From contig JAUIIL010000001.1 in assembly GCA_030431635.1 (NCBI GenBank), positions 248,001 through 312,000 of the forward strand: a DNA stretch of 64,000 nt. The letters run 5' to 3'. Position 1 is the first letter of the stretch. The number at the start of each line of letters is the position of its first letter. The notes under the pieces are model-generated. The model worked only from the letters and a program-made list of their open reading frames with translations, made no database searches and was not told where the DNA came from. This document shows, piece by piece, positions 1 through 64,000 of the stretch. This DNA comes from Bacteriovoracia bacterium. Lineage in GTDB: Bacteria > Bdellovibrionota > Bacteriovoracia > Bacteriovoracales > Bacteriovoracaceae. A program made the position numbers and the translations under genes.

Positions 1-618
1 ATCGACTTGTTTAACGATGGTAAAAAATCCTCTTGCATTGAGTTCTTTAAAAGTGTGAACCATTCTTTTGCAATGAGGACAATTTGAGTCGTAATACATC
101 GTGAACGCATACTTAGCGTTATCTACATTTAATTCTGGAACTTGCTCAAGCCTGTTATTTACGAAAGCAATTTGTTCATCTGATACATTGAGATTTTTCT
201 TTTTGTAATCGGCAAAAGCTTTTATGAATCTCTGCCTTGCTTCATTTCTAAGCTGTACCCATTTCTCAAAGTTCTCAATATTTTTCTCAGTAGGATTTCT
301 TGTTGCCTCCATTAATGGGGCTGGTGGCAAATGATTTCCTTCTTTAAAAAACTCATCATTTTTTATGTCCAGATACTTGTTCCAGTTAAATTTATCTCCT
401 TCCTTTTTTTCAGTGGTGACTTCTTTAGTTTCTACTAATGTCTTCTTTTCCTCTTTGCCCCAAAAAGAAACTCCATCATCAAAGTATTTAAGTTCATCTG
501 CATAAGAGTTATTTGAAAACAATACAAAAAATAGTGTTAAAGAAGATAGAATCCCCAATATCATTAGTAGAAAAAGCTTAATCTCGATAATGACTTCTTT
601 TCGATTATCTTTATTCAA
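1..618 (-). CDS. TraF-like conjugal transfer thioredoxin (partial, C-terminus outside window)
   Basis: The visible 206 residues hold an N-terminal hydrophobic anchor or signal (about 15-36), a linker rich in charged residues, and a thioredoxin-type CPHC pair at residues 180-183 following a beta strand (FTMYY). The NPT...EN segment near 108-116 and the overall order fit the TraF (PF13728) family of periplasmic conjugation proteins that handle disulfides during pilus assembly. The start is a TTG preceded by a strong GGAGG nine bases upstream and overlapping the end of the ATPase gene; an ATG at codon 19 is the alternative. The reading frame runs off the window. DsbC-like isomerase of the TrbB type is a second possibility. 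Confidence 0.72.
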   Translation of the reverse strand, partial: MNKDNRKEVIIEIKLFLLMILGILSSLTLFFVLFSNNSYADELKYFDDGVSFWGKEEKKTLVETKEVTTEKKEGDKFNWNKYLDIKNDEFFKEGNHLPPAPLMEATRNPTEKNIENFEKWVQLRNEARQRFIKAFADYKKKNLNVSDEQIAFVNNRLEQVPELNVDNAKYAFTMYYDSNCPHCKRMVHTFKELNARGFFTIVKQVD

Positions 619-1804
619 TTTCAATGACCTCCTTAAAACAGACAAGTCCATCCTCAATCTTTGATTGAGCAGCACTAAAAAAGTCTGCTTTATATTCGTG
701 AAGTGATTTTTCTGAAGAAAACTCAAAACTTTGAATTTTCTCTAAATCTAGGTAGTCAATAATTGAAAGCTTTCCAATGGAACCTAGATTTTTGCAATGT
801 TCACAGCCAGAGGCATTTAGAACTCTTGCGTTTTTAACTTTTCTCTTCTCTGCCTCTTGTATAAGAAATTCTTCCTTGGATTCTTCAAGAGGAATTGAAC
901 AGCTTGGACATAGTTTTCTCAAAAGTCTTTGAGCTGCAACAAATTTGAAAACTTCTTTAATTTCGCTATTGGAAATATTTTGTCCGTTAAGTAGATTTTT
1001 GAACTTCAATATTGAACCAATTGGCGAATTTGCGTGGATGGTACTCAAAACTAAATGTCCACTCTGGCCACCGCTATAAGCTTCTTTAGCTGCTTCCGAG
1101 TCTCTTATTTCACCAAAGAACAAAACGTCAGGGTCTAGTCTTTTTGCCTGTTTTAATCCATCTGAAAAAGAAAGTTTTTCATTAATAGGAACTTGAACTA
1201 ATTTGTCATTTTCAATCTCAATAGGATCTTCAAAAGAGATAACTTTTAATGAATCTAAGTCTATTTCATTAAGTAGTGAGTGAAGAGTCGTTGTTTTTCC
1301 ACTTCCTGTACCACCTGAAATTAAAATGATTCCATTCTTAAAATTAATTGCTCTTTTTAGAGCATCTGACGTTTCTTTACTGAAGTTTAATTTATCCAAT
1401 TGTAAACTGATTCCAAGCTTACTTATCCGATAAACAATCATGTCTTCAAACTTAGTGCCGATAGTTGCCCATCTGACTTTGATTCCTAATTCTGGATATG
1501 AGGCCTCACCATTTAAAGCTTTTCCTCTTTTTGAAATAGGAATGTTTGAAAGCCTCTTTGCTTCGTTAATAAAACCTTGAGTATGCTTTTTTTCAATCTC
1601 CTTATATGTAAACAGCATTTTATCGACTCTAAGCCTTATGAGAGTTTTTTCTTTCTTAGGCTCTAGGTGTATATCACTGGCATCAAAATCAATTGCTGCT
1701 TTTAAAATTTCTTTAAAAAGCAAAGTGTAAGGAGCAGTAGAACGTAATCTTTCGTCTAGCGTAACTCTTTTTTCTATAATGATTTTTGAGTTTTCTTTCA
1801 TCAT
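611..1804 (-). CDS. GspE/PilT-type secretion ATPase of the conjugation block
   Basis: A hexameric type II/IV secretion ATPase expected on the cytoplasmic face of the transfer machine. Visible motifs are the N2-type signature ASDIHLEP (42-49), Walker A GGTGSGKT (164-171), the Asp box FEDPIE (191-196), the Walker B region ending GEIRD (231-235), the His box around STIHAN, and a C-terminal four-cysteine zinc site (CPSC then CEHC). Those cysteines and SDIHLEP make it GspE/PilB/PilT-like rather than classical VirB11. The length of 397 is short because the N1 domain is missing. Its ATG-ATG start overlaps the stop of the coupling-protein gene; the second ATG (1801) has better ribosome-site spacing. 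Confidence 0.85.
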   Translation of the reverse strand: MMKENSKIIIEKRVTLDERLRSTAPYTLLFKEILKAAIDFDASDIHLEPKKEKTLIRLRVDKMLFTYKEIEKKHTQGFINEAKRLSNIPISKRGKALNGEASYPELGIKVRWATIGTKFEDMIVYRISKLGISLQLDKLNFSKETSDALKRAINFKNGIILISGGTGSGKTTTLHSLLNEIDLDSLKVISFEDPIEIENDKLVQVPINEKLSFSDGLKQAKRLDPDVLFFGEIRDSEAAKEAYSGGQSGHLVLSTIHANSPIGSILKFKNLLNGQNISNSEIKEVFKFVAAQRLLRKLCPSCSIPLEESKEEFLIQEAEKRKVKNARVLNASGCEHCKNLGSIGKLSIIDYLDLEKIQSFEFSSEKSLHEYKADFFSAAQSKIEDGLVCFKEVIEIE

Positions 1805-4800
1805 AGACCTCTACAAACTCCCTTAATCATTTCTAAAGTTGCCTTAATGTATGGAAGAAATGCCCAATCAACACAGCAACTTACTTTTTTGTAAGTTCCA
1901 AACAAATGTCCTGTGAGTTTTCCTGAAGTAATACGTCCAATTTCATTAACTCCCTTTGGAAGTTCTAAAATTGACATATTTTGTCCCTCTCTAAAGCATT
2001 GAGAGGATTTTGGGTAAATCATTTGCCATTTTTCATCAGGACTAGAAGGAGTATTTCTTAATACTTCAGAACTAATTGATTTCATCCTAGATGCGATCAT
2101 CATAGCTCCTGTTGTTTGATTGACTCCGTTGTAAACTCCATGTCTGGGATAGAATAGGCCCCAGCCATTGCAAGCACTGTGATTACTTGGTGGGTATTGA
2201 GGCAACCAATCCATAGGATAGCCACAACCACCTTCGCCGCCGAAAGTTGCTTCACCGCCGCCAGAAACACTCATAGCAGCCCCTTTGATTATGCAAGCCT
2301 TTGGAGCTAATGACCAAGCTAAGAATCTTGGTTGAAGCTTATCTGCTGCTCCTGTTTTCCAATTCATACCTAAATGCTCACTCATTCCGTCAAAGCACAT
2401 TTTATCTGTTCTTTGACCGCCGCATGGTAAGAATGAAAAAAGCCAGCTTAAAGGCATTGCAAGTACATGGGAGTGAAACGAATATGCATCGTGGTCACTT
2501 TCAGCACCATAAGGAATTGCTTTTTCCTTTACCGTTGCTACAAGTTGGGCCGCTGCCGCAGGAAGGGCCTTAAAGTAGCTTTCTCCTGCATTTGGAAATA
2601 CTTCCATAAAAGTATTTGGAAGATAGTAGCTTACCCTCACACAAGGTCTTGGAGGCAAAGGCCAAGGAGATTTACACCAGCAACCTTTTGTTTGAAAGTC
2701 TAAACATGAACTATATTGAGCCGTTTTAACTACAGAACAAATAGTAGGAAACAAAGAGGCTGTCATGGCCTCATTGCTCCACATGGCCACAAAAAGGCAG
2801 AAACAGGCGACTGTTTCTGAAAGGCGGGATAGTAGATGTGAGTGGCATTCTTTTTTATCTTCTAAGAATGTTGGTTTCAGAAATATTTTCTTAAATGTTG
2901 TTTCAACACCATTGAAAACATATCCGATCATTTCAAACTTCTTTAGTTTAAATAAATCGTCTCCTTGAATAAAATCTTCCTTGTATGTACTTTTGCTCAC
3001 AGATTCAGAAACATTTCCTCTCCCTGATTCAAGGTTTCTAGTCATGGGATTTCTCACGGCATTTTGAGTAGTTTCAGATACACTATGGCTTTCTCGTTGT
3101 TCTTCAACTTTTCCACCAACAATTTTAAATAAATTAATGGTTTTCTCGTCTGAGGTTTGACCACTAATAATTGTTTTAAAACATTGTTTTATAACATCAG
3201 TTGTTACTTCTGCCTTTAGAGCATCTTTTAATGTACTCATACTCTGTGTAGCAGCAATAACAATAGACTTAGCTTCTCTTCCCTTGGATAGAAATGTAGA
3301 GTCAGATAAGCCGTTATTAGATGCTGTTACCCAATCTTGCATTTCATCTCCAATCAAAACCGCAGGAACCGATTCTTTTTTCTTCTTTTTCCTTTTCTTG
3401 TTTTGAGTTGTTTTTAATCTATCTAAAATAATTCTTTGATAGAGCGTTTTTATAAAGATAGAAGCTGGTCGAGATAAACCTTCTTTATTAATGTCTAAGA
3501 TAATGACATTTCCACCATTGACTACTTTCTCTAGGTTTTTAATTGTAAGTTCTTCTTCACTTGGGCAAAAAAGACGATGAGCTTTATACTCGTTGAATAT
3601 ATCAAGTAGTAAAGTAGCAGTTGCCATGACTCCTGTTTTAACTTTGTCATCAAGTGCATTGTATTCTTTCGTGAAAAATCTCAGAGCCGCATTGATATTA
3701 AACTTTTCTTCTTCATCAAAGTCCTTTGATTCAGTTAAAACATTTTGTAAATCTGTTCCAAGTGTAGCCACTTTTTCAGAATCTATTGCAGATAAAATCG
3801 TTTCATAGACATTTGAAAGAGTGAAATACCTATAAATTGCAGCACAATAAACAATACAATATTTTATTAGTGCTGTTGCTTTTGTGTCCCAAAATGGCGA
3901 GTCGCCAGAACTTCCTTGAAAATTCGCAGAAGCGACTCTGACGTAATCAGCAACTTCGACAAAGCCAGAATCTTTTAGAATCTTCTCTTTATACACAGGG
4001 TTTAAAGTTACATTACCTTCAAGATGAATATGGTAAATCTTCTTTTTGGAAACTTTTTTTTCTTTCAAGAGTTTAAGTAGAAAAGAAGAAAAATTCCCTT
4101 TAGTATCCAATGCAAGAATTGTTGGAAACTTATCAAAACTGGATAATATTTGATCTATTGCTGGTTTAATTATTCCACTTGTTTTACCGCTACCAATAGA
4201 ACCAAATGCCAAAAGGTTTCCATATAAACCAGACAAAGGAATTTTCACCCATCCTTTACCTGATTTATCATTAAACTTGCTATTTTCCTCATTCACAGAG
4301 CCTAAAACGATTGAATTTTTTGCTTCAGGAAAGTCTGGTAATTCTGACTCTTTAACTTTTTTGAATAACTTTTTTAGCAACATGGCCAAAGGTAAAAGTA
4401 CAATTGAGAAAGAAAGTGCTAAGTTAAAACGAAAGATAAATGTTAAATACTTACATAACTCTATAAAGCTAATGTTATATGTCCTGAACACAGGATATTT
4501 TGAGAGGTCTGTTAGCAAGTAACTAAACAAAAATAGAAAAATGAAGATCATTGAGATATGAAATTTCTTTTTTCTAATTTCTTTGATTTCACCTGTTAGT
4601 ATTTTTAATCTTGTTCCTTGCTTTCTAATTCCAAAGAACAAAGAACCAAAAAATGAGTAAAGTATAATATTGACGAATGAGACTCCGCCAAGAGTAAGTA
4701 GTTTCTGTTCGTTCACATCGAGAAATCCCATCAGTTCACTAAGATTCATTAAATCTTTGTTAGAAATCACTAAAAAACCCAATCCAAGAAAAGCAATCAC

Positions 4801-4851
4801 TACTAATACGATTAGTAGTGATGGCTCATTCGTATTTTTTTCTTTTTCCAT
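1801..4851 (-). CDS. VirD4/TraD coupling protein fused to a TraU-like C-terminal domain
   Basis: One uninterrupted frame of 1016 residues. The N-terminal part has several membrane segments (about 11-30, 55-75, 99-115, 136-160), then a coupling-protein ATPase with Walker A GSIGSGKT (217-224) and Walker B VLIGDE (498-503), which should bring substrate DNA to the secretion channel. From about residue 670 the sequence changes: a signal-like hydrophobic stretch (678-698) is followed by a cysteine-rich region with GCWCKSPWPLPPRPC and a closing CCVDW, resembling F-type TraU/PFL_4710-like proteins, which are normally separate periplasmic proteins. The TraU-like DNA is visibly GC-richer than the rest. 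The TraU identification rests on motif resemblance only. Confidence 0.75.
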   Translation of the reverse strand: MEKEKNTNEPSLLIVLVVIAFLGLGFLVISNKDLMNLSELMGFLDVNEQKLLTLGGVSFVNIILYSFFGSLFFGIRKQGTRLKILTGEIKEIRKKKFHISMIFIFLFLFSYLLTDLSKYPVFRTYNISFIELCKYLTFIFRFNLALSFSIVLLPLAMLLKKLFKKVKESELPDFPEAKNSIVLGSVNEENSKFNDKSGKGWVKIPLSGLYGNLLAFGSIGSGKTSGIIKPAIDQILSSFDKFPTILALDTKGNFSSFLLKLLKEKKVSKKKIYHIHLEGNVTLNPVYKEKILKDSGFVEVADYVRVASANFQGSSGDSPFWDTKATALIKYCIVYCAAIYRYFTLSNVYETILSAIDSEKVATLGTDLQNVLTESKDFDEEEKFNINAALRFFTKEYNALDDKVKTGVMATATLLLDIFNEYKAHRLFCPSEEELTIKNLEKVVNGGNVIILDINKEGLSRPASIFIKTLYQRIILDRLKTTQNKKRKKKKKESVPAVLIGDEMQDWVTASNNGLSDSTFLSKGREAKSIVIAATQSMSTLKDALKAEVTTDVIKQCFKTIISGQTSDEKTINLFKIVGGKVEEQRESHSVSETTQNAVRNPMTRNLESGRGNVSESVSKSTYKEDFIQGDDLFKLKKFEMIGYVFNGVETTFKKIFLKPTFLEDKKECHSHLLSRLSETVACFCLFVAMWSNEAMTASLFPTICSVVKTAQYSSCLDFQTKGCWCKSPWPLPPRPCVRVSYYLPNTFMEVFPNAGESYFKALPAAAAQLVATVKEKAIPYGAESDHDAYSFHSHVLAMPLSWLFSFLPCGGQRTDKMCFDGMSEHLGMNWKTGAADKLQPRFLAWSLAPKACIIKGAAMSVSGGGEATFGGEGGCGYPMDWLPQYPPSNHSACNGWGLFYPRHGVYNGVNQTTGAMMIASRMKSISSEVLRNTPSSPDEKWQMIYPKSSQCFREGQNMSILELPKGVNEIGRITSGKLTGHLFGTYKKVSCCVDWAFLPYIKATLEMIKGVCRGL

Positions 4852-5017
4852 AATTAATTACTCTTTTTCTTTTTTTTGTAGAAGTTAGTAGTTCTTGAAG
4901 TCCGTCTCTTAGTTGACCGAGCCTTCGTTTGAGCTTTTTATTTTCATCTTTTTCAACATCAGAAATGCATTTTTCAAATTTATTCAATTCTCTTAATAGT
5001 AAAGTTGCTGCTGACAT
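4826..5017 (-). CDS. Small basic protein upstream of the coupling protein
   Basis: A 63-residue, highly charged protein with a predicted helical N-terminal two thirds and a very basic tail (KKRKRV, GKRKKYE). Its ATG has a strong AGGAGT ribosome site and shares a base with the stop codon of the preceding 56-residue gene; its own end overlaps the coupling-protein start by 26 bases, so translation is probably coupled. I do not recognise a family. The position just before the coupling protein and the basic tail allow a relaxosome or DNA-binding accessory role, but that is inference. Confidence 0.6.
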   Translation of the reverse strand: MSAATLLLRELNKFEKCISDVEKDENKKLKRRLGQLRDGLQELLTSTKKRKRVINYGKRKKYE

Positions 5018-5187
5018 TAATACTCCTTTACCTCTACAAAGTTTTGAGGCTTTAAATTTAAAACTGCTTCAATTCTAATAATTCGCTCCATTAGCTCTAC
5101 ATTGCTTAAGATTTCTTCCATCGAAAGAAGTCCACAGATTTCACGAAATTTGTTTTTTAATTCTTCCCATTGATTTTTTAGTTCCAT
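5017..5187 (-). CDS. Small helical protein of the conjugation block (56 aa)
   Basis: A 56-residue frame starting MELKNQWEEL and ending VEVKEY. It has a good ribosome site (GGAG, spacing eight) and its TAA overlaps the ATG of the next small gene by one base, the same arrangement as its neighbours. The protein is charged and mostly helical, without membrane segment or cysteine pair. No family recognised. The tight coupling and ribosome site are the reasons for calling it a real gene. Confidence 0.55.
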   Translation of the reverse strand: MELKNQWEELKNKFREICGLLSMEEILSNVELMERIIRIEAVLNLKPQNFVEVKEY

Positions 5188-5199
5188 CTTTAACTCCTT

Positions 5200-5412
5200 C
5201 TAGTAACCCATTATTCTTCTTCCATGATGAGTATGCTTGGGTATGTACTTCCCAGAATTAGGCAACTCACTAATTAATGTCAGCAGTGCAATAAGTGCAA
5301 ATGCCATTAGCCAAAAGGCGAATACTCCTTGAATAATCCTTACTCCATCAAACCTTGAAACAACTTGAGTAATTTTTTTGTTAAATTTGTTTTCACATTC
5401 TACGTTTTCCAT
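5200..5412 (-). CDS. Small single-pass membrane protein of the conjugation block
   Basis: Seventy residues with a charged N-terminus, one clear membrane segment (about 27-47) and a C-terminal tail rich in His, Lys and Arg. AGGAG sits five bases before the ATG. It lies between a 45-residue secreted peptide and the 56-residue protein, in the same direction and with gaps of about ten bases, so it belongs to one transcript. Small one-helix proteins near conjugation genes are often pilus or channel accessories, but no family can be named. Confidence 0.55.
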   Translation of the reverse strand: MENVECENKFNKKITQVVSRFDGVRIIQGVFAFWLMAFALIALLTLISELPNSGKYIPKHTHHGRRIMGY

Positions 5413-5421
5413 TTTTTCTCC

Positions 5422-5559
5422 TTACAAAGTCGCAAACCTTCCATTGCGAAAAAGTGATTTAATAATTTCCCCATCATTTTTATTGGCATTAGTTTTTGGA
5501 TTCCCAAAAATAGCCAAGCAGGTAATTAAAACTAATAATAAAATCGTTAGCCTTTTCAT
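5422..5559 (-). CDS. Very small secreted or anchored peptide (45 aa)
   Basis: The frame begins MKRLTILLLVLITCLAIFG and has a lysine-containing N-terminus plus a hydrophobic core typical of a signal peptide; the mature part is only about 25 residues. A purine-rich AGGGGG precedes the ATG. The cysteine within the hydrophobic stretch (ITCLA) could be a lipobox, although the spacing is not ideal. It sits in line with the other small genes of this block. No function can be assigned. Entry-exclusion proteins of other plasmids are similarly small and membrane-linked, which is only an analogy. Confidence 0.45.
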   Translation of the reverse strand: MKRLTILLLVLITCLAIFGNPKTNANKNDGEIIKSLFRNGRFATL

Positions 5560-5566
5560 TTGCCCC

Positions 5567-5818
5567 CTAAAGCCTGTTAAGTGTGTAGTAATACTTCAGC
5601 ATTGTTTTTTCCTTTTCTTGTTCGATAAATTCATATCGTGGACAACTTAGAAAAAAGTCTTTTAACCATTGAAGAAAAGAGAATTGGCTTTTTGTTGAAG
5701 TGGATTTCTCTTTTTTCAAAAGCTCGAAAGATAGATGGTTGTCTAGGCTGTCTGGCAACTCAAAATCGAATTTACGTTTTTGAGTTGCATGAAGATAAGT
5801 TAAGTACCAAGCGTTCAT
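5567..5818 (-). CDS. Small hypothetical protein, first gene of the leftward conjugation transcript
   Basis: The start chosen is the ATG at 5818, which has AAAGGAG seven bases upstream; a start 21 bases earlier lacks a ribosome site. The 83-residue product is soluble, aromatic-rich and charged, with no recognised domain. It is the gene nearest the divergent intergenic region and would be first in a leftward transcript running into the small proteins and the coupling protein. Confidence 0.45.
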   Translation of the reverse strand: MNAWYLTYLHATQKRKFDFELPDSLDNHLSFELLKKEKSTSTKSQFSFLQWLKDFFLSCPRYEFIEQEKEKTMLKYYYTLNRL

Positions 5819-6020
5819 TAATGCTCCTTTGAAAGCCATTTAGTTTACGGTTGGCCAATAGAGCATGATTGATGCCAATTTTAAGACGCATTGAATTAGA
5901 AAAGCTGAGTTTGGGAATTATATTCTTATAATTCAGATAGTTATGAATTATTTTTACGAAGTTAGAGCTTATGAAAATTCATATAAATATTACATTTAAG
6001 TCTAAAATGAACTGTGCTTA

Positions 6021-6070
6021 GGTCTTTTTTAGACTATATACATGGTCTAATTTGGACTATCAAAAAGTCT
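6021..6070. promoter_or_regulatory. Tandem palindromic operator-like repeats in the divergent intergenic region
   Basis: The 309 bases between the leftward conjugation transcript and the rightward sensory operon contain no gene. Two 17-base direct repeats, GGTCTTTTTTAGACTAT (6021-6037) and GGTCTAATTTGGACTAT (6044-6060), differ at three positions and lie exactly 23 bases apart. Each is itself an imperfect palindrome, and a further half-site AGTCT follows at 6066. The remainder is AT-rich with a short TTGCT/AGCAA inverted repeat at 6090-6105. This is the expected look of a cooperative operator controlling one or both divergent transcripts. The binding protein is unknown. Confidence 0.55.
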
Positions 6071-6127
6071 GAAATAGATTGTTAATAGCTTGCTTTAATC
6101 AGCAAACAATATTAGAAGAGCTGCAAC

Positions 6128-7549
6128 ATGAAGACTGAAATTACAAAAAAAATTTATGAACAAAGAGCGAATGTATTACTTATCGAAGATGATAGGCTTA
6201 TTAGTCGTTCATTTAAAATGAAAGCAGAAGAGTTCGCAAATATTGATCAAGCTTTTACATTTAACGAAGCACTAAAAAAGTTGAAATTAAATGAAAAACG
6301 CTATGATATTGTTTTCGTTGATTTAAATTTAACTCCAAATTTAAAAAAATTAGAAAATGAAGGTCTTCAACTTATCCCAGAAGCAAAAAACACTGGTGCA
6401 ACCGTAGTTGTACTATCTAGCATAGATGATTTAGAAGTTAAGCGGAAAGCAATGGATTTGGGGGCATCTCATTATTATGTAAAGCAGAAGCTTGCCGCTG
6501 ATGTCGTTGGCCACTTAAAACCATTAATTCTCAGCTCTGATTCGAGAAGAATAAATTTGTTTTTTACTCATCAATATAAAACTTTTGATTTTGAATTAAT
6601 TGAAAGATTTAAAGAAGTTGTAAGAATGGGACTAAATTTTTCCGATCATGTCATTATAAAGGGGCCTACTGGTGTTGGAAAGTCATTACTTGCAAAGAGC
6701 ATCCACTTGTTTTGTGGTTATCCAGAAAGTGATTTTTTTCATTTATCTATTGGGGATATGAAAGATGAATTAATTGAGTCTGAACTATTTGGCCATAAGA
6801 AAGGATCTTTTACAGGTGCAACTGAAAATAAAATAGGCTTATTGGAAAGATGTAATGAAAAAACACTTTTTATCGACGATATTGATTTACTAGACAGTAA
6901 GACGCAAGGAAAATTATTAGTATTTTTGAGTCATGGTACATTTTCAAGAGTTGGAGAAACGACAACTAGAAAGTCCAAAATAAGATTAATAACAGCTACA
7001 AATCAAGATGTTGAAGTCTTGATAGACAAAAAAAGTTTCAGAGAAGACTTTTATTCAAGAATTAATAAAAGAGAAATTTTGATTAAACCTCTCGCTGAAA
7101 GACGCGATGATATTCAATTATTATTAGAAGATTACATCAAAAACTCATCTCCCGAAATTATCATTGATGAACCAGCAAAGAAATTTCTGATAGACCACTA
7201 CGATTACCCTAGAAATGTAAGAGAGCTTGAAGGTGTTGTTGCCGATCTTCAATCTATTGAAGGTCGGATAACCCTTAGCAAACTACCTAAAAAGCTACTT
7301 AAAAATAAAGAAGATGATTTGAAAAGTAAAATTAGAGTAACCAAGGCAATGCAACAATTCGCAGAGGAACAAGGGTTGAATAATCTAATAGACTACATAG
7401 AAGAGTTTATAGTTTCAGAGGCTTTAAAGAAAAATGAGGGAAAGTACACACCAGCTAGGAATGACTTGAAACTCTCTGGATCTAAAATAAGAGGAATAAT
7501 TAAGAGAATTGATGAGAAAAATATGAATGGAGGGAATATCTATGCATAA
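6128..7549 (+). CDS. NtrC-family sigma-54 response regulator
   Basis: Three domains in order: receiver (about 14-135; acidic pocket EDD at 20-22, phosphoacceptor Asp65 in VFVDLN, Lys119), AAA+ sigma-54 activator (Walker A GPTGVGKS 179-186, loop GSFTGA 226-231 in place of the usual GAFTGA, Walker B LFIDD 247-251, arginine-finger region FREDFYSRIN), and a C-terminal Fis-type helix-turn-helix. It should activate sigma-54 promoters after phosphorylation, most probably by the histidine kinase ending the same operon. It heads six overlapping genes. The Ala-to-Ser change in the sigma-contact loop is conservative. The target promoters are not evident. Confidence 0.88.
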   Translation: MKTEITKKIYEQRANVLLIEDDRLISRSFKMKAEEFANIDQAFTFNEALKKLKLNEKRYDIVFVDLNLTPNLKKLENEGLQLIPEAKNTGATVVVLSSIDDLEVKRKAMDLGASHYYVKQKLAADVVGHLKPLILSSDSRRINLFFTHQYKTFDFELIERFKEVVRMGLNFSDHVIIKGPTGVGKSLLAKSIHLFCGYPESDFFHLSIGDMKDELIESELFGHKKGSFTGATENKIGLLERCNEKTLFIDDIDLLDSKTQGKLLVFLSHGTFSRVGETTTRKSKIRLITATNQDVEVLIDKKSFREDFYSRINKREILIKPLAERRDDIQLLLEDYIKNSSPEIIIDEPAKKFLIDHYDYPRNVRELEGVVADLQSIEGRITLSKLPKKLLKNKEDDLKSKIRVTKAMQQFAEEQGLNNLIDYIEEFIVSEALKKNEGKYTPARNDLKLSGSKIRGIIKRIDEKNMNGGNIYA

Positions 7550-8480
7550 CTTAAAAGCTATACATGAGCTAGATTCCGAATTTGACTATATTAAGCATAA
7601 AGTTGGCACTACCACATCAAGGCTAACAAGCATTTTAATGAATCTTCAAGATAAAGAATTTATCTTAGAAAGTGAAAATGTCATTTTTTCTGAAATAGAG
7701 TCTTTCAAAAAAAACTTCGCATCATTGATTTCTTCTTATCGAGACGAGAAAGAATTATTATCCCCAATATTAAAACAAATTAGATTATTAGAAAGTGATA
7801 ATCCATCTATTGACGAGCTGACCGCCTTTTTTCATAAACTTGCAGAAGTGAAATCTATATTTGGTGCTAATTTGGAAATTTCAAAATTAGATTCTTTTCA
7901 AAACGCAAATATCGTTGCAACTTTATGGAATCAATTTTCAGAATTTATGCCTAAGTTTTTATCTTCCATTGCAAGTGGTTATGTCGATAATGAAGAAAGA
8001 TTCAGTGCTGTTCAAATTGCATGGGAAGAGCTTGGTGAAGGAAATAGAAATAACATTCATGCTAAAATATTTCGAGATGCTGTTGAGATGTTAGGTATTC
8101 AAACTTCATTGACAGGAATTAATTGTGAATCTTTAAATATTTTAAAAAATTTCCTAGTAGCATCTCCATCCGACAAAGAAAGATTAGGTATTGGTTTAGG
8201 CTTAGAAATCATGGCAAATGAAAATATAAGTACACTATTTAAGTATAATTGCTTTAACAAAGATAAGAAAATAAAACTTGCACAATCTGATTTTTTTAAA
8301 ATTCACTTCAAAAATGAAGATGAGCATATAGCTTCAAATATTAAAAACTTTACTTTTTGTAAGTCAGATAAAGATAAGCTTGATTTTATCAGAGGTTTCA
8401 AGGTGGGAGTTAAATTTTGGACTTCATTTTGGGATGAAGCCCTAAACTATATCGCCATGTTCGGCCAAGGAATACAATGA
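7542..8480 (+). CDS. Hypothetical helical protein of the sensory operon
   Basis: I chose the ATG at 7542, which has GGAGGG seven bases upstream and overlaps the preceding regulator gene by eight bases; an in-frame ATG at 7527 lacks a ribosome site. The 312-residue product is predicted soluble and largely helical, without signal peptide, membrane segment or recognisable catalytic motif. It overlaps the permease gene by four bases (ATGA). Its fixed place between a sigma-54 activator and a permease suggests an intracellular adaptor or regulatory partner, but I do not recognise the family. Confidence 0.7.
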   Translation: MHNLKAIHELDSEFDYIKHKVGTTTSRLTSILMNLQDKEFILESENVIFSEIESFKKNFASLISSYRDEKELLSPILKQIRLLESDNPSIDELTAFFHKLAEVKSIFGANLEISKLDSFQNANIVATLWNQFSEFMPKFLSSIASGYVDNEERFSAVQIAWEELGEGNRNNIHAKIFRDAVEMLGIQTSLTGINCESLNILKNFLVASPSDKERLGIGLGLEIMANENISTLFKYNCFNKDKKIKLAQSDFFKIHFKNEDEHIASNIKNFTFCKSDKDKLDFIRGFKVGVKFWTSFWDEALNYIAMFGQGIQ

Positions 8481-9730
8481 GCCAGAAATATACATTGTGG
8501 GATGGAATAACAAGAGCAATCGGCTCCGTAATTGGTAGTGGTATTCTCTTTTTACCATCTTATACATTTGCAATTGCTGGCGGTGATGTACTAATCGTTT
8601 GGGTTCTTACAATTCTTCTTTGTATTCCCGGCCTTATATTTCTATCTGATATGGTGGAGGCAGTACCTAACAATAGTGGAATGGGAGGTTTTATTTCACT
8701 AGGGCTTGGTAAGCACTTTGGAAATGCCCTGCCAATGTTAATGTTATCAACCGTATGCTTAGGAATGCCCTCAGCAGCTTTAATTTCAGGTAAATATATC
8801 TCAAACTTTTTCAATAGTATCAGTATTGGTTTTTCTTTCGTCCAATATATTACAGCTCTTATAATTATCTGGTTTGCTGTTTTTTCAAATCTTAAAAATT
8901 TAAAAACCAATTCAAAAATCAGTACAATCCTCACAGTTCTTTTATTAGTAATTGCAGCCGCATTGTTTTTTATGACTTTTGATACTGCAAATGGAGATTA
9001 CCACAAAATAAAACCTGTATATAATATTTCAGCGATTTCTTCAGGCGTAATTTTAGCATTTTGGGCATTTGCTGGGTTTGAAAACCTTACTTTTATGGCT
9101 AGTAAATTTAAGAACCCGAAGAGGGACTTATTTCTTTCATGCTCTCTAGCGATTCTCATTTGTGGAGCTTTGTATTTGGCCTTAACTGCGAATTATGCTG
9201 CAATAGTGGATAGTAACCACTTTGATAAATTAGCAGGCCTATATTATCTATCTGAGTATGTTACTCCCAAAACATTATCAACTTTGGTTATATCTTTGTT
9301 TGCTTTATTTGCAGTTCAAATAAATTTCAACTCTTGGATTGAAGGAATCTCAGGTATGGTTCAGGCATCTTCAAACGAAGGTTATCTTCCAAAGTTATTT
9401 TCTAAAGTAGATTCTAATAATAATCCCCACAATGCTATTTTTGGAATTGGAATTGTATTCACTATAGTTGCGACATTTGGTTTCTTCTTTCCGTCTATCT
9501 TTGAAAAATTCTTAAAAACAGTTGCAACTAATTTTGTGTATATGTATTTGCTTGCGATTCTTGCATACTTTGTAAGATCAAAATTAGGATTAAAAAAAAT
9601 CTTGAGTCTGATGTTTTGTGCTGGCCTCGTATATGTATTGTTATCAGATATTAACTATATCTATTACCCAATAGTGGTAAGCGTATTAGCTATTATCCTC
9701 TCGATGAAGAAGGAGCGACAATATGCTTAG
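8477..9730 (+). CDS. APC-superfamily amino-acid permease
   Basis: A 417-residue inner-membrane protein with about twelve hydrophobic segments. The first segment carries the helix-breaking motif GSVIGSGILFLP typical of amino acid/polyamine/organocation transporters, and the sixth contains FWAFAGFENLTFMA, the substrate-binding region of this family. It is most like small YjeH-type permeases. The substrate cannot be read from the sequence. The neighbouring periplasmic binding protein and gamma-glutamylcyclotransferase-fold protein point to an amino acid or glutamyl compound. The start overlaps the upstream stop as ATGA and the end overlaps the next gene by eight bases. Confidence 0.85.
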   Translation: MSQKYTLWDGITRAIGSVIGSGILFLPSYTFAIAGGDVLIVWVLTILLCIPGLIFLSDMVEAVPNNSGMGGFISLGLGKHFGNALPMLMLSTVCLGMPSAALISGKYISNFFNSISIGFSFVQYITALIIIWFAVFSNLKNLKTNSKISTILTVLLLVIAAALFFMTFDTANGDYHKIKPVYNISAISSGVILAFWAFAGFENLTFMASKFKNPKRDLFLSCSLAILICGALYLALTANYAAIVDSNHFDKLAGLYYLSEYVTPKTLSTLVISLFALFAVQINFNSWIEGISGMVQASSNEGYLPKLFSKVDSNNNPHNAIFGIGIVFTIVATFGFFFPSIFEKFLKTVATNFVYMYLLAILAYFVRSKLGLKKILSLMFCAGLVYVLLSDINYIYYPIVVSVLAIILSMKKERQYA

Positions 9731-10394
9731 TATTTTAAGTCAAAGAGCTTCCAAATATTCCTTAACAGCAATTTTAAGTTTATTAAAAAAAATGAACATG
9801 AACAAAATAAATCATCCAACAGAGTATTATTTTGGATATGGAGCGAATTTAAGTACTGAAAGATTTCAAAAGAAAAATATGGCTGTTGAAGACTTTGGAA
9901 TTGCTGAGTTGAGAGATTATAAAATTAATTTTTCCTTACCAACAGAGTCAATTGGTAAAGGATACGCAAGTATTGAGCCATCAAAAAATGATATTGTTTA
10001 TGGCAAACTTTTTAAAATAAGTAAGCTATCACTAGTTCTTCTTGATATTATGGAATGGGTTCCATATCGCTTTTACGATAGAATAAAAGTTACTATATAT
10101 TCAAATAATAAACAGATCAAAAACGTCAATGTTTATATAGCAAGCTTCCCCAAAAAAGGCTTGAAGCCAACAAAGACATATCTCCATAACATTATTAAAG
10201 AATCAAAGAGATTGAAGTTCCCTCAGAGTTATATTGAAATGCTTGAGAAGGTAGAATACGGAGATAATTTTAAGCTCGACTCAGGCTTCAGGCTTTCACA
10301 TACAGGCAAAAGAAGATTGTTTGAAAAAAGATTGGCTGCACTCTATTTGAAACATGATAAATTGCGAGACATAATCGCTTCGAGGCTACCATGA
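9723..10394 (+). CDS. Gamma-glutamylcyclotransferase-fold protein
   Basis: After a 30-residue N-terminal extension the sequence shows the family signature FGYGAN (37-42), a strand pair ending in VYGKLFKI, and the conserved acid in LDIMEWVPYRFYDR (Glu111), which matches the catalytic glutamate position of the GGCT/AIG2 fold. Such enzymes release 5-oxoproline from gamma-glutamyl amino acids or glutathione-derived peptides. The usual YGSN serine is alanine here, as in some family members. The start has AAGGAG eight bases upstream and overlaps the permease gene; a later ATG at 9792 is possible. The context suggests handling of a substrate imported or sensed by the operon. Confidence 0.75.
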   Translation: MLSILSQRASKYSLTAILSLLKKMNMNKINHPTEYYFGYGANLSTERFQKKNMAVEDFGIAELRDYKINFSLPTESIGKGYASIEPSKNDIVYGKLFKISKLSLVLLDIMEWVPYRFYDRIKVTIYSNNKQIKNVNVYIASFPKKGLKPTKTYLHNIIKESKRLKFPQSYIEMLEKVEYGDNFKLDSGFRLSHTGKRRLFEKRLAALYLKHDKLRDIIASRLP

Positions 10395-11518
10395 AAATAT
10401 CTATTTTATTTCTCTCCTTAGTTTTTTCGTTCTCAGGCTTTGCACAAAAAGTAAATGTACTTTCTGTCTGGAATACAAGGGGAACAAGGCAAGTAACTCC
10501 TGCATTGTTATACGAGGGAATGAATCTTGCACTAAAGAAATTTGATAATAAAATTAATCTTATTCCAGTGGACACTGACGGTACATATAGAAATGTCCAA
10601 GAAGAAGTAAACAAAGCTATTGAGAAATATAAACCTGTTCTGATTGTTGGGGCAATTACTTCAAATATGGCTTTATTCATTAGTCAAATAGCTGAGTCGA
10701 GAAAAATTCCCTTTATTACACCTTTTGCAACACTTCCAGAAGTTACTAAAAATAAAACTTATACTTTTAGAACTTGTTGGAACGATATTCAGCAAGCAGA
10801 TATACTTTTACAATTAATAAAAGAAGATCAAAAGCTAAAAAGTGGAGTGATTCTATTTAATGCTTTTCATTCATATAGTATAGGCTTAAAAAACCAATTT
10901 TTAGGTGCAGCATCCAGATATGGTGTAAAGATTGCGGATATTTTTGAATTTAAAGACTCCAAAGACATCACACCTGAAATAATTAAAAAAATTAATGACT
11001 ATAAAGTAGATTTTATTTTTCTTCCTACATACCAAGTTGAAGCCGCTTCTATTATCAAAAACCTTGCGAACAAACTAAGTAGTGAAACTCGATATATTGG
11101 TGGGGATAGCTGGGGTGGAGGTAGGCTTTTTCATAATAGAATTGCTGAATTGCCCACAAAGCTACACGGTTTTTATGTGCAACATTATTCGAGTGAAAGT
11201 AAAGATGAAGCTAACTTGAAATTTTTATCTCAACTTGATGAAAAGGCTTTGTATGAAAAATTTAATAAAACTCACAAAATAAGTTCAACTGCAATGAGAG
11301 CACCTATTGCGATTGGATATGATTTAATACGTTTTTCGATTAAGGCATTATCATCAAAAAGTAGTCTCATTGATTCAATAAAAAATACATCGCTAAATGG
11401 TGCAACTGGATCTATGAAGTTAGGGAAAGAAAATACTCCTATAAGTAAACCTATTCATGTTTACAAAATTTCAAATGATGGCGAGAAATATTATAAAACA
11501 ATAAGGCCTAAAATATGA
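10391..11518 (+). CDS. Periplasmic type-1 ligand-binding protein (branched-chain amino acid type)
   Basis: A signal peptide (MKISILFLSLVFSFSGFAQ) leads into a Peripla_BP_6-like fold: an N-terminal lobe with EGMNLALKKFD, the PVLIVGAITSNMALF strand-loop typical of ABC branched-chain amino-acid receptors, then PFITPFAT and a second lobe with YKVDFIFLPTYQVEAA and GGDSW. No ABC permease or ATPase genes are near, so it probably acts as a sensory receptor for the histidine kinase encoded next, with which it overlaps by four bases, or feeds the APC permease. The ligand is unknown; amino acids or amides are usual for the family. Confidence 0.82.
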   Translation: MKISILFLSLVFSFSGFAQKVNVLSVWNTRGTRQVTPALLYEGMNLALKKFDNKINLIPVDTDGTYRNVQEEVNKAIEKYKPVLIVGAITSNMALFISQIAESRKIPFITPFATLPEVTKNKTYTFRTCWNDIQQADILLQLIKEDQKLKSGVILFNAFHSYSIGLKNQFLGAASRYGVKIADIFEFKDSKDITPEIIKKINDYKVDFIFLPTYQVEAASIIKNLANKLSSETRYIGGDSWGGGRLFHNRIAELPTKLHGFYVQHYSSESKDEANLKFLSQLDEKALYEKFNKTHKISSTAMRAPIAIGYDLIRFSIKALSSKSSLIDSIKNTSLNGATGSMKLGKENTPISKPIHVYKISNDGEKYYKTIRPKI

Positions 11519-13449
11519 CTACGTTTTTTAGAAGAAACAGGCAGATACTTAGGATTGTTGGATTTCAACTTGTCCTTCTAGCATTAATGGCTGGTATCAT
11601 TGTCATTGGTTTTAGCTTCTATGAAAGTGATATTAATAAGTCTAGGATTCAAGAAGTATTAAATCCCATTGCAGTGGAGCTAGAAGAAGAACTATTTGTT
11701 CTTTCTCAGCTATCAGGAGTTAAAGAACCACATAGTGCACATAATTTTATCAAGTTTCAAAACAAATTAAATTCAAGCAACATTAGTGCTACTTCAAAAA
11801 TAACATTTTGTTCCGACTCTGAAATTTATGACTTTAAATTTCAGATCTTAAAATCACCTTCATTGTGTATATTTGTCCAAACTACAAATGAACACCTCTC
11901 ACTTTATTTTTATGCTTTCTCAATAGCATTTCTATTGCTAATCGTTTTCTCTTTGCCAATGTATAAATACTTTCTTAAAGAAGCTTCAAGTCGGGCAACA
12001 CTAGAAGCAAAATCAGAACTAGCAGACAAGGTTGTTCATGGTGTTGGATCACCTTTGGCACGCTTTGAACTTTTACTTGAAGATATAAAAGGAAAGCTTG
12101 AGTCTTCTGACTATAAATTTCTTCAATCAATTTATGATGATTTCCGATACCAGTTTTTAAAATTATCTTTCAACGATTACTCAACAAATAAAGAAAGAAG
12201 AAATGTTGACCTTTTTTCAATTGCAAGTCTTACTTCCTATAACAAAATCAAAGAATTTGAGAATGATAATAAAAAAGTTGATATAATTTTTGATCAAAAT
12301 AATAAAAAAGGACTTTTCAGTTATGTTAATCCAAAAGTCGTCGAGGAGGCCTTGGATAACATCATAAATAATGCTTATGATGCTATTTCTTATACAGGCG
12401 AAATATGCATCAAGATATGCCAATCTAACAATGTGGGCATAATTCAAGTTTCAGACAATGGTAAAGGAATACCAAGCGATAAGCTTGAAGCGATATTTGA
12501 TAAAGGGTTTTCTACAAAGAAAAAGACTCCTAAGTCTGGAATGGGAATGGGGCTTTATCAAGCAAGGAAGGAGTTAGCTGAAAATGGAGCTTCAATTAAG
12601 GCGACTTCCACTCATGGTAAAGGAACAACTATTTCAATTACATTTCAATTGTGTAAGCCACCAGTTTGGTATGTAAATGAATTAGACTTGAAAGATTTCG
12701 ACAATGTAGTTTTAATTGATGATCAAATTGGAATGAATGACATAGACCCTTTGTCAAAGCAATTAAAAGCAAGATTAAAAGCTCTTAACATTGGGTTTAT
12801 AGGGTTAGAAAGTAAGGAATCATTAGAAAAATACTTGTGTGACAAAAAATCTTCGGAGAAAAATTTCTATCTTGTGGATTTGGAATACCAAAATGAAGAT
12901 TACACAGGGATAGACATTATTGCCAAGTTCAATCTTGAAAATTCGGCAATCTTTACTTCGGTATCTTACTCAAGTGAGGCTTATCAAAAATGTGAAGATT
13001 TAAAGATTAAACTTATTAGAAAACATCAAATTAATAGCTTTAATTTCTTCAACTCATCATTACAGAACAATAAAGACAAAGTAAAAGTTGTAATGGTTGA
13101 CAATGATAAGTTCTTATTAAAGGCTGCTAAAAATATACTCGAAAAAAGAGGATTCCTTTTTATTGATTATGACAGCCCAAGGAAGCTTATTGATGATTTA
13201 TGCTGTATAGATAAAGATTCTATAATTTTGTATGACCATGATTTTGGAAATGGAGAAATTACGGGAGAAGAGCTTTTGAATATACTGATTGAAAATAAAT
13301 TTAGGCAAGATAGAGTTGTCTTAATCTCTGCACTTGCCGATAAACTCATCCAAAAGTATAAAACCAAGACACTTGCTGCCTCTAAGCATAATTTTCAAAA
13401 TATCATTGATGTTGTTAGCGAAATGAGCCAAGGCCATGTTATTCAATAA
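11515..13449 (+). CDS. Membrane hybrid histidine kinase with two C-terminal receivers
   Basis: The 644 residues comprise TM1 (about 12-34), a periplasmic domain of about 95 residues, TM2 (about 130-150), a phosphoacceptor helix with His175 in VVHGVGSPL, an HATPase domain (N box NNAYDA near 285-290, G1 DNGKGI 314-319, G2 GMGMGL 342-347), then two receiver-like domains with candidate phosphoacceptors Asp455 and Asp574/576. It should sense the adjacent periplasmic binding protein and phosphorylate the sigma-54 regulator that opens the operon. The two receivers are divergent but keep acidic and lysine positions, so a phosphorelay or phosphate sink is possible. Its end overlaps the convergent receiver gene by 11 bases. 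Confidence 0.87.
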   Translation: MTTFFRRNRQILRIVGFQLVLLALMAGIIVIGFSFYESDINKSRIQEVLNPIAVELEEELFVLSQLSGVKEPHSAHNFIKFQNKLNSSNISATSKITFCSDSEIYDFKFQILKSPSLCIFVQTTNEHLSLYFYAFSIAFLLLIVFSLPMYKYFLKEASSRATLEAKSELADKVVHGVGSPLARFELLLEDIKGKLESSDYKFLQSIYDDFRYQFLKLSFNDYSTNKERRNVDLFSIASLTSYNKIKEFENDNKKVDIIFDQNNKKGLFSYVNPKVVEEALDNIINNAYDAISYTGEICIKICQSNNVGIIQVSDNGKGIPSDKLEAIFDKGFSTKKKTPKSGMGMGLYQARKELAENGASIKATSTHGKGTTISITFQLCKPPVWYVNELDLKDFDNVVLIDDQIGMNDIDPLSKQLKARLKALNIGFIGLESKESLEKYLCDKKSSEKNFYLVDLEYQNEDYTGIDIIAKFNLENSAIFTSVSYSSEAYQKCEDLKIKLIRKHQINSFNFFNSSLQNNKDKVKVVMVDNDKFLLKAAKNILEKRGFLFIDYDSPRKLIDDLCCIDKDSIILYDHDFGNGEITGEELLNILIENKFRQDRVVLISALADKLIQKYKTKTLAASKHNFQNIIDVVSEMSQGHVIQ

Positions 13450-13831
13450 GCTTGGCCAACCCAATTTTATCTAATACACCTTTTAATTTTTTTTCATTAG
13501 TGACAATATCGTTTTTCTTAATATAAAAAAAATGTGAGTCATTAAAAAAATCTTTAAATTTATTCTTTTCCATTGAAGTCAACATTACAAAGTTTATCTC
13601 TTTGTTTTTTTCTCGAATTTTCTTATATAAAGAGATTCCATCACCATCTTTAGTTTTCATATCATAGTCTGATATTATTAAATCAAATCTAGTGGAATTG
13701 AATTGCTCTTCACCATCTAGGCCATTTACGGCCTGAATCACAAAGGGTTTTGGAGAAAGACTTTCTAATTTTTCGACTACTGAATCTCTAATTAAATCAT
13801 CGTCTTCACAATACAAAATTCTTAATTGCAT
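13439..13831 (-). CDS. Single-domain response regulator (CheY-like)
   Basis: A lone receiver of 130 residues with the acidic triad CEDDD (8-12), phosphoacceptor Asp55 in LIISDYDM and a lysine pair in YIKK. There is no output domain, so it probably works by protein contact or as a phosphate shuttle. It lies 14 bases downstream of the methyltransferase gene in one transcript and converges, with an 11-base overlap, on the hybrid kinase, its most obvious partner. Confidence 0.85.
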   Translation of the reverse strand: MQLRILYCEDDDLIRDSVVEKLESLSPKPFVIQAVNGLDGEEQFNSTRFDLIISDYDMKTKDGDGISLYKKIREKNKEINFVMLTSMEKNKFKDFFNDSHFFYIKKNDIVTNEKKLKGVLDKIGLAKLIE

Positions 13832-13845
13832 AATACCATCCTTGG

Positions 13846-14682
13846 TTAATGTAAAATTTCTGTTTTTACTGCTCTTATCGTTTTTTTATCATATTCCATA
13901 TAGCTGTCTGGATTTTTGATCTCTTTACAAAAAAGTTCCGTAAATTCGTTAGTGTCGCTCCCTAAAATCCCTTGAAGAGTTGGCTCTATCAATGAAAACC
14001 TTTCTCTAAAGAGCAGTGACTCTCTCAGTCTATCTACGGGGGTTAAAAATTGCATATAACTGGTTGTAGAATGAATATGATTAAGTCTAAATCCTGCTTT
14101 GTATAAAAAACCTTTAATTTTCCCGCAAACATAAGGTTCAAAATTTGTGAGTCCATTTCTTAATTTTTTCATTAATGCTTTTAATCTCAAGTTATCTGTC
14201 ACCATATCAAACATGAGTCCATTAACATCTATGATAATCAGTTCACCACCACCTTTCAGGACTCTAAATAATTCGTTTGTAACTTTTTGATGATTTTCAA
14301 GATGCTGATAAACATATCGGCAAAAGATTTTGTCAAATGTATTTTTTTCGTATGGAAGCTCTTCAAGGTTTCCAATTGAAAATTTGACTCTTGGGTCATT
14401 CTTGACTCTGAAAAGTCCATTCTCGATTCTTTGTTCACTAATATCGCTCATGTAAATTTCAAAGGGAATGTCTTTGTTTTCATCAAGTATGAACTTCGTT
14501 ACTTCAGCTGTTCCACTTCCTGCATCAAGAATTTTTTGATTAGGGGTCAAGCTATAATCTGAGGGCCTGAGTTCTTCAATGATTCTATAATTACGAGATT
14601 TATTTTGTACGTTAAGTCTTTCTGACTCTAATTCGCTTTCTAATATGTAGTTAGACTCTTGTTCACTTTTAATTAGTTCCAT
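13846..14682 (-). CDS. Class I SAM-dependent methyltransferase
   Basis: A Rossmann-type methyltransferase of 278 residues. Motif I reads ILDAGSGTAEV, followed by an acidic strand end (MSDIS), motif IV-like FDKIFCRYVYQHLEN and post-motif FRVLKGGGELIIID, the layout of small-molecule or lipid/quinone Methyltransf_11-type enzymes. AGGAG precedes the ATG. It shares a transcript with the CheY-like receiver downstream. The substrate cannot be deduced. Association with a receiver and a nearby sensory operon may mean a signalling role, but that is inference. Confidence 0.82.
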   Translation of the reverse strand: MELIKSEQESNYILESELESERLNVQNKSRNYRIIEELRPSDYSLTPNQKILDAGSGTAEVTKFILDENKDIPFEIYMSDISEQRIENGLFRVKNDPRVKFSIGNLEELPYEKNTFDKIFCRYVYQHLENHQKVTNELFRVLKGGGELIIIDVNGLMFDMVTDNLRLKALMKKLRNGLTNFEPYVCGKIKGFLYKAGFRLNHIHSTTSYMQFLTPVDRLRESLLFRERFSLIEPTLQGILGSDTNEFTELFCKEIKNPDSYMEYDKKTIRAVKTEILH

Positions 14683-14709
14683 TTTTTCTCCTGATTATCA
14701 AAAACCTAT

Positions 14710-14768
14710 TTTTATGTAGAATAGTGTAGTTTTATGTAATTATTTGTAGTTTTTAGCAATTTTATGTA
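14710..14768. repeat. Helically phased TTTTATGTA direct repeats upstream of the methyltransferase gene
   Basis: Three exact copies of TTTTATGTA begin at 14710, 14730 and 14760, spaced 20 and 30 bases, that is, whole helical turns. A second interleaved element, TGTAGTTTT, occurs at 14725 and 14746. The stretch lies in the 217-base AT-rich intergenic region between divergent genes and otherwise contains nothing I can recognise. Phased short repeats suggest a regulator binding one DNA face, or an iteron-like site. Confidence 0.4.
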
Positions 14769-14899
14769 TTTTTGTAAATTTTAAAGTGCCTTTCTTAATA
14801 AAACTTTATATTATGTGGTTAAGGTTCTTTAACTTTGCCAAGGTGTGCAATGTTGGATAAAATTAAATGGTTAGGTATTTACAAAGAGAAACAGAGGGT

Positions 14900-15358
14900 A
14901 TGGCAAAGAAGAAAACGACTCGCAGCGTTGGCAATGCAGAAACTAGAGAGAAATTAAAGCACACTCCTTTTACTAAGGCCGAAGAACTAAAAAAGGCTAG
15001 CCAAGAAATACGTCAAAAAACTTGGGAACAACTTGAAAAAGCTAAAATTTTTAATGAATTGGCAGATAAACCAGAATATGACTTTATTAAAAAAGAGTTT
15101 CTTGAGGGGTTGAAATGCAAGTATGGTGCAAGCCCTGAGCATTTAGTTAAAGTTTATAGTGAAGGTCTTGGGATTGAAGTTGATATTAACCAAGATCTTG
15201 TAAAAGATATTCCCCACAGTGGTGCATTTGTTGAGACTCTAATTCGTTCTTTAGGTGATACTTTCTCGAAGTCTTATTATCAGGCCAAGGGTATTATTCC
15301 TTCTGCTGATGCTTCTATTGAAGATATAGTAAAAGCTATTCAAAAAGCTGCAAAGTAA
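14900..15358 (+). CDS. Hypothetical basic protein
   Basis: The frame from the ATG at 14900 gives a 152-residue protein starting MAKKKTTRSVGN, with a basic N-terminus, a charged helical middle and no membrane segment or known motif. A purine-rich GAGAAACAGAGGG precedes this ATG; an upstream in-frame ATG at 14867 gives eleven more residues and cannot be excluded. It stands alone between the methyltransferase and the metal cluster. No family recognised. Confidence 0.55.
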   Translation: MAKKKTTRSVGNAETREKLKHTPFTKAEELKKASQEIRQKTWEQLEKAKIFNELADKPEYDFIKKEFLEGLKCKYGASPEHLVKVYSEGLGIEVDINQDLVKDIPHSGAFVETLIRSLGDTFSKSYYQAKGIIPSADASIEDIVKAIQKAAK

Positions 15359-15365
15359 TTACATA

Positions 15366-15533
15366 TCAGCTACTATTCCAAATTTTTATTAGTATAGGCA
15401 ACATTTTTAAAAGAAATATAAATATTGCCATTAAGATTGCACCATTGCTTTCAACTCTAATAGCGTATTTTTTCATTTTAAATTTAATCGAAATTTCAAA
15501 AACTGAATTATTAAGGTCTTTATTTTTATCCAT
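15366..15533 (-). CDS. Small single-pass membrane protein (55 aa)
   Basis: A 55-residue frame with a GGAG ribosome site nine bases before its ATG. Residues about 31-50 (GAILMAIFIFLLKMLPILIK) form one membrane segment with flanking lysines. It converges on the preceding hypothetical gene and is divergent from the metal repressor. It is called because of its ribosome site and clean hydrophobic segment. No family recognised. Confidence 0.45.
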   Translation of the reverse strand: MDKNKDLNNSVFEISIKFKMKKYAIRVESNGAILMAIFIFLLKMLPILIKIWNSS

Positions 15534-15602
15534 TTATAAACTCCTTCATCTATGTGAGAGGAGTTTAAAAAGGATGACAGATTCATACACTTGGTAATTT
15601 TG

Positions 15603-15649
15603 TTTACAATTTTGTCGCCTATGGATAATATACTGGGGTATAGTATATT
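15603..15649 (+). promoter_or_regulatory. Promoter with RcnR/CsoR-type G-tract operator for the metal repressor-exporter pair
   Basis: A candidate -35 TTTACA (15603-15608) and -10 TAATAT (15626-15631) are 17 bases apart. Overlapping the -10 is a perfect inverted repeat AATATACT (15627-15634) and AGTATATT (15642-15649) around GGGGTAT. An ACT-G-tract-AGT arrangement is the known operator type of RcnR-like repressors. Binding here would block RNA polymerase until metal loads the repressor. Confidence 0.72.
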
Positions 15650-15660
15650 TGAGACGTAAA

Positions 15661-15939
15661 ATGGCACATGTTTTTGAAGATAAAAAAAGAATTACATCAA
15701 GAATAAAGCGAATTAAGGGGCAGCTTGAAGCTGTTGAGAGAGCATTAGATGAAGGCAAAGATTGTTTTTCAATCCTTCAGACTCTATCGGCCTGTCGAGG
15801 TGGTCTTAATGGACTTATTGGTGAACTAATTGAAGGCCATATTAAAGACCACGTAATGATAAATCCAAGTCAGCCAAAATCTGATCAAGATAAGTCAGCC
15901 CTTGAACTCATTAAACTTATGAAAACTTACTGGAAATAG
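15661..15939 (+). CDS. dmeR: RcnR/DmeR-like metal-sensing repressor (CsoR/FrmR family)
   Basis: An all-helical tetrameric repressor of 92 residues from the ATG at 15661 (a start twelve bases upstream is less likely). Counted from this start, the metal-binding set is His3, Cys35, His60 and His64, the ligand pattern known for the Ni/Co sensor RcnR and different from the copper set of CsoR; position 3 as histidine also supports the chosen start. The arginine-rich helix ITSRIKRIKGQLEAVERAL is the family hallmark. The gene lies ten bases upstream of a DmeF-like exporter, matching known dmeRF operons, and its promoter carries the expected G-tract operator. Confidence 0.85.
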   Translation: MAHVFEDKKRITSRIKRIKGQLEAVERALDEGKDCFSILQTLSACRGGLNGLIGELIEGHIKDHVMINPSQPKSDQDKSALELIKLMKTYWK

Positions 15940-15948
15940 GAAAAGTAT

Positions 15949-16872
15949 ATGTCTCATCAATCACACACTCATGATCACGATTATGTAATTCAAGATAGTA
16001 AAATAGGATCAAATGAAAAAAGAACAATCTTAGTTGTTATATTAACCTTTATTACGATGATTGTTGAAGTCTCTTATGGATATATAACAGGTTCTATGGC
16101 CCTATTGGCAGATGGTTGGCATATGGCAAGTCATGTTGGAGCATTAGGGATTTCCGTAATTGCATACCGATTAGCTCGTTCTAAAAAGTTGAATGAGAAA
16201 TTTACTTTTGGTGCTGGGAAATTTATTCCTCTTGGGGGCTACACTAGTGCTCTAATGTTAGGCCTTGTAGCTATTTTTATGGGAGTTGAATCCTTTGAAA
16301 GATTTTTAAATCCAACTAATATTAACTTTTCTACAGCTATCAATGTTTCAATTGTTGGCTTGATCGTAAATCTACTTAGTGCTGTTTTATTATGGAACTC
16401 TCATGAACATCATCATCACGACCATGAGCACTCGCACGATCATGTTCATGACCACAATCACAAGAGTGCATTAATTCACGTTATTGCGGATGCCTTAACC
16501 TCAGTTTTGGCAATATTTGCATTAATTCTTGGTAAATACTTTGGTTGGAACTGGGCCGACCCAATAATCGGGATTATAGGCTCAATAGTCATTTTGAAGT
16601 GGGCCTATAGCCTTTGCAAAGCTACTGTTTGGGAAATCCTTGATGGAAATTCTCAAGTCATTGGAAAAGATAAGATAAAGGAAATCTTTAAAGAGAATGA
16701 AGACGTAGAAATTACTGATTTACATATTTGGAGAATAGCTCCAAATGCTCATGCTTGTGAGGTCATGATTTACAATAACAATCCAAGAGGGAGTGAATAT
16801 TACAGAGATAAAATTCAAAAAAAATTTAATATTGAGCATCTTATAATTGAAGAAAGAACCTGCTCTCATTGA
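15949..16872 (+). CDS. dmeF: Cation diffusion facilitator, DmeF-like Ni/Co(/Zn) exporter
   Basis: An inner-membrane cation/proton antiporter with six membrane segments. The metal-site motifs are LLADGWHMASH in the second segment and HVIADALTSV in the fifth. A histidine-rich N-terminus and a long His/Asp loop (HEHHHHDHEHSHDHVHDHNH) between segments four and five are typical of DmeF/ZitB-type transporters. A cytoplasmic C-terminal domain ends in CSH. It is co-transcribed with the RcnR-like repressor, so export of nickel or cobalt is more likely than zinc alone. Confidence 0.85.
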   Translation: MSHQSHTHDHDYVIQDSKIGSNEKRTILVVILTFITMIVEVSYGYITGSMALLADGWHMASHVGALGISVIAYRLARSKKLNEKFTFGAGKFIPLGGYTSALMLGLVAIFMGVESFERFLNPTNINFSTAINVSIVGLIVNLLSAVLLWNSHEHHHHDHEHSHDHVHDHNHKSALIHVIADALTSVLAIFALILGKYFGWNWADPIIGIIGSIVILKWAYSLCKATVWEILDGNSQVIGKDKIKEIFKENEDVEITDLHIWRIAPNAHACEVMIYNNNPRGSEYYRDKIQKKFNIEHLIIEERTCSH

Positions 16873-16950
16873 ATACGGTTAAGTTAATATTTAACGAAAT
16901 TGATGAAAAAAATGAGCCTAAGCTATATTAAGGTGTTAAAATTACTATAA

Positions 16951-17466
16951 ATGAAAAAAAATGATTATTTCATATATTCAGTAATCCCTCTTGGGATAAC
17001 ATCAACTTTTATACTATTCGATATAATTGAAGAGCTATCATCTGGTCTTGGAGTTAAATTTGTAATTCTTGAATTGGCGATTTGTATTTCATCTTTTGTT
17101 GGCTTTTTCAGTATGCTTAGAAAATATATCAAAGAAAAAGATATCTCAGAGGGTCTAAATGAGGAGTTGTCTAAGCTTAAAAGTGATTCTGAGCAATGGA
17201 AGAAAAAAGTAAAATTAATTTCAAATGAATTTTCACATGCTCTTGACCAACAACTTGAAGAATGGGGACTTTCTACAACAGAAAAAGAAATAGCGGTTTT
17301 ATTAATGAAGGGAATGAGTGCTAAAGAAATCGCCGAACTGCGCAGCGTGTCTGAAAAAACAGTGAGAACCCACCTAACCTCGGTTTACAAAAAATCGAAA
17401 TTAAACAATAGATATGAACTGGCAGCCTATTTTATTGATGGACTAGTTGATATCAAAGTTAATTAA
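16951..17466 (+). CDS. Membrane-anchored LuxR-type transcriptional regulator
   Basis: Two N-terminal membrane segments (about 8-27 and 36-60) are followed by a charged coiled-coil stretch (66-95) and a GerE/LuxR helix-turn-helix (about 112-165: LSTTEKEIAVLLMKGMSAKEIAE, then SEKTVRTHLTSVYKKSKL). The layout suggests a regulator that reports membrane state directly to DNA. It sits between the dmeRF pair and the large efflux operon, both in the same direction, and is a natural candidate regulator of the latter. There is no partner kinase nearby. It has no receiver domain. Confidence 0.78.
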   Translation: MKKNDYFIYSVIPLGITSTFILFDIIEELSSGLGVKFVILELAICISSFVGFFSMLRKYIKEKDISEGLNEELSKLKSDSEQWKKKVKLISNEFSHALDQQLEEWGLSTTEKEIAVLLMKGMSAKEIAELRSVSEKTVRTHLTSVYKKSKLNNRYELAAYFIDGLVDIKVN

Positions 17467-17541
17467 AATTCGTTTATCTCCCTGAAAGTTCATAGAGATT
17501 AAACAAAAATCACCTACAAAATACAATTTTTTCACTAAGAC

Positions 17542-17566
17542 ATATATCCCACTACTAGATATATCC
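17542..17566. promoter_or_regulatory. ATATATCC direct repeats upstream of the efflux operon
   Basis: Two exact ATATATCC octamers start at 17542 and 17559, 17 bases apart, about 50 bases before the first efflux gene and followed by an AT-rich TATAGA that could serve as a -10. They may mark a regulator site for the LuxR-type protein encoded just upstream. Short repeats in AT-rich DNA can occur by chance. Confidence 0.3.
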
Positions 17567-17617
17567 TATAGAAATACTTGGTTTTATTGCGATATGTTGT
17601 AGTCACAAAAAATATTA

Positions 17618-18868
17618 TTGGATGTTACTTTGCACAAAATAATTCTAACTGCATTTATCCTTTCAAGTGTTTTCTGTCAGATGTTAATGGCCGCTTCACC
17701 AGAAAACTGTAAAATTGATAGCATAGATAGCTTCTATGAGAAGATCAAAACAGAAGGCCCAATAGCCAAACAAGTCGAAAAACAGCTTCAAGTTCCAAGT
17801 ACTAGTATCAATATTGCAGAACAAAGACCAAACCCTCAGGTAAACATGGATTATTTAAGAGGTGATGAATTTGGGCTTGCAATAAATGACTACACTCTTT
17901 CTGTGCAGCATACAATTGAACTTGGTGGAAAAAGACAAAAAAGAATTGCTAAGGCCAGAACTGAAACAGAAATAGAGCAAAAATCAATACAACTTGGACT
18001 TTATAAATATTTTGTAAAACAAATCCAAAACTATCAACGTGTAGCACAATTGGGCGTGCTAATTAAAACTATTAAAGAGGCCATTTCAACTTTTGATAAG
18101 CTTACTAACAAGCTTGAAAAAAGAAGCACACTAACCCCAGAAGAAACCATTTCTGTTTCTACCCTAAAACTTGCTTCTAACGATTATAAAGCTCGCTTGA
18201 ACGATCTCAATAATGAATATGAGTTACTAAAAGGAGAACTTGAATTTTCTACCAATTGTTCAAAAATTGGCGACGTTTATTCAGTTTTAAAATTTGAAAA
18301 AATCAAAAATGAATTAGCGACTGGTGAATCTGGTATTAATGAAATTGAACAAATGAGAGTTAAGCTTGAGGAAAATAATTTAGAGTTAGAAAAATCTCTA
18401 GGTTATACAAATCTGTCTATTGGGCCTCAAGTAAACTATCAACAATCTGGAAATGATGAATTTGTTTCAGGTGGCGTATCAATTTCATTTAATTTACCGA
18501 TCTTTCATACTAACGATGGTGGGAAACTTCAAGCAACTAAATCACTTGTCCACCAAAAGATAAAAACTAGGAACAATTTAAAGTTCTTGGAAATTCGTAA
18601 GAAAAGATTATTTGAAAAATATCAACGTTCATTAAAAGTGTTGCAGAAAATGCCCTCAATTCCAGAAATTGAAAAAAAACATCACAAAACAGAGAAACTA
18701 TTTAGTAGAGGAATAATCTCAATGTCTGTAACAATTGAGGCCCATAGACAAAATGTCGATTTTTTATCATCTCGATTTCAGACAGAACAGGACTTATTGA
18801 CCGTTATTGAGGAAATGATCGGCCTAACAGGTTCATTAAATACATTAGATAAACTTGTAACAAATTAG
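17618..18868 (+). CDS. TolC/CzcC-like outer-membrane efflux factor (first of two)
   Basis: A 416-residue OEP-family protein with a signal peptide and long helical hairpins. The region SIGPQVNYQQSGNDEFVSGGVSISFNLPIFHTNDGGK is typical of the beta-strand/turn of CzcC-like factors, and FVKQIQNYQRVAQL and KTIKEAISTFDKLTNKLEKR are helical. It should form the outer-membrane exit duct of the RND pump encoded downstream. The start may be the ATG at 17618 or a TTG at 17633, either giving a signal peptide. It begins an operon of eight closely spaced genes. Confidence 0.8.
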   Translation: MDVTLHKIILTAFILSSVFCQMLMAASPENCKIDSIDSFYEKIKTEGPIAKQVEKQLQVPSTSINIAEQRPNPQVNMDYLRGDEFGLAINDYTLSVQHTIELGGKRQKRIAKARTETEIEQKSIQLGLYKYFVKQIQNYQRVAQLGVLIKTIKEAISTFDKLTNKLEKRSTLTPEETISVSTLKLASNDYKARLNDLNNEYELLKGELEFSTNCSKIGDVYSVLKFEKIKNELATGESGINEIEQMRVKLEENNLELEKSLGYTNLSIGPQVNYQQSGNDEFVSGGVSISFNLPIFHTNDGGKLQATKSLVHQKIKTRNNLKFLEIRKKRLFEKYQRSLKVLQKMPSIPEIEKKHHKTEKLFSRGIISMSVTIEAHRQNVDFLSSRFQTEQDLLTVIEEMIGLTGSLNTLDKLVTN

Positions 18869-18880
18869 AGGACAGTAAAA

Positions 18881-19534
18881 ATGAAGAAGCTTAAAACAAT
18901 TTTAATTTTAACTACTGTGATTTTATTATCATCTTGTAGCAAAGGCGGTGATGATAGACTTGCTGAGCAAGAAAACATCAGAGCAAAAGAGCAACTGCAA
19001 GCCCAAAATGACAATCAAAGAGAATGGGCAGAAAAGATGGAAAGTGACTTGAATAAAAGAAAATACTTTCTAAAAGCTATACAAGGAAAATTTGAAGGTG
19101 AATTTGAGATTGAAAAGACGATATTTTCAATAAATGCAAAGTTTATCCCTAGTATTCCCATTGAGTTTCATTCTCGAACGAGAACATTAGCAGAAATTAA
19201 TTATGAAATTCAAAACTTAAACTTAAATTTGAATGTAAAAATTGAAAACCCTCGTGTTGCCAATAGTGCAGTTAATTGTACTATCGAAGGCTATAAGCCA
19301 AATGTAAAAAAAGGGGCAATAAATGTTATTTCCGAATCGTGTAAAAATATTTTTAATATTTATTTAGCGGACTCATTAAATGAATTGACCATCTCTGAAA
19401 TTTTACAATCCGCTGAGAATATCTCAAAAGATGTAGTTATAGGAAACCTAGATACAATCGACTTTTTTAATGGAACATTTGAGTCAAGTGTCAGTTCAAA
19501 ACAATATGAATTTCAGTTAAAGAGGTCTCTATGA
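18881..19534 (+). CDS. Lipoprotein of the efflux operon (217 aa)
   Basis: The N-terminus reads KKLKTILILTTVILLSSCS, a signal peptide with lipobox LSSC, then a charged helical linker (about 25-58) and a mostly beta-strand domain. GAGGAC lies before the ATG and the end overlaps the next gene by four bases. I recognise no family. Its fixed place between two outer-membrane factor genes suggests a periplasmic or outer-membrane-attached helper of the pump. Confidence 0.7.
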   Translation: MKKLKTILILTTVILLSSCSKGGDDRLAEQENIRAKEQLQAQNDNQREWAEKMESDLNKRKYFLKAIQGKFEGEFEIEKTIFSINAKFIPSIPIEFHSRTRTLAEINYEIQNLNLNLNVKIENPRVANSAVNCTIEGYKPNVKKGAINVISESCKNIFNIYLADSLNELTISEILQSAENISKDVVIGNLDTIDFFNGTFESSVSSKQYEFQLKRSL

Positions 19535-20790
19535 TTTATCTTAGAATTGTAACTATATTGATCTTGACGACTTTTTCGTTATCAAGCTTTGCTCAACAAA
19601 AAATTTCTCTTAGCGAAGTCGCTACACATGTTAAGAAAACGAATTATAAGGTTCTTGAAAATGCACAAAGGGTATATCAGGCCAAAGAGATGATTCACTA
19701 TAGCAAAAGAAACTTATTACCCAAACTCAACTTATGGAAAGTAATAAAATTACCATTTGATTGGAGTGCTGCAATTGATATAGTTCAGGATATTGCCCCT
19801 TTTCTTGTTCCTGCTAATTGGTTTCGAGTAAGCGAAAATAAATTACTTTATTTGGCCCAACAGGAACAATATCGAGCATTGTGGGCCAACGAAATTATGA
19901 CTTCTAAACTTCTCTATTTAAACACACTAAGAGATTTTAATTTTAAGACGGCCTTAGAAGAACAAAAAAATCAAATTGAAGAACTACTTGGTATTGCTGA
20001 AACAAGACTTGTTTTTGGTGAGGTCTCACCTCAAACTGTTAAATTTTTGAAGATTAGGAGCCTTGAGCTAAATGAAGACCTTCGAGTATTAAAGAACCTT
20101 TTGTATGAAGAAAAGAAAGCATTATCATACTTGCTGGGATTGGCCCAAGAAGACGATATAGAACTTGAAAAGATAACTCTTCCCAATGTTGATGAATTAG
20201 AGCCAATTAGGTTTGATACATTTATTTTTAGGGCAATAGATCACGCTCCAGAACTAACTCAATATGATTTCATTAAAGAGGCCTTAAAATATGTAAGGAA
20301 AGAAATATCATTTTCTTTCTTAGGCTCATCGACCACTTCTCGTTCAATGGCAGGTGGCATTTTTAGCAATATTCCGATACAGGACGGACTTGGTTTTGGA
20401 CTTTCAAGTTCTTTAAGAATATCAAAGTCTGAAAAGGAAATTTTAGATATTAACCAAAATGCGACAAAAGAAGTCTTGAAGAAAAATCTTTATCTTCTTG
20501 TAAATGACTTTAATTCTTATGTTGAAAACGTAGAGAATCAAAATGAACGATATTCTCTCGCTGTTACAAACTATGAATCAATTAGAACACAACTGATTCT
20601 AGGGATGAAGATTGATCCTCTTGAAATTTTAACAAGTATTGAAAATCTCTTTAATGCTAAAGTTTCTTTGACACATTATCGTTACGAAGTCGTAAATGTA
20701 ATGGAGAAAGTGAAAAGAATGATTTTCAATGGAGATTATTCAAAAAACTCAGCAATACTTGAAGATTTGCTGATTGGAGAAAATCAATGA
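19531..20790 (+). CDS. TolC-like outer-membrane efflux factor (second of two)
   Basis: Signal peptide (to about residue 21, ending FAQQ), then an OEP-type pattern: NYKVLENAQRVYQAKEMIHYSKRNLLPKLNL, long amphipathic helices, and the second repeat with EILDINQNATKEVLKKNLYLLVNDFN. It is shorter in hallmark glycine turns than the first factor and probably divergent. Two OMF genes in one RND operon is uncommon; they could form mixed trimers or serve different pumps. It overlaps both neighbours by four bases, which implies translational coupling. Confidence 0.75.
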   Translation: MIYLRIVTILILTTFSLSSFAQQKISLSEVATHVKKTNYKVLENAQRVYQAKEMIHYSKRNLLPKLNLWKVIKLPFDWSAAIDIVQDIAPFLVPANWFRVSENKLLYLAQQEQYRALWANEIMTSKLLYLNTLRDFNFKTALEEQKNQIEELLGIAETRLVFGEVSPQTVKFLKIRSLELNEDLRVLKNLLYEEKKALSYLLGLAQEDDIELEKITLPNVDELEPIRFDTFIFRAIDHAPELTQYDFIKEALKYVRKEISFSFLGSSTTSRSMAGGIFSNIPIQDGLGFGLSSSLRISKSEKEILDINQNATKEVLKKNLYLLVNDFNSYVENVENQNERYSLAVTNYESIRTQLILGMKIDPLEILTSIENLFNAKVSLTHYRYEVVNVMEKVKRMIFNGDYSKNSAILEDLLIGENQ

Positions 20791-21251
20791 AAATTCTAAT
20801 CCAAATATTTATCGTGCTAACATTAGTTTCATGCCGATATAATGGTGATTACTCAAAATTACTTAGCTTAAAAGATGATAAGATTGAAGTGGAGTCAATT
20901 TTAGATGAAGAACTCAATCCAGAGAATCAATTAAAATTAAAAAACTACTTCAACAAAATTTCAGAACTTATATACGTCTTAAAAAACAACAGTAAGTTAT
21001 CAAAATACTTCCATCGGAATTTTTTCAAATACTATAAAACTTCACTTTGCGAACAAGTGGTTCTATCAAAGTCGTCATATAAGAGTGTTTTAGATAAATG
21101 CACTGTAAACCAGTTTTATATTTGTGCTGAAGAAGTTAGGCATTACAAAGAGCTTCTAAAGGAACTTAAAAAGTCATTTACCGAAAATGAATTAAATACT
21201 CTAAAAGAAGAAGAATCTTGCAAAGAGCTATTAGAAGGTTTGGAGGTCTAA
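20787..21251 (+). CDS. Small lipoprotein of the efflux operon (154 aa)
   Basis: Signal peptide with a lipobox (VLTLVSC, cysteine near residue 16) followed by a charged helical domain containing five further cysteines (for example TSLCEQ, DKCTVN, FYICAEE, ESCKEL). The start overlaps the upstream stop by four bases. Paired cysteines in a periplasmic lipoprotein next to a metal pump may form disulfides or bind metal; this is inference. No family recognised. Confidence 0.65.
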   Translation: MKILIQIFIVLTLVSCRYNGDYSKLLSLKDDKIEVESILDEELNPENQLKLKNYFNKISELIYVLKNNSKLSKYFHRNFFKYYKTSLCEQVVLSKSSYKSVLDKCTVNQFYICAEEVRHYKELLKELKKSFTENELNTLKEEESCKELLEGLEV

Positions 21252-21252
21252 G

Positions 21253-21693
21253 TTGAAAACTTTCTACTTACTTTTTAATATCCTTATTCTTAGTTGTCTG
21301 CTTTATTCTAAGTTTTCTTATTCAGAAGAAGATGGGGAATCGAGCAAAGCGATTGGAGAAGGAAAAGCTATAGAAAAAGTTAGCGAAGAGGAAGGATTCA
21401 GACTGTCCGAAGGAGCGATAAAGGCCTTGGGTATTAAGTTTCAAGACTTTCAAAGTGACCAAGTTGAAATACATAAGGATGCCCTAGTCGCATCAGGTGA
21501 TTTTAAAGGTGTGTTTCGCTTTAGAGATAATTATTTCAAACTTATAGAAATATCTCTTCTTGAGGATAAAGAAGATACCTACCTAATCAAACTTTCAAAA
21601 TTTCAATTAGGAGACAAATTGATTATTTCTGGAGTTAATTTACTCCGAGTAGCAGATATATACTCAACAGATAAGTCAGAATATAAGGATTAG
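21253..21693 (+). CDS. Miniature periplasmic adaptor-like protein of the RND operon
   Basis: The TTG start has GGAGG six bases upstream. After a signal peptide, residues about 51-65 (FRLSEGAIKALGIKF) match the strand that opens the membrane-proximal part of CzcB/CusB adaptors, and the rest (KDALVASGDFKGVFRFRDNYFKLIEI, then FQLGDKLIISGVNLL) matches their closing membrane-proximal domain. The lipoyl, alpha-hairpin and beta-barrel domains that normally lie between are absent: 146 residues instead of about 400. It directly precedes the pump gene by eight bases. Whether it alone bridges pump and outer-membrane factor is unclear. Confidence 0.65.
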   Translation: MKTFYLLFNILILSCLLYSKFSYSEEDGESSKAIGEGKAIEKVSEEEGFRLSEGAIKALGIKFQDFQSDQVEIHKDALVASGDFKGVFRFRDNYFKLIEISLLEDKEDTYLIKLSKFQLGDKLIISGVNLLRVADIYSTDKSEYKD

Positions 21694-21700
21694 TGATTAA

Positions 21701-24700
21701 ATGATAAATAAAATCATACATTTTTCTGTCCATAATAAAATGTTCATATTTATGGCAACTTTTTTACTTATCATTTTGGGAGTTAAATCATTTAACGAAC
21801 TATCAATTGATGCTGTACCTGATATCACTAATACTCAAGTTCAAGTTAATACGAGAGTCAAAGGTCTTGTTCCTGAAGAAGTTGAACGCATGGTAACTTT
21901 CCCGATTGAATACTCTATGAATGGTATTCCTGGAGTTGAAACTATTCGCTCAATTTCACGTTATGGAATTTCACAAGTAACAGTAATATTTAATGAGCAA
22001 ACCGATATATTTAGAGCAAGACAATTAGTTTCAGAAAAACTACAAAAGATTGACCTCCCAAAAGACTTAATGCCTGAGATGGGGCCAATCAGTACGGGGC
22101 TTGGAGAAATATTTCATTACTCTCTTGATGCTATAAAACCAGAGCAAGATCCCAAAAAACGATTAGTCCAATTAATGGAATTAAGAGCACTTCAAGATTG
22201 GTTTATTAGGCCAAGACTTCTTACTGTGAAAGGAGTTAACGAAGTAAATACGATGGGTGGCTTTGAAAAGCAATTTTATATTCAACCCGATATAGAAAAG
22301 ATGACCAAATTTGGTATTGATTTTGAGGACATTGAAATTGCGATTGAAAATACTAATCTCAATGTTGGTGGTGGTTATATTCAACAAACGGGAGAGCAAT
22401 TACTTGTTCGAGGAGTTGGTCTTCTTCATAATATTCAAGATATTGAAAATGTTGTTGTTAAAAGAACTTCCTCTTATGAAGTGCTAAAAATAAAAGATAT
22501 TGCCAATGTTGATTATGATAAAGAAATAAGAACTGGTGCAGCTTTGGTAAATGGACATGAAGCAGTTGTTGGTTCTGCGATGATGCTTTTAGGTGAAAAT
22601 TCTAGAACTGTTGCCCAAAATGTCGGAAGTAAAATTAAAGACATTCAAAAAGACCTGCCTATTTGGGTGAAGCTTGATGTTCTATATGACCGTTCAAATA
22701 TGGTTAATGCAACCCTTGGAACTGTCGAACATAACCTACTAATGGGAGCAGCTCTAGTTATTATTTTCCTTCTTCTTCTCGTAGGAAATTTAAGAGCAGC
22801 TATTATTACTTCTTTGATGATTCCAATATCTCTATTAATGACTTTTATTTTAATGAAGTGGCAAAATGTATCTGGAAACTTAATGAGCTTGGGAGCTTTG
22901 GATTTTGGTATTATTGTTGATGGTGCCGTTATTGTTATTGAAAACTGCGTTCATAGAATACAGCAAAAAGGAGACTTATTAAATAGAGAACTAACACGCT
23001 CAGAAGTAAAAGAAGTTGTAATTGACTCAACGGTTGAAATACGAAGTGCTGCTGGATTTGGAGAACTCATTGTTATAACTGTTTTTGTCCCCCTTTTTGC
23101 CCTTACTGGGGTAGAAGGAAAGATGTTTGCACCTATGGCCACAACTTTTATTATGGCCTTGTGTAGTGCTTTACTTTTGTCATTTACTATCGTCCCAGCT
23201 CTTGCAGCAACATTTTTAAGTGGAAAAATAAAAGATAAAAAACCATTTTTGATGGCAAAAGCCGAAAGCTTATTCAAACCTACGCTGGAAAAAGCTCTTA
23301 AAATAAAAAAAATTATTCTGGGTATTGGTATCGCTTCAATAGTACTAGGTGTACTACTTTTTTCAAGATTAGGCTCTGAATTTATTCCTGAACTTGATGA
23401 AGGAGATTTTGCAATTCAGTTCATGCGTCCAGCCAATATTAGTGTTGAATCATCCGTAGAGTTACAGACGGTGTCGGATAAGGTAATTTTGTCTTTTCCT
23501 CAGGTCGCTCATGTTTTTACAAGAATGGGTACAGCGGAAATAGCGTCTGATCCAATCGGTCCTGATGATGCTGATACATATATTATGTTAAAAGATATAA
23601 GTGAATGGCCTGAGGGCTCATCAATAAAAAATAAGCAAGATTTAATAAGGAAAATAGTTGATAAACTAGAAGAAAATGTTCCCGGCCAATCCTTAATGGT
23701 CACTCAACCAGTCGCTCTAAGATTTAATGAACTACTTGAAGGAGTGAGAGCTGATGTTTCTGTAAAAATATTTGGAGATAATTTAGATAAACTAATTAAT
23801 TATTCTAAAGAAATTGCTGAAATTGTTAATGATTTAGAAGACTCCGGTGAAGCCGAGTCTGAATCAAAAGGAAAGACTCCGATGATCCAGTATGAGCCAA
23901 AGCTTGAAGAATTGGCCCAATTTGGATTAACGGCAAGACCAGTATTAGATACTATAAATACAGCTATCGGTGGTCGAGAAGTTGGGGTCTTATATGAGGG
24001 AGTGAAAAGATTTCCAATAATGACAAGGCTATCAGATAAGCAAAGAAAAGATGTTTTAATGCTTAGAAAACTTCCAGTAGGCATCTCTGAAAGCTATACC
24101 GTTCCTGTTGAAAAAGTTGCCAACATTAAATTTATTGAAACCTTTACTTCAGTTTTAAGAGAAAACTCACAAAGAAGAGTCGCAGTTCTCATTAACCCAG
24201 AAACACGAGATATTGAAAGTTTTGTAAATAAGGCTAAAAATTTGGTGGAAGAAAAAATTAAGCTTCCTGAGGGATATTATATAGAATGGGGTGGTAGTTT
24301 TAAAAACCTCCAGAGTGCAAAGAAAAGACTTGGAGTTCTTGTACCAATGGCATTACTCATAATTGTGGGAATGCTATATGCCGCGTTTAGAAATTATGCT
24401 CAAGTTCTTTTGATTTTTGCATGTGCCCCTATGTCCTTGATCGGAGGGGTTGTTTCACTTAATTTAATGGGAATGCCATTTAGTATTTCTGCTGGTGTTG
24501 GTTTTATAGCTCTTTCAGGTATAAGTATTCTTAATGGTGTAGTTTTAATAACATACTTTAATCGCCTACTAGAAGAAGGTAAAACACCTGACGAAGTAGT
24601 TAAAGAAGGGGCCATGACAAGGCTTCGTCCTGTTTTAATGACAGCACTAACAGACATATTTGGTTTCTTACCAATGATGTTTTCTGCGGGTCTTGGTGCT

Positions 24701-24829
24701 GAAGTTCAAAAGCCTCTGGCAACTGTTGTTGTTGGAGGAATTATATCCGCTACATTACTCACACTACTAGTCATTCCAACACTCTACCGATTATTCATAA
24801 AATTTATGAAATTGGAGTCGCATGACTAA
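21701..24829 (+). CDS. HME-family RND heavy-metal efflux pump (CzcA/CusA type)
   Basis: A full-length proton-driven pump of 1042 residues with the expected N-terminal segment, DAVPDITNTQVQVNT signature, two large periplasmic loops and twelve membrane segments. The fourth segment region reads GALDFGIIVDGAVIVIEN, the acidic pattern of divalent-cation HME pumps (Zn/Co/Cd or Ni/Co) rather than monovalent Cu/Ag pumps. The late motif GVGFIALSGISILNGVVLI is also canonical. Together with the dmeRF-like genes this points to nickel/cobalt/zinc resistance as the cargo of the element. It overlaps the next gene by eight bases. Confidence 0.92.
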   Translation: MINKIIHFSVHNKMFIFMATFLLIILGVKSFNELSIDAVPDITNTQVQVNTRVKGLVPEEVERMVTFPIEYSMNGIPGVETIRSISRYGISQVTVIFNEQTDIFRARQLVSEKLQKIDLPKDLMPEMGPISTGLGEIFHYSLDAIKPEQDPKKRLVQLMELRALQDWFIRPRLLTVKGVNEVNTMGGFEKQFYIQPDIEKMTKFGIDFEDIEIAIENTNLNVGGGYIQQTGEQLLVRGVGLLHNIQDIENVVVKRTSSYEVLKIKDIANVDYDKEIRTGAALVNGHEAVVGSAMMLLGENSRTVAQNVGSKIKDIQKDLPIWVKLDVLYDRSNMVNATLGTVEHNLLMGAALVIIFLLLLVGNLRAAIITSLMIPISLLMTFILMKWQNVSGNLMSLGALDFGIIVDGAVIVIENCVHRIQQKGDLLNRELTRSEVKEVVIDSTVEIRSAAGFGELIVITVFVPLFALTGVEGKMFAPMATTFIMALCSALLLSFTIVPALAATFLSGKIKDKKPFLMAKAESLFKPTLEKALKIKKIILGIGIASIVLGVLLFSRLGSEFIPELDEGDFAIQFMRPANISVESSVELQTVSDKVILSFPQVAHVFTRMGTAEIASDPIGPDDADTYIMLKDISEWPEGSSIKNKQDLIRKIVDKLEENVPGQSLMVTQPVALRFNELLEGVRADVSVKIFGDNLDKLINYSKEIAEIVNDLEDSGEAESESKGKTPMIQYEPKLEELAQFGLTARPVLDTINTAIGGREVGVLYEGVKRFPIMTRLSDKQRKDVLMLRKLPVGISESYTVPVEKVANIKFIETFTSVLRENSQRRVAVLINPETRDIESFVNKAKNLVEEKIKLPEGYYIEWGGSFKNLQSAKKRLGVLVPMALLIIVGMLYAAFRNYAQVLLIFACAPMSLIGGVVSLNLMGMPFSISAGVGFIALSGISILNGVVLITYFNRLLEEGKTPDEVVKEGAMTRLRPVLMTALTDIFGFLPMMFSAGLGAEVQKPLATVVVGGIISATLLTLLVIPTLYRLFIKFMKLESHD

Positions 24830-25181
24830 AGTGAGTTTTTTCATTATAGATATTGCAATTTTATTTTTATTGGTGATTTTCAATATTTATATTTTTTTTA
24901 GACATGAGAATGAAATATCCCTACATCTTTTCGACAATTACAAGCAAGGTTTATTTTTAGGTGGTTTATTATTTGGGTTCGTCGGCTTATTTTTAACAAT
25001 AAAAATTAAAGAAATATTTTATAAGTATGGAAGGTATAAAACAATTAGTACAGTTTTTCTTTTCTCAACTCTTAGCATATTTCTTTTAAAGATAAGTTTT
25101 AAAATCGGCGTTACCATCATTTTGTTTGCCGTAATTCTTGTCACCAGAACCATGTTTTTAACAATCTTCCATAACTTATAA
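24822..25181 (+). CDS. Small polytopic membrane protein of the efflux operon
   Basis: 119 residues with about four hydrophobic segments (6-26, 41-65, 78-93, 98-115) and short basic loops. GGAG precedes the ATG, which lies inside the end of the pump gene. No conserved metal-binding residues are apparent and I do not recognise a family. The coupling to the RND gene suggests an accessory of the pump. Confidence 0.62.
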   Translation: MTKVSFFIIDIAILFLLVIFNIYIFFRHENEISLHLFDNYKQGLFLGGLLFGFVGLFLTIKIKEIFYKYGRYKTISTVFLFSTLSIFLLKISFKIGVTIILFAVILVTRTMFLTIFHNL

Positions 25182-25201
25182 GTTTTTGAAAAGGAGTAAT
25201 T

Positions 25202-25555
25202 ATGACCAAACCTAAACCAACCAGAACTTTTATTATTTTAGTAATATTGCTTTTACCTTTGAAGATATTCGCTGATGATGAGATGAAAAACGGCTCTATA
25301 AAGCTTTCCTTATTAAAGTCTATAAAGAAAGATGAATATGTTAATCTTGCCAAAGTTACTTTGCTACAAGCTGTTGAAAAAGCCTTAAAAGAAGTCTCTG
25401 GAAAAGCAATAGAAGCAGAACTAGAGGAAGAAGATGGATTTCTTGTTTACTCAGTAAAAGTAGTTTCTAAAGACAAAAAAATGTATGAATTCAAAATTGA
25501 TGCTGGAAATTTAGATATTCTTGAAAAAGAGTCAAAGAATAGTTTTTGGGATTAA
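25202..25555 (+). CDS. Secreted PepSY-domain protein
   Basis: After a signal peptide (cleavage probably at FADDE), residues about 50-110 form one PepSY-type unit: VTLLQAVEKALKEVSGKAIEAELEEEDGFLVYSVKVVS, then MYEFKIDAGNLDIL. PepSY domains are periplasmic and often inhibitory or metal-related. AAGGAG precedes the ATG. It is the last gene of the efflux operon and converges, with a four-base overlap, on the frameshifted gene below. Confidence 0.78.
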   Translation: MTKPKPTRTFIILVILLLPLKIFADDEMKNGSIKLSLLKSIKKDEYVNLAKVTLLQAVEKALKEVSGKAIEAELEEEDGFLVYSVKVVSKDKKMYEFKIDAGNLDILEKESKNSFWD

Positions 25556-25991
25556 TAACATGATATAACTTTTTGATACCCAGCTAATAACTGAGGGGCA
25601 TCAGACTTAATTAGTAGTATTTGTTGATTTGCTTTCTCCTGATGTTCCTTAATTAACTTTTTGTAATGAGGAAAATTAGTTTTTGATTTTTCTAGGTCAT
25701 TACAAAAGTCTAAAAAACTTTTAGTTTGTGAATGGTCTATTATCATATCAGGAAGAATCGAATCATCTAAAAATCAATCTTACAAATGGCTATCGTGTTT
25801 TTAACCACATCAACCTGATTTCTAAAATAAGAAAGCATCTCCATTGATTCACAGATGCTTTCCAGCTTTTCACCCTTATATGCTTCTATGGCCACATATT
25901 CTGTTAAAACAGCAGTATTTTTTTTAGATTGGCTTAGGAAATCGTACAATTTTGGAGAAGATAGATAATTACTATCAATAACTTTCTTCAT
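25552..25991 (-). pseudogene. Frameshifted gene, possibly PIN-domain-like
   Basis: Two frames together encode one protein: residues from MKKVIDSNYLSSPKLYDFL to CKIDF (stop near 25767), then MIIDHSQ to ISCY (stop 25552). Adding one base in the five-base A run at 25769-25773 joins them without a stop (CKIDF-LDDSILPD-MIIDH). The VIDSNYL opening and the TEYVAIEAYKG helix resemble the start of a PIN ribonuclease domain, which pairs well with the adjacent toxin-antitoxin genes, but the C-terminal PIN acidic cluster is not obvious. It may be a decayed gene, a sequencing error or programmed slippage. Confidence 0.6.
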
Positions 25992-26002
25992 TTTGGGAAT
26001 CT

Positions 26003-26812
26003 TTAAGTCTTTGTACTATTGATAATCGTTACTAGATTAGAGGAGTGATTATCATCCTTTGCAAATAAAGCGATAATCTTTGCACTTGAATCTTTAGTTG
26101 AAGTATAGATTATTCCGTCACCTCCAATATTTTTTAACCAATATGACAAAACTTGTGAGGGCATTGGAACTTTACAATTAGACCATCCACCACCGATAGG
26201 AAGTTTGCTTACTAATAAATCTATCGCGGGATGAGCTAATGTTTGTATGACTTTATCTAAATCCCAAAGTTCAAAAGTTTTTTGAGGCTGTAAGGTGTAC
26301 TTAACATCATTTGCATTTAGAGGTGTGCCTTGAGTATATTCTGCAATAGCACAGTTCAAAGTTGTTGCATAATAGACAGCTCCAAACATATTAAAAGGAA
26401 AAAACTTTTTTATGACTTGGTTAGCTCCAACATTGAGTCTTGCTCCATAAGCAATGCTTCCTATAATGCTTGTTACTTCGAGGTGCTTTGGATAAACTCT
26501 ATACATTGGATCGTTAAAATCTAACTTAAATGTAGCAAGGCTTAATTTGTTTTGTTTTTTTAACCAACTCCAAAAATTAACTGACTCTATAATTTGGTTT
26601 TTTTCTTCCTGCTGTTTTTTTTGAATATTAGCATGAACGTGTTGAGCAAGACCTTTCAAGTTGTTTACTTGGATTACAATATTTCGAGTTTTCTTCTTAG
26701 TGACTTTTTTAGTAGCTTTCTTGGTTGTAACTTTTTTGGCCGCTTTCTTCTTAGTAGCTTTCTTTTTGCCAACCTTCTTAGCAGCTTTTTTCGTTATTTT
26801 CTTTTTTGCCAT
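26003..26812 (-). CDS. RES-domain toxin with a histone-H1-like lysine-rich N-terminus
   Basis: The C-terminal two thirds match the RES fold: Arg105 in MYRVYP, Arg125 in GARLN, Glu158 in AIAEYTQG and a serine near 238 in YTSTKD. RES toxins of Xre-RES pairs destroy NAD+. The first 42 residues contain 22 lysines in KKA/KKVTK repeats, resembling histone H1 or AlgP tails, which ordinary RES toxins lack. The gene follows its predicted antitoxin by seven bases. The tail could bind nucleic acid or polyanions; it is too long and clean to be an annotation artefact, since the ATG is at its very start. Confidence 0.82.
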   Translation of the reverse strand: MAKKKITKKAAKKVGKKKATKKKAAKKVTTKKATKKVTKKKTRNIVIQVNNLKGLAQHVHANIQKKQQEEKNQIIESVNFWSWLKKQNKLSLATFKLDFNDPMYRVYPKHLEVTSIIGSIAYGARLNVGANQVIKKFFPFNMFGAVYYATTLNCAIAEYTQGTPLNANDVKYTLQPQKTFELWDLDKVIQTLAHPAIDLLVSKLPIGGGWSNCKVPMPSQVLSYWLKNIGGDGIIYTSTKDSSAKIIALFAKDDNHSSNLVTIINSTKT

Positions 26813-26819
26813 AAGTTAT

Positions 26820-27233
26820 CTAAAAAGGCTTTGCATCGGGATAGCCTAATCGTCCTTTGAGCCAGTTTAATATTCCTTCACCATCACCTCTGATACAAAC
26901 TTCAAAGGGTGATTCTCCTGACAACATTGCATTGGGAGCATTAAACCATTGAATCGCTTCCTTATCATTTTCATGGAAGAGTTCTATGGATAGATCTAAT
27001 CCCATAACAACCTGTAAAATGCCCTTCTTTAGCTGTTTGATAGTGCTAAAAGCGACTGTTTCCTTATACAGATTAGTTCGTGAAATTCCTGCCTCTTTAG
27101 CTATTTCGGCTCTACTGTAAGGGCTATACTTAAAAAACTTCTCTGGATGAAATGCTTTCTTGTCTTTAGTAAGTATATGCAAAGAGTTTGTTATTTCTCC
27201 GTTCCAATTTTCTTTATGTGCTGTTAATCCCAT
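26820..27233 (-). CDS. Xre/MbcA/ParS-type antitoxin of the RES toxin
   Basis: The start chosen is the ATG at 27233 with GGAGG six bases upstream; an in-frame GTG twelve bases earlier lies before this site. The 137-residue product has an N-terminal helix-turn-helix (YSRAEIAKEAGISRTNLYKE) and a C-terminal MbcA/ParS/Xre toxin-binding domain (AIQWFNAPNAMLSGESPFEV, then GILNWLKGRLGY). Such proteins bind and block RES toxins and repress their own promoter. A short palindrome lies 27 bases upstream of the start. Confidence 0.85.
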   Translation of the reverse strand: MGLTAHKENWNGEITNSLHILTKDKKAFHPEKFFKYSPYSRAEIAKEAGISRTNLYKETVAFSTIKQLKKGILQVVMGLDLSIELFHENDKEAIQWFNAPNAMLSGESPFEVCIRGDGEGILNWLKGRLGYPDAKPF

Positions 27234-27259
27234 AATTACCTCCACACAATTCTTTTCGG

Positions 27260-27272
27260 TGGTTTATAACCA
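27260..27272. promoter_or_regulatory. Palindrome upstream of the antitoxin gene, candidate operator
   Basis: TGGTTTATAACCA is a perfect palindrome with five-base arms. Read on the minus strand it contains a TATAAA that could be the -10 of the toxin-antitoxin promoter. Autorepression by the antitoxin at such a site is usual for Xre-RES pairs; binding here is inferred. Confidence 0.42.
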
Positions 27273-27472
27273 TAGCTTATCACAATTTGTTCAATATGTG
27301 TTCATAAAACGTATATATCCAATATTTTCAGTAAGTTGTGTATTGAAAGCCTTTATCTGGAAATATAGTATTTTCAGCTAGTTATCCATCATTCCTGTTA
27401 AAATATCATTTTTATTCTGCTTAATGTCCATCTTGTGGCCTCCCTTAAATTTCCGCTTTCGCTCACTTTACC

Positions 27473-27525
27473 TTCAAGAAAAAAGTCGGTTCCCCCTGAA
27501 GGTTCCCCCCAACTTTTTTCTTGAA
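27473..27525 (+). promoter_or_regulatory. Structured leader: perfect 14-bp hairpin with repeated C-rich loop
   Basis: The 370 bases between antitoxin and the next gene hold no protein gene. A possible promoter (TTGAAA 27343, TAGTAT 27366, spacing 17) would give a leader of about 225 bases. Within it, TTCAAGAAAAAAGT (27473-27486) pairs perfectly with ACTTTTTTCTTGAA (27512-27525). The 25-base loop carries GGTTCCCCC twice. Similar TTCGCTC segments flank the stem at about 27457 and 27537, and a small GTCCTC/GAGGGAC stem follows near 27556. No terminator U-run follows, so a regulatory leader, antisense target or transfer/replication site is more likely than a terminator. Confidence 0.55.
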
Positions 27526-27603
27526 CGCAGCTCGACTTCGCTCTCAATTTTTCCCGTCCTCAAGAGGGACAAGCAACATAAAAACTTTAACAGGAGTATT
27601 ACG

Positions 27604-27801
27604 ATGGAAAAAACAAGCAATTCAAAAAACTACAACAACAAAAGAGCATTTCTAAACCCAACTGGTTACACCGTGAAAGATGGATATGTAACAGTTTTTC
27701 TCGGCGACCAAATCGCAATGAGAGTCCATGAAAACTATTTCAAAAAGATTGTTGGAGTGGAATTTACACCAGTTACTAAAGAAAAGCAGGAAGTGGCATA
27801 A
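27604..27801 (+). CDS. Small hypothetical protein of the maintenance cassette (65 aa)
   Basis: The ATG at 27604 has CAGGAG nine bases upstream; the frame is open further upstream but lacks a ribosome site and covers the structured leader. The product starts MEKTSNSKNYNNKRAF, contains beta-strand-like GYVTVFLGDQIAMRV and is basic. No family recognised. Its stop codon lies in the loop of a perfect 9-bp hairpin. It is followed by a DnaJ-domain gene in the same direction. Confidence 0.62.
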   Translation: MEKTSNSKNYNNKRAFLNPTGYTVKDGYVTVFLGDQIAMRVHENYFKKIVGVEFTPVTKEKQEVA

Positions 27802-27810
27802 GCCACTTCC
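27789..27810 (+). terminator. Stop-codon hairpin after the 65-residue gene
   Basis: GGAAGTGGC and GCCACTTCC form a perfect 9-bp stem around a four-base ATAA loop that contains the stop codon. Only a short T run (CTTT) follows, so it may be a partial terminator or an RNA-stabilising/processing element between genes of one transcript. Confidence 0.6.
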
Positions 27811-27844
27811 TTTAACCACAAAATAAATTTTAGGAGAAATACTT

Positions 27845-28351
27845 ATGAAGACAATAGATGCATTAAATATTTTAGAAATTTCAAATGAAACAATAACACT
27901 TACAGATGTAAAAACAGCCTATAGGAAAGCAAGCAAGAAATATCATCCAGACTTTAATCCTGCTGGAACCGCTATGATGCAAACAGTAAATGAGGCTTAT
28001 GAAGTTCTTTCTAAGCTAAGTTTCCCATTTGAGAAAAATGAAAATGATAGCTTCAGTAACTACGGAAGTATTTTGAACGATGCTCTTAATAAAATAATCC
28101 AATGTCCTGAAATTCAAATTGAAGTTTGCGGATCTTGGGTCTGGGTTTCAGGAAATACAAAACCCTATAAAGATACATTTAAAGAAGCTGGGTTTAAATT
28201 CAGTGGCAAAAAGAAAATGTGGTATTTCAGACCTGAAGGTAAGAAGGCTCGATTTTTCAAAGGTGACACTTCCATTGATGAAATCCGAGCAAAATACGGA
28301 AGTGAAAGAGTCAGAACAAGAAGCTCATACCTACTAAGTGCTCACTATTAA
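27845..28351 (+). CDS. DnaJ-domain protein, plasmid/ICE type
   Basis: The N-terminal 60 residues form a J domain with the HPD tripeptide in KYHPDFNP, the element that stimulates DnaK ATPase, and the helix MMQTVNEAYEVLSKL. The Gly/Phe and zinc regions of true DnaJ are absent. The C-terminal half (EVCGSWVWVSGNTKPYKDTF, then KKKMWYFRPEG) is a distinct module seen in small J-proteins of mobile elements. AGGAG precedes the ATG. The role may be replication or conjugation support, inferred from context only. The coding end forms half of a perfect hairpin. Confidence 0.8.
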   Translation: MKTIDALNILEISNETITLTDVKTAYRKASKKYHPDFNPAGTAMMQTVNEAYEVLSKLSFPFEKNENDSFSNYGSILNDALNKIIQCPEIQIEVCGSWVWVSGNTKPYKDTFKEAGFKFSGKKKMWYFRPEGKKARFFKGDTSIDEIRAKYGSERVRTRSSYLLSAHY

Positions 28352-28361
28352 GTGAGCACTT
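28336..28361 (+). terminator. Stop-codon hairpin after the DnaJ-like gene
   Basis: AAGTGCTCACT and AGTGAGCACTT make a perfect 11-bp stem with an ATTA loop; the TAA stop spans loop and stem base. It is followed by TTTCC. The last four sense codons therefore lie within the stem. Confidence 0.65.
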
Positions 28362-28383
28362 TTCCATCTAAATAGGAGAAATT

Positions 28384-28902
28384 ATGAATAATTCAGAAAT
28401 AGAAATAATAGTTAAGAAATTAGAAAAATACTTTATCGGATATAAGGCAAATGGAAATACCTTAAAAAGCGAAGCAGGGTTTGAGTTTAGGTTTCATAGC
28501 TCATGGAATAATAAAACAACCGTTTCAGGGATTGGTGGAACTCGGTATCACTCAATAGGTTGCTCTTTTACAAAACCTGTCGAAAAGATAGCAAAAGACA
28601 TTAAGAGAAGACTTTTCCCTGATTATAGAGATGACTTCTTAAAAACAGTAAAATCAGATAATGAAAAAAGAGAATTTGAGGAGAAGCAATTGCTCATGCT
28701 AGAAGCTCTAAAAGAATCTGCTCATGCTGAAATAAAGGATTCTTACTGGAACTCACGGGCCATGCATAACAAATATATTAGTGCTAATGGATTTGAAATA
28801 AAGCAAACTTACTCAGGGGATTATGAATTTACCGTGGATTGCAATTTTTCGGAATCATTAAAGCTTATTGGATTTTTAAATACTCTTAAAAGTCCGAAAT
28901 AA
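28384..28902 (+). CDS. Hypothetical protein of the maintenance cassette (172 aa)
   Basis: AGGAGAAATT precedes the ATG. The protein has an N-terminal alpha/beta part (KKLEKYFIGYKANGNTLKSE), a central charged helix (about 80-120) and a C-terminal strand-rich end (YSGDYEFTVDCNFSESLKLI). It is predicted soluble with no recognised domain. It is third in a cassette with the 65-residue protein and the DnaJ-like protein, and it too ends at a perfect hairpin. Confidence 0.65.
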   Translation: MNNSEIEIIVKKLEKYFIGYKANGNTLKSEAGFEFRFHSSWNNKTTVSGIGGTRYHSIGCSFTKPVEKIAKDIKRRLFPDYRDDFLKTVKSDNEKREFEEKQLLMLEALKESAHAEIKDSYWNSRAMHNKYISANGFEIKQTYSGDYEFTVDCNFSESLKLIGFLNTLKSPK

Positions 28903-28935
28903 TAAGTAGAGGGTTGCATTTTCCCTCTACTTATT
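28901..28935. terminator. Bidirectional hairpin between convergent genes, at a stop codon
   Basis: AATAAGTAGAGGG (28901-28913) pairs perfectly with CCCTCTACTTATT (28923-28935) across a nine-base loop. The first arm begins at the stop codon of the plus-strand gene and the second arm ends 21 bases from the stop of the minus-strand gene, so it can serve both. Confidence 0.72.
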
Positions 28936-28955
28936 TGTTAATATTTGAAAATGAA

Positions 28956-29297
28956 TTAAAACAATTGAACTCGACTATTTTCTTTTATGAAGTCATCAAG
29001 TTCACCTTTTCTAAACATCAAGGCCCATTCAATACCAGATATTTTTTTTCTTTTTTTCTTTTCCCAAAGTTCCATGAGTTTTGGTTCTTCTTCCTCCCAT
29101 GTTAGAGTTGAAATTTGATATTTTTGTATTTGTTCATCTGTTGCGAGAGTGAGGAGAAAATTAAGAAAATCATCGGAAGAAATCTTCTTTTTAGAGTCTT
29201 TCTCATTGGCAAATTTAAGCCTCGAATCAAACTTTTCTTTAGTTTCACCTTTAACATTTACTTTTCCATAATTTGTATTTTGCGTGTTTTCAGACAT
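28956..29297 (-). CDS. Hypothetical charged protein (113 aa)
   Basis: A highly charged, mostly helical protein with several KKK tracts and a tryptophan-rich end region (TLTWEEEEPKLMELWEKK). GGAG precedes the ATG. It follows the tandem-HTH gene in the same direction with a gap of about 20 bases. Size, charge and position next to a regulator recall relaxosome accessory or antitoxin-like proteins, but no domain is recognised. Confidence 0.55.
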   Translation of the reverse strand: MSENTQNTNYGKVNVKGETKEKFDSRLKFANEKDSKKKISSDDFLNFLLTLATDEQIQKYQISTLTWEEEEPKLMELWEKKKRKKISGIEWALMFRKGELDDFIKENSRVQLF

Positions 29298-29317
29298 AAT
29301 AATTCTCCTTTATAAAA

Positions 29318-29959
29318 TTAGAAATTTTTTAGTAAGTTTTGAACAACTCTAAGTTTGTCTTCTGGTAAATTAACAATTAAATCCTGACATTCTTCTAAAA
29401 CCTCATCACGAAGAACCTCTGAACTTAAAAGTGCATTAAAATCATCCATCGAGTACCCATAGCAAGTAACAATATGGTGAATACGAGACAGAGGAATTTC
29501 GATTCTTCCTTGCTCAATATGACCAATAGTAGGCCTGCAATAGCCACAAAGTTTGCTTGCCTTATCTTGCGAAATCTTGAGTGACTTTCGTAAGATTTTG
29601 AGTACGCGAACTTCTTTTAAAATGATTTTTTTATAGCTCCTACGGTGTTCATTTTTGAACACCGTCTTAACCTTTAAGGGGCGAAACTCTACTGGTGAAA
29701 TGTTTAATTCCTTACCACAAAGTAGCGATTCATAATCCTCTTCTTTGAAAGAATAGACTTCAAGAACTTGCGAAAGCTTATCTTGATTTATTCTAATTCT
29801 CCCTTTTTCTAAGTGCTGTAACCAACACCTAGAACGGCCAAAAAGCTTTGCTGCTTTGTTAATTCTCAAGCCTCTAAGTTCTCGCATTTTACGAATAACT
29901 TCTTGAGGTGTTTTTAATTGTTTTCCTTCATGCAAAACTTCGTGAATCATAGTTTTCAT
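29318..29959 (-). CDS. Tandem Xre-type helix-turn-helix regulator
   Basis: The start is the ATG at 29959, ten bases after GGAGG. The protein contains two HTH_XRE domains of similar sequence: LRINKAAKLFGRSRCWLQHLEKGRIRI (about 35-60) and ISQDKASKLCGYCRPTIGHIEQGRIEI (about 128-155), each followed by a sequence like YSFKEEDYESLL / YGYSMDDFNALL. The duplication suggests binding of two half-sites by one chain. As the last gene before the element end and tRNA, it is a candidate controller of excision or transfer. Confidence 0.8.
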   Translation of the reverse strand: MKTMIHEVLHEGKQLKTPQEVIRKMRELRGLRINKAAKLFGRSRCWLQHLEKGRIRINQDKLSQVLEVYSFKEEDYESLLCGKELNISPVEFRPLKVKTVFKNEHRRSYKKIILKEVRVLKILRKSLKISQDKASKLCGYCRPTIGHIEQGRIEIPLSRIHHIVTCYGYSMDDFNALLSSEVLRDEVLEECQDLIVNLPEDKLRVVQNLLKNF

Positions 29960-30117
29960 AATCAAAAATCCTCCTTTTTAGATTCTGAAAAACGTGAAAT
30001 CAGTTCTTGTTTTGCTCTTTTTCAATTCGCTTCTGAGCGTTTTTCTGCCAGCGTACACTCCCTTATGAAAACGAGAGTTTAACTATCCAAAGCTCAGAAA
30101 TGGGTGACGATTGTTTT

Positions 30118-30184
30118 AGAAAATTTCGAGTAGCCAAGCTGTAGCCAGCAAATAGCCAATTGATGAAATATTGTGAAATTTTCT
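30118..30184. repeat. Phased TAGCCA repeats inside an inverted repeat near the element end
   Basis: Three TAGCCA copies start at 30131, 30142 and 30153, exactly 11 bases apart. They are enclosed by the perfect 10-base inverted repeat AGAAAATTTC (30118-30127) and GAAATTTTCT (30175-30184). The rest of the 333-base region between the regulator and the tRNA shows no gene. Phased short repeats close to an attachment site are the usual look of integrase arm or excisionase binding sites. Confidence 0.5.
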
Positions 30185-30292
30185 GAAAGGTGAAAAAACT
30201 AAAATAGACCTAAGTGACTGAAACTATTTGTTAATAAATACGACCAGTTAAGTTGGCCAAGCTGAATTTTTTGAAAATCGTTATCTGAAAAA

Positions 30293-30368
30293 TGGTGGAC
30301 CGTAGCGGGATCGAACCGCTGACCTCTACTCTGCCAGAGTAGCGCTCTCCCAACTGAGCTAACGGCCC
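30293..30368 (-). tRNA. tRNA-Ala (anticodon GGC)
   Basis: The 76-base gene folds as a cloverleaf: acceptor GGGCCGT with ACGGTCC (one G-T pair), D arm GCTC...GAGC, anticodon stem CTACT/AGTAG around CTGGCAG with anticodon GGC, T arm AGCGG-TTCGATC-CCGCT (terminal pair from A to T), discriminator A and encoded CCA at 30293-30295. The 3' end faces the mobile element, consistent with use as its integration target. Confidence 0.95.
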
Positions 30369-30424
30369 TTGAGGTGAATACGAGATGCTAATGTACTGAA
30401 ATTTTTATCTTTGATCAAGGGGAT

Positions 30425-31687
30425 TTAGTTCAGAAGAAGCATTAAGGCGCTGATAAATCCTAAAAGAGCCCCCATAAATCCGATCTCTTTTATTTTCCCT
30501 GTTAGAATGTACATAACGCAATGACTAATGAGCCCCCACAGAAGACCTTGGGTGATCGAAAAACTAAGAGGAATTAAAACGATAATCAGAAAAGAAGGAA
30601 TGGCCTTTTCAAAATCAATGAAGTTGATTTGAGAGATATTTCTAAACATAAAAAGACCAATTAAAATAAGAGCTGGAGCTGTGGCGTAGGAGGGAATAAC
30701 ACTAATAAGTGGCCCTAGAAAGAGAAAAGGCAAAAAGCATAAGGCCACAACGATAGCGGTTTTCCCAGTTCTCCCACCGGCCTGAATTCCAGAGCTACTT
30801 TCAAGAAAAGTGGTGGCAGGGCTTGTTCCAAATAGAGAGCTAAAGAAGGTAGCGAAAGAATCGACGGTGAGAGCTTTTTTAATATTTTTCACTTCTCCTT
30901 TTTCATTAATAAATCCTCCAGAAGTCGCGACTCCTAAAAAGCCAGAGGTTGAATCAAAGAGATCGGTCATGAGAAGAGCAATAAAACTTGGAAAGTAAAT
31001 ATACTGAGAAGCCCCTTTGAGATCAAACTGAAGAAAAGTGGAGTGAAAGTCAGGTAAAGAGAAAAACTCTTGTGGCACTTGAGAGTAGCCAAAGAAAAAA
31101 GAGCAGAGAGTGACACTCACAATTCCAATAAGAAAACTCGCTGGATTTCCTCTTTTTAAAAGGGCCCCTATGATAAAAAGCCCAGCAATAGAGAATAGCA
31201 TTTGATGAGAAAGAGGGGCAACAGAGACAAAGGTTTCAGGGTGAGAAGTAATAAGAGAAGCATTTTTAAGGCCAATAAAACTTAAAAAAAGTCCAATCCC
31301 ACAGGCCATGGATTGACGAAGATGAGCGGGAAGGGCGTTGGCCAATTTTACTCTAAGCCCTAAGAAGCTCAAAAGAATAAGCAGAAGCCCTGAGAAAAAA
31401 ATAAGACCCAAAACATGTTGCCAGGGAATTTTCTCACCCAAAACAAGAGAGTAGGTAAAAAAAGCATTAAGCCCCATACCACTTGCTAAGGCCATAGGGA
31501 GGTTGGCGTAAACTCCCATAAAAAGAGTTGAGAGGAAAGCAGTCATGATAGTGGCGGTTAAAACACCAGAGAACTCCATTCCAGTGCCTGGAGTTGAGAG
31601 GATGGTGGGATTCACGATAATAATAAAACTCATCGTTAGAAAGGTCGTTAATCCGGCCGTTAGTTCAATCTTGTTGTCCTCTTTCAT
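30425..31687 (-). CDS. AzgA-like purine permease (NCS2/nucleobase transporter superfamily)
   Basis: A 420-residue inner-membrane protein with about twelve hydrophobic segments. The N-terminus (ELTAGLTTFLTMSFIIIVNP), MALASGMGLNAFFTYSLV and LMTDLFDSTSGFLGVA with a following SSLFGTSPATTFLESSSG are signatures of guanine/hypoxanthine/adenine permeases (PbuG/AzgA group). It should take up purine bases by proton symport. The C-terminal part is a little shorter than E. coli relatives. Substrate preference cannot be fixed. It is the first chromosomal gene beyond the tRNA. Confidence 0.88.
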   Translation of the reverse strand: MKEDNKIELTAGLTTFLTMSFIIIVNPTILSTPGTGMEFSGVLTATIMTAFLSTLFMGVYANLPMALASGMGLNAFFTYSLVLGEKIPWQHVLGLIFFSGLLLILLSFLGLRVKLANALPAHLRQSMACGIGLFLSFIGLKNASLITSHPETFVSVAPLSHQMLFSIAGLFIIGALLKRGNPASFLIGIVSVTLCSFFFGYSQVPQEFFSLPDFHSTFLQFDLKGASQYIYFPSFIALLMTDLFDSTSGFLGVATSGGFINEKGEVKNIKKALTVDSFATFFSSLFGTSPATTFLESSSGIQAGGRTGKTAIVVALCFLPFLFLGPLISVIPSYATAPALILIGLFMFRNISQINFIDFEKAIPSFLIIVLIPLSFSITQGLLWGLISHCVMYILTGKIKEIGFMGALLGFISALMLLLN

Positions 31688-31748
31688 TTTTATCCCTTAG
31701 ATTTTACACATTGCTTGAATATTTTTATCATAATGAAAGGAGAGTTTT

Positions 31749-32924
31749 ATGAAAACATGGATTTGTTTTTTCTTGAGTTTAAGCTGCTTTGCGCAATTTA
31801 ATTATAGTAATTTTGACTTTTTCCAGAACTTCTACACCAAATCAGAGATTCAAGAGCGTTTAAAGAACTACCTCCAAAAAGATGATGGAGTGTCTAAGTT
31901 TTATGAGCTTAGTAATGAGAGCTTCAAACTCTTAGATGAAAATAAAAATGAAATTTACCAACTTCTTTTGGCCCAAGACACTTTTGATATTCCATTTGAG
32001 AAAAAAAGAGCTCCTCTTAGAGTGGCCTTGGATCCTGGACATTTAGGTGGTCTCTACTCTCGTTTAGAAGGACGGCATTTTCATCAACTTCCTACGATAG
32101 AAAATAATTTGAGAGACGATCTGGTTGTGAAAGAAGGAGAGGTTAATCTTTACACTGCTCTTGCCCTTAAAAAGAAACTAGAGGCCATTGGAGTCGAAGT
32201 TTTTATGACTAGAAGTGAAATTGGGGTTTCCTCTTTTGGAGTGACTTTTGAACAGTGGCTTGAAAATCATTTTGAAGAATATGTGCAAAAACAAATTAAA
32301 GATTTGTCAGAAGAAGAGAAGAAGGAGAAAAAACTTCAGTACTATCTTTTAAATGGCCAGGATAAATTTGATATCTTTTCAACTGAAGATCTCTACCACA
32401 GAGCTGAAGTTGTGAATCAGTACAAACCTGATGTGGCCATAAGCCTTCATTATAATTCTTGTGGAGTTAAGCTTGCTGATAATCGCTATATTCCTTCAAA
32501 AGATAATTTTACAATGGTCTTTACTGGTGGAAGTTTTGAAGGGGCCTATATGGATAGGGAGAGTCACCGCTACAATTTAATGAGGCTCCTTTTAACTGAA
32601 GATCATGCTATTTCAGTAAAGCTTGCAAAAGCTGTTGTTAAGGGCTTCGTGAAAAACTTAAAAGTTCCTATTGTCGATCCTAGTCTTCACATTGCTCCTT
32701 ATTTAAAGAGCTTTTCTATCAAACAAGATGAAGGAGTTTATGCTAGATCTCTGGCTTTTGTGAGAGAAGTAGAGGCCCCTGCAATTCTTGGTGAACCTAC
32801 CTGTGCTGATAATCCTTTTGAGGGGCTGGAGCTTGATAGCTTAGTTGTGAATGAAGATTCTGCGCGCATCCAGGCAGTGGCCCAATCTTATTTTGAAGGA
32901 ATTGTTGAAGCCTTCGGGCTTTAG
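31749..32924 (+). CDS. Secreted N-acetylmuramoyl-L-alanine amidase (Amidase_3)
   Basis: Signal peptide to about residue 17, a helical region (about 20-90), then the zinc amidase domain. Candidate zinc ligands are His in VALDPGHLGG, Glu in VKEGEVNLYTAL and His in ISLHYNS; the catalytic glutamate is in the late EVEAPAILGEP segment. It cleaves the peptide stem from peptidoglycan in the periplasm, for cell separation or remodelling; in a predator it might also act on prey walls. A charged insertion of about 70 residues between the second and third ligand is longer than in minimal amidases. AAGGAG precedes the ATG. Confidence 0.87.
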   Translation: MKTWICFFLSLSCFAQFNYSNFDFFQNFYTKSEIQERLKNYLQKDDGVSKFYELSNESFKLLDENKNEIYQLLLAQDTFDIPFEKKRAPLRVALDPGHLGGLYSRLEGRHFHQLPTIENNLRDDLVVKEGEVNLYTALALKKKLEAIGVEVFMTRSEIGVSSFGVTFEQWLENHFEEYVQKQIKDLSEEEKKEKKLQYYLLNGQDKFDIFSTEDLYHRAEVVNQYKPDVAISLHYNSCGVKLADNRYIPSKDNFTMVFTGGSFEGAYMDRESHRYNLMRLLLTEDHAISVKLAKAVVKGFVKNLKVPIVDPSLHIAPYLKSFSIKQDEGVYARSLAFVREVEAPAILGEPTCADNPFEGLELDSLVVNEDSARIQAVAQSYFEGIVEAFGL

Positions 32925-33136
32925 CTGATATTTGTGCGTGGAAAATACTGAGCACAAAACTCATAAACTTGTTTTTTATTTGTTCCTTTTTTTGAAAGCC
33001 AAATAAGATCGTCCATCAGTTGATTAATCTTGGCTTGAACAATAGGAAAGTCTTCTTCATCAAAAGAGAGTGTTTCAAAAGCAAAATACCTCTTCTCGAT
33101 TGGAATTTCTTTAATGGCGAAACTCGCGTCCTGCAT
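32921..33136 (-). CDS. Hypothetical small protein with unresolved start
   Basis: The frame ends four bases into the amidase stop and gives 71 residues from the ATG at 33136 (MQDASFAIKEIPIEKRYFAF). No ribosome site precedes that ATG, and the frame stays open for roughly 80 bases more with protein-like codons, so the true start may be an unusual codon upstream, possibly overlapping the divergent gene at 33214. The sequence is acidic and helical at its end. No family recognised. Confidence 0.4.
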   Translation of the reverse strand: MQDASFAIKEIPIEKRYFAFETLSFDEEDFPIVQAKINQLMDDLIWLSKKGTNKKQVYEFCAQYFPRTNIS

Positions 33137-33213
33137 GTTGATTTGATGCCTAATTTTAAGAGAGGAATTAGGAATATTATCTGTTGAAGCAAGATTACTT
33201 TCAATAGGGATTA

Positions 33214-33441
33214 ATGCTCCGTCAACTTAATAAAGAGTTCAGTTTAACGGTTTTTTTACCGCTTCGAAAACGACCTGGGCCTCTTCCAGGTGAGTATAAA
33301 GGAGTTACTATTTTTTTCGAACAGAAAGTAGGAGGCAAGTGGAGAGAAACAAAGCTTCAGTGCAAAACTTTCCCTCTTCAAGACCGAGAAAGTGCCCAGT
33401 TATGTCTTGAAATTCTTTTTTCTCAAATGAGATTTCGTTAA
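33214..33441 (+). CDS. Hypothetical small basic protein (75 aa)
   Basis: AGGGATTA precedes the ATG. The protein has a strand-turn-strand look (SLTVFLPLRKRPGPLPGEYKG, VTIFFEQKVGGKWRETKLQC) and a helical end (RESAQLCLEILF). It ends four bases inside the convergent methyltransferase. No domain recognised. Confidence 0.5.
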   Translation: MLRQLNKEFSLTVFLPLRKRPGPLPGEYKGVTIFFEQKVGGKWRETKLQCKTFPLQDRESAQLCLEILFSQMRFR

Positions 33442-34220
33442 ACTTTTTTGAAAACGTAAAACTTAATAGAAGAATAATCTCCAATAGAGTGAGGGAGCGC
33501 TTGATCGAAAAACTGAATGACTTGAGAGTTTTTAATTTTTGTTCCTGGTTGCCTAATGAGTTCATGAAGAACTCTGGTTGTAAAAAAATGAGTTGAAAGA
33601 TAGTTCTCTGGAATTTGGGAGTCCATTTTTTCAAACCCCATTTCCTTCATTGTATCAAAGAATCCTTTTTGCAGATATCTGTTATGCTTGGATTGCGAAA
33701 GAGGATTAAGATGATTTTCACTTCGAGCGAGATTGAGATTAATAAGTGAAGACTTAAAAGATTCACTTAATAAGTAAAGTCCACCAGGTTTAAGGGAGTG
33801 GTAGATATTTTCTAGCGCTTTTTTTTGCCATTTCCAAGACAAGAGGTTGATAAGAACTCTCTGGGTAATAGCGATATCAACTTGTTTAGGGAGATTGAAC
33901 TCTCTTAAATCTGCGTGAACAAAGTGAGTTTTCATTTGACGTTTGAGGCAGATTTCAAAAAGATCTTGAGAAAACTCAACTCCGGTTGCATTGATTTCTG
34001 GGAAAACATTAATGACTTGATTTAAAAAATGTCCGTTACCACAACCAAAGTCGCAAAGAGAGGGAAGCTTTTCTTGAGTTGAGATAAAGTTTAGAATTTC
34101 AGCGAGAAAAAAATCATTTTCAGACTCTCTGATGAAGGAATCCTCAATACTACTTTTACTTCCATCTTGAAAAAGAGCAGCGACTTTTTGATAATGTTTT
34201 CGTACGTACTCTTGATTCAT
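33438..34220 (-). CDS. SAM-dependent methyltransferase in the cmo operon
   Basis: A class I methyltransferase of 260 residues: motif I SLCDFGCGNGHFL, acid NATGVEF after strand two, motif IV VDIAITQRVLINLLSW and post-motif SLKPGGLYLLSES. Its start overlaps the end of cmoB by four bases, so it is translated with the wobble-uridine pathway. In E. coli the third enzyme of that pathway is the methyltransferase CmoM; this protein does not look like CmoM beyond the common fold, so a functional equivalent is only possible, not shown. Confidence 0.75.
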   Translation of the reverse strand: MNQEYVRKHYQKVAALFQDGSKSSIEDSFIRESENDFFLAEILNFISTQEKLPSLCDFGCGNGHFLNQVINVFPEINATGVEFSQDLFEICLKRQMKTHFVHADLREFNLPKQVDIAITQRVLINLLSWKWQKKALENIYHSLKPGGLYLLSESFKSSLINLNLARSENHLNPLSQSKHNRYLQKGFFDTMKEMGFEKMDSQIPENYLSTHFFTTRVLHELIRQPGTKIKNSQVIQFFDQALPHSIGDYSSIKFYVFKKV

Positions 34221-35155
34221 TTCTTTCGTCTCACCAGGAGAGCAAAGCGCTCTGGGGCCGGATATCCTTCAATTGTTTGTTGATTGTTTTCAGGGTTTAA
34301 AAAATGTTCATAAGATTGAGAGGGCCCATCCTTACTTACTCTTTGTTCAGCTTCTTTATTCCAATCAGTTGAGATAATTTCGATATCGGTAAACTTACAC
34401 TTTTCAAGCCAATCAATAAGACAGTTAAGTGTAGGTACAAACCAAATATTAGGCATGTTGGCGTATCTTTCTTTAGGTGTAAGAGAGTAAGAATCTTCTC
34501 CTGGGATACCTATTGTTTCAATAAGGGCCCAGCCACCTGGTTTGAGTGCTTCTCTAATAGAGATGAGATGGGAGATAGGATCTCGGTGGTGATAGAGGAT
34601 TCCCATATAAAAAATCCCATCAAAAAAATCTCTTATATATTGAATATGCTCGGCCCCAAGAAGTTCAACGCTTAATTGTGGCGCTCTTACAAAATGGTTA
34701 ATATAATCAAATTGGGCTTTATAAATAGCAACGGGGTCGATCCCTAGAACAAGAGCTGGGTTTTGCTCTAGCATGCGAAACATATAGTAACCATTATTAC
34801 AACCAACATCTAAAATATTTTGATCTTCTAAAGAGGGAATCGCTTTTTTGATTCTCTGCCATTTTAAGTCTGAATTCCACTCTGAATCGATCACATAATC
34901 GTTGAGCTTAAAAGGCCCTTTCTTCCACGGAATCAGCTTTTTTATGTTCTCCTCTTGAGATGGAAAGTCTCCCTTTATTTGAAGATGTTCTTGAGTGAAA
35001 AAGAATTCACAGTCCTTAAAATCAGGTAGTGAATGAAGGAGTTCTTTAAAGGGAACATTATTTTTATAATCCCACCACTTTTGTCTTTGGGTGAGTATTT
35101 CTTGCAAAGCTCTGGTATTAAAATGTTGGGGGTATTTACTGAAGATTTCGCTCAT
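34217..35155 (-). CDS. cmoB: tRNA U34 carboxymethyltransferase CmoB
   Basis: The 312-residue protein shows the CmoB layout: KKGPFKLNDYVIDSEWNSDLKW, motif I ILDVGCNNGYYMFRM, LGIDPVAIYKAQFDYI, FYMGILYHHRDPISHL, then ERYANMPNIWFVPT and a closing TIEGYPAPERFALLVRR. CmoB transfers a carboxymethyl group from carboxy-SAM to 5-hydroxyuridine at the tRNA wobble position, widening codon reading. It overlaps cmoA by 20 bases. Length is close to the usual 320. Confidence 0.92.
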   Translation of the reverse strand: MSEIFSKYPQHFNTRALQEILTQRQKWWDYKNNVPFKELLHSLPDFKDCEFFFTQEHLQIKGDFPSQEENIKKLIPWKKGPFKLNDYVIDSEWNSDLKWQRIKKAIPSLEDQNILDVGCNNGYYMFRMLEQNPALVLGIDPVAIYKAQFDYINHFVRAPQLSVELLGAEHIQYIRDFFDGIFYMGILYHHRDPISHLISIREALKPGGWALIETIGIPGEDSYSLTPKERYANMPNIWFVPTLNCLIDWLEKCKFTDIEIISTDWNKEAEQRVSKDGPSQSYEHFLNPENNQQTIEGYPAPERFALLVRRKK

Positions 35156-35879
35156 CTTCTTTTATTCCAATGAAAGAAGCAAAATTATGCCATCTAAAGA
35201 TCATCTCACTTTGTTCAAAACCTGCTTTTTGTAAAAGACTAATCTGTTCGTTTGCGGTGTATGGGATAAGAATATTTTCTAGAGCGCTTCTTTTTTGTGA
35301 AATTTCTAACTCGCTATAGCCATTTCTTTTTTTGAAATCATAGTAGAGTTTTGTAGTGAGATCTTGCACTCTTTTTTGCGGTGATTTTATTTTTTCACTA
35401 AGAAGGATGATCCCTCCAGGTCTTAGAGCATTGTAAATTCTCTCTATTAAATGATAGCGTTCAGCGGGGTCAATAAACTGAAGAGTATAATTCATAATAA
35501 CAAGACCACATTGCTGAAAATTTAGTTGAGTCAGATCTTGAGTCAGTAACTCTATTGAGTGAGGAAGCTTTTTGGTTTTTTCCTGGGCCTCTTTAATCAT
35601 GGCGTGAGAATTATCAACTCCAATAAAGTGGGCCTTCTTATTTTGAAGGTGCTCAGAAAGAATATGAATCGTTGTTCCAGTGGAGCAACCCAGATCGTAA
35701 ATAAGATCACCTTCTTGAAAAGAAAGTCCTACAATATCAAGTAGGAGTTGATGGATTTCTTGGTAATAGGGAATCGATCGGTTAACCATATCATCAAAAG
35801 CGATTGCGACTTTTTCATCAAAGCAAAAGGGAGAAATGCTCTTTAATTTTTGGGCGTAAACAGTGTCTTTTTCTTGCAT
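35136..35879 (-). CDS. cmoA: Carboxy-S-adenosyl-L-methionine synthase CmoA
   Basis: CmoA makes carboxy-SAM from SAM and prephenate, the donor used by CmoB. Matching features are FCFDEKVAIAFDDMVNRSIP near the N-terminus, motif I IYDLGCSTGTTIHIL, FIGVDNSHAMIKEA, LVIMNYTLQFIDPAER and ALRPGGIILLSEK. Length 247 is normal. It is the promoter-proximal gene of a three-methyltransferase operon. Confidence 0.93.
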   Translation of the reverse strand: MQEKDTVYAQKLKSISPFCFDEKVAIAFDDMVNRSIPYYQEIHQLLLDIVGLSFQEGDLIYDLGCSTGTTIHILSEHLQNKKAHFIGVDNSHAMIKEAQEKTKKLPHSIELLTQDLTQLNFQQCGLVIMNYTLQFIDPAERYHLIERIYNALRPGGIILLSEKIKSPQKRVQDLTTKLYYDFKKRNGYSELEISQKRSALENILIPYTANEQISLLQKAGFEQSEMIFRWHNFASFIGIKEDERNLQ

Positions 35880-35927
35880 GGAAGCTTTATATAAGAGCTT
35901 ACGCTTCTTGGCAAAAAAAAATACTAA

Positions 35928-36407
35928 CTAGCTAATATTATTGATATAGTTTTCAACAGCGACCCTCGCTCCTTCTTTATCCATCCCCATTTTTTCACAA
36001 ATTTTGAGAATTTCTTCAGACGGTGCGACCTTGTCTGTTGCCAGCGTAATGCCAAGCCAAGCTGGAACTCGGTTGGCCGAAGCGCAATAAACAAGAGTTG
36101 GTTTTTGTTCTTGAACTTCTTGGGAGATTTTTTCAGCAAGTTCAGCACTAATATTTCCGGCTCCGTTCACTTCAATATTGATGTATTCTAGACCAGCTTC
36201 TTTGGCCAGTTGTTCTTCATCAAGAGGAGTTTCTGATTTGGACTTAAGATCGATGACTTTTTCAATACCAAGTTCTTTCATTTCTTTAAAACTTATTTTT
36301 AAAGGTTTAGAGCCAGAATAAAGATTTCCCATTTTTCTGAGCTTCATGAGAGAGCACTCTCCATCAAGGTTTTCAATCTCATAAGTGATGAGTTTTTCTT
36401 TATTCAT
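35928..36407 (-). CDS. Phosphatase-like (DUF442/Blh N-domain type) protein
   Basis: A 159-residue protein with a Cys-loop YCASANRVPAW near residues 106-116 that resembles the active-site loop of dual-specificity phosphatase-like DUF442 domains. In Blh proteins this domain is fused in front of a persulfide-dioxygenase metallo-hydrolase; here the two are separate genes overlapping by eight bases, with this one second. A role in sulfide/persulfide metabolism is inferred from that association. Confidence 0.72.
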   Translation of the reverse strand: MNKEKLITYEIENLDGECSLMKLRKMGNLYSGSKPLKISFKEMKELGIEKVIDLKSKSETPLDEEQLAKEAGLEYINIEVNGAGNISAELAEKISQEVQEQKPTLVYCASANRVPAWLGITLATDKVAPSEEILKICEKMGMDKEGARVAVENYINNIS

Positions 36408-37275
36408 TTTCTCTCCTTGTTATGGGGATTTTTAAATATCGGGTTTGATTTTCTTCCATAGAGGGAAGGTGCCCGGCTTCAATATTAACCTGTAAGCTTT
36501 GTAGAAGGAGCCTTGGAGCGTTAAGAGTGGCGTCTCTAGAAGTTCTAAACTTAATAAATTCTTCTTCCGTTGTATGAGCGCTTAATTGGATATTACTTTC
36601 TTTCTGGGCCTTTATTGTTGTCTCAAAACGAAGCTCTCTACCTTTTGGTTTGTAATCATGACCAGGATAAACTTTTGTTCCTTCTGGAAGAGTATAAATT
36701 TTTTGAGTAACTGAGTGGTAAAGATCTGAAGCACTTCCTGCTGGAAAATCACAGCGTCCTGTTCCATAGTCTTCGATAAAAAGAGCATCCCCGGTAAAAA
36801 GAGCTTCTTGGTTTACATAGTAGCTTAAGCAAGCTGGGGTATGTCCTGGAGTATTGAAAACTTCAAACTCTAGACTTCCGGCCTTAAATTTTTCTTTATC
36901 TTTAAAAAGTCTATCAAACTGAGAGCCGTCTGTTTTAAGCTCTTTTAAGTGGTAAACCTCTTTGAAAGTTTTTTGAACTTGAGTGATATTTTCCCCAATG
37001 GCCAAGATGGATTTTGAAAATCTTTTTTTAAGTTCTTGAGAACCACTTAAGTGATCGGCATGAGCATGAGTTTCTAAGATATAGTGAAGATTGAGTTGGT
37101 TTTTTTTAATAAATTCTTCATACAGATCGATTGAAGTAAAAGAGTAGGTGGAGCTTGCTGCCTCATAATTAAGAACTGGGTCGATTAAGACTGCATCTCG
37201 TGTTTTTTCATCAAAAACAATGTAGGTGAGTGTAAAAGTTAATTCATCAAAAAAAGCTTCAATTTTCATCGTCAT
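36400..37275 (-). CDS. Persulfide dioxygenase-like metallo-hydrolase (ETHE1/Blh type)
   Basis: The metallo-beta-lactamase fold shows ETHAHADHLSGS, the conserved TPGHTPACLSYY, GDALFIEDYGTGRCDFPAGS and YPGHDYKP, a combination typical of ETHE1-like enzymes, which oxidise glutathione persulfide to sulfite. The 291-residue length, with a C-terminal extension ending in PITRRE, is nearer bacterial Blh enzymes. The ATG at 37269 has GAGAG upstream and may be the true start. It is divergent from a TauE/SafE exporter that could remove the sulfite. Confidence 0.86.
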   Translation of the reverse strand: MTMKIEAFFDELTFTLTYIVFDEKTRDAVLIDPVLNYEAASSTYSFTSIDLYEEFIKKNQLNLHYILETHAHADHLSGSQELKKRFSKSILAIGENITQVQKTFKEVYHLKELKTDGSQFDRLFKDKEKFKAGSLEFEVFNTPGHTPACLSYYVNQEALFTGDALFIEDYGTGRCDFPAGSASDLYHSVTQKIYTLPEGTKVYPGHDYKPKGRELRFETTIKAQKESNIQLSAHTTEEEFIKFRTSRDATLNAPRLLLQSLQVNIEAGHLPSMEENQTRYLKIPITRRENE

Positions 37276-37302
37276 CTCTCAAATAAGAGGTATAATACTG
37301 AT

Positions 37303-38037
37303 ATGATTTTAGGTTACTTTTTAGCAATTGTCATTGGTGTTACTCTCGGGCTTTTAGGCGGAGGTGGTGCCATCCTCACGATACCTGTTCTTGTTTATAT
37401 TGTAGGTTTTGGTGCAAAGCAGTCCATCGCTCTTAGCTTAATTGTCGTGGGAGTTGCGTCTCTTTTTGGTGTCATGACTCATTTTAAGAAAGGTAACGTT
37501 GACTTAAAAGTGGCCCTTTTGTTCGCAGCGAGTGCATCTGTGGGATCTTTTGTGGGGGCCAAGGGAGCGCTCTTTCTCGATCCTGTGATTCAGATGACTC
37601 TCTTTTCTCTCATTATGTTTGCAGCTTCTTTTTTTATGTTTAAAGGTCGAGGGGATTTAAAACCTCAAGAAGTAAATAAAACTTTATTTTTTATTCAAGC
37701 TTTCTTTGTAGGAATTGTGACGGGAGTCGTGGGAGTAGGTGGCGGTTTTCTTATTGTTCCAGTTCTTACTCTGATGGGAGGGCTTCCCATGAGTAAAGCA
37801 GTAGGAACTTCTTTGGTGATTATTTTTCTTAACTGTGTTGCGGCCTTCATGGGGTATGCTGGTAGTGTTGAAATCCCGATGCCATTTATTTTTTATTTTT
37901 GTGCCATGGCCTGCATTGGAATTTTTATTGGAGCTCATTTCGCGAACAAAGTTCCTCAGCAGAAGCTTAAAAAAGGCTTTGCTGTTTTTTTAATTTTTAT
38001 GAGCATTGTTGTCTTTTTCAAAAATTTTTCTTCTTAA
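37303..38037 (+). CDS. TauE/SafE-family sulfite/anion exporter
   Basis: A 244-residue membrane protein with about seven hydrophobic segments and the two glycine-rich repeats of the family, GVTLGLLGGGGAILTIPVLV and GVVGVGGGFLIVPVL. It shares the intergenic region with the persulfide dioxygenase, from which it diverges. Export of sulfite or another sulfur anion is the likely job, by family and context. Confidence 0.85.
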   Translation: MILGYFLAIVIGVTLGLLGGGGAILTIPVLVYIVGFGAKQSIALSLIVVGVASLFGVMTHFKKGNVDLKVALLFAASASVGSFVGAKGALFLDPVIQMTLFSLIMFAASFFMFKGRGDLKPQEVNKTLFFIQAFFVGIVTGVVGVGGGFLIVPVLTLMGGLPMSKAVGTSLVIIFLNCVAAFMGYAGSVEIPMPFIFYFCAMACIGIFIGAHFANKVPQQKLKKGFAVFLIFMSIVVFFKNFSS

Positions 38038-38067
38038 AATAATCAACAGCTTAAAAGACCTTATATT

Positions 38068-38089
38068 GCCACTTTTTTTGGTCAGTGGC
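38068..38089 (+). terminator. Weak terminator-like hairpin after the exporter
   Basis: GCCACT and AGTGGC form a perfect 6-bp stem with a ten-base T-rich loop, about 30 bases after the stop. The following bases are only weakly T-rich. The remaining 150 bases before the giant gene hold nothing else I recognise. Confidence 0.35.
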
Positions 38090-38245
38090 CTCTTGTTTAG
38101 AGTCTTTAAATTGAGATCTCTTGAAGACTTTGTGAAAGCATTTCTCTTTCTAACTATTTGAAAAAACACAGTTTTTTGAATGTATCCACAGAAAATTCTC
38201 CTAATCTTTAAGGTAAAATAACCGATAGGATAACTAGAGAGGCCT

Positions 38246-41200
38246 ATGATAGGAGAAGGGTTCAAAAAACATTTAGTCCAAGGCTTGGTGGGATCTGCCA
38301 TGGTGGGAGGGATGTATCTTAATCTCTCCAATCAGACTTTAGATGATGTTTTTGCTCCTTCAGAAAAATCCAAAGAACAACTTCAAAAAACTGCTAGCGC
38401 CACTTCAGAATTGAACGAAGTGAAAATGCAGCGTGAAAAACAACGCAGAAGACTTCAGAAGAAATCTTCTTTGAGAAATCTGGATAGAGCGCTAAGTAGC
38501 TCTATTGCTATTGGAGCCGGTGCAAGAGCTCCTGCAAGTGTAGGTGGGGCCTATGCTGGTGGTGATCCAGCGGCAGCTTTTGCTAGCGCAGTTGAGAGTT
38601 CTGTGGCCTCAGGGGCCAATCTTGCTCCTTCTTTTCAACCTCCTCCTCCCCCCGTTGAGCCTCCTGCTCCTCCTCGAAGACCTCCACCTCCTAATCAAGC
38701 GAGGTATGATGATGTTTATGATAGGGCCCCGGCCAGTGCTGGTAGTGCACTCTCTGGTGGAGGGTCGACTGTAAAGCCCTCATGTTTAAATTGTGAAGCT
38801 CAAGCTTCAGCTAAGTACGAAGAGCACACTCCGCCAACTCCAGAGTCGACAGTACCCTCAATATTATCAGTTACAACAAAAACCTTAGATGGAAATTATC
38901 ATCCAGGAGATTTAGGGATTGCCATTGATGTGAAATTCTTTGAGCCAGTTGTTGTTAATGGAAATGCAACCTTGGAGCTCGAGACAGGAATAGAAGATAC
39001 CTTAGTGCCTCTTAGTGAAGGTAGTGGAACTAATACTTTGAGTTTTTATTATATCATTAAAAATGGAGACTTCGCTACAGATCTCACCTATAAATCAAAT
39101 AAGTCATTAGTCGTTTTAGGGGGAGGAATTTTTGCTGCTGATGATGGGACAGAGGCCGATATTAACCTCCCACTTTTGTCGTCAGTAAATTCTCTTATTC
39201 AACAAAAGAATATTAATATTGTTGATAACGTTCCTCCTAAGTTAAAAGAAGTAAATTCTCAGGAAGATGATGCTATTACTTACGGAGAAGATTCAAATCT
39301 TGTGATTGAAGTTGAGTTTGATGAAATTGTAACCGTTACTGGCCTTCCTCAATTAAACTTAAACTCAGGTGGGACTGCTATCTACACGGGTGGGAGTGGA
39401 AGTCGTAAGCTCATCTTTCAATACACAGTAGTTGCTGGACAGAATTCAAACGACCTGGCCGTGACTAGTTTTAATCTTGGAGGAGGAACAATCACAGATC
39501 CTTCAGGAAACCCAGCTGACTTAGTGACTTTTCCTACAGGTTTAATGCTTAATGATTTTAAAGATCTAATTGTTGATACAACTTTTCCGACGATTTTAAA
39601 TATTAATTCGACAAACTCGAACACGATTCCTTATAAGGAAAGTACCACGATAGATATCCAAGTCAATTTTAGTGAGAATGTTTATCTTTCTGGAACTGGT
39701 TATCCCACTCTGAGTCTTAACAATGGTAAGACGGCCACTTACGTTTCAGGAGATACGACCGCACAACTTAATTTTCAATATAGTGTTGACCCAGGTGATG
39801 ATATTGGAGTTTTAGATGTAACGAGCTTTAATCTTTTGACAAGCTTATTAAAAGATGATCTTAACAATAATGCTGATATATCCTTACCGGTGGCCCCAAA
39901 CAATTTGGCCACAAATAAACCTCTTGAAATTGATACTATCGATCCTATTATCACCAATATGAATGTTAGCCCGTTTCCAGCAGTGGATAACTATCTCGGA
40001 ATCGGAGAGAGTGTTACGATTTTAGTTGATTTCAGTGAAAATATCTACACTCTAGGAATACAAACCCTGGCCATGAATTCAGGTGGGCTGGCAACTGTAA
40101 CTGGGGGGAGTGGAACCACTCAATTAAGTTTTACTTATACAGTTCTGGTGGGTGAGAGTGTTGTCGATCTTGATGCTATCGCCATGACTGTGGGTGGTTT
40201 TGTCAGAGACATAGCAGGTAACGATGCTAATCTTGCAGTTCCCGCTAATGGTGGGGCCATTGATAGAATTTCCGAATATAACAATATAGAAGTGGATACA
40301 ACTCTTCCAAGTATTACAAGTATTGTGAAATCACCAGCGACTAATTTAAATAAGAAAATTGGCGATAGCTCTACTTATGTTGTGAATTTTTCAGAGCCTG
40401 TTTTTATTACTCCTACACCTCAATTAAATATTGATTCTGGTGCAACTCTTAATATGGTTTCAAGTACTGCGACATCAATGACGTTTAACTATACGGTAGT
40501 GGAAGGAGAAAACTCCAATGACCTCACGGCCGTTAGTGTTCTCGCTGGTGGTGGAATCGTTGATATTGCTGGAAACAATGCCGATCTAACATTGCCGACT
40601 GGGCAGAACATTGCTGATTCTGTTGATGTTGTTGTTGATGGGACGAGACCTGTTATTACTAATATTACTTCTCCAACTGGGAGTGGATTTTATACTGTCG
40701 GAAATGATGTCGATATTAATGTCAAATTCAGTGAGCCAGTTAATATCACAGGAGTGGAGAGACTTGCCCTTAACTCAGGAGCAGGAGTCTATGCGCTTTA
40801 TGAAGCTGGTAATGGGAGTGATGAAATTACTTTCCGCTATACAGTTAGTGTAGGGCATGGGGCCGCAGATTTGGCCGTGACGAGTTTTGATTTAAACGGA
40901 GGCTCTTTAAAAGACTTTTTTAATAACGATGGTTACACAACTCTTCCAGCAGTAGGAGGGGCCAATGATCTATTACAGGAAAATCATGATATCAAAATAG
41001 ATACTGGAGCCCCTTATATAGCGAGTATTGACTCTTCTGTAACTGACGGGACATTTATTATTGGAGATACCATTGATATTCGAGTAAATTTTAATGAGGA
41101 TGTCGCTGTGACTGGTGGGCCTCCGACTCTTTCAATGGACTCAGGTGGGACAGCGACTTTTGTCAACGTAACAGGTAGTACCGCAAACTTCACTTATACT

Positions 41201-44200
41201 ATTTTACCAGGTGAAATTAGTGCTGATTTGAATGTTGTTCTCATGAATTCAAATGGGGCCATCGTACGGGATCTTTCTACAAACGTTGCAACAACAGCGA
41301 TGCCTGCTAATAACTTGGCCGTGATTAAAAATATTTATATAGAAGGGGGCGTTCCTACTATTACTGATATTACAACGAGTGAAGCAGATGGTTATTACTC
41401 TATTTTTAACCCTAACTTTATTGTCGAGGTTGTTTTTAGTGAACCTGTCTTTGTTTCTGGTGGTATTCCTCGTTTGCAACTTAATGTGGGAGCCAGTCGC
41501 TACGCTCAGTACAATGGAGTTGGAGATGGAACAAACACGCTTCAATTTGCTTACACAATTAATACTGGAGATAACACGCTTGATCTTGATTATGTAGGAA
41601 CTAGTCTCGACCTCCAAGGAGCAACGATTAAAGATGCTTCGGGGAATAATATTACAAACTCTTTTCCTGCACCAGGAACGGCCAATTGGTTTGGTTCTGA
41701 CCATAATGTGATAGTAGACACTGCTCCACCTATTGATGCTCCAGCAAATCCGCAGTTCTTAGATAGCATTGATGGTGATGGTAATGAAATTGCTCTTAAC
41801 TGGTCAGATTTCACTGACTCTAGTGGGATCGTTAACCATCAGCTTTATCTTTTCACTGATAGTAACTGTTTAAACCCAAGTGCCGCCGGAATTGATGCAG
41901 GAAAAACTCTTTCTTCTGTTGCTAACGATAACGGTATTTTGGATGGGTTAGCAAACGGGACTTATTGGGTAAAAGTCATGGCCTATGATATTGTGGGTAA
42001 CACGACTCTTTCAGCATGTTCCAGTGATAGTATTATTGTTGATTACTCTCCTCCACAAGTGTTAGAAGTTCGTTCTAAATTTAAACCCAACCCTGATACT
42101 TATACTTATTATGTAGGAGAGACCTTTGATATCGAAGTTGTTTGGACGGAGCCTGTGGCCATTTCTGGTTCAACAGTTTGTCTTAATATGAATATCAGTG
42201 GTGGTAAACAAGCCTGCTACTTCACAGGAACAGGAACTAACAAAATTATTTTTCGCTACACTGTTCAACCAGGTGACAACTCAGCGGATCTTGATTACAT
42301 GAATACAACTGCTCTGTCTTTGGCCGGTGGCTATATTAGGGATTTAGTTAATACAGAAGCAAACTTAACTCTTCCTGTCCCTGGTTTAACTGGTTCACTC
42401 TCCTTTAATGATAATATTGTAGTTGATACTTTAGGCCCACAAATTAATGCCGTTCATGTGACAGAAACAGATGGTATAACCACAAAACCAGATGGAACTT
42501 ATACTGTTGGTGAACAAATGAGTGTCATTGTTGAGTTTCATGAACCGATTAAGATTGGGTCACCACTTCCTCAACTTGAACTTAATTCAAGCAGAGTGAT
42601 TGATTGTATTATCCATCCTGGAAATTCAAGTGCGCTTAAGTGTGATTATACCGTGACTGATGGGGACAACTCCGCTCGTTTAGATGTTGCGAGCGTGAAC
42701 GCACTCTCTCCAGGTGGATTATTTGAAGATAATTATTTTAATACAGCAAATCTTACTTTAGTTACCCCTGGAGCAGCTAACTCAATTAGTGATGATCAAA
42801 ATATTATTATTAACTCTAACCCTGCTTTTGATGGCCCAGTCCATGCTTTCATTTTTTCTCGTAAGCATGCTGGAAAAATATATGCCGTTGGAGAGTTCAC
42901 TAAGTATGGGCTTGATGTTTCTCCTGGTATTGCAAGGTTAAATGCAGACCTCTCTTTTGATAATACCTTTAATGCTGCAGCTGGGTTTACTGATTATATT
43001 CCATCTAATGGACGCAATGGAGTCTTGACAATTGCTGAGGCCATCGATGGTTCAGGTGATCTTTATGTAGGGGGAACTTTTTCCAAATATCAAGGAGCCA
43101 CTCATAATAGGATCGTTCGTTTAAATGACGATGGAAGTATTGATAGTGGTTTTGTAGATGGAACTGGCTTTGATGATTATGTGACTCGTATTCGCGCTGT
43201 AGATGACTCAAGTGGTGATATTCTTGTCAGTGGGAAATTCACAGAATACCAAGGGATTAATATTGCTTCTAATAAACTCATAAAGCTCAACAGTAACGGT
43301 AGTGTTGATAACAGCTTTAATGTTGGTAATACTTTTGGTTCAGGTTTGAGTGAAGAAGTTAGTGACTTTCAATTTGAAGAGGATGTCTACGGAAAAATTC
43401 TTGTGGCCTCATCAAAGTCGGGGGCTGAATTAAAAAGACTAACAGTAACAGGTTCTGTGGACTCTACTTTTACTCCTGCTGCGATTCCATCAAACCCGAT
43501 GATGAATTTTATGTTTGACCCTCAAAATAAAACAGATGTTCTGGCCCTAGGTAGCGGGGATGCTGGAGGGATGGAAAAGCTCGTTAGATATGAACAGTCA
43601 GGGACTTATTCGGCTATCATTCCTGCAGTCGGGACACTCTTTGACGATACCATCCAAGCTGGCCAATGGGCCTTTGATGGAAGTGGTAAATTCTATGTCG
43701 GAGGTAACTTCACGGACGTAGGAGGAGTTTCTCTTAATAGAGTGGCCAGAATAAATGCTAATGGAAGCGCTGACGCTTCTTTTAATACTATTATTGGGTC
43801 AGGGGCCAGTGGTGGTGAGATTACCACTCTATCTCAGGATCCTTATGGCACGGGAAGAGTCTATATTGCTGGAGACTTCACTGCATTTAATTCTGATGAA
43901 GGACGCCGTTATTTTACAGCACTAGAAACTGTTTCTTCAGGAACGTCTCCCTATATTACAAATGTCAATTCTTCAGGAGGAGATACAACCTATACTGTGG
44001 ATGATATTGTTCCTATTGAGCTTACTTTTAGTGAGAATATTACCCTTGCTGGTGGCAGTGCTAAGCTCAGAGTGAACGTAGGAGTACGTTATGATGAAGC
44101 AGACTGCTCTTCTGTCTCAAGTGGAAATACTCTTGTATGCCAGTATGTTGTCAAAGTCGGTGATACAAATTCAGATTTTGATGTTTCAAGTGAACTTTCG

Positions 44201-47200
44201 CTGTATTTACCATCAGGGGTAAGCTTAACTCAAAGCGCTGCTCCTAATAATCCGGCCACACTCAGAGTTCCTTTCCCTGGCTTAGCAACGTCTCTCTCCT
44301 CAAATAGAAATATTGTGATTGATGGAGCTTTAGTTTTTGATGGAGAAGTTCATGCTGTTGCATTTGTGAACGATGGTTCAGGAGATCTCTATGTTGGTGG
44401 TAGTTTTAGTCAGTATCACGGAGTTTCCAAGAACGGGATTGTTCGTTTAAATTCAGATTTAAGCATTGATTCTTCTTTTAATGTAGGAACAGGTTTTGAT
44501 GGAGCTGTCTATGATATCGCTGTCATGGCCGATGGTAGTGGTCTTGTTGTCGTTGGTAACTTTCAAAACTATCAAGGAACAACAGCAAGAAAAATCATCA
44601 AGCTTACTCACGCAGGAGCAAGAGAGGCAACTTTTGAAGGGAATAGACCTAATTGTGATTTGAGTGCTCTTAGACCTTTAAGAAGTGTTGTGGAAGCATT
44701 AGATGGGAGCGGAAACCTCTTTATAGGGGGGACACTGCAAGATTGTAGTGGAAATCTTTCAGCTCTTTTTAAATTAGATAAAGATGGCAATGACATTGGT
44801 TTTTCTAATATGTTGACTCAAGGCTTTTTTCATTTAAATGGTGGGGATGCTCCTGATGTCAGAGATATTATTATCGATCCTCAAGGAACAAACGATCTTT
44901 TTGTTTCTGTTTCTGGAGGTAGTGGTTATCCTGGTCCAACGATTCGGTTTAGTGAGGTTGGTGGAAATTTTGATTTTAATTGGGTCACGAGAATAACTAA
45001 GGATGGGGAGTATGTAGGGGCCCTTAATGGAAATGAATCTCCTCAATCAGCTCCTTATGTATTAGGTGCTTCTCTTCGTGATGATGGAGAGCTCTTCATG
45101 GGGGGGAATTTCGCTGGTTTTGATTCCGTTGGTATTCCTACGAATATGGCCTCTTTATTTTCTGTTGTTGATTCCAGTGGAAATTTAAGTTCAACTTTTA
45201 ATCAAACTTCAGCGACAACTTTCGCCGGGGCCAGTGCTCAGATCAATGCTATTGCTGCTGCTTCTGATGGCTCAGGTGATATCTTTGTAGGTGGAAAGTT
45301 TACCTCTTACAAAGGCTCGGCCCAAGCTGGGTTAGTAAGAGTTAAAAGAGATGGAACGAACTCTAATACTTCTGCCATTGGTGCTGGTCTTGATAACTCA
45401 AACTCTGATTGGATTAACACGATTGCTGTTAATGAAGATAGTAATGGGGTTGCAGCAGTTGGAGGAAGTTTAACTCTTTTAAATGGAAGAATTGTTTCTA
45501 ATATTGCTCTCATAGATTCTAGAGTTGATAAAAATAGCCCATCTCCAACCATTGCGAGAGTTCACTCTCCTGACTCAGGAACGATAACAACCGGTACTGT
45601 GACTATCTATGTTGAATTTTCAGAAGGAGTTATTTTTAATACAGCTGGAGGAACTCCTTATATTCTTCTTAACCTTGATGGAATGGCCGTCAAAGCTTTC
45701 TACACGGGAATGCTTAACGCGACGACAGCGATTTTTGATTTCACTATTAATCCTGGAGATAACACTCCAGATCTGAATTACGTTAATAAGTACTCTTTCA
45801 ATCCAAACGGTGGAAGTATCGTAAGCTCTTCTACTGGTAACGTGGCCATAGCGACTCTTCCTAGAGTCAATGGACCAAATTCTCTAGCAGGGCAAGAGAA
45901 CATTGGTATTGATACCACAGCTCTTATTACAAATGTGACATCAACAAACGCCAACGGAGAGTATGTATTTGGTGACTCAATTATGATCCAAATCACTTTC
46001 GATCAAAACGTATTTGTGAACTCTGGTACTCCAACGCTAGATATGGGAACAGGTTTAACTGTTGGGGTGGCCAATTATGTTTCTGGCTCTGGTACGAAAG
46101 TACTTAATTTTCAGTATGTCGTTGGTATTGATGAGCATAGTGATGATTTAGACTATAGAAGTACAACAGCTTTGACTGGAGATATTGTAAACTCTGTTGG
46201 TTCAAGTGCTGATTTAACTTTACCTGCTTTAGGTGGAGCCGGCTCACTTGCTTTCAATAAAGATTTAGATGTCTATGTGAGAAGTTTTATCCGTCAAATG
46301 GGAGCAAGTACTGCGGCCCTAGAGAGTGCACTTGTGAGTGCTTTAGGTGATGATGAACCAAAAAGATCGAATGGATCTTTCAATGATATTAATAACAATC
46401 TGTTGGTTGCTGGAACTACGACTGGAAATTTTGCTGAAACCAATGGGGGAAATAGTGACGTTTTTGTGATGCGCTTTAACCGCTCTGGTAAAGTTGGATG
46501 GGCCAAACAGATGGGGGCCACAACAATTGATGGAACCTTAGGTGGAGATTCATCTGGAACAGAAGAAATCACTAGCTATTGTGTCACTCCCTATCAAAAT
46601 AAAATTATTATTCCAATGAGAGTCAGTGGTTCTTATTTTGAAACAAATGCTGGGAGTAATGATATTTCAGTGATGCAGTTAGATACTAATGGAACTATTG
46701 ATTGGTATAAACAATATGGGACAGTCACGAGTGCTGCTAACTCGATGAATGCTTCAGGAAATGATGTTTTAAGAGGATGTACGCTCGATCCTGGAGGAAA
46801 TGTTTTCTTAACTGGTCATACATCTGGAAGTTTAATTAGTGCTCATGGTGGGAATAACGATAACTTTATGTTGAAACTCTCTAATACTGGAAGTCAGTTA
46901 GCAAGCTATCAGTTTGGAAGCTCTGAAGGTGGAGCTTCCGCTGGAGATGATGAGCTCTTTTTTGCAAGTTATTCTAATAATAAAGTTTATGCTCTAGGAA
47001 GGGCCCCAGCGAGTACGGATTTTATTGAACAAATTGGAGGAAGCCAGGATATTTTCACGGCCAGGTTTACTTCAGCAAGTCTCACTTATGATTGGTACAT
47101 GCACTATGGGAACACTACTGGAGGAGCAAGTATTAGTGCTAAGGATCATCCTCATGGTATTGTTTCTGATAGCTCAGGAAATGTTTATATTGGAGGGTAC

Positions 47201-47686
47201 ACAGAAGGAAATTTTGGTGAAAACAACGCTGGAGGAGAAGACGCTTTTGTGGCCAAAATTGATAATACAAGTGGAGCGATTATTTGGAAAAAGCAACTTG
47301 GGCAGATTACTCTTGGTGCTGCAGCGACTGGAAATGATAAAATTCAAAATGTGGCCATTGATTCAGTTAATAATATTCTTTATGGTTTCGGAGATACGAC
47401 AAGTAGTATGGCCGAACCTAATGCTGGTGGGAGCGACTTCTTCGTGGCCGCTTTTGATATGAGTACAGGAAGTTTATTATGGATAAAGCAAATAGGAACA
47501 ACAACGGCCACTGCTCTTGGGCTTGATGCTTCAGGAAATGAAGAAGGCCGTTCTGTTTTTGTGGAAAATGCGACTCAGGCCATTTATATGGTTGGGCAAA
47601 CAGATGGCTCTTTATCTGAGCCTAATGGTGGAAGTCGTGATATTGTTATCATGAAAATGAAATCAGATGGAACTTTTAATCCTTAA
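38246..47686 (+). CDS. Giant multi-repeat surface or secreted protein (3146 aa)
   Basis: Order of parts: a short N-terminal hydrophobic stretch (about 10-28), a charged coiled-coil-like region (38-75), a low-complexity Ala/Gly/Ser and polyproline segment (about 90-160), about ten Ig-like repeats of roughly 110 residues interrupted by one fibronectin-III-like unit, a delta-60 propeller, one Ig-like repeat, a second delta-60 propeller, two more Ig-like repeats and an SBBP-type propeller region running to the C-terminus. Ig-like repeats share VNFSEPV..., LNSGG, FTYTV..GDNS.DL and IVVD. A role in adhesion to surfaces or prey is plausible. No sortase, type I or autotransporter signal is evident. 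Confidence 0.85.
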   Translation: MIGEGFKKHLVQGLVGSAMVGGMYLNLSNQTLDDVFAPSEKSKEQLQKTASATSELNEVKMQREKQRRRLQKKSSLRNLDRALSSSIAIGAGARAPASVGGAYAGGDPAAAFASAVESSVASGANLAPSFQPPPPPVEPPAPPRRPPPPNQARYDDVYDRAPASAGSALSGGGSTVKPSCLNCEAQASAKYEEHTPPTPESTVPSILSVTTKTLDGNYHPGDLGIAIDVKFFEPVVVNGNATLELETGIEDTLVPLSEGSGTNTLSFYYIIKNGDFATDLTYKSNKSLVVLGGGIFAADDGTEADINLPLLSSVNSLIQQKNINIVDNVPPKLKEVNSQEDDAITYGEDSNLVIEVEFDEIVTVTGLPQLNLNSGGTAIYTGGSGSRKLIFQYTVVAGQNSNDLAVTSFNLGGGTITDPSGNPADLVTFPTGLMLNDFKDLIVDTTFPTILNINSTNSNTIPYKESTTIDIQVNFSENVYLSGTGYPTLSLNNGKTATYVSGDTTAQLNFQYSVDPGDDIGVLDVTSFNLLTSLLKDDLNNNADISLPVAPNNLATNKPLEIDTIDPIITNMNVSPFPAVDNYLGIGESVTILVDFSENIYTLGIQTLAMNSGGLATVTGGSGTTQLSFTYTVLVGESVVDLDAIAMTVGGFVRDIAGNDANLAVPANGGAIDRISEYNNIEVDTTLPSITSIVKSPATNLNKKIGDSSTYVVNFSEPVFITPTPQLNIDSGATLNMVSSTATSMTFNYTVVEGENSNDLTAVSVLAGGGIVDIAGNNADLTLPTGQNIADSVDVVVDGTRPVITNITSPTGSGFYTVGNDVDINVKFSEPVNITGVERLALNSGAGVYALYEAGNGSDEITFRYTVSVGHGAADLAVTSFDLNGGSLKDFFNNDGYTTLPAVGGANDLLQENHDIKIDTGAPYIASIDSSVTDGTFIIGDTIDIRVNFNEDVAVTGGPPTLSMDSGGTATFVNVTGSTANFTYTILPGEISADLNVVLMNSNGAIVRDLSTNVATTAMPANNLAVIKNIYIEGGVPTITDITTSEADGYYSIFNPNFIVEVVFSEPVFVSGGIPRLQLNVGASRYAQYNGVGDGTNTLQFAYTINTGDNTLDLDYVGTSLDLQGATIKDASGNNITNSFPAPGTANWFGSDHNVIVDTAPPIDAPANPQFLDSIDGDGNEIALNWSDFTDSSGIVNHQLYLFTDSNCLNPSAAGIDAGKTLSSVANDNGILDGLANGTYWVKVMAYDIVGNTTLSACSSDSIIVDYSPPQVLEVRSKFKPNPDTYTYYVGETFDIEVVWTEPVAISGSTVCLNMNISGGKQACYFTGTGTNKIIFRYTVQPGDNSADLDYMNTTALSLAGGYIRDLVNTEANLTLPVPGLTGSLSFNDNIVVDTLGPQINAVHVTETDGITTKPDGTYTVGEQMSVIVEFHEPIKIGSPLPQLELNSSRVIDCIIHPGNSSALKCDYTVTDGDNSARLDVASVNALSPGGLFEDNYFNTANLTLVTPGAANSISDDQNIIINSNPAFDGPVHAFIFSRKHAGKIYAVGEFTKYGLDVSPGIARLNADLSFDNTFNAAAGFTDYIPSNGRNGVLTIAEAIDGSGDLYVGGTFSKYQGATHNRIVRLNDDGSIDSGFVDGTGFDDYVTRIRAVDDSSGDILVSGKFTEYQGINIASNKLIKLNSNGSVDNSFNVGNTFGSGLSEEVSDFQFEEDVYGKILVASSKSGAELKRLTVTGSVDSTFTPAAIPSNPMMNFMFDPQNKTDVLALGSGDAGGMEKLVRYEQSGTYSAIIPAVGTLFDDTIQAGQWAFDGSGKFYVGGNFTDVGGVSLNRVARINANGSADASFNTIIGSGASGGEITTLSQDPYGTGRVYIAGDFTAFNSDEGRRYFTALETVSSGTSPYITNVNSSGGDTTYTVDDIVPIELTFSENITLAGGSAKLRVNVGVRYDEADCSSVSSGNTLVCQYVVKVGDTNSDFDVSSELSLYLPSGVSLTQSAAPNNPATLRVPFPGLATSLSSNRNIVIDGALVFDGEVHAVAFVNDGSGDLYVGGSFSQYHGVSKNGIVRLNSDLSIDSSFNVGTGFDGAVYDIAVMADGSGLVVVGNFQNYQGTTARKIIKLTHAGAREATFEGNRPNCDLSALRPLRSVVEALDGSGNLFIGGTLQDCSGNLSALFKLDKDGNDIGFSNMLTQGFFHLNGGDAPDVRDIIIDPQGTNDLFVSVSGGSGYPGPTIRFSEVGGNFDFNWVTRITKDGEYVGALNGNESPQSAPYVLGASLRDDGELFMGGNFAGFDSVGIPTNMASLFSVVDSSGNLSSTFNQTSATTFAGASAQINAIAAASDGSGDIFVGGKFTSYKGSAQAGLVRVKRDGTNSNTSAIGAGLDNSNSDWINTIAVNEDSNGVAAVGGSLTLLNGRIVSNIALIDSRVDKNSPSPTIARVHSPDSGTITTGTVTIYVEFSEGVIFNTAGGTPYILLNLDGMAVKAFYTGMLNATTAIFDFTINPGDNTPDLNYVNKYSFNPNGGSIVSSSTGNVAIATLPRVNGPNSLAGQENIGIDTTALITNVTSTNANGEYVFGDSIMIQITFDQNVFVNSGTPTLDMGTGLTVGVANYVSGSGTKVLNFQYVVGIDEHSDDLDYRSTTALTGDIVNSVGSSADLTLPALGGAGSLAFNKDLDVYVRSFIRQMGASTAALESALVSALGDDEPKRSNGSFNDINNNLLVAGTTTGNFAETNGGNSDVFVMRFNRSGKVGWAKQMGATTIDGTLGGDSSGTEEITSYCVTPYQNKIIIPMRVSGSYFETNAGSNDISVMQLDTNGTIDWYKQYGTVTSAANSMNASGNDVLRGCTLDPGGNVFLTGHTSGSLISAHGGNNDNFMLKLSNTGSQLASYQFGSSEGGASAGDDELFFASYSNNKVYALGRAPASTDFIEQIGGSQDIFTARFTSASLTYDWYMHYGNTTGGASISAKDHPHGIVSDSSGNVYIGGYTEGNFGENNAGGEDAFVAKIDNTSGAIIWKKQLGQITLGAAATGNDKIQNVAIDSVNNILYGFGDTTSSMAEPNAGGSDFFVAAFDMSTGSLLWIKQIGTTTATALGLDASGNEEGRSVFVENATQAIYMVGQTDGSLSEPNGGSRDIVIMKMKSDGTFNP
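38843..42822 (+). repeat. Tandem Ig-like repeats within the giant gene
   Basis: Ten units of about 330 bases encode the pattern: inter-repeat linker DTT.P.I..., then FSEPV, LNSGG, FTYTV, GDNSADL and GG.I.D..GN. A fibronectin-III-like unit (about 41,723-42,040, with NGTYWVKVMAYDIVGN) separates units eight and nine. Three further copies occur near 43,940, 45,531 and 45,910, making about 13 in all. Confidence 0.8.
42823..45530 (+). repeat. Two delta-60 propeller blocks within the giant gene
   Basis: Blades follow a pattern like GDLYVGG.F..Y.G....N.IVRLN.DGS.D.SF, seen repeatedly at about 42,830-43,935 and 44,331-45,530, with one Ig-like unit between them. Delta-60 repeats are mostly known from large proteins of myxobacteria and relatives. 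Confidence 0.75.
46279..47686 (+). repeat. SBBP-type propeller repeats at the C-terminus of the giant gene
   Basis: Several units of about 80 residues alternate WAKQMG/WKKQLG/WIKQIG-like strands with GNF.E.NGG..D.FV....., for example near 46,279, 46,480, 47,090, 47,280 and 47,480. The last unit ends at the stop codon, with no anchor or sorting domain after it. Confidence 0.75.
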
Positions 47687-48702
47687 TTATCCTTATAATA
47701 AAGAAAACTAAATCCTGGAATGTCATCTTTTGATTTTAGAAATCCTTTTTGCCACGGCATGAGAGCTTTCTCTTCTAACGTTTCTTGATCAATATGTCCC
47801 CAGTTACGAATGCCCGCGAAGGATTCAAAGTGGGGTGGATTCCATGGTTTGAAGCGGCTAAGAGAAGCTTTTATAATACAACACTTTTTATAAATAGCTT
47901 TTTTTGTATAACGATGTACTTGACCACTATAGACTCGAACCCTTTTTGATATCTTTGAGAGTGCTTGAAAAAGAGAAGAATTTGTCCTTCGTTGAGTCTG
48001 CTCTTGCAAGTGTTTTTCTATGCTGGGAGAGAGTTTATCTTTAAAATAAGATCCTACTTCCCAGTTTTGGCTTTGATTTTGACTCGCTTTTTGGATAAAC
48101 TCCTCCCCTAAGAATTGGATTAGAGCAATGCCGGCTTCCTTTTCTTCTTCAGAAAAACGCCCCTTCTCAAAGTCATCTCTGGCAGCTGCATAAACAAGTA
48201 GGGAGTAGTTATTAAAAAATCGTGAGAGCTCGTAATAAAAATCAAAATCATACTTATTAAGAGAAAAAAGTTTTTCAACTATCGTTTGATAGCTCTCTCC
48301 AGTTTTTGCTTTTATATTTTCACGAAGAAGAATTTTTTCTTTTTCGACTGAGTTTAACGAATCAAAATCAGGGAACAGAAAGGTTTGTTTCTTGGAATTT
48401 GTATAAGCATAGTCCTCTAAACCCTCTATCCTTGGTTTAACTGAGAGTTTGAAGAGTTGTCTTCTACCTTTGTTAAACTTTGTGAGTCTGATTAATTGAT
48501 TTCTCTGGTAATTATTAATAAGCATGAGAGATTCAAATTTATTCAAAGTGAGTGGCATAAAAGGATTTATAGGCAGTGGATGAAGTTGGCTTTCGTTGCC
48601 ATTAACAAAAAGCATCCCTCGTTTAACACGGAGTAAATCATTTGATGCTGCTAAGAGATTAAAACAAAGGAGTAGAGCAAAAAGAAAAGTTAGTTTTTTC
48701 AT
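47683..48702 (-). CDS. Secreted hypothetical protein beside the giant gene
   Basis: The start chosen is the ATG at 48702, giving a signal peptide (KKLTFLFALLLCFNLLAAS) and having GAGGAC about ten bases upstream; the frame is open 57 bases further. The 339-residue product is basic and helical, with no recognised domain. It converges on the giant repeat protein with a four-base overlap. Coexpression is therefore not implied. Confidence 0.68.
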   Translation of the reverse strand: MKKLTFLFALLLCFNLLAASNDLLRVKRGMLFVNGNESQLHPLPINPFMPLTLNKFESLMLINNYQRNQLIRLTKFNKGRRQLFKLSVKPRIEGLEDYAYTNSKKQTFLFPDFDSLNSVEKEKILLRENIKAKTGESYQTIVEKLFSLNKYDFDFYYELSRFFNNYSLLVYAAARDDFEKGRFSEEEKEAGIALIQFLGEEFIQKASQNQSQNWEVGSYFKDKLSPSIEKHLQEQTQRRTNSSLFQALSKISKRVRVYSGQVHRYTKKAIYKKCCIIKASLSRFKPWNPPHFESFAGIRNWGHIDQETLEEKALMPWQKGFLKSKDDIPGFSFLYYKDN

Positions 48703-48833
48703 GAACAAAATGTCCTCGCCTATGTTTACCGATTCAGATATCGAGACCATATATTGCAATGCGTTTTTTTTAAAGGGGTTTTGTAGAATTTACTTATTTG
48801 CCATCCTTACTCTATTTGGGCTAATGCTGCTTC

Positions 48834-49352
48834 ATGAATTTTAGAGACGCTCTTCTTGAAAAAATAGAGTCCAACAATAAAGAAGAAAAAAACTGTGAGA
48901 TTTGTCCTGGGTTTTGCTGTACTTACACGTCTAATTCAATGCAGATAACACCTTTAGAGGCCTTTGAAATCTATCAAAGTTTAGGCAAGATTGATGAGGA
49001 GTTAAGGGAAAAACTACTCAAGTGTATTGTGGACTTTAGGCTTGATAAAGAAATATTTATTTCTCGTTATAAATCTGTCAGACGCACTTATACTTGTCCT
49101 TTTTTTCAACATAAAAATGTTGGTTGCTCTCTTCCCTTTGAAGTTAAGCCTTACGGTTGTTTAGCTTTCAATCCTCTTGAAAAGAAAGTTTCAACTGAGG
49201 GGCACTGTGCTTCAGATAAGGCCTCTCTTGAAAAAGTTGATGAAATCAGCTTTTGTAAAAACGAAGAGTTAAAAAAGAAATACCAAATAAACTGGGAGAA
49301 AAGACCAATTCCTCTTGCTCTCCTTGATGTAGAAAAGGTATTAAGTCATTAG
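48834..49352 (+). CDS. YkgJ-family cysteine-cluster protein
   Basis: Cysteines occur as CEICPGFCC near residues 20-28, then CPFF, a single Cys in VGCSLPF and YGCLAFNP, the eight-cysteine arrangement of the CxxCxxxCC (YkgJ/UPF0153) family thought to bind zinc or an iron-sulfur cluster. The protein is soluble, 172 residues. No strong ribosome site precedes the ATG. Function in this family is unknown. Confidence 0.8.
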   Translation: MNFRDALLEKIESNNKEEKNCEICPGFCCTYTSNSMQITPLEAFEIYQSLGKIDEELREKLLKCIVDFRLDKEIFISRYKSVRRTYTCPFFQHKNVGCSLPFEVKPYGCLAFNPLEKKVSTEGHCASDKASLEKVDEISFCKNEELKKKYQINWEKRPIPLALLDVEKVLSH

Positions 49353-49381
49353 TGAAAAAATACATGAGTCGTGAATTGGTT

Positions 49382-49410
49382 TTGTTTTTAACGAACACTC
49401 GTGCTAGAAT
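49382..49410 (+). promoter_or_regulatory. Promoter and operator of the TetR-family gene
   Basis: TTGTTT (49382-49387) and TAGAAT (49405-49410) are 17 bases apart, with an extended TG before the -10. Between them lies CGAACACTCGTGC (49392-49404), which matches 11 of 13 bases of the site found downstream of the gene at 50030-50045 on the opposite strand. Confidence 0.6.
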
Positions 49411-49431
49411 GGCAGTGGAATGGATATGGGT

Positions 49432-50010
49432 ATGAGTACAAAAGATAGAATTATTCAAGTGGCCTATGACTGGACTTCTAAGTTTGGTCTAGATTCTATT
49501 ACAATTGGTGAGCTTGCTAAAGCAGTGGGAATGAGCAAAAGTGGACTTTTCGGACACTTCAAATCTAAAGAAAAACTTCAGATGATGGTGCTTGATTTTA
49601 CGGCCGAAAACTTTACTCAAGCGGTTGTGAGACCAGCTTTAAAAAAGCCTAGAGGTCTCGATAGGCTTGAAGCGATGGTCGATAATTGGATCAAGTGGTC
49701 TAGTGCTGATAACTTGGGAGGATGTCCTTTTATAGCGGCCGCTATAGAATTTGATGATAAACCAGGAAATATCAGAGACAGTATTGTTCGTTATCTCAAA
49801 ACAATGACTGGTACGTATGCCAAGGCAGCTGATATTGCAGTTGAAGAAGGGCAGCTACCAAAAAGTGCTGATACAAAGCAAATGGCCTATGAAATCTACT
49901 CAATGATGATTGGTTATCACGTTTACAGCAGACTTTTGGCCGATGACACGTCAAAACAAAAGCTTAAAGATGGATATAAGAGGGTTATAGAAAACGCTAG
50001 CAAAGAGTAA
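49432..50010 (+). CDS. TetR/AcrR-family transcriptional repressor
   Basis: An N-terminal TetR helix-turn-helix (ITIGELAKAVGMSKSGLFGHFKSKEKL, about 24-50 from the ATG at 49432) is followed by a ligand-binding domain with a TetR_C_11/YcdC-like look (GGCPFIAAAIEFDDKPG). ATGs at 49420 and 49426 are alternatives. Similar operator sequences lie within its promoter and after its stop, so it probably represses itself and the downstream genes. The inducer is unknown. Confidence 0.85.
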   Translation: MSTKDRIIQVAYDWTSKFGLDSITIGELAKAVGMSKSGLFGHFKSKEKLQMMVLDFTAENFTQAVVRPALKKPRGLDRLEAMVDNWIKWSSADNLGGCPFIAAAIEFDDKPGNIRDSIVRYLKTMTGTYAKAADIAVEEGQLPKSADTKQMAYEIYSMMIGYHVYSRLLADDTSKQKLKDGYKRVIENASKE

Positions 50011-50017
50011 AAAAATT

Positions 50018-50045
50018 TGCTAGAATAAAGCACGGACGTTCGTGC
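50018..50045 (+). promoter_or_regulatory. Promoter and palindromic operator downstream of the TetR gene
   Basis: An extended -10 TGCTAGAAT (50018-50026), identical to that of the TetR promoter, is followed at once by GCACGGACGTTCGTGC (50030-50045), an almost perfect palindrome. A related half-site GTTCGTGC recurs at 50314-50321, before the transketolase gene. Confidence 0.6.
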
Positions 50046-50073
50046 CGAAAAAGGCGCGTTCAAAGGAGGCCCT

Positions 50074-50289
50074 ATGGGTGTAGCAATTGAATCTTTCAAG
50101 AACAAAGTCATTGATGCTTTGAGTGAGGAGTATTGCCATTTCTATCAGCAGGTGAAAAGTAAGATTTTTTATTTAAAGGATGAATTAAATCCCGAAGAAT
50201 TAGTTCAATTTTTGCTGGATTACCATGAACAGTTTGATTTGAACAAAGATGAATTTAATTATCTAATTGTAAGAGAGCTGGAGAATTAA
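50074..50289 (+). CDS. Small hypothetical acidic protein (71 aa)
   Basis: AGGAGG lies eight bases before the ATG. The protein is acidic and helical (ALSEEYCHFYQQVKSKIFYL, then ELVQFLLDYHEQFDL). It stands between the TetR gene with its second operator and transketolase, so it is likely under TetR control. No family recognised. Confidence 0.62.
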   Translation: MGVAIESFKNKVIDALSEEYCHFYQQVKSKIFYLKDELNPEELVQFLLDYHEQFDLNKDEFNYLIVRELEN

Positions 50290-50366
50290 AAACCAACTCC
50301 AAGTCATGGACTTGTTCGTGCTTTTACGGTTTAATATGGCCAGATCATTCAAGCAAGGATATGGCC

Positions 50367-52355
50367 ATGAAAACTCTTCGTTTAAGTTCGAAACTTAAAT
50401 CTTCACCTCAAGCACCTAAATATAAAAAAACTGTTAAAGACATTAGCGGTAAAGATGTGATTTGTGCTTGTCCAGATGCTAACCGGGCCCTCTTGGCCAT
50501 CATGGATATGCATGCTGTCAATGGAGGAGCTGCTTGTCACTGGGGAGGCCCTGCCGCTATTACTGAAGTTATGAGTGCACTTCATAGTCTTATGTTTCAA
50601 AAGAAAAATTGGTTTGATCATTACCATTTTGTGAATGACATTGGTCACGCAGAAAATGGAATTTATGCTTTGAGGGCCAATTGGGGATATGACGATCTTA
50701 AGATAGAAGATCTTTGGAAATTTCGCTCTATTGAATCAAAATTAACAGGTCATGGGGAATCACATTTGAACCCAGAAGGTGTTTTACTGAGTAATGGGCC
50801 TTTGAGTTCATCGGTAGCACAAGCTCAAGGTTTGGCCATGGCCGATAAAATCAGTGGAAGTGAACGTCTCACTTTTTGTGTGATGAGTGATGGTGCTGCT
50901 ATGGAAGGTGAGGCCAAGGAAGCCTTTGCTGCTATTGCTGGACTCACTCAAAAAAATCAAATCAATCCTTTTATTCTTATTGTTTCTGATAACAATACAA
51001 AGCTCTCTGGAAGAATTGATGAAGACTCCTACAGTATGGTTCCAACCTTTAATTCTCTTGAAGCTCTCGGTTGGGAGACAAAGATTATCGCTGAAGGAAA
51101 TAATTTAGAAATGGCTTACCAAGTTTTAGAAGAGTCGATTCAAAGAGCACAAGCTGGAATCAAAAAACCATTGGCGCTTATTTTTAAAACAGTGAAAGGT
51201 TATGGAGTAAAGAGCACTCAAGAGAGCAAGTCAGGAGGACACGGCTATCCTCTCAAGGCCTATTCTCATGATCTTCTTCCTTTTGTTGATGAGATTTTTC
51301 ATCAACAAACGCCACCAGAGTTTAAACAATGGGCCAATGAAGCAATTGAAAAAAAACAGAGTTCATCAAGTGAGTCAAAGGCCAGCTCTATAAAAACAGA
51401 AAAGGCCCAAGCTGGTCTTGCTAGAGGAGCTGTTAAAGCGTCACAAGAGGGATACCCTGTTTTTTCACTTTCAAGTGATCTTCAAGGTTCAACTGGCATG
51501 GCCGATTTTCAAAAGCAAATGCCAGAGAGATTTATTGATTTAGGAATTGCTGAATCAAATATGGTTTCAGCTGCCGCGGGATTTTCTAAAGCAGGTTTTA
51601 TTCCTATTGTGGATACTTTCACTGCTTTTGGTGTGACGAAAGGTAATCTTCCTTTTATCATGGCCAGTCTTTCTCAAGCCCCCATTATTGCTGTTTTCTC
51701 TCATGCTGGTTTTCAAGACGCTGCAGATGGGGCCAGTCATCAGTCTTTGACTTATTTTGCTGCCATGGGTGCTATCCCTGGCGTAAATCTTATTCAAATA
51801 TCTTGTGCGGCTGAAGGAGAAGCTTTGATGTATCAAGCGATTACTGAGATAGCCAAGAAACGTGAAGCCGGACATGAAGCCCAAAGCTATATCTTCTTTG
51901 TTGGAAGAGAAAATTACCCAACTCACTTGAATGAAAAAACTCAATATCAATTGGGACATAATACTTTGGTGAAAGAAGGAACAGATCTTTCAATTATCTC
52001 AGCAGGCCCTCTTCTCTATAAGGCCATTGCTGCTGCTGAGAAACTTCAAGCGGAAGGAATTTCTGTTTCTGTTATTAATCAATCACACGTCAATTACTTC
52101 AATGTGGCCGAAGTGATAGACATGGTTAAAAAATCAGGAAATAAACTCCTAACGGTGGAAGACCATCAAGTAATTGGTGGACTTGGGGCCCAGCTTATTC
52201 ACGCTTTTCATCGTCATGGATACCATCAATTTGTGGCAAATTCACTTGGAGTTAAGGGTGAGTTCGGACAGTCGGCTTATAAAGCTGATGAGCTTTATCA
52301 GAAACATGGACTTGATGAGCAGGGAATTATCACTGCTGTAAAAAAACTACTCTAG
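50367..52355 (+). CDS. tkt: Transketolase
   Basis: A thiamine-diphosphate enzyme of 662 residues that moves two-carbon units in the pentose phosphate pathway. Visible are the N-terminal ThDP domain with MSDGAAMEGEAKEAF and the metal-binding SDNNTKLSG, the middle pyrimidine-binding domain with FIDLGIAESNMVSAAAGFSKAG and HAGFQDAADGASHQ, and the C-terminal domain. The start at 50367 has AAGGA at good spacing; an ATG at 50361 is too close. The sequence has unusual parts compared with TktA (for example HWGGPAAITEVMSAL), so it belongs to a divergent transketolase group. Confidence 0.88.
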   Translation: MKTLRLSSKLKSSPQAPKYKKTVKDISGKDVICACPDANRALLAIMDMHAVNGGAACHWGGPAAITEVMSALHSLMFQKKNWFDHYHFVNDIGHAENGIYALRANWGYDDLKIEDLWKFRSIESKLTGHGESHLNPEGVLLSNGPLSSSVAQAQGLAMADKISGSERLTFCVMSDGAAMEGEAKEAFAAIAGLTQKNQINPFILIVSDNNTKLSGRIDEDSYSMVPTFNSLEALGWETKIIAEGNNLEMAYQVLEESIQRAQAGIKKPLALIFKTVKGYGVKSTQESKSGGHGYPLKAYSHDLLPFVDEIFHQQTPPEFKQWANEAIEKKQSSSSESKASSIKTEKAQAGLARGAVKASQEGYPVFSLSSDLQGSTGMADFQKQMPERFIDLGIAESNMVSAAAGFSKAGFIPIVDTFTAFGVTKGNLPFIMASLSQAPIIAVFSHAGFQDAADGASHQSLTYFAAMGAIPGVNLIQISCAAEGEALMYQAITEIAKKREAGHEAQSYIFFVGRENYPTHLNEKTQYQLGHNTLVKEGTDLSIISAGPLLYKAIAAAEKLQAEGISVSVINQSHVNYFNVAEVIDMVKKSGNKLLTVEDHQVIGGLGAQLIHAFHRHGYHQFVANSLGVKGEFGQSAYKADELYQKHGLDEQGIITAVKKLL

Positions 52356-52418
52356 ATTTTTTTTTAAGAGAATTTTGCCTCAGTGTCTTTAGAACTCTCT
52401 ATCGTTTAAAGTTATAGA

Positions 52419-53057
52419 GTGAGAGTCGAATACGTATTGTTGATAATTTTGCTTCTACCAGTGAGTGCCATTTCAAAAGTTCCTATTTTCTATATTCAAG
52501 GAGATTTAGGCAGGGTAGGAGATTGGAGTGGAAATCCACCCAAGACGACGATAAGCACTGATGAAGTGCAATCTTTTGGTTTTAGTTTAGGTTTTTTTAA
52601 AGAAAGTAAGCTCTCCTACGAACTTGTATATAAAAAGTTTGGCAGACAAACATTAGAGGGAACGATTGAGCAGTCCTCTGGTGATATTAATGTCTCGGTT
52701 AAAAGAAGAGTGACTCTTAAAGGGGTCGCCGCAAGAGCTTGGAATCCAAATGGTTGGTTTTCAGGTCGATTAGGGTTCGGCTATTACAATGTCGAAACAG
52801 AGAAAAAGCAGTACTCTTCCTTTCCTCAACTTGGTTCAGGTGCGATAGAGGCCAGTAAAAATCCTTCTGCATTAGGATATTTTTTTGGTTTTGGACTAAA
52901 TATTCCTGTAAGCCGAAATTTCTTTCACGTCTTCTTTGATTTTAATTATTATAATTTTGATGATAAAGATCCTCCCTTGGATGATGATGGTAATAAGTTG
53001 CAATCAAAGTCTCAAGGTTTCGGAGAGGCCACTGTGGGTGTGAGAATTCTACTCTAG
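52419..53057 (+). CDS. Outer-membrane beta-barrel protein
   Basis: A GTG start gives a signal peptide (ending AISKV) and a body of alternating hydrophobic strands with Gly/aromatic turns (GRLGFGYYNVET, GYFFGFGLNI, FHVFFDFNYYNF, FGEATVGVRILL), about eight strands in 212 residues. The last strand ends in hydrophobic residues as in OmpA/OmpW-like barrels. It converges on nadE with a nine-base overlap. The function is unknown. Confidence 0.72.
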   Translation: MRVEYVLLIILLLPVSAISKVPIFYIQGDLGRVGDWSGNPPKTTISTDEVQSFGFSLGFFKESKLSYELVYKKFGRQTLEGTIEQSSGDINVSVKRRVTLKGVAARAWNPNGWFSGRLGFGYYNVETEKKQYSSFPQLGSGAIEASKNPSALGYFFGFGLNIPVSRNFFHVFFDFNYYNFDDKDPPLDDDGNKLQSKSQGFGEATVGVRILL

Positions 53058-54779
53058 ATAAAAGTGACTTTTTTTACTTATAGGGTTTCGATAACCAAAG
53101 CCAAAGCTTTTACTTTTAACTTTAAGAATTAGAGGAAATTGTTTTCTTTTATATTCACTTCTTTTATAAAGGTTAATCACCTTATGAACGTCTTCTTTTT
53201 TAAATCCTGCCGCTATAAGATCGTTAGCATCCATTCTATAACTAAGAATACCCTCTAAAATAGCGTCAAGGATATCATAAGAAGGAAGAGAGTCGCTATC
53301 TTTCTGATCGTCTCGTAGTTCAGCGGAAGGAGCCCTGGTGATAATTTTTTCTGGGATAAGAGTGTCATATTTTTTGTTAATAAAAGCACAAAGGTCATAG
53401 ACTTCACTTTTATAAAGATCTCCTAAAAGACTGATGGCCCCAACACTATCTCCATAAAGAGTGGAGTATCCCACAGCGAGCTCAGATTTATTAGATGTAT
53501 TAATAACCATTGAACCTATTTGGTTTGAGCGAGCGTAGAGAATATTTCCTCTTAGGCGTGATTGAATATTTTCATCACTTAAACCAGAAAGCTCTTGAGT
53601 GAATACCGATTGGAACTGCTCTCTTAATAAATGATGAATAGACTTAATTGGAAAAACAGAAAGTGGAATCTCAAGCCTTTGACAAAGTTCTTCTGAGAGT
53701 TCTTGACTTAGAGAGCTCGAATATTCGCTTGGCATATAAATGGCTTCTAGAGATTGCCCTTCTTGCAAAGAGAGCTTAGCGATAGTTAGAACAAGGGCAG
53801 AATCAACTCCTCCTGATAAGGCCACCGTCAATTTCTTAAAATGATTCTTTTGAACATATTCTTGAAGTCCAAAACAAAGGGCGTTTAAAATATCTTGGCA
53901 ATTCTTATCGTTAAGTTTCTTGAGATGGTTATGTGTATCAAGATGGGGACTAAAAAGATTTTCCCACGTATTTACAATTCTTTTTTGTGTTTGCTTATAT
54001 TCTCCTTTTGATGGAAAAGAAAAACTCATCCGATCTTGTTGGAAAAATTTTGCTTGGAGCATAACTTCTTCTCCATCAAGAGCAAAACTACCTCCATCAA
54101 AAATAATTTCATCTTCTACTCCAACTCTATTTACGTACACAAAAGGTGCTTTGAGAGTGTGAGATATTTCTTTGGCCCTTCTTAGTCTGGAGTCATTTTT
54201 TTGAATATCAAAGGGAGAGGCACTTAAGTTAATCACGAGATCAAGCTCAGTGTTTAATTCTTTTAGTAGTGCTGTCGGATTTTTCTTGTGGTAATTACTT
54301 GGCCACATATCTTCACAAATCTGAAGCGCTATTTTTTTATGAGCAAACTCGTAAACACAAACATCTTCTCCTGGAGTAAAGTACTTTCTCTCATCAAAGA
54401 TATCATAATTAGGTAGAAGAATTTTTTGGTAAAGTTGTCTTAACTCTTCTCCTGGTTTTAATTCATAAATCACATTATAGATATGGGTTGGGAGTGTTTC
54501 TTCAGTAAGTTGGTAACAAAGTCCTCCAATCAGAAGAGATTTTTTATCTTTTTCCAAAGAAAGACTTAGTTCATTAATCTCCCTTAAAAAAAGTTGATAT
54601 CTTTTGATAAACGATTTCTGTAAACACAGATCTTGAAGAGGATAGCCTGTTAAAAAAAGCTCTGGAAAAAGATGAAGCTCATCTTTAGTTGCCGGATTTG
54701 AAAGGATCTCTTTAAGGGTTTGAAATATACCTTCAAAGTCAGCAATGGTGTGATGGGTTTGATGAATTGTAATTTTCAT
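53049..54779 (-). CDS. nadE: Glutamine-dependent NAD+ synthetase
   Basis: A two-domain enzyme of 576 residues making NAD+ from nicotinate adenine dinucleotide. The N-terminal nitrilase-type glutaminase carries the triad in FPELFLTGYP, the lysine of KILLPNYDIFDERKYF and the cysteine of ICEDMW. The C-terminal synthetase has the PP-loop SGGVDSAL and STLYGDSVGA...GDLYKSEVY. Length is typical of the long form. The gene ends in KSHFYLE. Confidence 0.93.
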   Translation of the reverse strand: MKITIHQTHHTIADFEGIFQTLKEILSNPATKDELHLFPELFLTGYPLQDLCLQKSFIKRYQLFLREINELSLSLEKDKKSLLIGGLCYQLTEETLPTHIYNVIYELKPGEELRQLYQKILLPNYDIFDERKYFTPGEDVCVYEFAHKKIALQICEDMWPSNYHKKNPTALLKELNTELDLVINLSASPFDIQKNDSRLRRAKEISHTLKAPFVYVNRVGVEDEIIFDGGSFALDGEEVMLQAKFFQQDRMSFSFPSKGEYKQTQKRIVNTWENLFSPHLDTHNHLKKLNDKNCQDILNALCFGLQEYVQKNHFKKLTVALSGGVDSALVLTIAKLSLQEGQSLEAIYMPSEYSSSLSQELSEELCQRLEIPLSVFPIKSIHHLLREQFQSVFTQELSGLSDENIQSRLRGNILYARSNQIGSMVINTSNKSELAVGYSTLYGDSVGAISLLGDLYKSEVYDLCAFINKKYDTLIPEKIITRAPSAELRDDQKDSDSLPSYDILDAILEGILSYRMDANDLIAAGFKKEDVHKVINLYKRSEYKRKQFPLILKVKSKSFGFGYRNPISKKSHFYLE

Positions 54780-54796
54780 GATTTTTTCTAACTTAC

Positions 54797-56113
54797 TCAG
54801 CTAGCTTTCGCAATCTTTTTGTTATCTGTTTGTCTCTTTGTGTAGATTGCTTTGAATTTTTCGTGTAAAGAAGGGAACCTTTCTACGATCTCAAGGAAGT
54901 CATCTTTGTGTAATGTATATAGATCACAATAAGTTTTAGAGATAACATCAGCAGTTCTTTCAGTTTCCTCAAGAAGAGCTATTTCTCCAAAGAATTGGCC
55001 ATCTTTTAAGTTGGCAAATATTTTTTCGCCATTACTAACTTCAACATCACCATGGGCAATAATAAACATCTTTTCTCCCATTTCACCTTTTTTTATAATG
55101 TAATCATTAGGGGAGTAATAGCATTGTTGCAGCTTTTGAGAAATAAGTTTCAAACAGGCCATAGGGCTCTCTCTGAATATATGAACATTTTTAATTAACT
55201 TAATCTTCATATAAATTTGTAACTCATCTTGAAGAGCATGAGGGAGTTCATTAATAATTGTGTTATCTTTATCACTCATCCTCTCATTCAAAAGATGGTG
55301 GTAGAAAGAAAAAACCTGCCTTTGCAGAGAGATAGGAATATTATAATGCTTCATGAAGAGACCAAGTTCATTTACTTTTTCCTTTTTAGCTTCCTTGAAA
55401 CGATCGGCCTCAATAATTAAGCGTGAAACGTTACCAATAACAACACCGTAGGTACCAACTCCAATGATCATGATGAACATAGTAAAGATTCTTCCCACGT
55501 TTGAGGTAGGAGTAATATCTCCGTAGCCAATCGTTGTCAGTGTTGTAATTGTCCAATAGAGTGACTTGTTATAAAGCGTATAGTAATCACTAGACTCAAC
55601 AGGATTAATAAACATCCAAGCACAGGCAATCCAGTGAATAATGATAAGAACTGTAGAGAAAATAAGCCCTAGTTTATACCCTTGTGGGAGAAGAGACATT
55701 GACTGATAAAGAGAAACCATCTTGAGCATTCTTACTACTCGAAGTAATCTGATGAGACTGAATACAGGAACTCCACTTAAGTCAAAAGCATAGGCCAGTA
55801 AATCAAAAGGAATAGTACTCGCGATATCAATAGGAAACCAAATACTTTTAGAATATGGTTTTTTTTGTTTTTGCCAAGGTGTTATTTGCGCAGGATCTTC
55901 TTGTCTACTATAGAAAGGAGTAAAGTTTAGACAGATGTCCGCCAAAAATAAGCAAGAAATAAGACCGTCAAACCAAAGGTTTTTTTGATTCACATCAAGA
56001 GAGAGAACGAAGCTAAGAGGAGCTTCAATCGCGGTCCAACAAATGGCCGAAAAAATCACCATCTGCCAAAGGATAAATTTAGTATTTGATTTTTCATCAA
56101 ATTGAAACTGCAT
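54797..56113 (-). CDS. Cyclic-nucleotide-gated voltage-type potassium channel
   Basis: Six membrane segments, with a charged S4 (SLIRLLRVVRMLKM) and the selectivity filter TTIGYGDITP between S5 and S6, lead through a C-linker to a cyclic nucleotide-binding domain (about 325-425) with the phosphate-binding cassette FGEIALLEETERTADV. The TIGYGD filter marks it as potassium-selective. The full layout matches bacterial CNG/KAT1-like channels. Ligand cAMP or cGMP is likely by family. The 17-base gap to nadE suggests possible cotranscription, with the channel gene first. Confidence 0.9.
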   Translation of the reverse strand: MQFQFDEKSNTKFILWQMVIFSAICWTAIEAPLSFVLSLDVNQKNLWFDGLISCLFLADICLNFTPFYSRQEDPAQITPWQKQKKPYSKSIWFPIDIASTIPFDLLAYAFDLSGVPVFSLIRLLRVVRMLKMVSLYQSMSLLPQGYKLGLIFSTVLIIIHWIACAWMFINPVESSDYYTLYNKSLYWTITTLTTIGYGDITPTSNVGRIFTMFIMIIGVGTYGVVIGNVSRLIIEADRFKEAKKEKVNELGLFMKHYNIPISLQRQVFSFYHHLLNERMSDKDNTIINELPHALQDELQIYMKIKLIKNVHIFRESPMACLKLISQKLQQCYYSPNDYIIKKGEMGEKMFIIAHGDVEVSNGEKIFANLKDGQFFGEIALLEETERTADVISKTYCDLYTLHKDDFLEIVERFPSLHEKFKAIYTKRQTDNKKIAKAS

Positions 56114-56192
56114 TACTTTACTCTACCAATGATATAGATTACCTATCTCTTAATATCCAATCGGAGAATAAATTCAAAGCTTTAGCTTTTGC

Positions 56193-57857
56193 TTATAAAG
56201 TTTTCAGAAATTCGATAAGGGAGTATTTTTCGGCCCAAGTATATTTTTCACTCCCTTCTTTAGTTGTGAAAATTCTCTCATAATGACCTGAATTACTTAG
56301 GCCTTCTTTTAGTGTATCAAAATAGTAGGCTTTATCTTTTTTCCATTCTCTAGGAGTTTGATTTCCAATAGGATAACCTAAACATTCTGAGTCAAAGTCT
56401 TTGTTTTTATCAATAGCTTCTCCTGCCCAATACGACTTCGGTCTATCTTCTGGTCTTGTCATTAGGGCACAAAGATTAGGAATGGAGTTATTATGAAAAT
56501 ATGGCCATCTGGCCCATATTCCAACCAGTGGCGGGGGTACATAACCTCTTTGGGGGGTAACAACTGTTTTCATCCAACGAGAAATTTTTAATTGATTAAG
56601 CTCTTTTGCAAAATACTGCATTCCTTGATAGCGCAGAGGATCTGTTCCTACATTTTTCACTGGTGTTTGAGCGTGATAGATAACTTTTGTGGTTTGAGTT
56701 GGATCTTCATCACTATCCCAGTCTTTCTCATAACTCCCATGACAACCCTGGCAGCTTTTATTAAAAATCTGCTCTCCCTTTTTTGCCTTTTCAATATCAA
56801 TAGACTGAAGACCAAAAAAATCGATGTATCTGGGAGCTTTTGTCGCAAAAACTGCGCTGGTGAGTTCCTTAATTGTATTTGTATTTTTTTGAAGCCACTT
56901 TTCAAGTTCACGCAGTGAAGTTCCTCTACCAATTTCATTCCATAAAAAATTAGTAAAAATAGGATTACCTGAAACGATCGAACCGTCTGAGAGCCAACGA
57001 GTTTTGTATTTTAAATTCCACCATACCGCTGGCTTACTATCGGCCCTTTTATGATTAAGGTCATTCGGTCGAGGCATAAGGGCCGTTTTTAAGTAGCGGG
57101 TTGCGTACTCATCATCACCTCTTTTGGATAAAGAGAGGGCCACTTGGGCCAAAGAGGTATCAAGCCCTAAAGCTTGGGGTTTTTTAGTCGCTATCCATTT
57201 CATCACTTTTTTTGTTTGCTTTAACATTCTCTTCTCTTCATCTGTTGTTTGAAGAGCGAACTTAAAAAGTGAGGAGTCTGTTATTTTGAGAGCTGCTTTT
57301 CCAAGGTGAAAAAAATGATTGGCCCTAGGGAAGCGGTTTGTGAGTCCAAGAACTTTTTTACCAAATAGGCTTGCGCTGTGGCAGGCAGCACAGCTAAAAG
57401 TAAGCCCCTTAACATTGTCTCTTTGAATAAGAGTGGCCCCCATAGGGTGCTGAAATTCTTTTTTATATTCGGGAAATCGATTAGCCTGATTTTCTTCTTC
57501 TAAAGGGTACTGATGAACTCCGAGCCAATTAAAAATGTCTTCAAGAGACTGAAAGCCTGTTATTTCCTGTGCCCCTTTAAAAATGAGCTGTCTCAGGGGG
57601 TCGTAAGAATCAGTTTCAAAAAATTTCTTTAAAGGCCTAAAAGGAATGAGTAGGGCCGTGACTCTGACTGGGTAAATGAGAGCGTGCTCAAGGCCTTTAT
57701 TAATAGTTTCTTCCCATTCTCTCTCTGGTAAATCATAAATATTTTCCCTGCTTTTAAACTCTTCAGCTTTTCCTAAGGAGGCTTCTTGGCTCCAATCAGG
57801 GGAGAAACTGTAGAGCGTTTGAGCATACATGAGTAATGTAAGAAGAAAAATGGTCAT
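56193..57857 (-). CDS. Secreted di-haem cytochrome c (RoxA/peroxidase-like)
   Basis: After a signal peptide (to about residue 18) two haem-binding motifs are seen: CAACH near residue 155 and CQGCH near residue 372. The C-terminal part, WARWPYFHNNSIPNLCALM and the following RPEDRPKSYW, is characteristic of a family of di-haem cytochromes related to MauG/peroxidases and RoxA rubber oxygenases. Spacing of over 200 residues between haems is long. It should act in the periplasm; substrate unknown. Confidence 0.82.
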   Translation of the reverse strand: MTIFLLTLLMYAQTLYSFSPDWSQEASLGKAEEFKSRENIYDLPEREWEETINKGLEHALIYPVRVTALLIPFRPLKKFFETDSYDPLRQLIFKGAQEITGFQSLEDIFNWLGVHQYPLEEENQANRFPEYKKEFQHPMGATLIQRDNVKGLTFSCAACHSASLFGKKVLGLTNRFPRANHFFHLGKAALKITDSSLFKFALQTTDEEKRMLKQTKKVMKWIATKKPQALGLDTSLAQVALSLSKRGDDEYATRYLKTALMPRPNDLNHKRADSKPAVWWNLKYKTRWLSDGSIVSGNPIFTNFLWNEIGRGTSLRELEKWLQKNTNTIKELTSAVFATKAPRYIDFFGLQSIDIEKAKKGEQIFNKSCQGCHGSYEKDWDSDEDPTQTTKVIYHAQTPVKNVGTDPLRYQGMQYFAKELNQLKISRWMKTVVTPQRGYVPPPLVGIWARWPYFHNNSIPNLCALMTRPEDRPKSYWAGEAIDKNKDFDSECLGYPIGNQTPREWKKDKAYYFDTLKEGLSNSGHYERIFTTKEGSEKYTWAEKYSLIEFLKTL

Positions 57858-58050
57858 TCCTATCCTTGGAAAGTCAAAATTAAAATATCCTACTGTTATA
57901 GTTTCCCTTATTGCGAAGTGTTAAGTCAATTTTAGGCTTCTTAAAAAATCTCTCATAAACATATTAGTTTCTTTGATAGATTTTTTCTTATAGGCATGAA
58001 CTCAAAACCTCTTTAAAATGATGAGAATTTCTTTTTTATGGAGGTTTTTA

Positions 58051-58614
58051 ATGAAGATTTTAAGTATTTTATTTTTTGTTTTCAGTCTAAGTTCTGAGGC
58101 CAAGGTTTATGAGCTTGATCAGAGCGCAAGTAAAGTTGGTTTTGAAATTTTTAAGTTTAAAATTAGTGCCCCTGTTAATGGTGAGTTTAAAAGTTTTGAA
58201 GGAAGTTTTGACTATGATGAAAAGAGCTCGACTCTTAAAAATGTCAAAGCAACAATTAAAGCAACTTCAGTTGATACTGCGGAAGCTAAAAGAGATGAGC
58301 ACCTTCGTTCAGCTGATTTTTTTGATGTGGCCAATTATGAAAATATCACATTTGAGTCAACAGCTCCTGTTCAATTAGGAAAGGATGGAAAAGGAAAACT
58401 CAAAGGTAAGTTTTCACTTCATGGAGTGAGTAAAGAGATAACTTTAGATGTTAAGCTTACTGATAAAAAAGAGTTAACTTTTGAAGCAAAGACGAAAATT
58501 GATAGAAAAGACTATGGCATTAAGTGGAATAAAACTTTCAACGCCGCCGATCTTTCAAAGAACGTTTTAGGCGATGAAGTTAAAATAGAACTTAAAGTTG
58601 TTTCAAAGAAATAA
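58051..58614 (+). CDS. YceI-family periplasmic lipid-binding protein
   Basis: The ATG at 58051 follows GGAGG by eight bases and begins a signal peptide (KILSILFFVFSLSSEAKVY). The mature protein shows the YceI pattern: YELDQSASKVGFEIFKFK, GEFKSFEGSFDYDE, DEHLRSADFFDVANYENITF and FSLHGVSKEITLDV, a lipocalin-like barrel that binds isoprenoid compounds. Length of 187 is normal. It has its own promoter region and terminator. Confidence 0.9.
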   Translation: MKILSILFFVFSLSSEAKVYELDQSASKVGFEIFKFKISAPVNGEFKSFEGSFDYDEKSSTLKNVKATIKATSVDTAEAKRDEHLRSADFFDVANYENITFESTAPVQLGKDGKGKLKGKFSLHGVSKEITLDVKLTDKKELTFEAKTKIDRKDYGIKWNKTFNAADLSKNVLGDEVKIELKVVSKK

Positions 58615-58618
58615 TTTC

Positions 58619-58651
58619 AAAAAAAGCCTGTTTTTAAAACAGGCTTTTTTG
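58619..58651 (+). terminator. Rho-independent terminator of the YceI gene
   Basis: GCCTGTTTT pairs with AAAACAGGC, extended by A and T tracts on either side, giving a strong stem followed by a T6 run and G-TTTT, four bases after the stop codon. The A tract also allows function on the minus strand for the convergent gene. Confidence 0.9.
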
Positions 58652-58673
58652 TTTTAGCTGCTCACTGATTTAT

Positions 58674-59123
58674 TTAAGGAACGATACAAATTAGATTATA
58701 GGTGTATTTAAAGGGGTGATTGTACACAAAAAAGAGGGGCGCCCAAAGACCACTCGTTAATTTAGGTTTAGGGATTGAAACGTCCCCAAAGCCACCGATT
58801 GAGACGAGTTCATCTCTGTCATTCTTTTTAAAGATCTCAACAAGTGAACCGACAAAGTTTTTATTAGGTATGACTTTTATAAAATGGTTTTCATAGCCTT
58901 GAACACCTGTGATTTCTGTTGTGATTGAATTTCCTTCCTCATCCACAAGATCTTCAAAATCAAAACGAAATTGTCCTCCTGAATGTAGTTCACAGTCACT
59001 ACCATCAGCCTGAGAACATTTATAAGTCATAAGACTGAGTTCACATTTCGTTTTTGGAACAAGAGCTTTGGCCCCTGTTATAAACATCAAAGAGATAAGA
59101 ACAAATAAATACGCTTTTTTCAT
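58674..59123 (-). CDS. Secreted hypothetical protein with cysteines
   Basis: Signal peptide (KKAYLFVLISLMFITGAKA) and a beta-rich mature part of about 130 residues with four cysteines (KCELSL, YKCSQ, DCELH, LICIVP), probably two disulfides. GGAG precedes the ATG. No family recognised. It converges on the YceI gene across a strong terminator. Confidence 0.7.
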   Translation of the reverse strand: MKKAYLFVLISLMFITGAKALVPKTKCELSLMTYKCSQADGSDCELHSGGQFRFDFEDLVDEEGNSITTEITGVQGYENHFIKVIPNKNFVGSLVEIFKKNDRDELVSIGGFGDVSIPKPKLTSGLWAPLFFVYNHPFKYTYNLICIVP

Positions 59124-59305
59124 AATTCTCCCTTCACTTAATTGCTAATTCAGTCACTTAACACAAGCTCAAATGTTTTTCTTGAAAAATAAAGAGATTT
59201 GTAAAATTGAATGGTTCCTTAGAGTAGTCCATTTTAACTGGCTTAGTTAACAGATAATTTACTGAATAATTGCACTTGCCTTTTTTTTCACCTATAAAAA
59301 CTCTC

Positions 59306-60145
59306 ATGAATTTTGAGACATATCACGATTTACTTAATTTTGAATTTGAAAGAAGGAGAGAGATTAATTCTTATTACTCTTTGCGTTGCTTTGCTCGTGA
59401 TTTACAACTCTCTGCGCCAAGATTGAGCCTTATTCTAAATAAAAAAAGAGGTCTCTCGACCGAGGCTGCTAATGATGTTGCTTTGCGTTTAGGACTTGAT
59501 GAAAAAACGAAAAAATGGTTTTGCAATTCAGCCGGAGCTCTACACTCAAGGGGGAAAAAGCAAAGAGAAGCTTTTAATGAGAAAATTCTTGAATACAAAA
59601 AACAATCATCCCACTTTGATGAAATTCAACTTGAGTTCTTTAAAGTTATTTCGGATTGGTATCACTTTGCTTTACTGGAAGCCACCTACCTCGATGATTT
59701 TCAAAGTGATCCGAAGTGGATTTCCGATTTGCTTGGGATAGAGTTTGAGCAAACCATTGAGGCCATTGAGCGTTTAAAGAAGCTTGAGCTACTTAAAGTT
59801 GTTGATGGAGAGTATGTTGATACTTTTGAATTTCTAGCAACACCAAATGATATTCCTTCACCTTCACTCAAAAAGTACAATTTACAATTAATGAAAAAGG
59901 CCATGACCTCTCTTTATGAGCAAGACGTGAGTGAGAGAGAATACTCTTCAACGATTTTTCCTATAAGTAAAAAAGAATTAGCAACATACAAGCAAAGAAT
60001 TAGAGATTTCAGAAGAGGGCTTGATAAGGATTCAAGACAAGATCCAAATAAAGATGCTGTTTACTGTTTGGGTATTCAATTTTTCGAATTAACAAATCAA
60101 AAGATATTGAAAAAAAACAAGAATCAAAAAAAGGAGCTATTATGA
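59306..60145 (+). CDS. TIGR02147-family regulator
   Basis: The 279-residue protein from the ATG at 59306 has the order typical of TIGR02147: an opening DYHDLLNFEFERRRE-like helix, a helix-turn-helix (SLRCFARDLQLSAPRLSLILNKKRGLS), the region WYHFALLEATYLDDF, and a winged second half with SDLLGIEFEQTIEAIERLKKLELL. The family is abundant in Bdellovibrio relatives and Fibrobacter. It overlaps the secreted protein gene downstream by four bases, a usual pairing. No ribosome site precedes this ATG; a TTG at 59270 is in frame. Confidence 0.85.
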   Translation: MNFETYHDLLNFEFERRREINSYYSLRCFARDLQLSAPRLSLILNKKRGLSTEAANDVALRLGLDEKTKKWFCNSAGALHSRGKKQREAFNEKILEYKKQSSHFDEIQLEFFKVISDWYHFALLEATYLDDFQSDPKWISDLLGIEFEQTIEAIERLKKLELLKVVDGEYVDTFEFLATPNDIPSPSLKKYNLQLMKKAMTSLYEQDVSEREYSSTIFPISKKELATYKQRIRDFRRGLDKDSRQDPNKDAVYCLGIQFFELTNQKILKKNKNQKKELL

Positions 60146-62256
60146 AAAGTTATTTATTTTTACTTATGGTAATTACTTTTAATACCTATGCCAAAGATGG
60201 TGGTAATGGAGGAGAGGCCTACGTCTGCTACGATAAGGCCCTTTATTTAGAGTCAGAGAATACTGAAAGTTTAAATATTGATCCTAGTGCTAAGATTATA
60301 GGAACACCACTTCTTAGGGACTACTGGGAGTACGGGAAAATCTATAGTGATAAGTATCAACTCGACTTAGGAGAGGGAAGTACAATTAAAGAAAAACTTC
60401 TCTTTGTTATTGATAGGCTTGCAACTGTTGAGGTTTTGAGGCCGCAGAGATTGCGAAAGAGAATCGAGGAGTTAGAAAGTTTTTATAAGTCTATCCCTGA
60501 AGTTGAACTCATTCTAAGTAATGATGCCAACAGCATTATTCAGCCTAAGTCAAAGCAAGGGGAATTTTGTTATTTTAGGCAAGTGGCCTTTCAGGTGAAA
60601 GATCCTCGGACCAATACACCAAAAGTTTTAATTAATGAGGATATTTTTAAGATGATGCCTCTTGATCATCAAACAGGTTTGATTCTCCATGAACTTATTC
60701 TAGAAGAGGAGGTCAAGTTTCAGGGAGAAAAAGACTCTGATGATACTCGCTATTTTAACTATACGATTTCTTCAAATTACATAAATCAAATAAAAGATAA
60801 AAAGAACGGTTATTCAAAAGAGTTTTCGGCCTTAGTAAAAAAGGAAGGCTTCTTTTATTTATATGATACGGAGTATGATAAAGCCGATTATTTTAATGTT
60901 GAGGGTCCTTTTTATATTAAAAAGAAGAAAGGTGAACAAAATATTTATGAACTTGTTGAAGATAATGCTCAAGGGACAAAGGTTTTATCCCATTATTTCT
61001 ATACAAAGTACGATCTTGAAATAGAGATGGATACTGACTTCCAATTAAAAAAAGGAAGTACTTTTTTAGATGGAAACTCTTATGGAGCAATCAATAGAGA
61101 AGTAAAACTTCTGACCTCTCCTTTTAAGAATTTTAAAATGAACTTAATAGAGGGACAAGTCATTGCCAACGAACTTAAGCAGTTTGAAAAAAAATATTAC
61201 AAATCTCATGGTATCGATAAAGATGAGTATGAGAATAGTTACCATCTTTCAAACTTCTCATCGGCTTTACTTTCATGGAGAGGAATTGATTTTTCATTCG
61301 AAGCCCCAATAAAAGTTGGGAAGAGAGTTTCCTATATTAAATATGGAAAAAATGAAGGAGTAGAGGGCAGAACATTAGATTTAAGTTCAAGTTTAAAGCA
61401 AACGCTAATTCCTCAGGAGACTTTACCAGGAATTAAGAGTGCTCAAGCAAAAGGGAAATTTACGTTCAATCAATATAAACGAGGTGAGCAAAGTGAAAAT
61501 AAAAAAGCTGATAGTATTTTAATGTCAATTGAAGAAGTTTCTGATGTTGAACTCGCAGATAGTCAAGCAAATCAGTTTTTGAAAGAGATTCGCTCAGAGC
61601 TTAGTATCGATAGTTTTCGCCTGGCCTTAGTTGAGGAAAAAGTTTTATTAGAGCGCTCAAGAACTCAGCTCGCAGATGATTTTTATCAATATGGTGGTTG
61701 TGAGATTAGTAAACCTGAACTTCTTTCATTTAATGTGACAAATAAATCTCTTCAATTTAGTGGAAGTGCGATGAAAGTTTCATGTTTTAATACTGAAGCT
61801 GTTGAAGCTGAGACGATTACTTTTTTAATGGATGGAAATTATCAGATGAAGAATGTGAGAGGGAGAAGTTTTTTTGAAGGATTAAAGGTCAAGCGATGGG
61901 ATAATCATTATTTCTTTTCAGCAGAAGGAGAGCTTCTTACAGTTAAATCGCAAGAAATACAACTTTCCGATAAAGTAACCGCCTTAAAGAAGGCCCGTTG
62001 TACATGGGGACATGGTAGCCATAATTGTACAAATAGCATCTATAAAAATATAACTGAGGTGAATTTTGTGAACGGTAAGATTGAGAGTTTGACCTACAAT
62101 CTAACGTTGGGGAGTCAAGCTTTCACTCAAATCAAGTTTGACTCTATTAAAGGAGTTCCTAGTCAAATGAGATTTAATAAGAAAGAAAAGAAAGTCCGTC
62201 AGATTACATTAGAATTAAATGGTGACTATAAAGTAACCAAAGTTACTACTCGTTAA
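60142..62256 (+). CDS. Large secreted protein paired with a TIGR02147 regulator
   Basis: AAGGAG precedes the ATG, which overlaps the regulator stop. A signal peptide (to about residue 18) is followed by KDGGNGGEAYVCYD and a 680-residue mainly beta/mixed body. A motif GLILHELILEEEVKFQGEKDSDD (about 180-200, HE followed by acidic residues) resembles the surface of secreted proteins annotated only as hypothetical in Bdellovibrio relatives; it is not a canonical HExxH. Four cysteines are spread along the chain. Function unknown; the operon position suggests the regulator controls it. Confidence 0.75.
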   Translation: MKSYLFLLMVITFNTYAKDGGNGGEAYVCYDKALYLESENTESLNIDPSAKIIGTPLLRDYWEYGKIYSDKYQLDLGEGSTIKEKLLFVIDRLATVEVLRPQRLRKRIEELESFYKSIPEVELILSNDANSIIQPKSKQGEFCYFRQVAFQVKDPRTNTPKVLINEDIFKMMPLDHQTGLILHELILEEEVKFQGEKDSDDTRYFNYTISSNYINQIKDKKNGYSKEFSALVKKEGFFYLYDTEYDKADYFNVEGPFYIKKKKGEQNIYELVEDNAQGTKVLSHYFYTKYDLEIEMDTDFQLKKGSTFLDGNSYGAINREVKLLTSPFKNFKMNLIEGQVIANELKQFEKKYYKSHGIDKDEYENSYHLSNFSSALLSWRGIDFSFEAPIKVGKRVSYIKYGKNEGVEGRTLDLSSSLKQTLIPQETLPGIKSAQAKGKFTFNQYKRGEQSENKKADSILMSIEEVSDVELADSQANQFLKEIRSELSIDSFRLALVEEKVLLERSRTQLADDFYQYGGCEISKPELLSFNVTNKSLQFSGSAMKVSCFNTEAVEAETITFLMDGNYQMKNVRGRSFFEGLKVKRWDNHYFFSAEGELLTVKSQEIQLSDKVTALKKARCTWGHGSHNCTNSIYKNITEVNFVNGKIESLTYNLTLGSQAFTQIKFDSIKGVPSQMRFNKKEKKVRQITLELNGDYKVTKVTTR

Positions 62257-62794
62257 ACTTTTGGAAGAGCCTCTCAATTTCACGTGATAATTTTTCTTTA
62301 TCAAGTGGATGCGAGAGGTATCCATCCGCCCCAGAGGCAGTTTGCGCATGTTTCTTGGCCTTTTCTGGATTAAGTCCTTTTGCAACAATCACTGTCTTAC
62401 AATGAGAGAACTTTTCTCTAATTTGCTTACTCACTTGGTTGACGGCAGCTGAGCTTCCATCATAATTGAGAAAAAGAATTTTAAACTTTTTCTCTGCAAG
62501 TTCAGAGTTGAGTTCTTTAAGTTCAGTTAAGATTTTCACATCAAGGTGAGAGGGGAAATTGGTTTTCATCTCTTCAAATAAGCTATTTCCAAAGTCAAAA
62601 CATAGAACTGGAAATAAAGGCAGTTTTTTTATTTCTGTTTTTGTTTCCGAGTCATCCAAATCCACAGAAAATTGCAGTGAAATATCATCACTCAGAGCGT
62701 TCTCTTCTTTCACCGTTGGGCCAGCTGCGATTTGTTTTTTCAGCTCATTAACATCAAGAACAACAGTTGCGTTTTCATCTTCATCATCAGACAT
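62246..62794 (-). CDS. Receiver-like protein with acidic N-terminal segment
   Basis: Residues 1-55 are acidic and low-complexity, with ENATVVLDVNELKKQI near the start. Residues about 58-180 look like a receiver fold: strand ILFLNYDG holds the expected aspartate position, TVIVAKG and DGYLSHPLDKEKL match the later strand and the lysine region (lysine replaced by histidine-proline), but the N-terminal acidic pair is missing (CFDFGN). It is probably a degenerate receiver used as an interaction module. It converges on the secreted protein gene with an 11-base overlap. Confidence 0.65.
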   Translation of the reverse strand: MSDDEDENATVVLDVNELKKQIAAGPTVKEENALSDDISLQFSVDLDDSETKTEIKKLPLFPVLCFDFGNSLFEEMKTNFPSHLDVKILTELKELNSELAEKKFKILFLNYDGSSAAVNQVSKQIREKFSHCKTVIVAKGLNPEKAKKHAQTASGADGYLSHPLDKEKLSREIERLFQKFNE

Positions 62795-62918
62795 AAGAAC
62801 GATTATACGGCCTAATGGCCAGAGAATATAGGAAGAAGATAAGCAAAAAATATCACGCCTTGCGGCAAATAAACCTCTTATTCATAATGAGGGCATAGGA
62901 ATACTAAAAGAGGTTTAA

Positions 62919-63665
62919 ATGATGAAAATAGTCGGAATATTATTACTGTCTCTCCTTTTTGCGTGTGAGATCAAAACAGACAATCTCATTCGCTTGAAAG
63001 GTTTAAATTTAGATTACTCTGCTCCAAATGGTAGTGGTGAGCTCTCTCTTTATATAGGGCCAAGTCTTTTAGAGGATTCTTTGAAATTTGAACTGGTAAA
63101 GAATGAGAAGACTTTAGATGTTTCTCTCCCTGGTATTCAATACAAAATGGAGATTCCTGGTTTTTTAAAGAAAGCTCAAGAGATAGAAATTAGTGATTTC
63201 AATCTAGAAGTGAGCAGACAAAAGGCATTAGTTACGCTTGAAAAATACTACGCTCTTAAAGAAGATGAATCCCAAGTCTTAGAAGACGCGACTGTTTCTT
63301 GTGAAGCACAGTCTGTGAGCGAATCGGGACAAAAAATGATGGAAGACATTCTTCATGCTTGTATCGAAAGAGGTCTTATTAAGTTCTACTCTTTTAAAGA
63401 GAAAAAATTTGAAATGGTGAACCTTGAAGCACAAATCTCAAATGGAACTCTTAATATCACAGGGCAAGTTTTCTCAAGTATCAATGGAAAAATGAAATTG
63501 GAAGGGGCCATAGAGTATCTTAAAGAAGAGAAGAAGATTCGCTTAAGGGCCGATAAAGTAAAATTTGGAATTCTTTCAGTGAAGAAGCGTTTTTTCCAAG
63601 AAATGAAAGAACTTGAAAGTGAGAATTTTAAGGTTCAAGAGCCTTATCTGTATTATTCAATTTGA
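62919..63665 (+). CDS. Lipoprotein of unknown function
   Basis: AGAGG precedes ATG-ATG. The signal peptide ends with a lipobox (LSLLFAC, cysteine near residue 16), then a mostly beta-strand body of about 230 residues, with a CEAQSV...HACIE cysteine pair in the middle. No family is recognised; it may lie on the outer membrane. It ends with a nine-base overlap on the convergent gene. Confidence 0.7.
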   Translation: MMKIVGILLLSLLFACEIKTDNLIRLKGLNLDYSAPNGSGELSLYIGPSLLEDSLKFELVKNEKTLDVSLPGIQYKMEIPGFLKKAQEIEISDFNLEVSRQKALVTLEKYYALKEDESQVLEDATVSCEAQSVSESGQKMMEDILHACIERGLIKFYSFKEKKFEMVNLEAQISNGTLNITGQVFSSINGKMKLEGAIEYLKEEKKIRLRADKVKFGILSVKKRFFQEMKELESENFKVQEPYLYYSI

Positions 63666-64000
63666 GAGCCCTTGCTCTCGCTGCCTTTTTAAGCAGAAAA
63701 GAAAAGAATTCATGACCTTTTGAAAATGAAGATGATATTTTTCAGGAATAAGGTGAAGATAGTCATTTAATTCCTGGCCACTTTCTCGAACATAGTGAGC
63801 AAAGTTTGTGGCCATTGCTTGATGATTACTGGTAGGAATGGCCTGTCCCCACTTAATTAATTCAACTGGCCCATCAAGAGTTTTTAAATACTCAATTCTT
63901 CCCTTGAAAAGTTTAGTTTGAAGGAGAAAATCTTCAAACTTTTTTTGAGATCTCAGAGCTCTGATTTCTAATAGTCCGTCATGGATATTGAAAGAAAAAT
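63657..64000 (-). CDS. Hypothetical protein (partial, N-terminus outside window)
   Basis: An open frame of 113 codons enters from the window end and stops at 63657. It contains GLLEIRALRSQKKFEDFLLQ, GPVELIKWGQAIPTSN and a helical end LHFQKVMNSFLFCLKRQREQ, codon use like the neighbouring chromosomal genes. No domain recognised. A GAGAGC/GCTCTC hairpin (63664-63679) lies within its last codons and may serve the convergent lipoprotein gene. Confidence 0.6.
   Translation of the reverse strand, partial: FSFNIHDGLLEIRALRSQKKFEDFLLQTKLFKGRIEYLKTLDGPVELIKWGQAIPTSNHQAMATNFAHYVRESGQELNDYLHLIPEKYHLHFQKVMNSFLFCLKRQREQGLSN

Follow-up and report, generated by a model that had tools for sequence, protein, structure and literature searches.

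A putative self-signalling cassette with a haem-oxygenase-like diiron oxygenase at the head of ICE transfer genes in Bacteriovoracaceae

What is the function of an operon that joins a receptor, a membrane kinase, a transcriptional activator, a permease and two enzyme-like proteins, and that lies back to back with the conjugation genes of an ICE? To address this question, we analysed the window, i.e. the whole stretch of 64,000 nucleotides at 248001-312000 of contig 1 in a 3.3-Mb genome. The head of a conjugation operon occupies its left end and continues leftward (contig 228001-248000, L054) with TrbI, TraC, MobC, relaxase and tyrosine integrase genes, while the signalling cassette is transcribed divergently from it. 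The putative signal genes are on the element, and the promoter that they would target lies at the head of the transfer operon, with relaxase, TraC and integrase downstream. The view of the operon as one sensory unit, borne by an ICE in a bacterium of the Bacteriovoracaceae type, is supported. A search for att repeats from the integrase end to the window gave just two chance 16-mers, and the right ICE end was not found in it. The features are as follows.

1..5839, minus strand: head of the conjugation operon (Pfam: TraD/TraU-like 1801-4851, VirB11-like ATPase 611-1804, small ORFs)
5862..5878, minus strand: sigma-54 -24/-12-like promoter TTGGCATCAATCATGCT, top-scoring in the gap, facing the transfer operon and 22 bp ahead of its ATG 5839
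5999..6074, no strand assigned: inverted AGTCTAA/TTAGACT half-sites (repeat search), candidate enhancer for the regulator
6128..7549, plus strand: gene 1, sigma-54-dependent response regulator (Pfam Sigma54_activat 3e-46, Response_reg 1e-7)
7542..8480, plus strand: gene 2, haem-oxygenase-like diiron oxygenase (HDO), proposed signal synthase (PF14518, 1.3e-8)
7542..7793, plus strand: helical hairpin, the N-terminal part of gene 2, with invariant His19 (alignment, hhalign, AlphaFold2)
8477..9730, plus strand: gene 3, APC-superfamily permease, proposed signal exporter (AA_permease_2, 1.8e-28)
9723..10394, plus strand: gene 4, GGCT/AIG2-fold protein, proposed second, tailoring enzyme (AIG2_2, 1.5e-10)
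10391..11518, plus strand: gene 5, LivJ-type periplasmic binding protein, proposed signal receptor (Peripla_BP_6, 5e-18)
11515..13449, plus strand: gene 6, membrane hybrid histidine kinase (HATPase_c, 3.7e-20)
13439..13831, minus strand: stand-alone receiver protein, its gene converging on that of the kinase (Response_reg, 3e-11)

The six plus-strand ORFs at 6128-13449 overlap by 8, 4, 8, 4 and 4 bp, in agreement with the preliminary description, which had reported a six-gene operon with junction overlaps of 4-8 bases. The first 8-bp overlap follows from the start of gene 2, which we set at ATG 7542 and not at the upstream ATG 7527, since the former is preceded by GGAGG. Gene 1 encodes a receiver, an AAA+ domain with a GSFTGA loop and Walker A, and a C-terminal DNA-binding region. 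The best NCBIfam model of the permease is NF008245 (YjeH), at 143 bits under a cut-off of 284. Gene 4 matches human gamma-glutamylcyclotransferase (GGCT) at 3.6e-11, with the YGANL and LDxxE motifs aligned and LDxxE conserved. The binding-protein profile matches 3td9 at 2.5e-41, and positions S91, T114 and D239, which we take to be the amino-acid-binding positions of LivJ-type proteins, are conserved, so the ligand is probably amino-acid-like. Pfam and NCBIfam confirm the earlier family assignments of the regulator, the permease, the GGCT-fold protein and the amino-acid-type binding protein. The sixth protein had been called a hybrid kinase with two receivers; the kinase part stands (4e-20), with phospho-acceptor H175, an H-box column invariant among 18 kinases and an HATPase domain at 275-379. 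Of the two C-terminal receiver-like domains, one scores just 0.03 in Pfam and the other is recognised by its residues and by an NCBIfam match of the hybrid-kinase kind.

Gene 2, previously listed as an unknown helical protein, is an HDO by its fold and its ligands of three histidines and three carboxylates, and O2-dependent dimetal oxidation is predicted. Its AlphaFold2 model (pLDDT 86) adopts an alpha-helical haem-oxygenase fold, which Foldseek matches with probability 1.00 to CADD-like proteins, BesC, HrmI, SznF and UndA; PolF is matched as well. All six metal ligands, E163, H173, E222, H255, E259 and H262, are present and invariant across 14 HDO homologues, and this 3H/3C set is that of the HDO superfamily (PMC13108848). 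Specifically, the spacings E-x9-H and H-x3-[DE]-x2-H equal those of E215/H225 and H311/D315/H318 in SznF, which are essential residues (PMC11705231). E227 is ruled out as a seventh ligand (3H/4C), being Gln in locus L020. The best PDB match of the cassette HDOs is BesC (profile E=7e-5), and by sequence they appear to form a new subfamily, which shares fold and ligands with BesC, SznF, HrmI, UndA and CADD but differs in the fusion of gene 2 to an N-terminal His hairpin. No plasmid relatives of gene 2 were found in a search for them. The statement that no system of this composition is described had overlooked this HDO, whose family produces small molecules, some of them known quorum signals; this membership makes a self-made amino-acid-derived signal the likeliest ligand, ahead of amino acids or gamma-glutamyl compounds from prey.

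Does this gene set recur, as a neighbourhood search had been proposed to reveal? It does, and the lack of recurrence that had been named as a refutation is thus not observed. Among 143, 129 and 369 genomes and GTDB contigs, with many of these data being MAGs, we find about 14 Bdellovibrionota cassettes, mostly in Bacteriovoracaceae, with identities down to 25-40%, which span other genera and reach into one further family or more (L014, G110). Such recurrence at low identity rules out a chance assembly of six genes. The common order is regulator, HDO, permease, GGCT or SDR, binding protein and kinase. The exact six-gene set is also present in one genome, G083 (L010 and L149); L011 has it plus an added Cupin_5 gene, and L020 has the GGCT-type order, its hairpin being encoded by an ORF of its own. 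Four others (L012, L013, L046 and L048) read regulator, hairpin, SDR, HDO, permease, binding protein and kinase. Permease and binding protein are fused in L012, L046 and L016, the last a truncated contig, and the fusion in L048 is probably split by a frameshift; L014, L015 and L047 are without the sigma-54 regulator. Every complete cassette contains exactly one of GGCT and SDR, and in half of the cassettes SDR stands in place of GGCT, which rules out GGCT as a constant core and means that gamma-glutamyl sensing is not a constant theme. Additionally, the binding-protein tree separates the GGCT type from the SDR type with support of 97/96, so the receptor clade tracks enzyme content, the pattern expected of a matched signal and receptor. 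A T4SS operon lies back to back with five or six cassettes; about five (L013, L014, L015, L020 and L047) have no T4SS in the retrieved flanking DNA, so conjugation is not the sole use. Weak HDO matches of at most 29 bits (L035, L036, L041-L045) have no surrounding cassette, and L034 is a decayed cassette with a truncated HDO.

The probable output of the cassette is transfer itself. A search for sigma-54 promoters, also proposed earlier, yields a site in the gap that faces the first transfer gene; the suggested switching of transfer is probable. In 6/6 T4SS-adjacent loci the best -24/-12 site between the regulator and the T4SS faces the first T4SS gene, each scoring at least 23: besides the window, these are L010 (TTGGCATCTTGATTGCT), L011 (CTGGCACACCCATTGCC), L012 (TTGGCATGGGTTTTGAA), and L046 and L048, near-copies that share TTGGCACTGGCCTTGTA. 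A site scoring at least 22.5 within 300 bp and in the right orientation precedes 16 of 21 ICE T4SS heads, whereas the share among 316 control gene starts is 6.6% (p=2e-13, Fisher test). This p-value is optimistic, since the 21 loci include related ones and the scoring weights are our own rendering of the known sigma-54 consensus. RpoN is found in 11/11 genomes checked, so that the receiver, the AAA+ domain with its GAFTGA-type loop and the sigma factor are all present. Sigma-54 control of the transfer operon, predicted from promoter position, orientation and recurrence, is well supported, and the AGTCTAA half-sites are suggestive of an enhancer for the regulator. In the window the signalling operon has no sigma-54 site ahead of it, and positive feedback is therefore not seen here; the HDO operon of L014 bears its own site.

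How would a signal reach the regulator? The hairpin, a separate ORF of 62-71 aa between regulator and enzyme genes in most relatives, is fused to the HDO as an N-terminal extension of 70-90 residues in the window and L010. The sole invariant column in an alignment of nine hairpins is a His; L018 lacks it. In hhalign the hairpin profile matches the DHp of kinases from these loci with probability 91 and score 34, His on His, against a maximum of 12 over 60 column shuffles and 10 reversed profiles, with a resemblance that is weak per single sequence. AlphaFold2 predicts two helices (4-34 and 38-84). Foldseek with the hairpin alone gave no informative match, and no HPt family matches it in Pfam, the sole other score being HisKA at 0.02 for L011. 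We regard the hairpin as a DHp-like candidate phosphotransfer domain that may fill the missing relay step: phosphate would pass from the kinase His to a receiver, to the hairpin His and to the receiver of the sigma-54 regulator, and all the residues for this path are present. L014 and L015 have no regulator, no hairpin and kinases without receivers.

Comparison with ICEs that lack the HDO, retrieved by TraC/VirB4 searches, places the cassette in a broader context. At the head of their related transfer operons, too, a sigma-54 regulator is encoded along with a kinase and a binding protein, and their cassettes combine an oligopeptide-type receptor and a secreted precursor-like protein with a YcaO, radical SAM or hydrolase enzyme. 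Specifically, L130-L132 encode a secreted protein of about 170 aa ending in EGTVCI or GGTICF, an SBP_bac_5 protein and YcaO; L118-L122 encode an alpha/beta hydrolase together with a secreted protein of 115 aa that ends in NPGI; a radical SAM enzyme is found in L124 and an MFS transporter in L125. The T4SS DNA of L010 and L117 is 67% identical over 2510 bp, but their cassettes differ and their regulators are 27% identical. Such swapping beside a shared T4SS makes the HDO cassette look like one of several chemotypes that can replace each other in a slot for signalling. Several comparison ICEs have further strong sigma-54 sites, ahead of the regulator or of the receptor operon, which is what autoinduction would need.

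These data favour the reading, with a probability of roughly 0.6, that the operon is an ICE-borne self-signalling cassette of the pheromone or quorum kind that controls ICE transfer. The HDO, with GGCT here or SDR in the other subtype, would make a small amino-acid-derived molecule, which the APC permease would export; APC permeases are able to import, which counts against this role. The LivJ-type protein would bind the molecule and dock on the hybrid kinase, as its family and the fusions of permease and binding protein suggest. Through the relay, the regulator at its upstream enhancer would then activate the sigma-54 promoter of the divergent T4SS/relaxase/integrase operon, the well-supported step, and the outcome would be density- or partner-dependent conjugation. 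We give even odds to a wider proposal, in which Bacteriovoracaceae ICEs carry modular mating-pheromone cassettes in one slot beside a sigma-54-controlled transfer operon, some with modified peptides and an OppA-like receptor, and that of the window with an amino acid oxidised by an HDO fused to the phosphotransfer domain of the relay and a LivJ-like receptor. Conjugation signalling of this kind would form a new class in Gram-negative bacteria. If this holds, predatory-type bacteria time the conjugation of mobile elements in several chemical languages that can be exchanged for one another, one of them resting on a new HDO-made signal, and Gram-negative ICEs gain a counterpart to Gram-positive mating pheromones. 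It would also bring a new signal class together with a phosphotransfer hairpin that can stand alone and is joined here to the putative synthase, and open ICE transfer in Bdellovibrionota to experimental test.

The self-signalling reading has to be weighed against the earlier idea of a nutrient or prey sensor, in which the LivJ-type protein responds to amino acids in the surroundings or to gamma-glutamyl compounds set free from lysed prey, and the kinase and regulator switch transfer; permease, GGCT and HDO would, on this reading, import and degrade the ligand. The conserved amino-acid-binding positions, the APC permease, the homology of gene 4 to the human enzyme and the predatory-type host family all fit such a sensor. 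We nevertheless consider it unlikely, and a self-made amino-acid-derived signal likelier, since SDR-type cassettes do without GGCT, receptor clades follow enzyme content, and related ICEs fill the slot with peptide-precursor and modifying-enzyme cassettes typical of self-made signals; HDOs characterised to date are, moreover, biosynthetic, with products including antimetabolites and metallophores (PMC13108848). This last point is also what speaks for an operon that secretes an antimetabolite or metallophore resembling an amino acid and senses it for feedback, and whose T4SS proximity would be ICE hitch-hiking; cassettes away from a T4SS agree with it, but the sigma-54 sites, which point into the transfer operon in each of the six T4SS-adjacent loci, and alternative slot cassettes that keep the regulator/receptor logic with other chemistry, render it quite improbable. 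Equally improbable is a role of the HDO as the input, in which a diiron protein that responds to O2, iron or a metabolite gates the relay via its fused hairpin, with permease and binding protein as a transceptor: the hairpin fusion in the window and L010 and the permease fusions are in line with this, but the hairpin is separate in most relatives, other enzymes (SDR, cupin) intervene, and L014 and L015 have the HDO without hairpin or sigma-54 regulator.

The self-signalling cassette as proposed resembles several known systems in part. In the Vibrio AI-2 circuit, LuxP-LuxQ-LuxU-LuxO comprise a periplasmic binding protein, a hybrid membrane kinase, a His phosphotransferase and a sigma-54-type response regulator. 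Binding protein, hybrid kinase and sigma-54 regulator are alike and would work alike, though the two are not homologous as systems: the receptor here is LivJ/Peripla_BP_6 and not LuxP-type, the hairpin is DHp-like and not LuxU-like, LuxS is absent, the synthase and probable exporter lie within the operon, and the target is a T4SS operon. Element-borne signal genes that govern the transfer of their own element are known from Ti plasmids and symbiosis ICEs (TraR/TraI), and from Gram-positive plasmids and ICEs that use peptide pheromones; the present cassettes differ in a phosphorelay to a sigma-54 promoter, a Gram-negative setting, binding-protein receptors and exchangeable synthesis cassettes. 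The ham/mgo/pvf diazeniumdiolate quorum clusters make an extracellular amino-acid-derived signal, valdiazen, and include the HDO HamA (PMC5878181, PMC10194917), a precedent for an HDO in quorum-signal making (PMC5878181). They share with the window an HDO in the operon, signal production being proposed here, whereas no NRPS-like HamD (A-T-R), AurF-like HamC or HamE is found among our operon proteins, a dedicated binding-protein/kinase receptor is encoded, and transfer genes are the likely target. By sequence, the cassette is outside the Lux circuit, having no HPt domain and no LuxP-type receptor, and outside ham/mgo/pvf, having no NRPS-like or AurF-like enzyme. In open-licence papers on sigma-54 or ICEs in Bdellovibrionota and on peptide pheromones of Gram-negative ICEs, no matching system was found. 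Finally, the stand-alone receiver protein beside the kinase gene has a 39.6% homologue in another ICE (L124) and is possibly a side branch of the relay.

Cassettes of the YcaO type lie at the T4SS heads of three related ICEs, each fetched as a locus from another genome or contig:
L130, 2014-8025: YcaO-type cassette
L131, 698-6881: YcaO-type cassette
L132, 1396-7508: YcaO-type cassette
The three cassettes are comprised of a kinase, YcaO, a peptide-type binding protein (SBP_bac_5), a sigma-54 regulator and a secreted protein of ~170 aa, whose C-terminal end is EGTVCI/GGTICF. They are peptide-pheromone-like in character and may give rise to azole-modified C-terminal peptides that control conjugation.

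The hydrolase-type cassettes of loci L118-L122 and L123 run in the same direction as the T4SS, in the order SBP_bac_5, kinase, regulator, alpha/beta hydrolase and a secreted 115-aa protein with a conserved C-terminus (GRQNPGI/GRMNPGI/GEPGI). In L118, L119, L121 and L122, the receptor gene has strong sigma-54 sites in front of it. Locus L124 carries a similar cassette, which encodes a radical SAM enzyme and a 121-aa secreted protein:
L124, 3699-9700: radical SAM cassette
The lone receiver of this locus (2169-2579) is 40% identical to that of the window (13439-13831).

Additionally, contig 11 of the genome to which the window belongs (L133) carries a second ICE, on which a kinase, a regulator and a 959-aa ankyrin-containing protein are divergent from a T4SS.

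In three relatives, the APC permease and LivJ-type binding protein form a single fused ORF:
L012, 2315-4669: permease-binding protein fusion
L046, 10080-12437: permease-binding protein fusion
L016, 1203-3233: permease-binding protein fusion
Another ORF, of 1016 aa (window 1801-4851), joins a TraD/TraG-like coupling protein part to a TraU domain; L125 contains a similarly sized ORF (1025 aa, 8779-11856) at the matching position.

Window 15649-24829 is likely cargo, encoding cation-efflux (CDF) and outer-membrane efflux proteins as well as a pump of the AcrB/CzcA type, with a small ORF (15649-15939) directly preceding the CDF gene. Further window features are:
26003-26812: RES-domain protein
29318-29965: double helix-turn-helix protein
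38246-47686: 3146-aa ORF
The first two are possibly toxin-antitoxin related.
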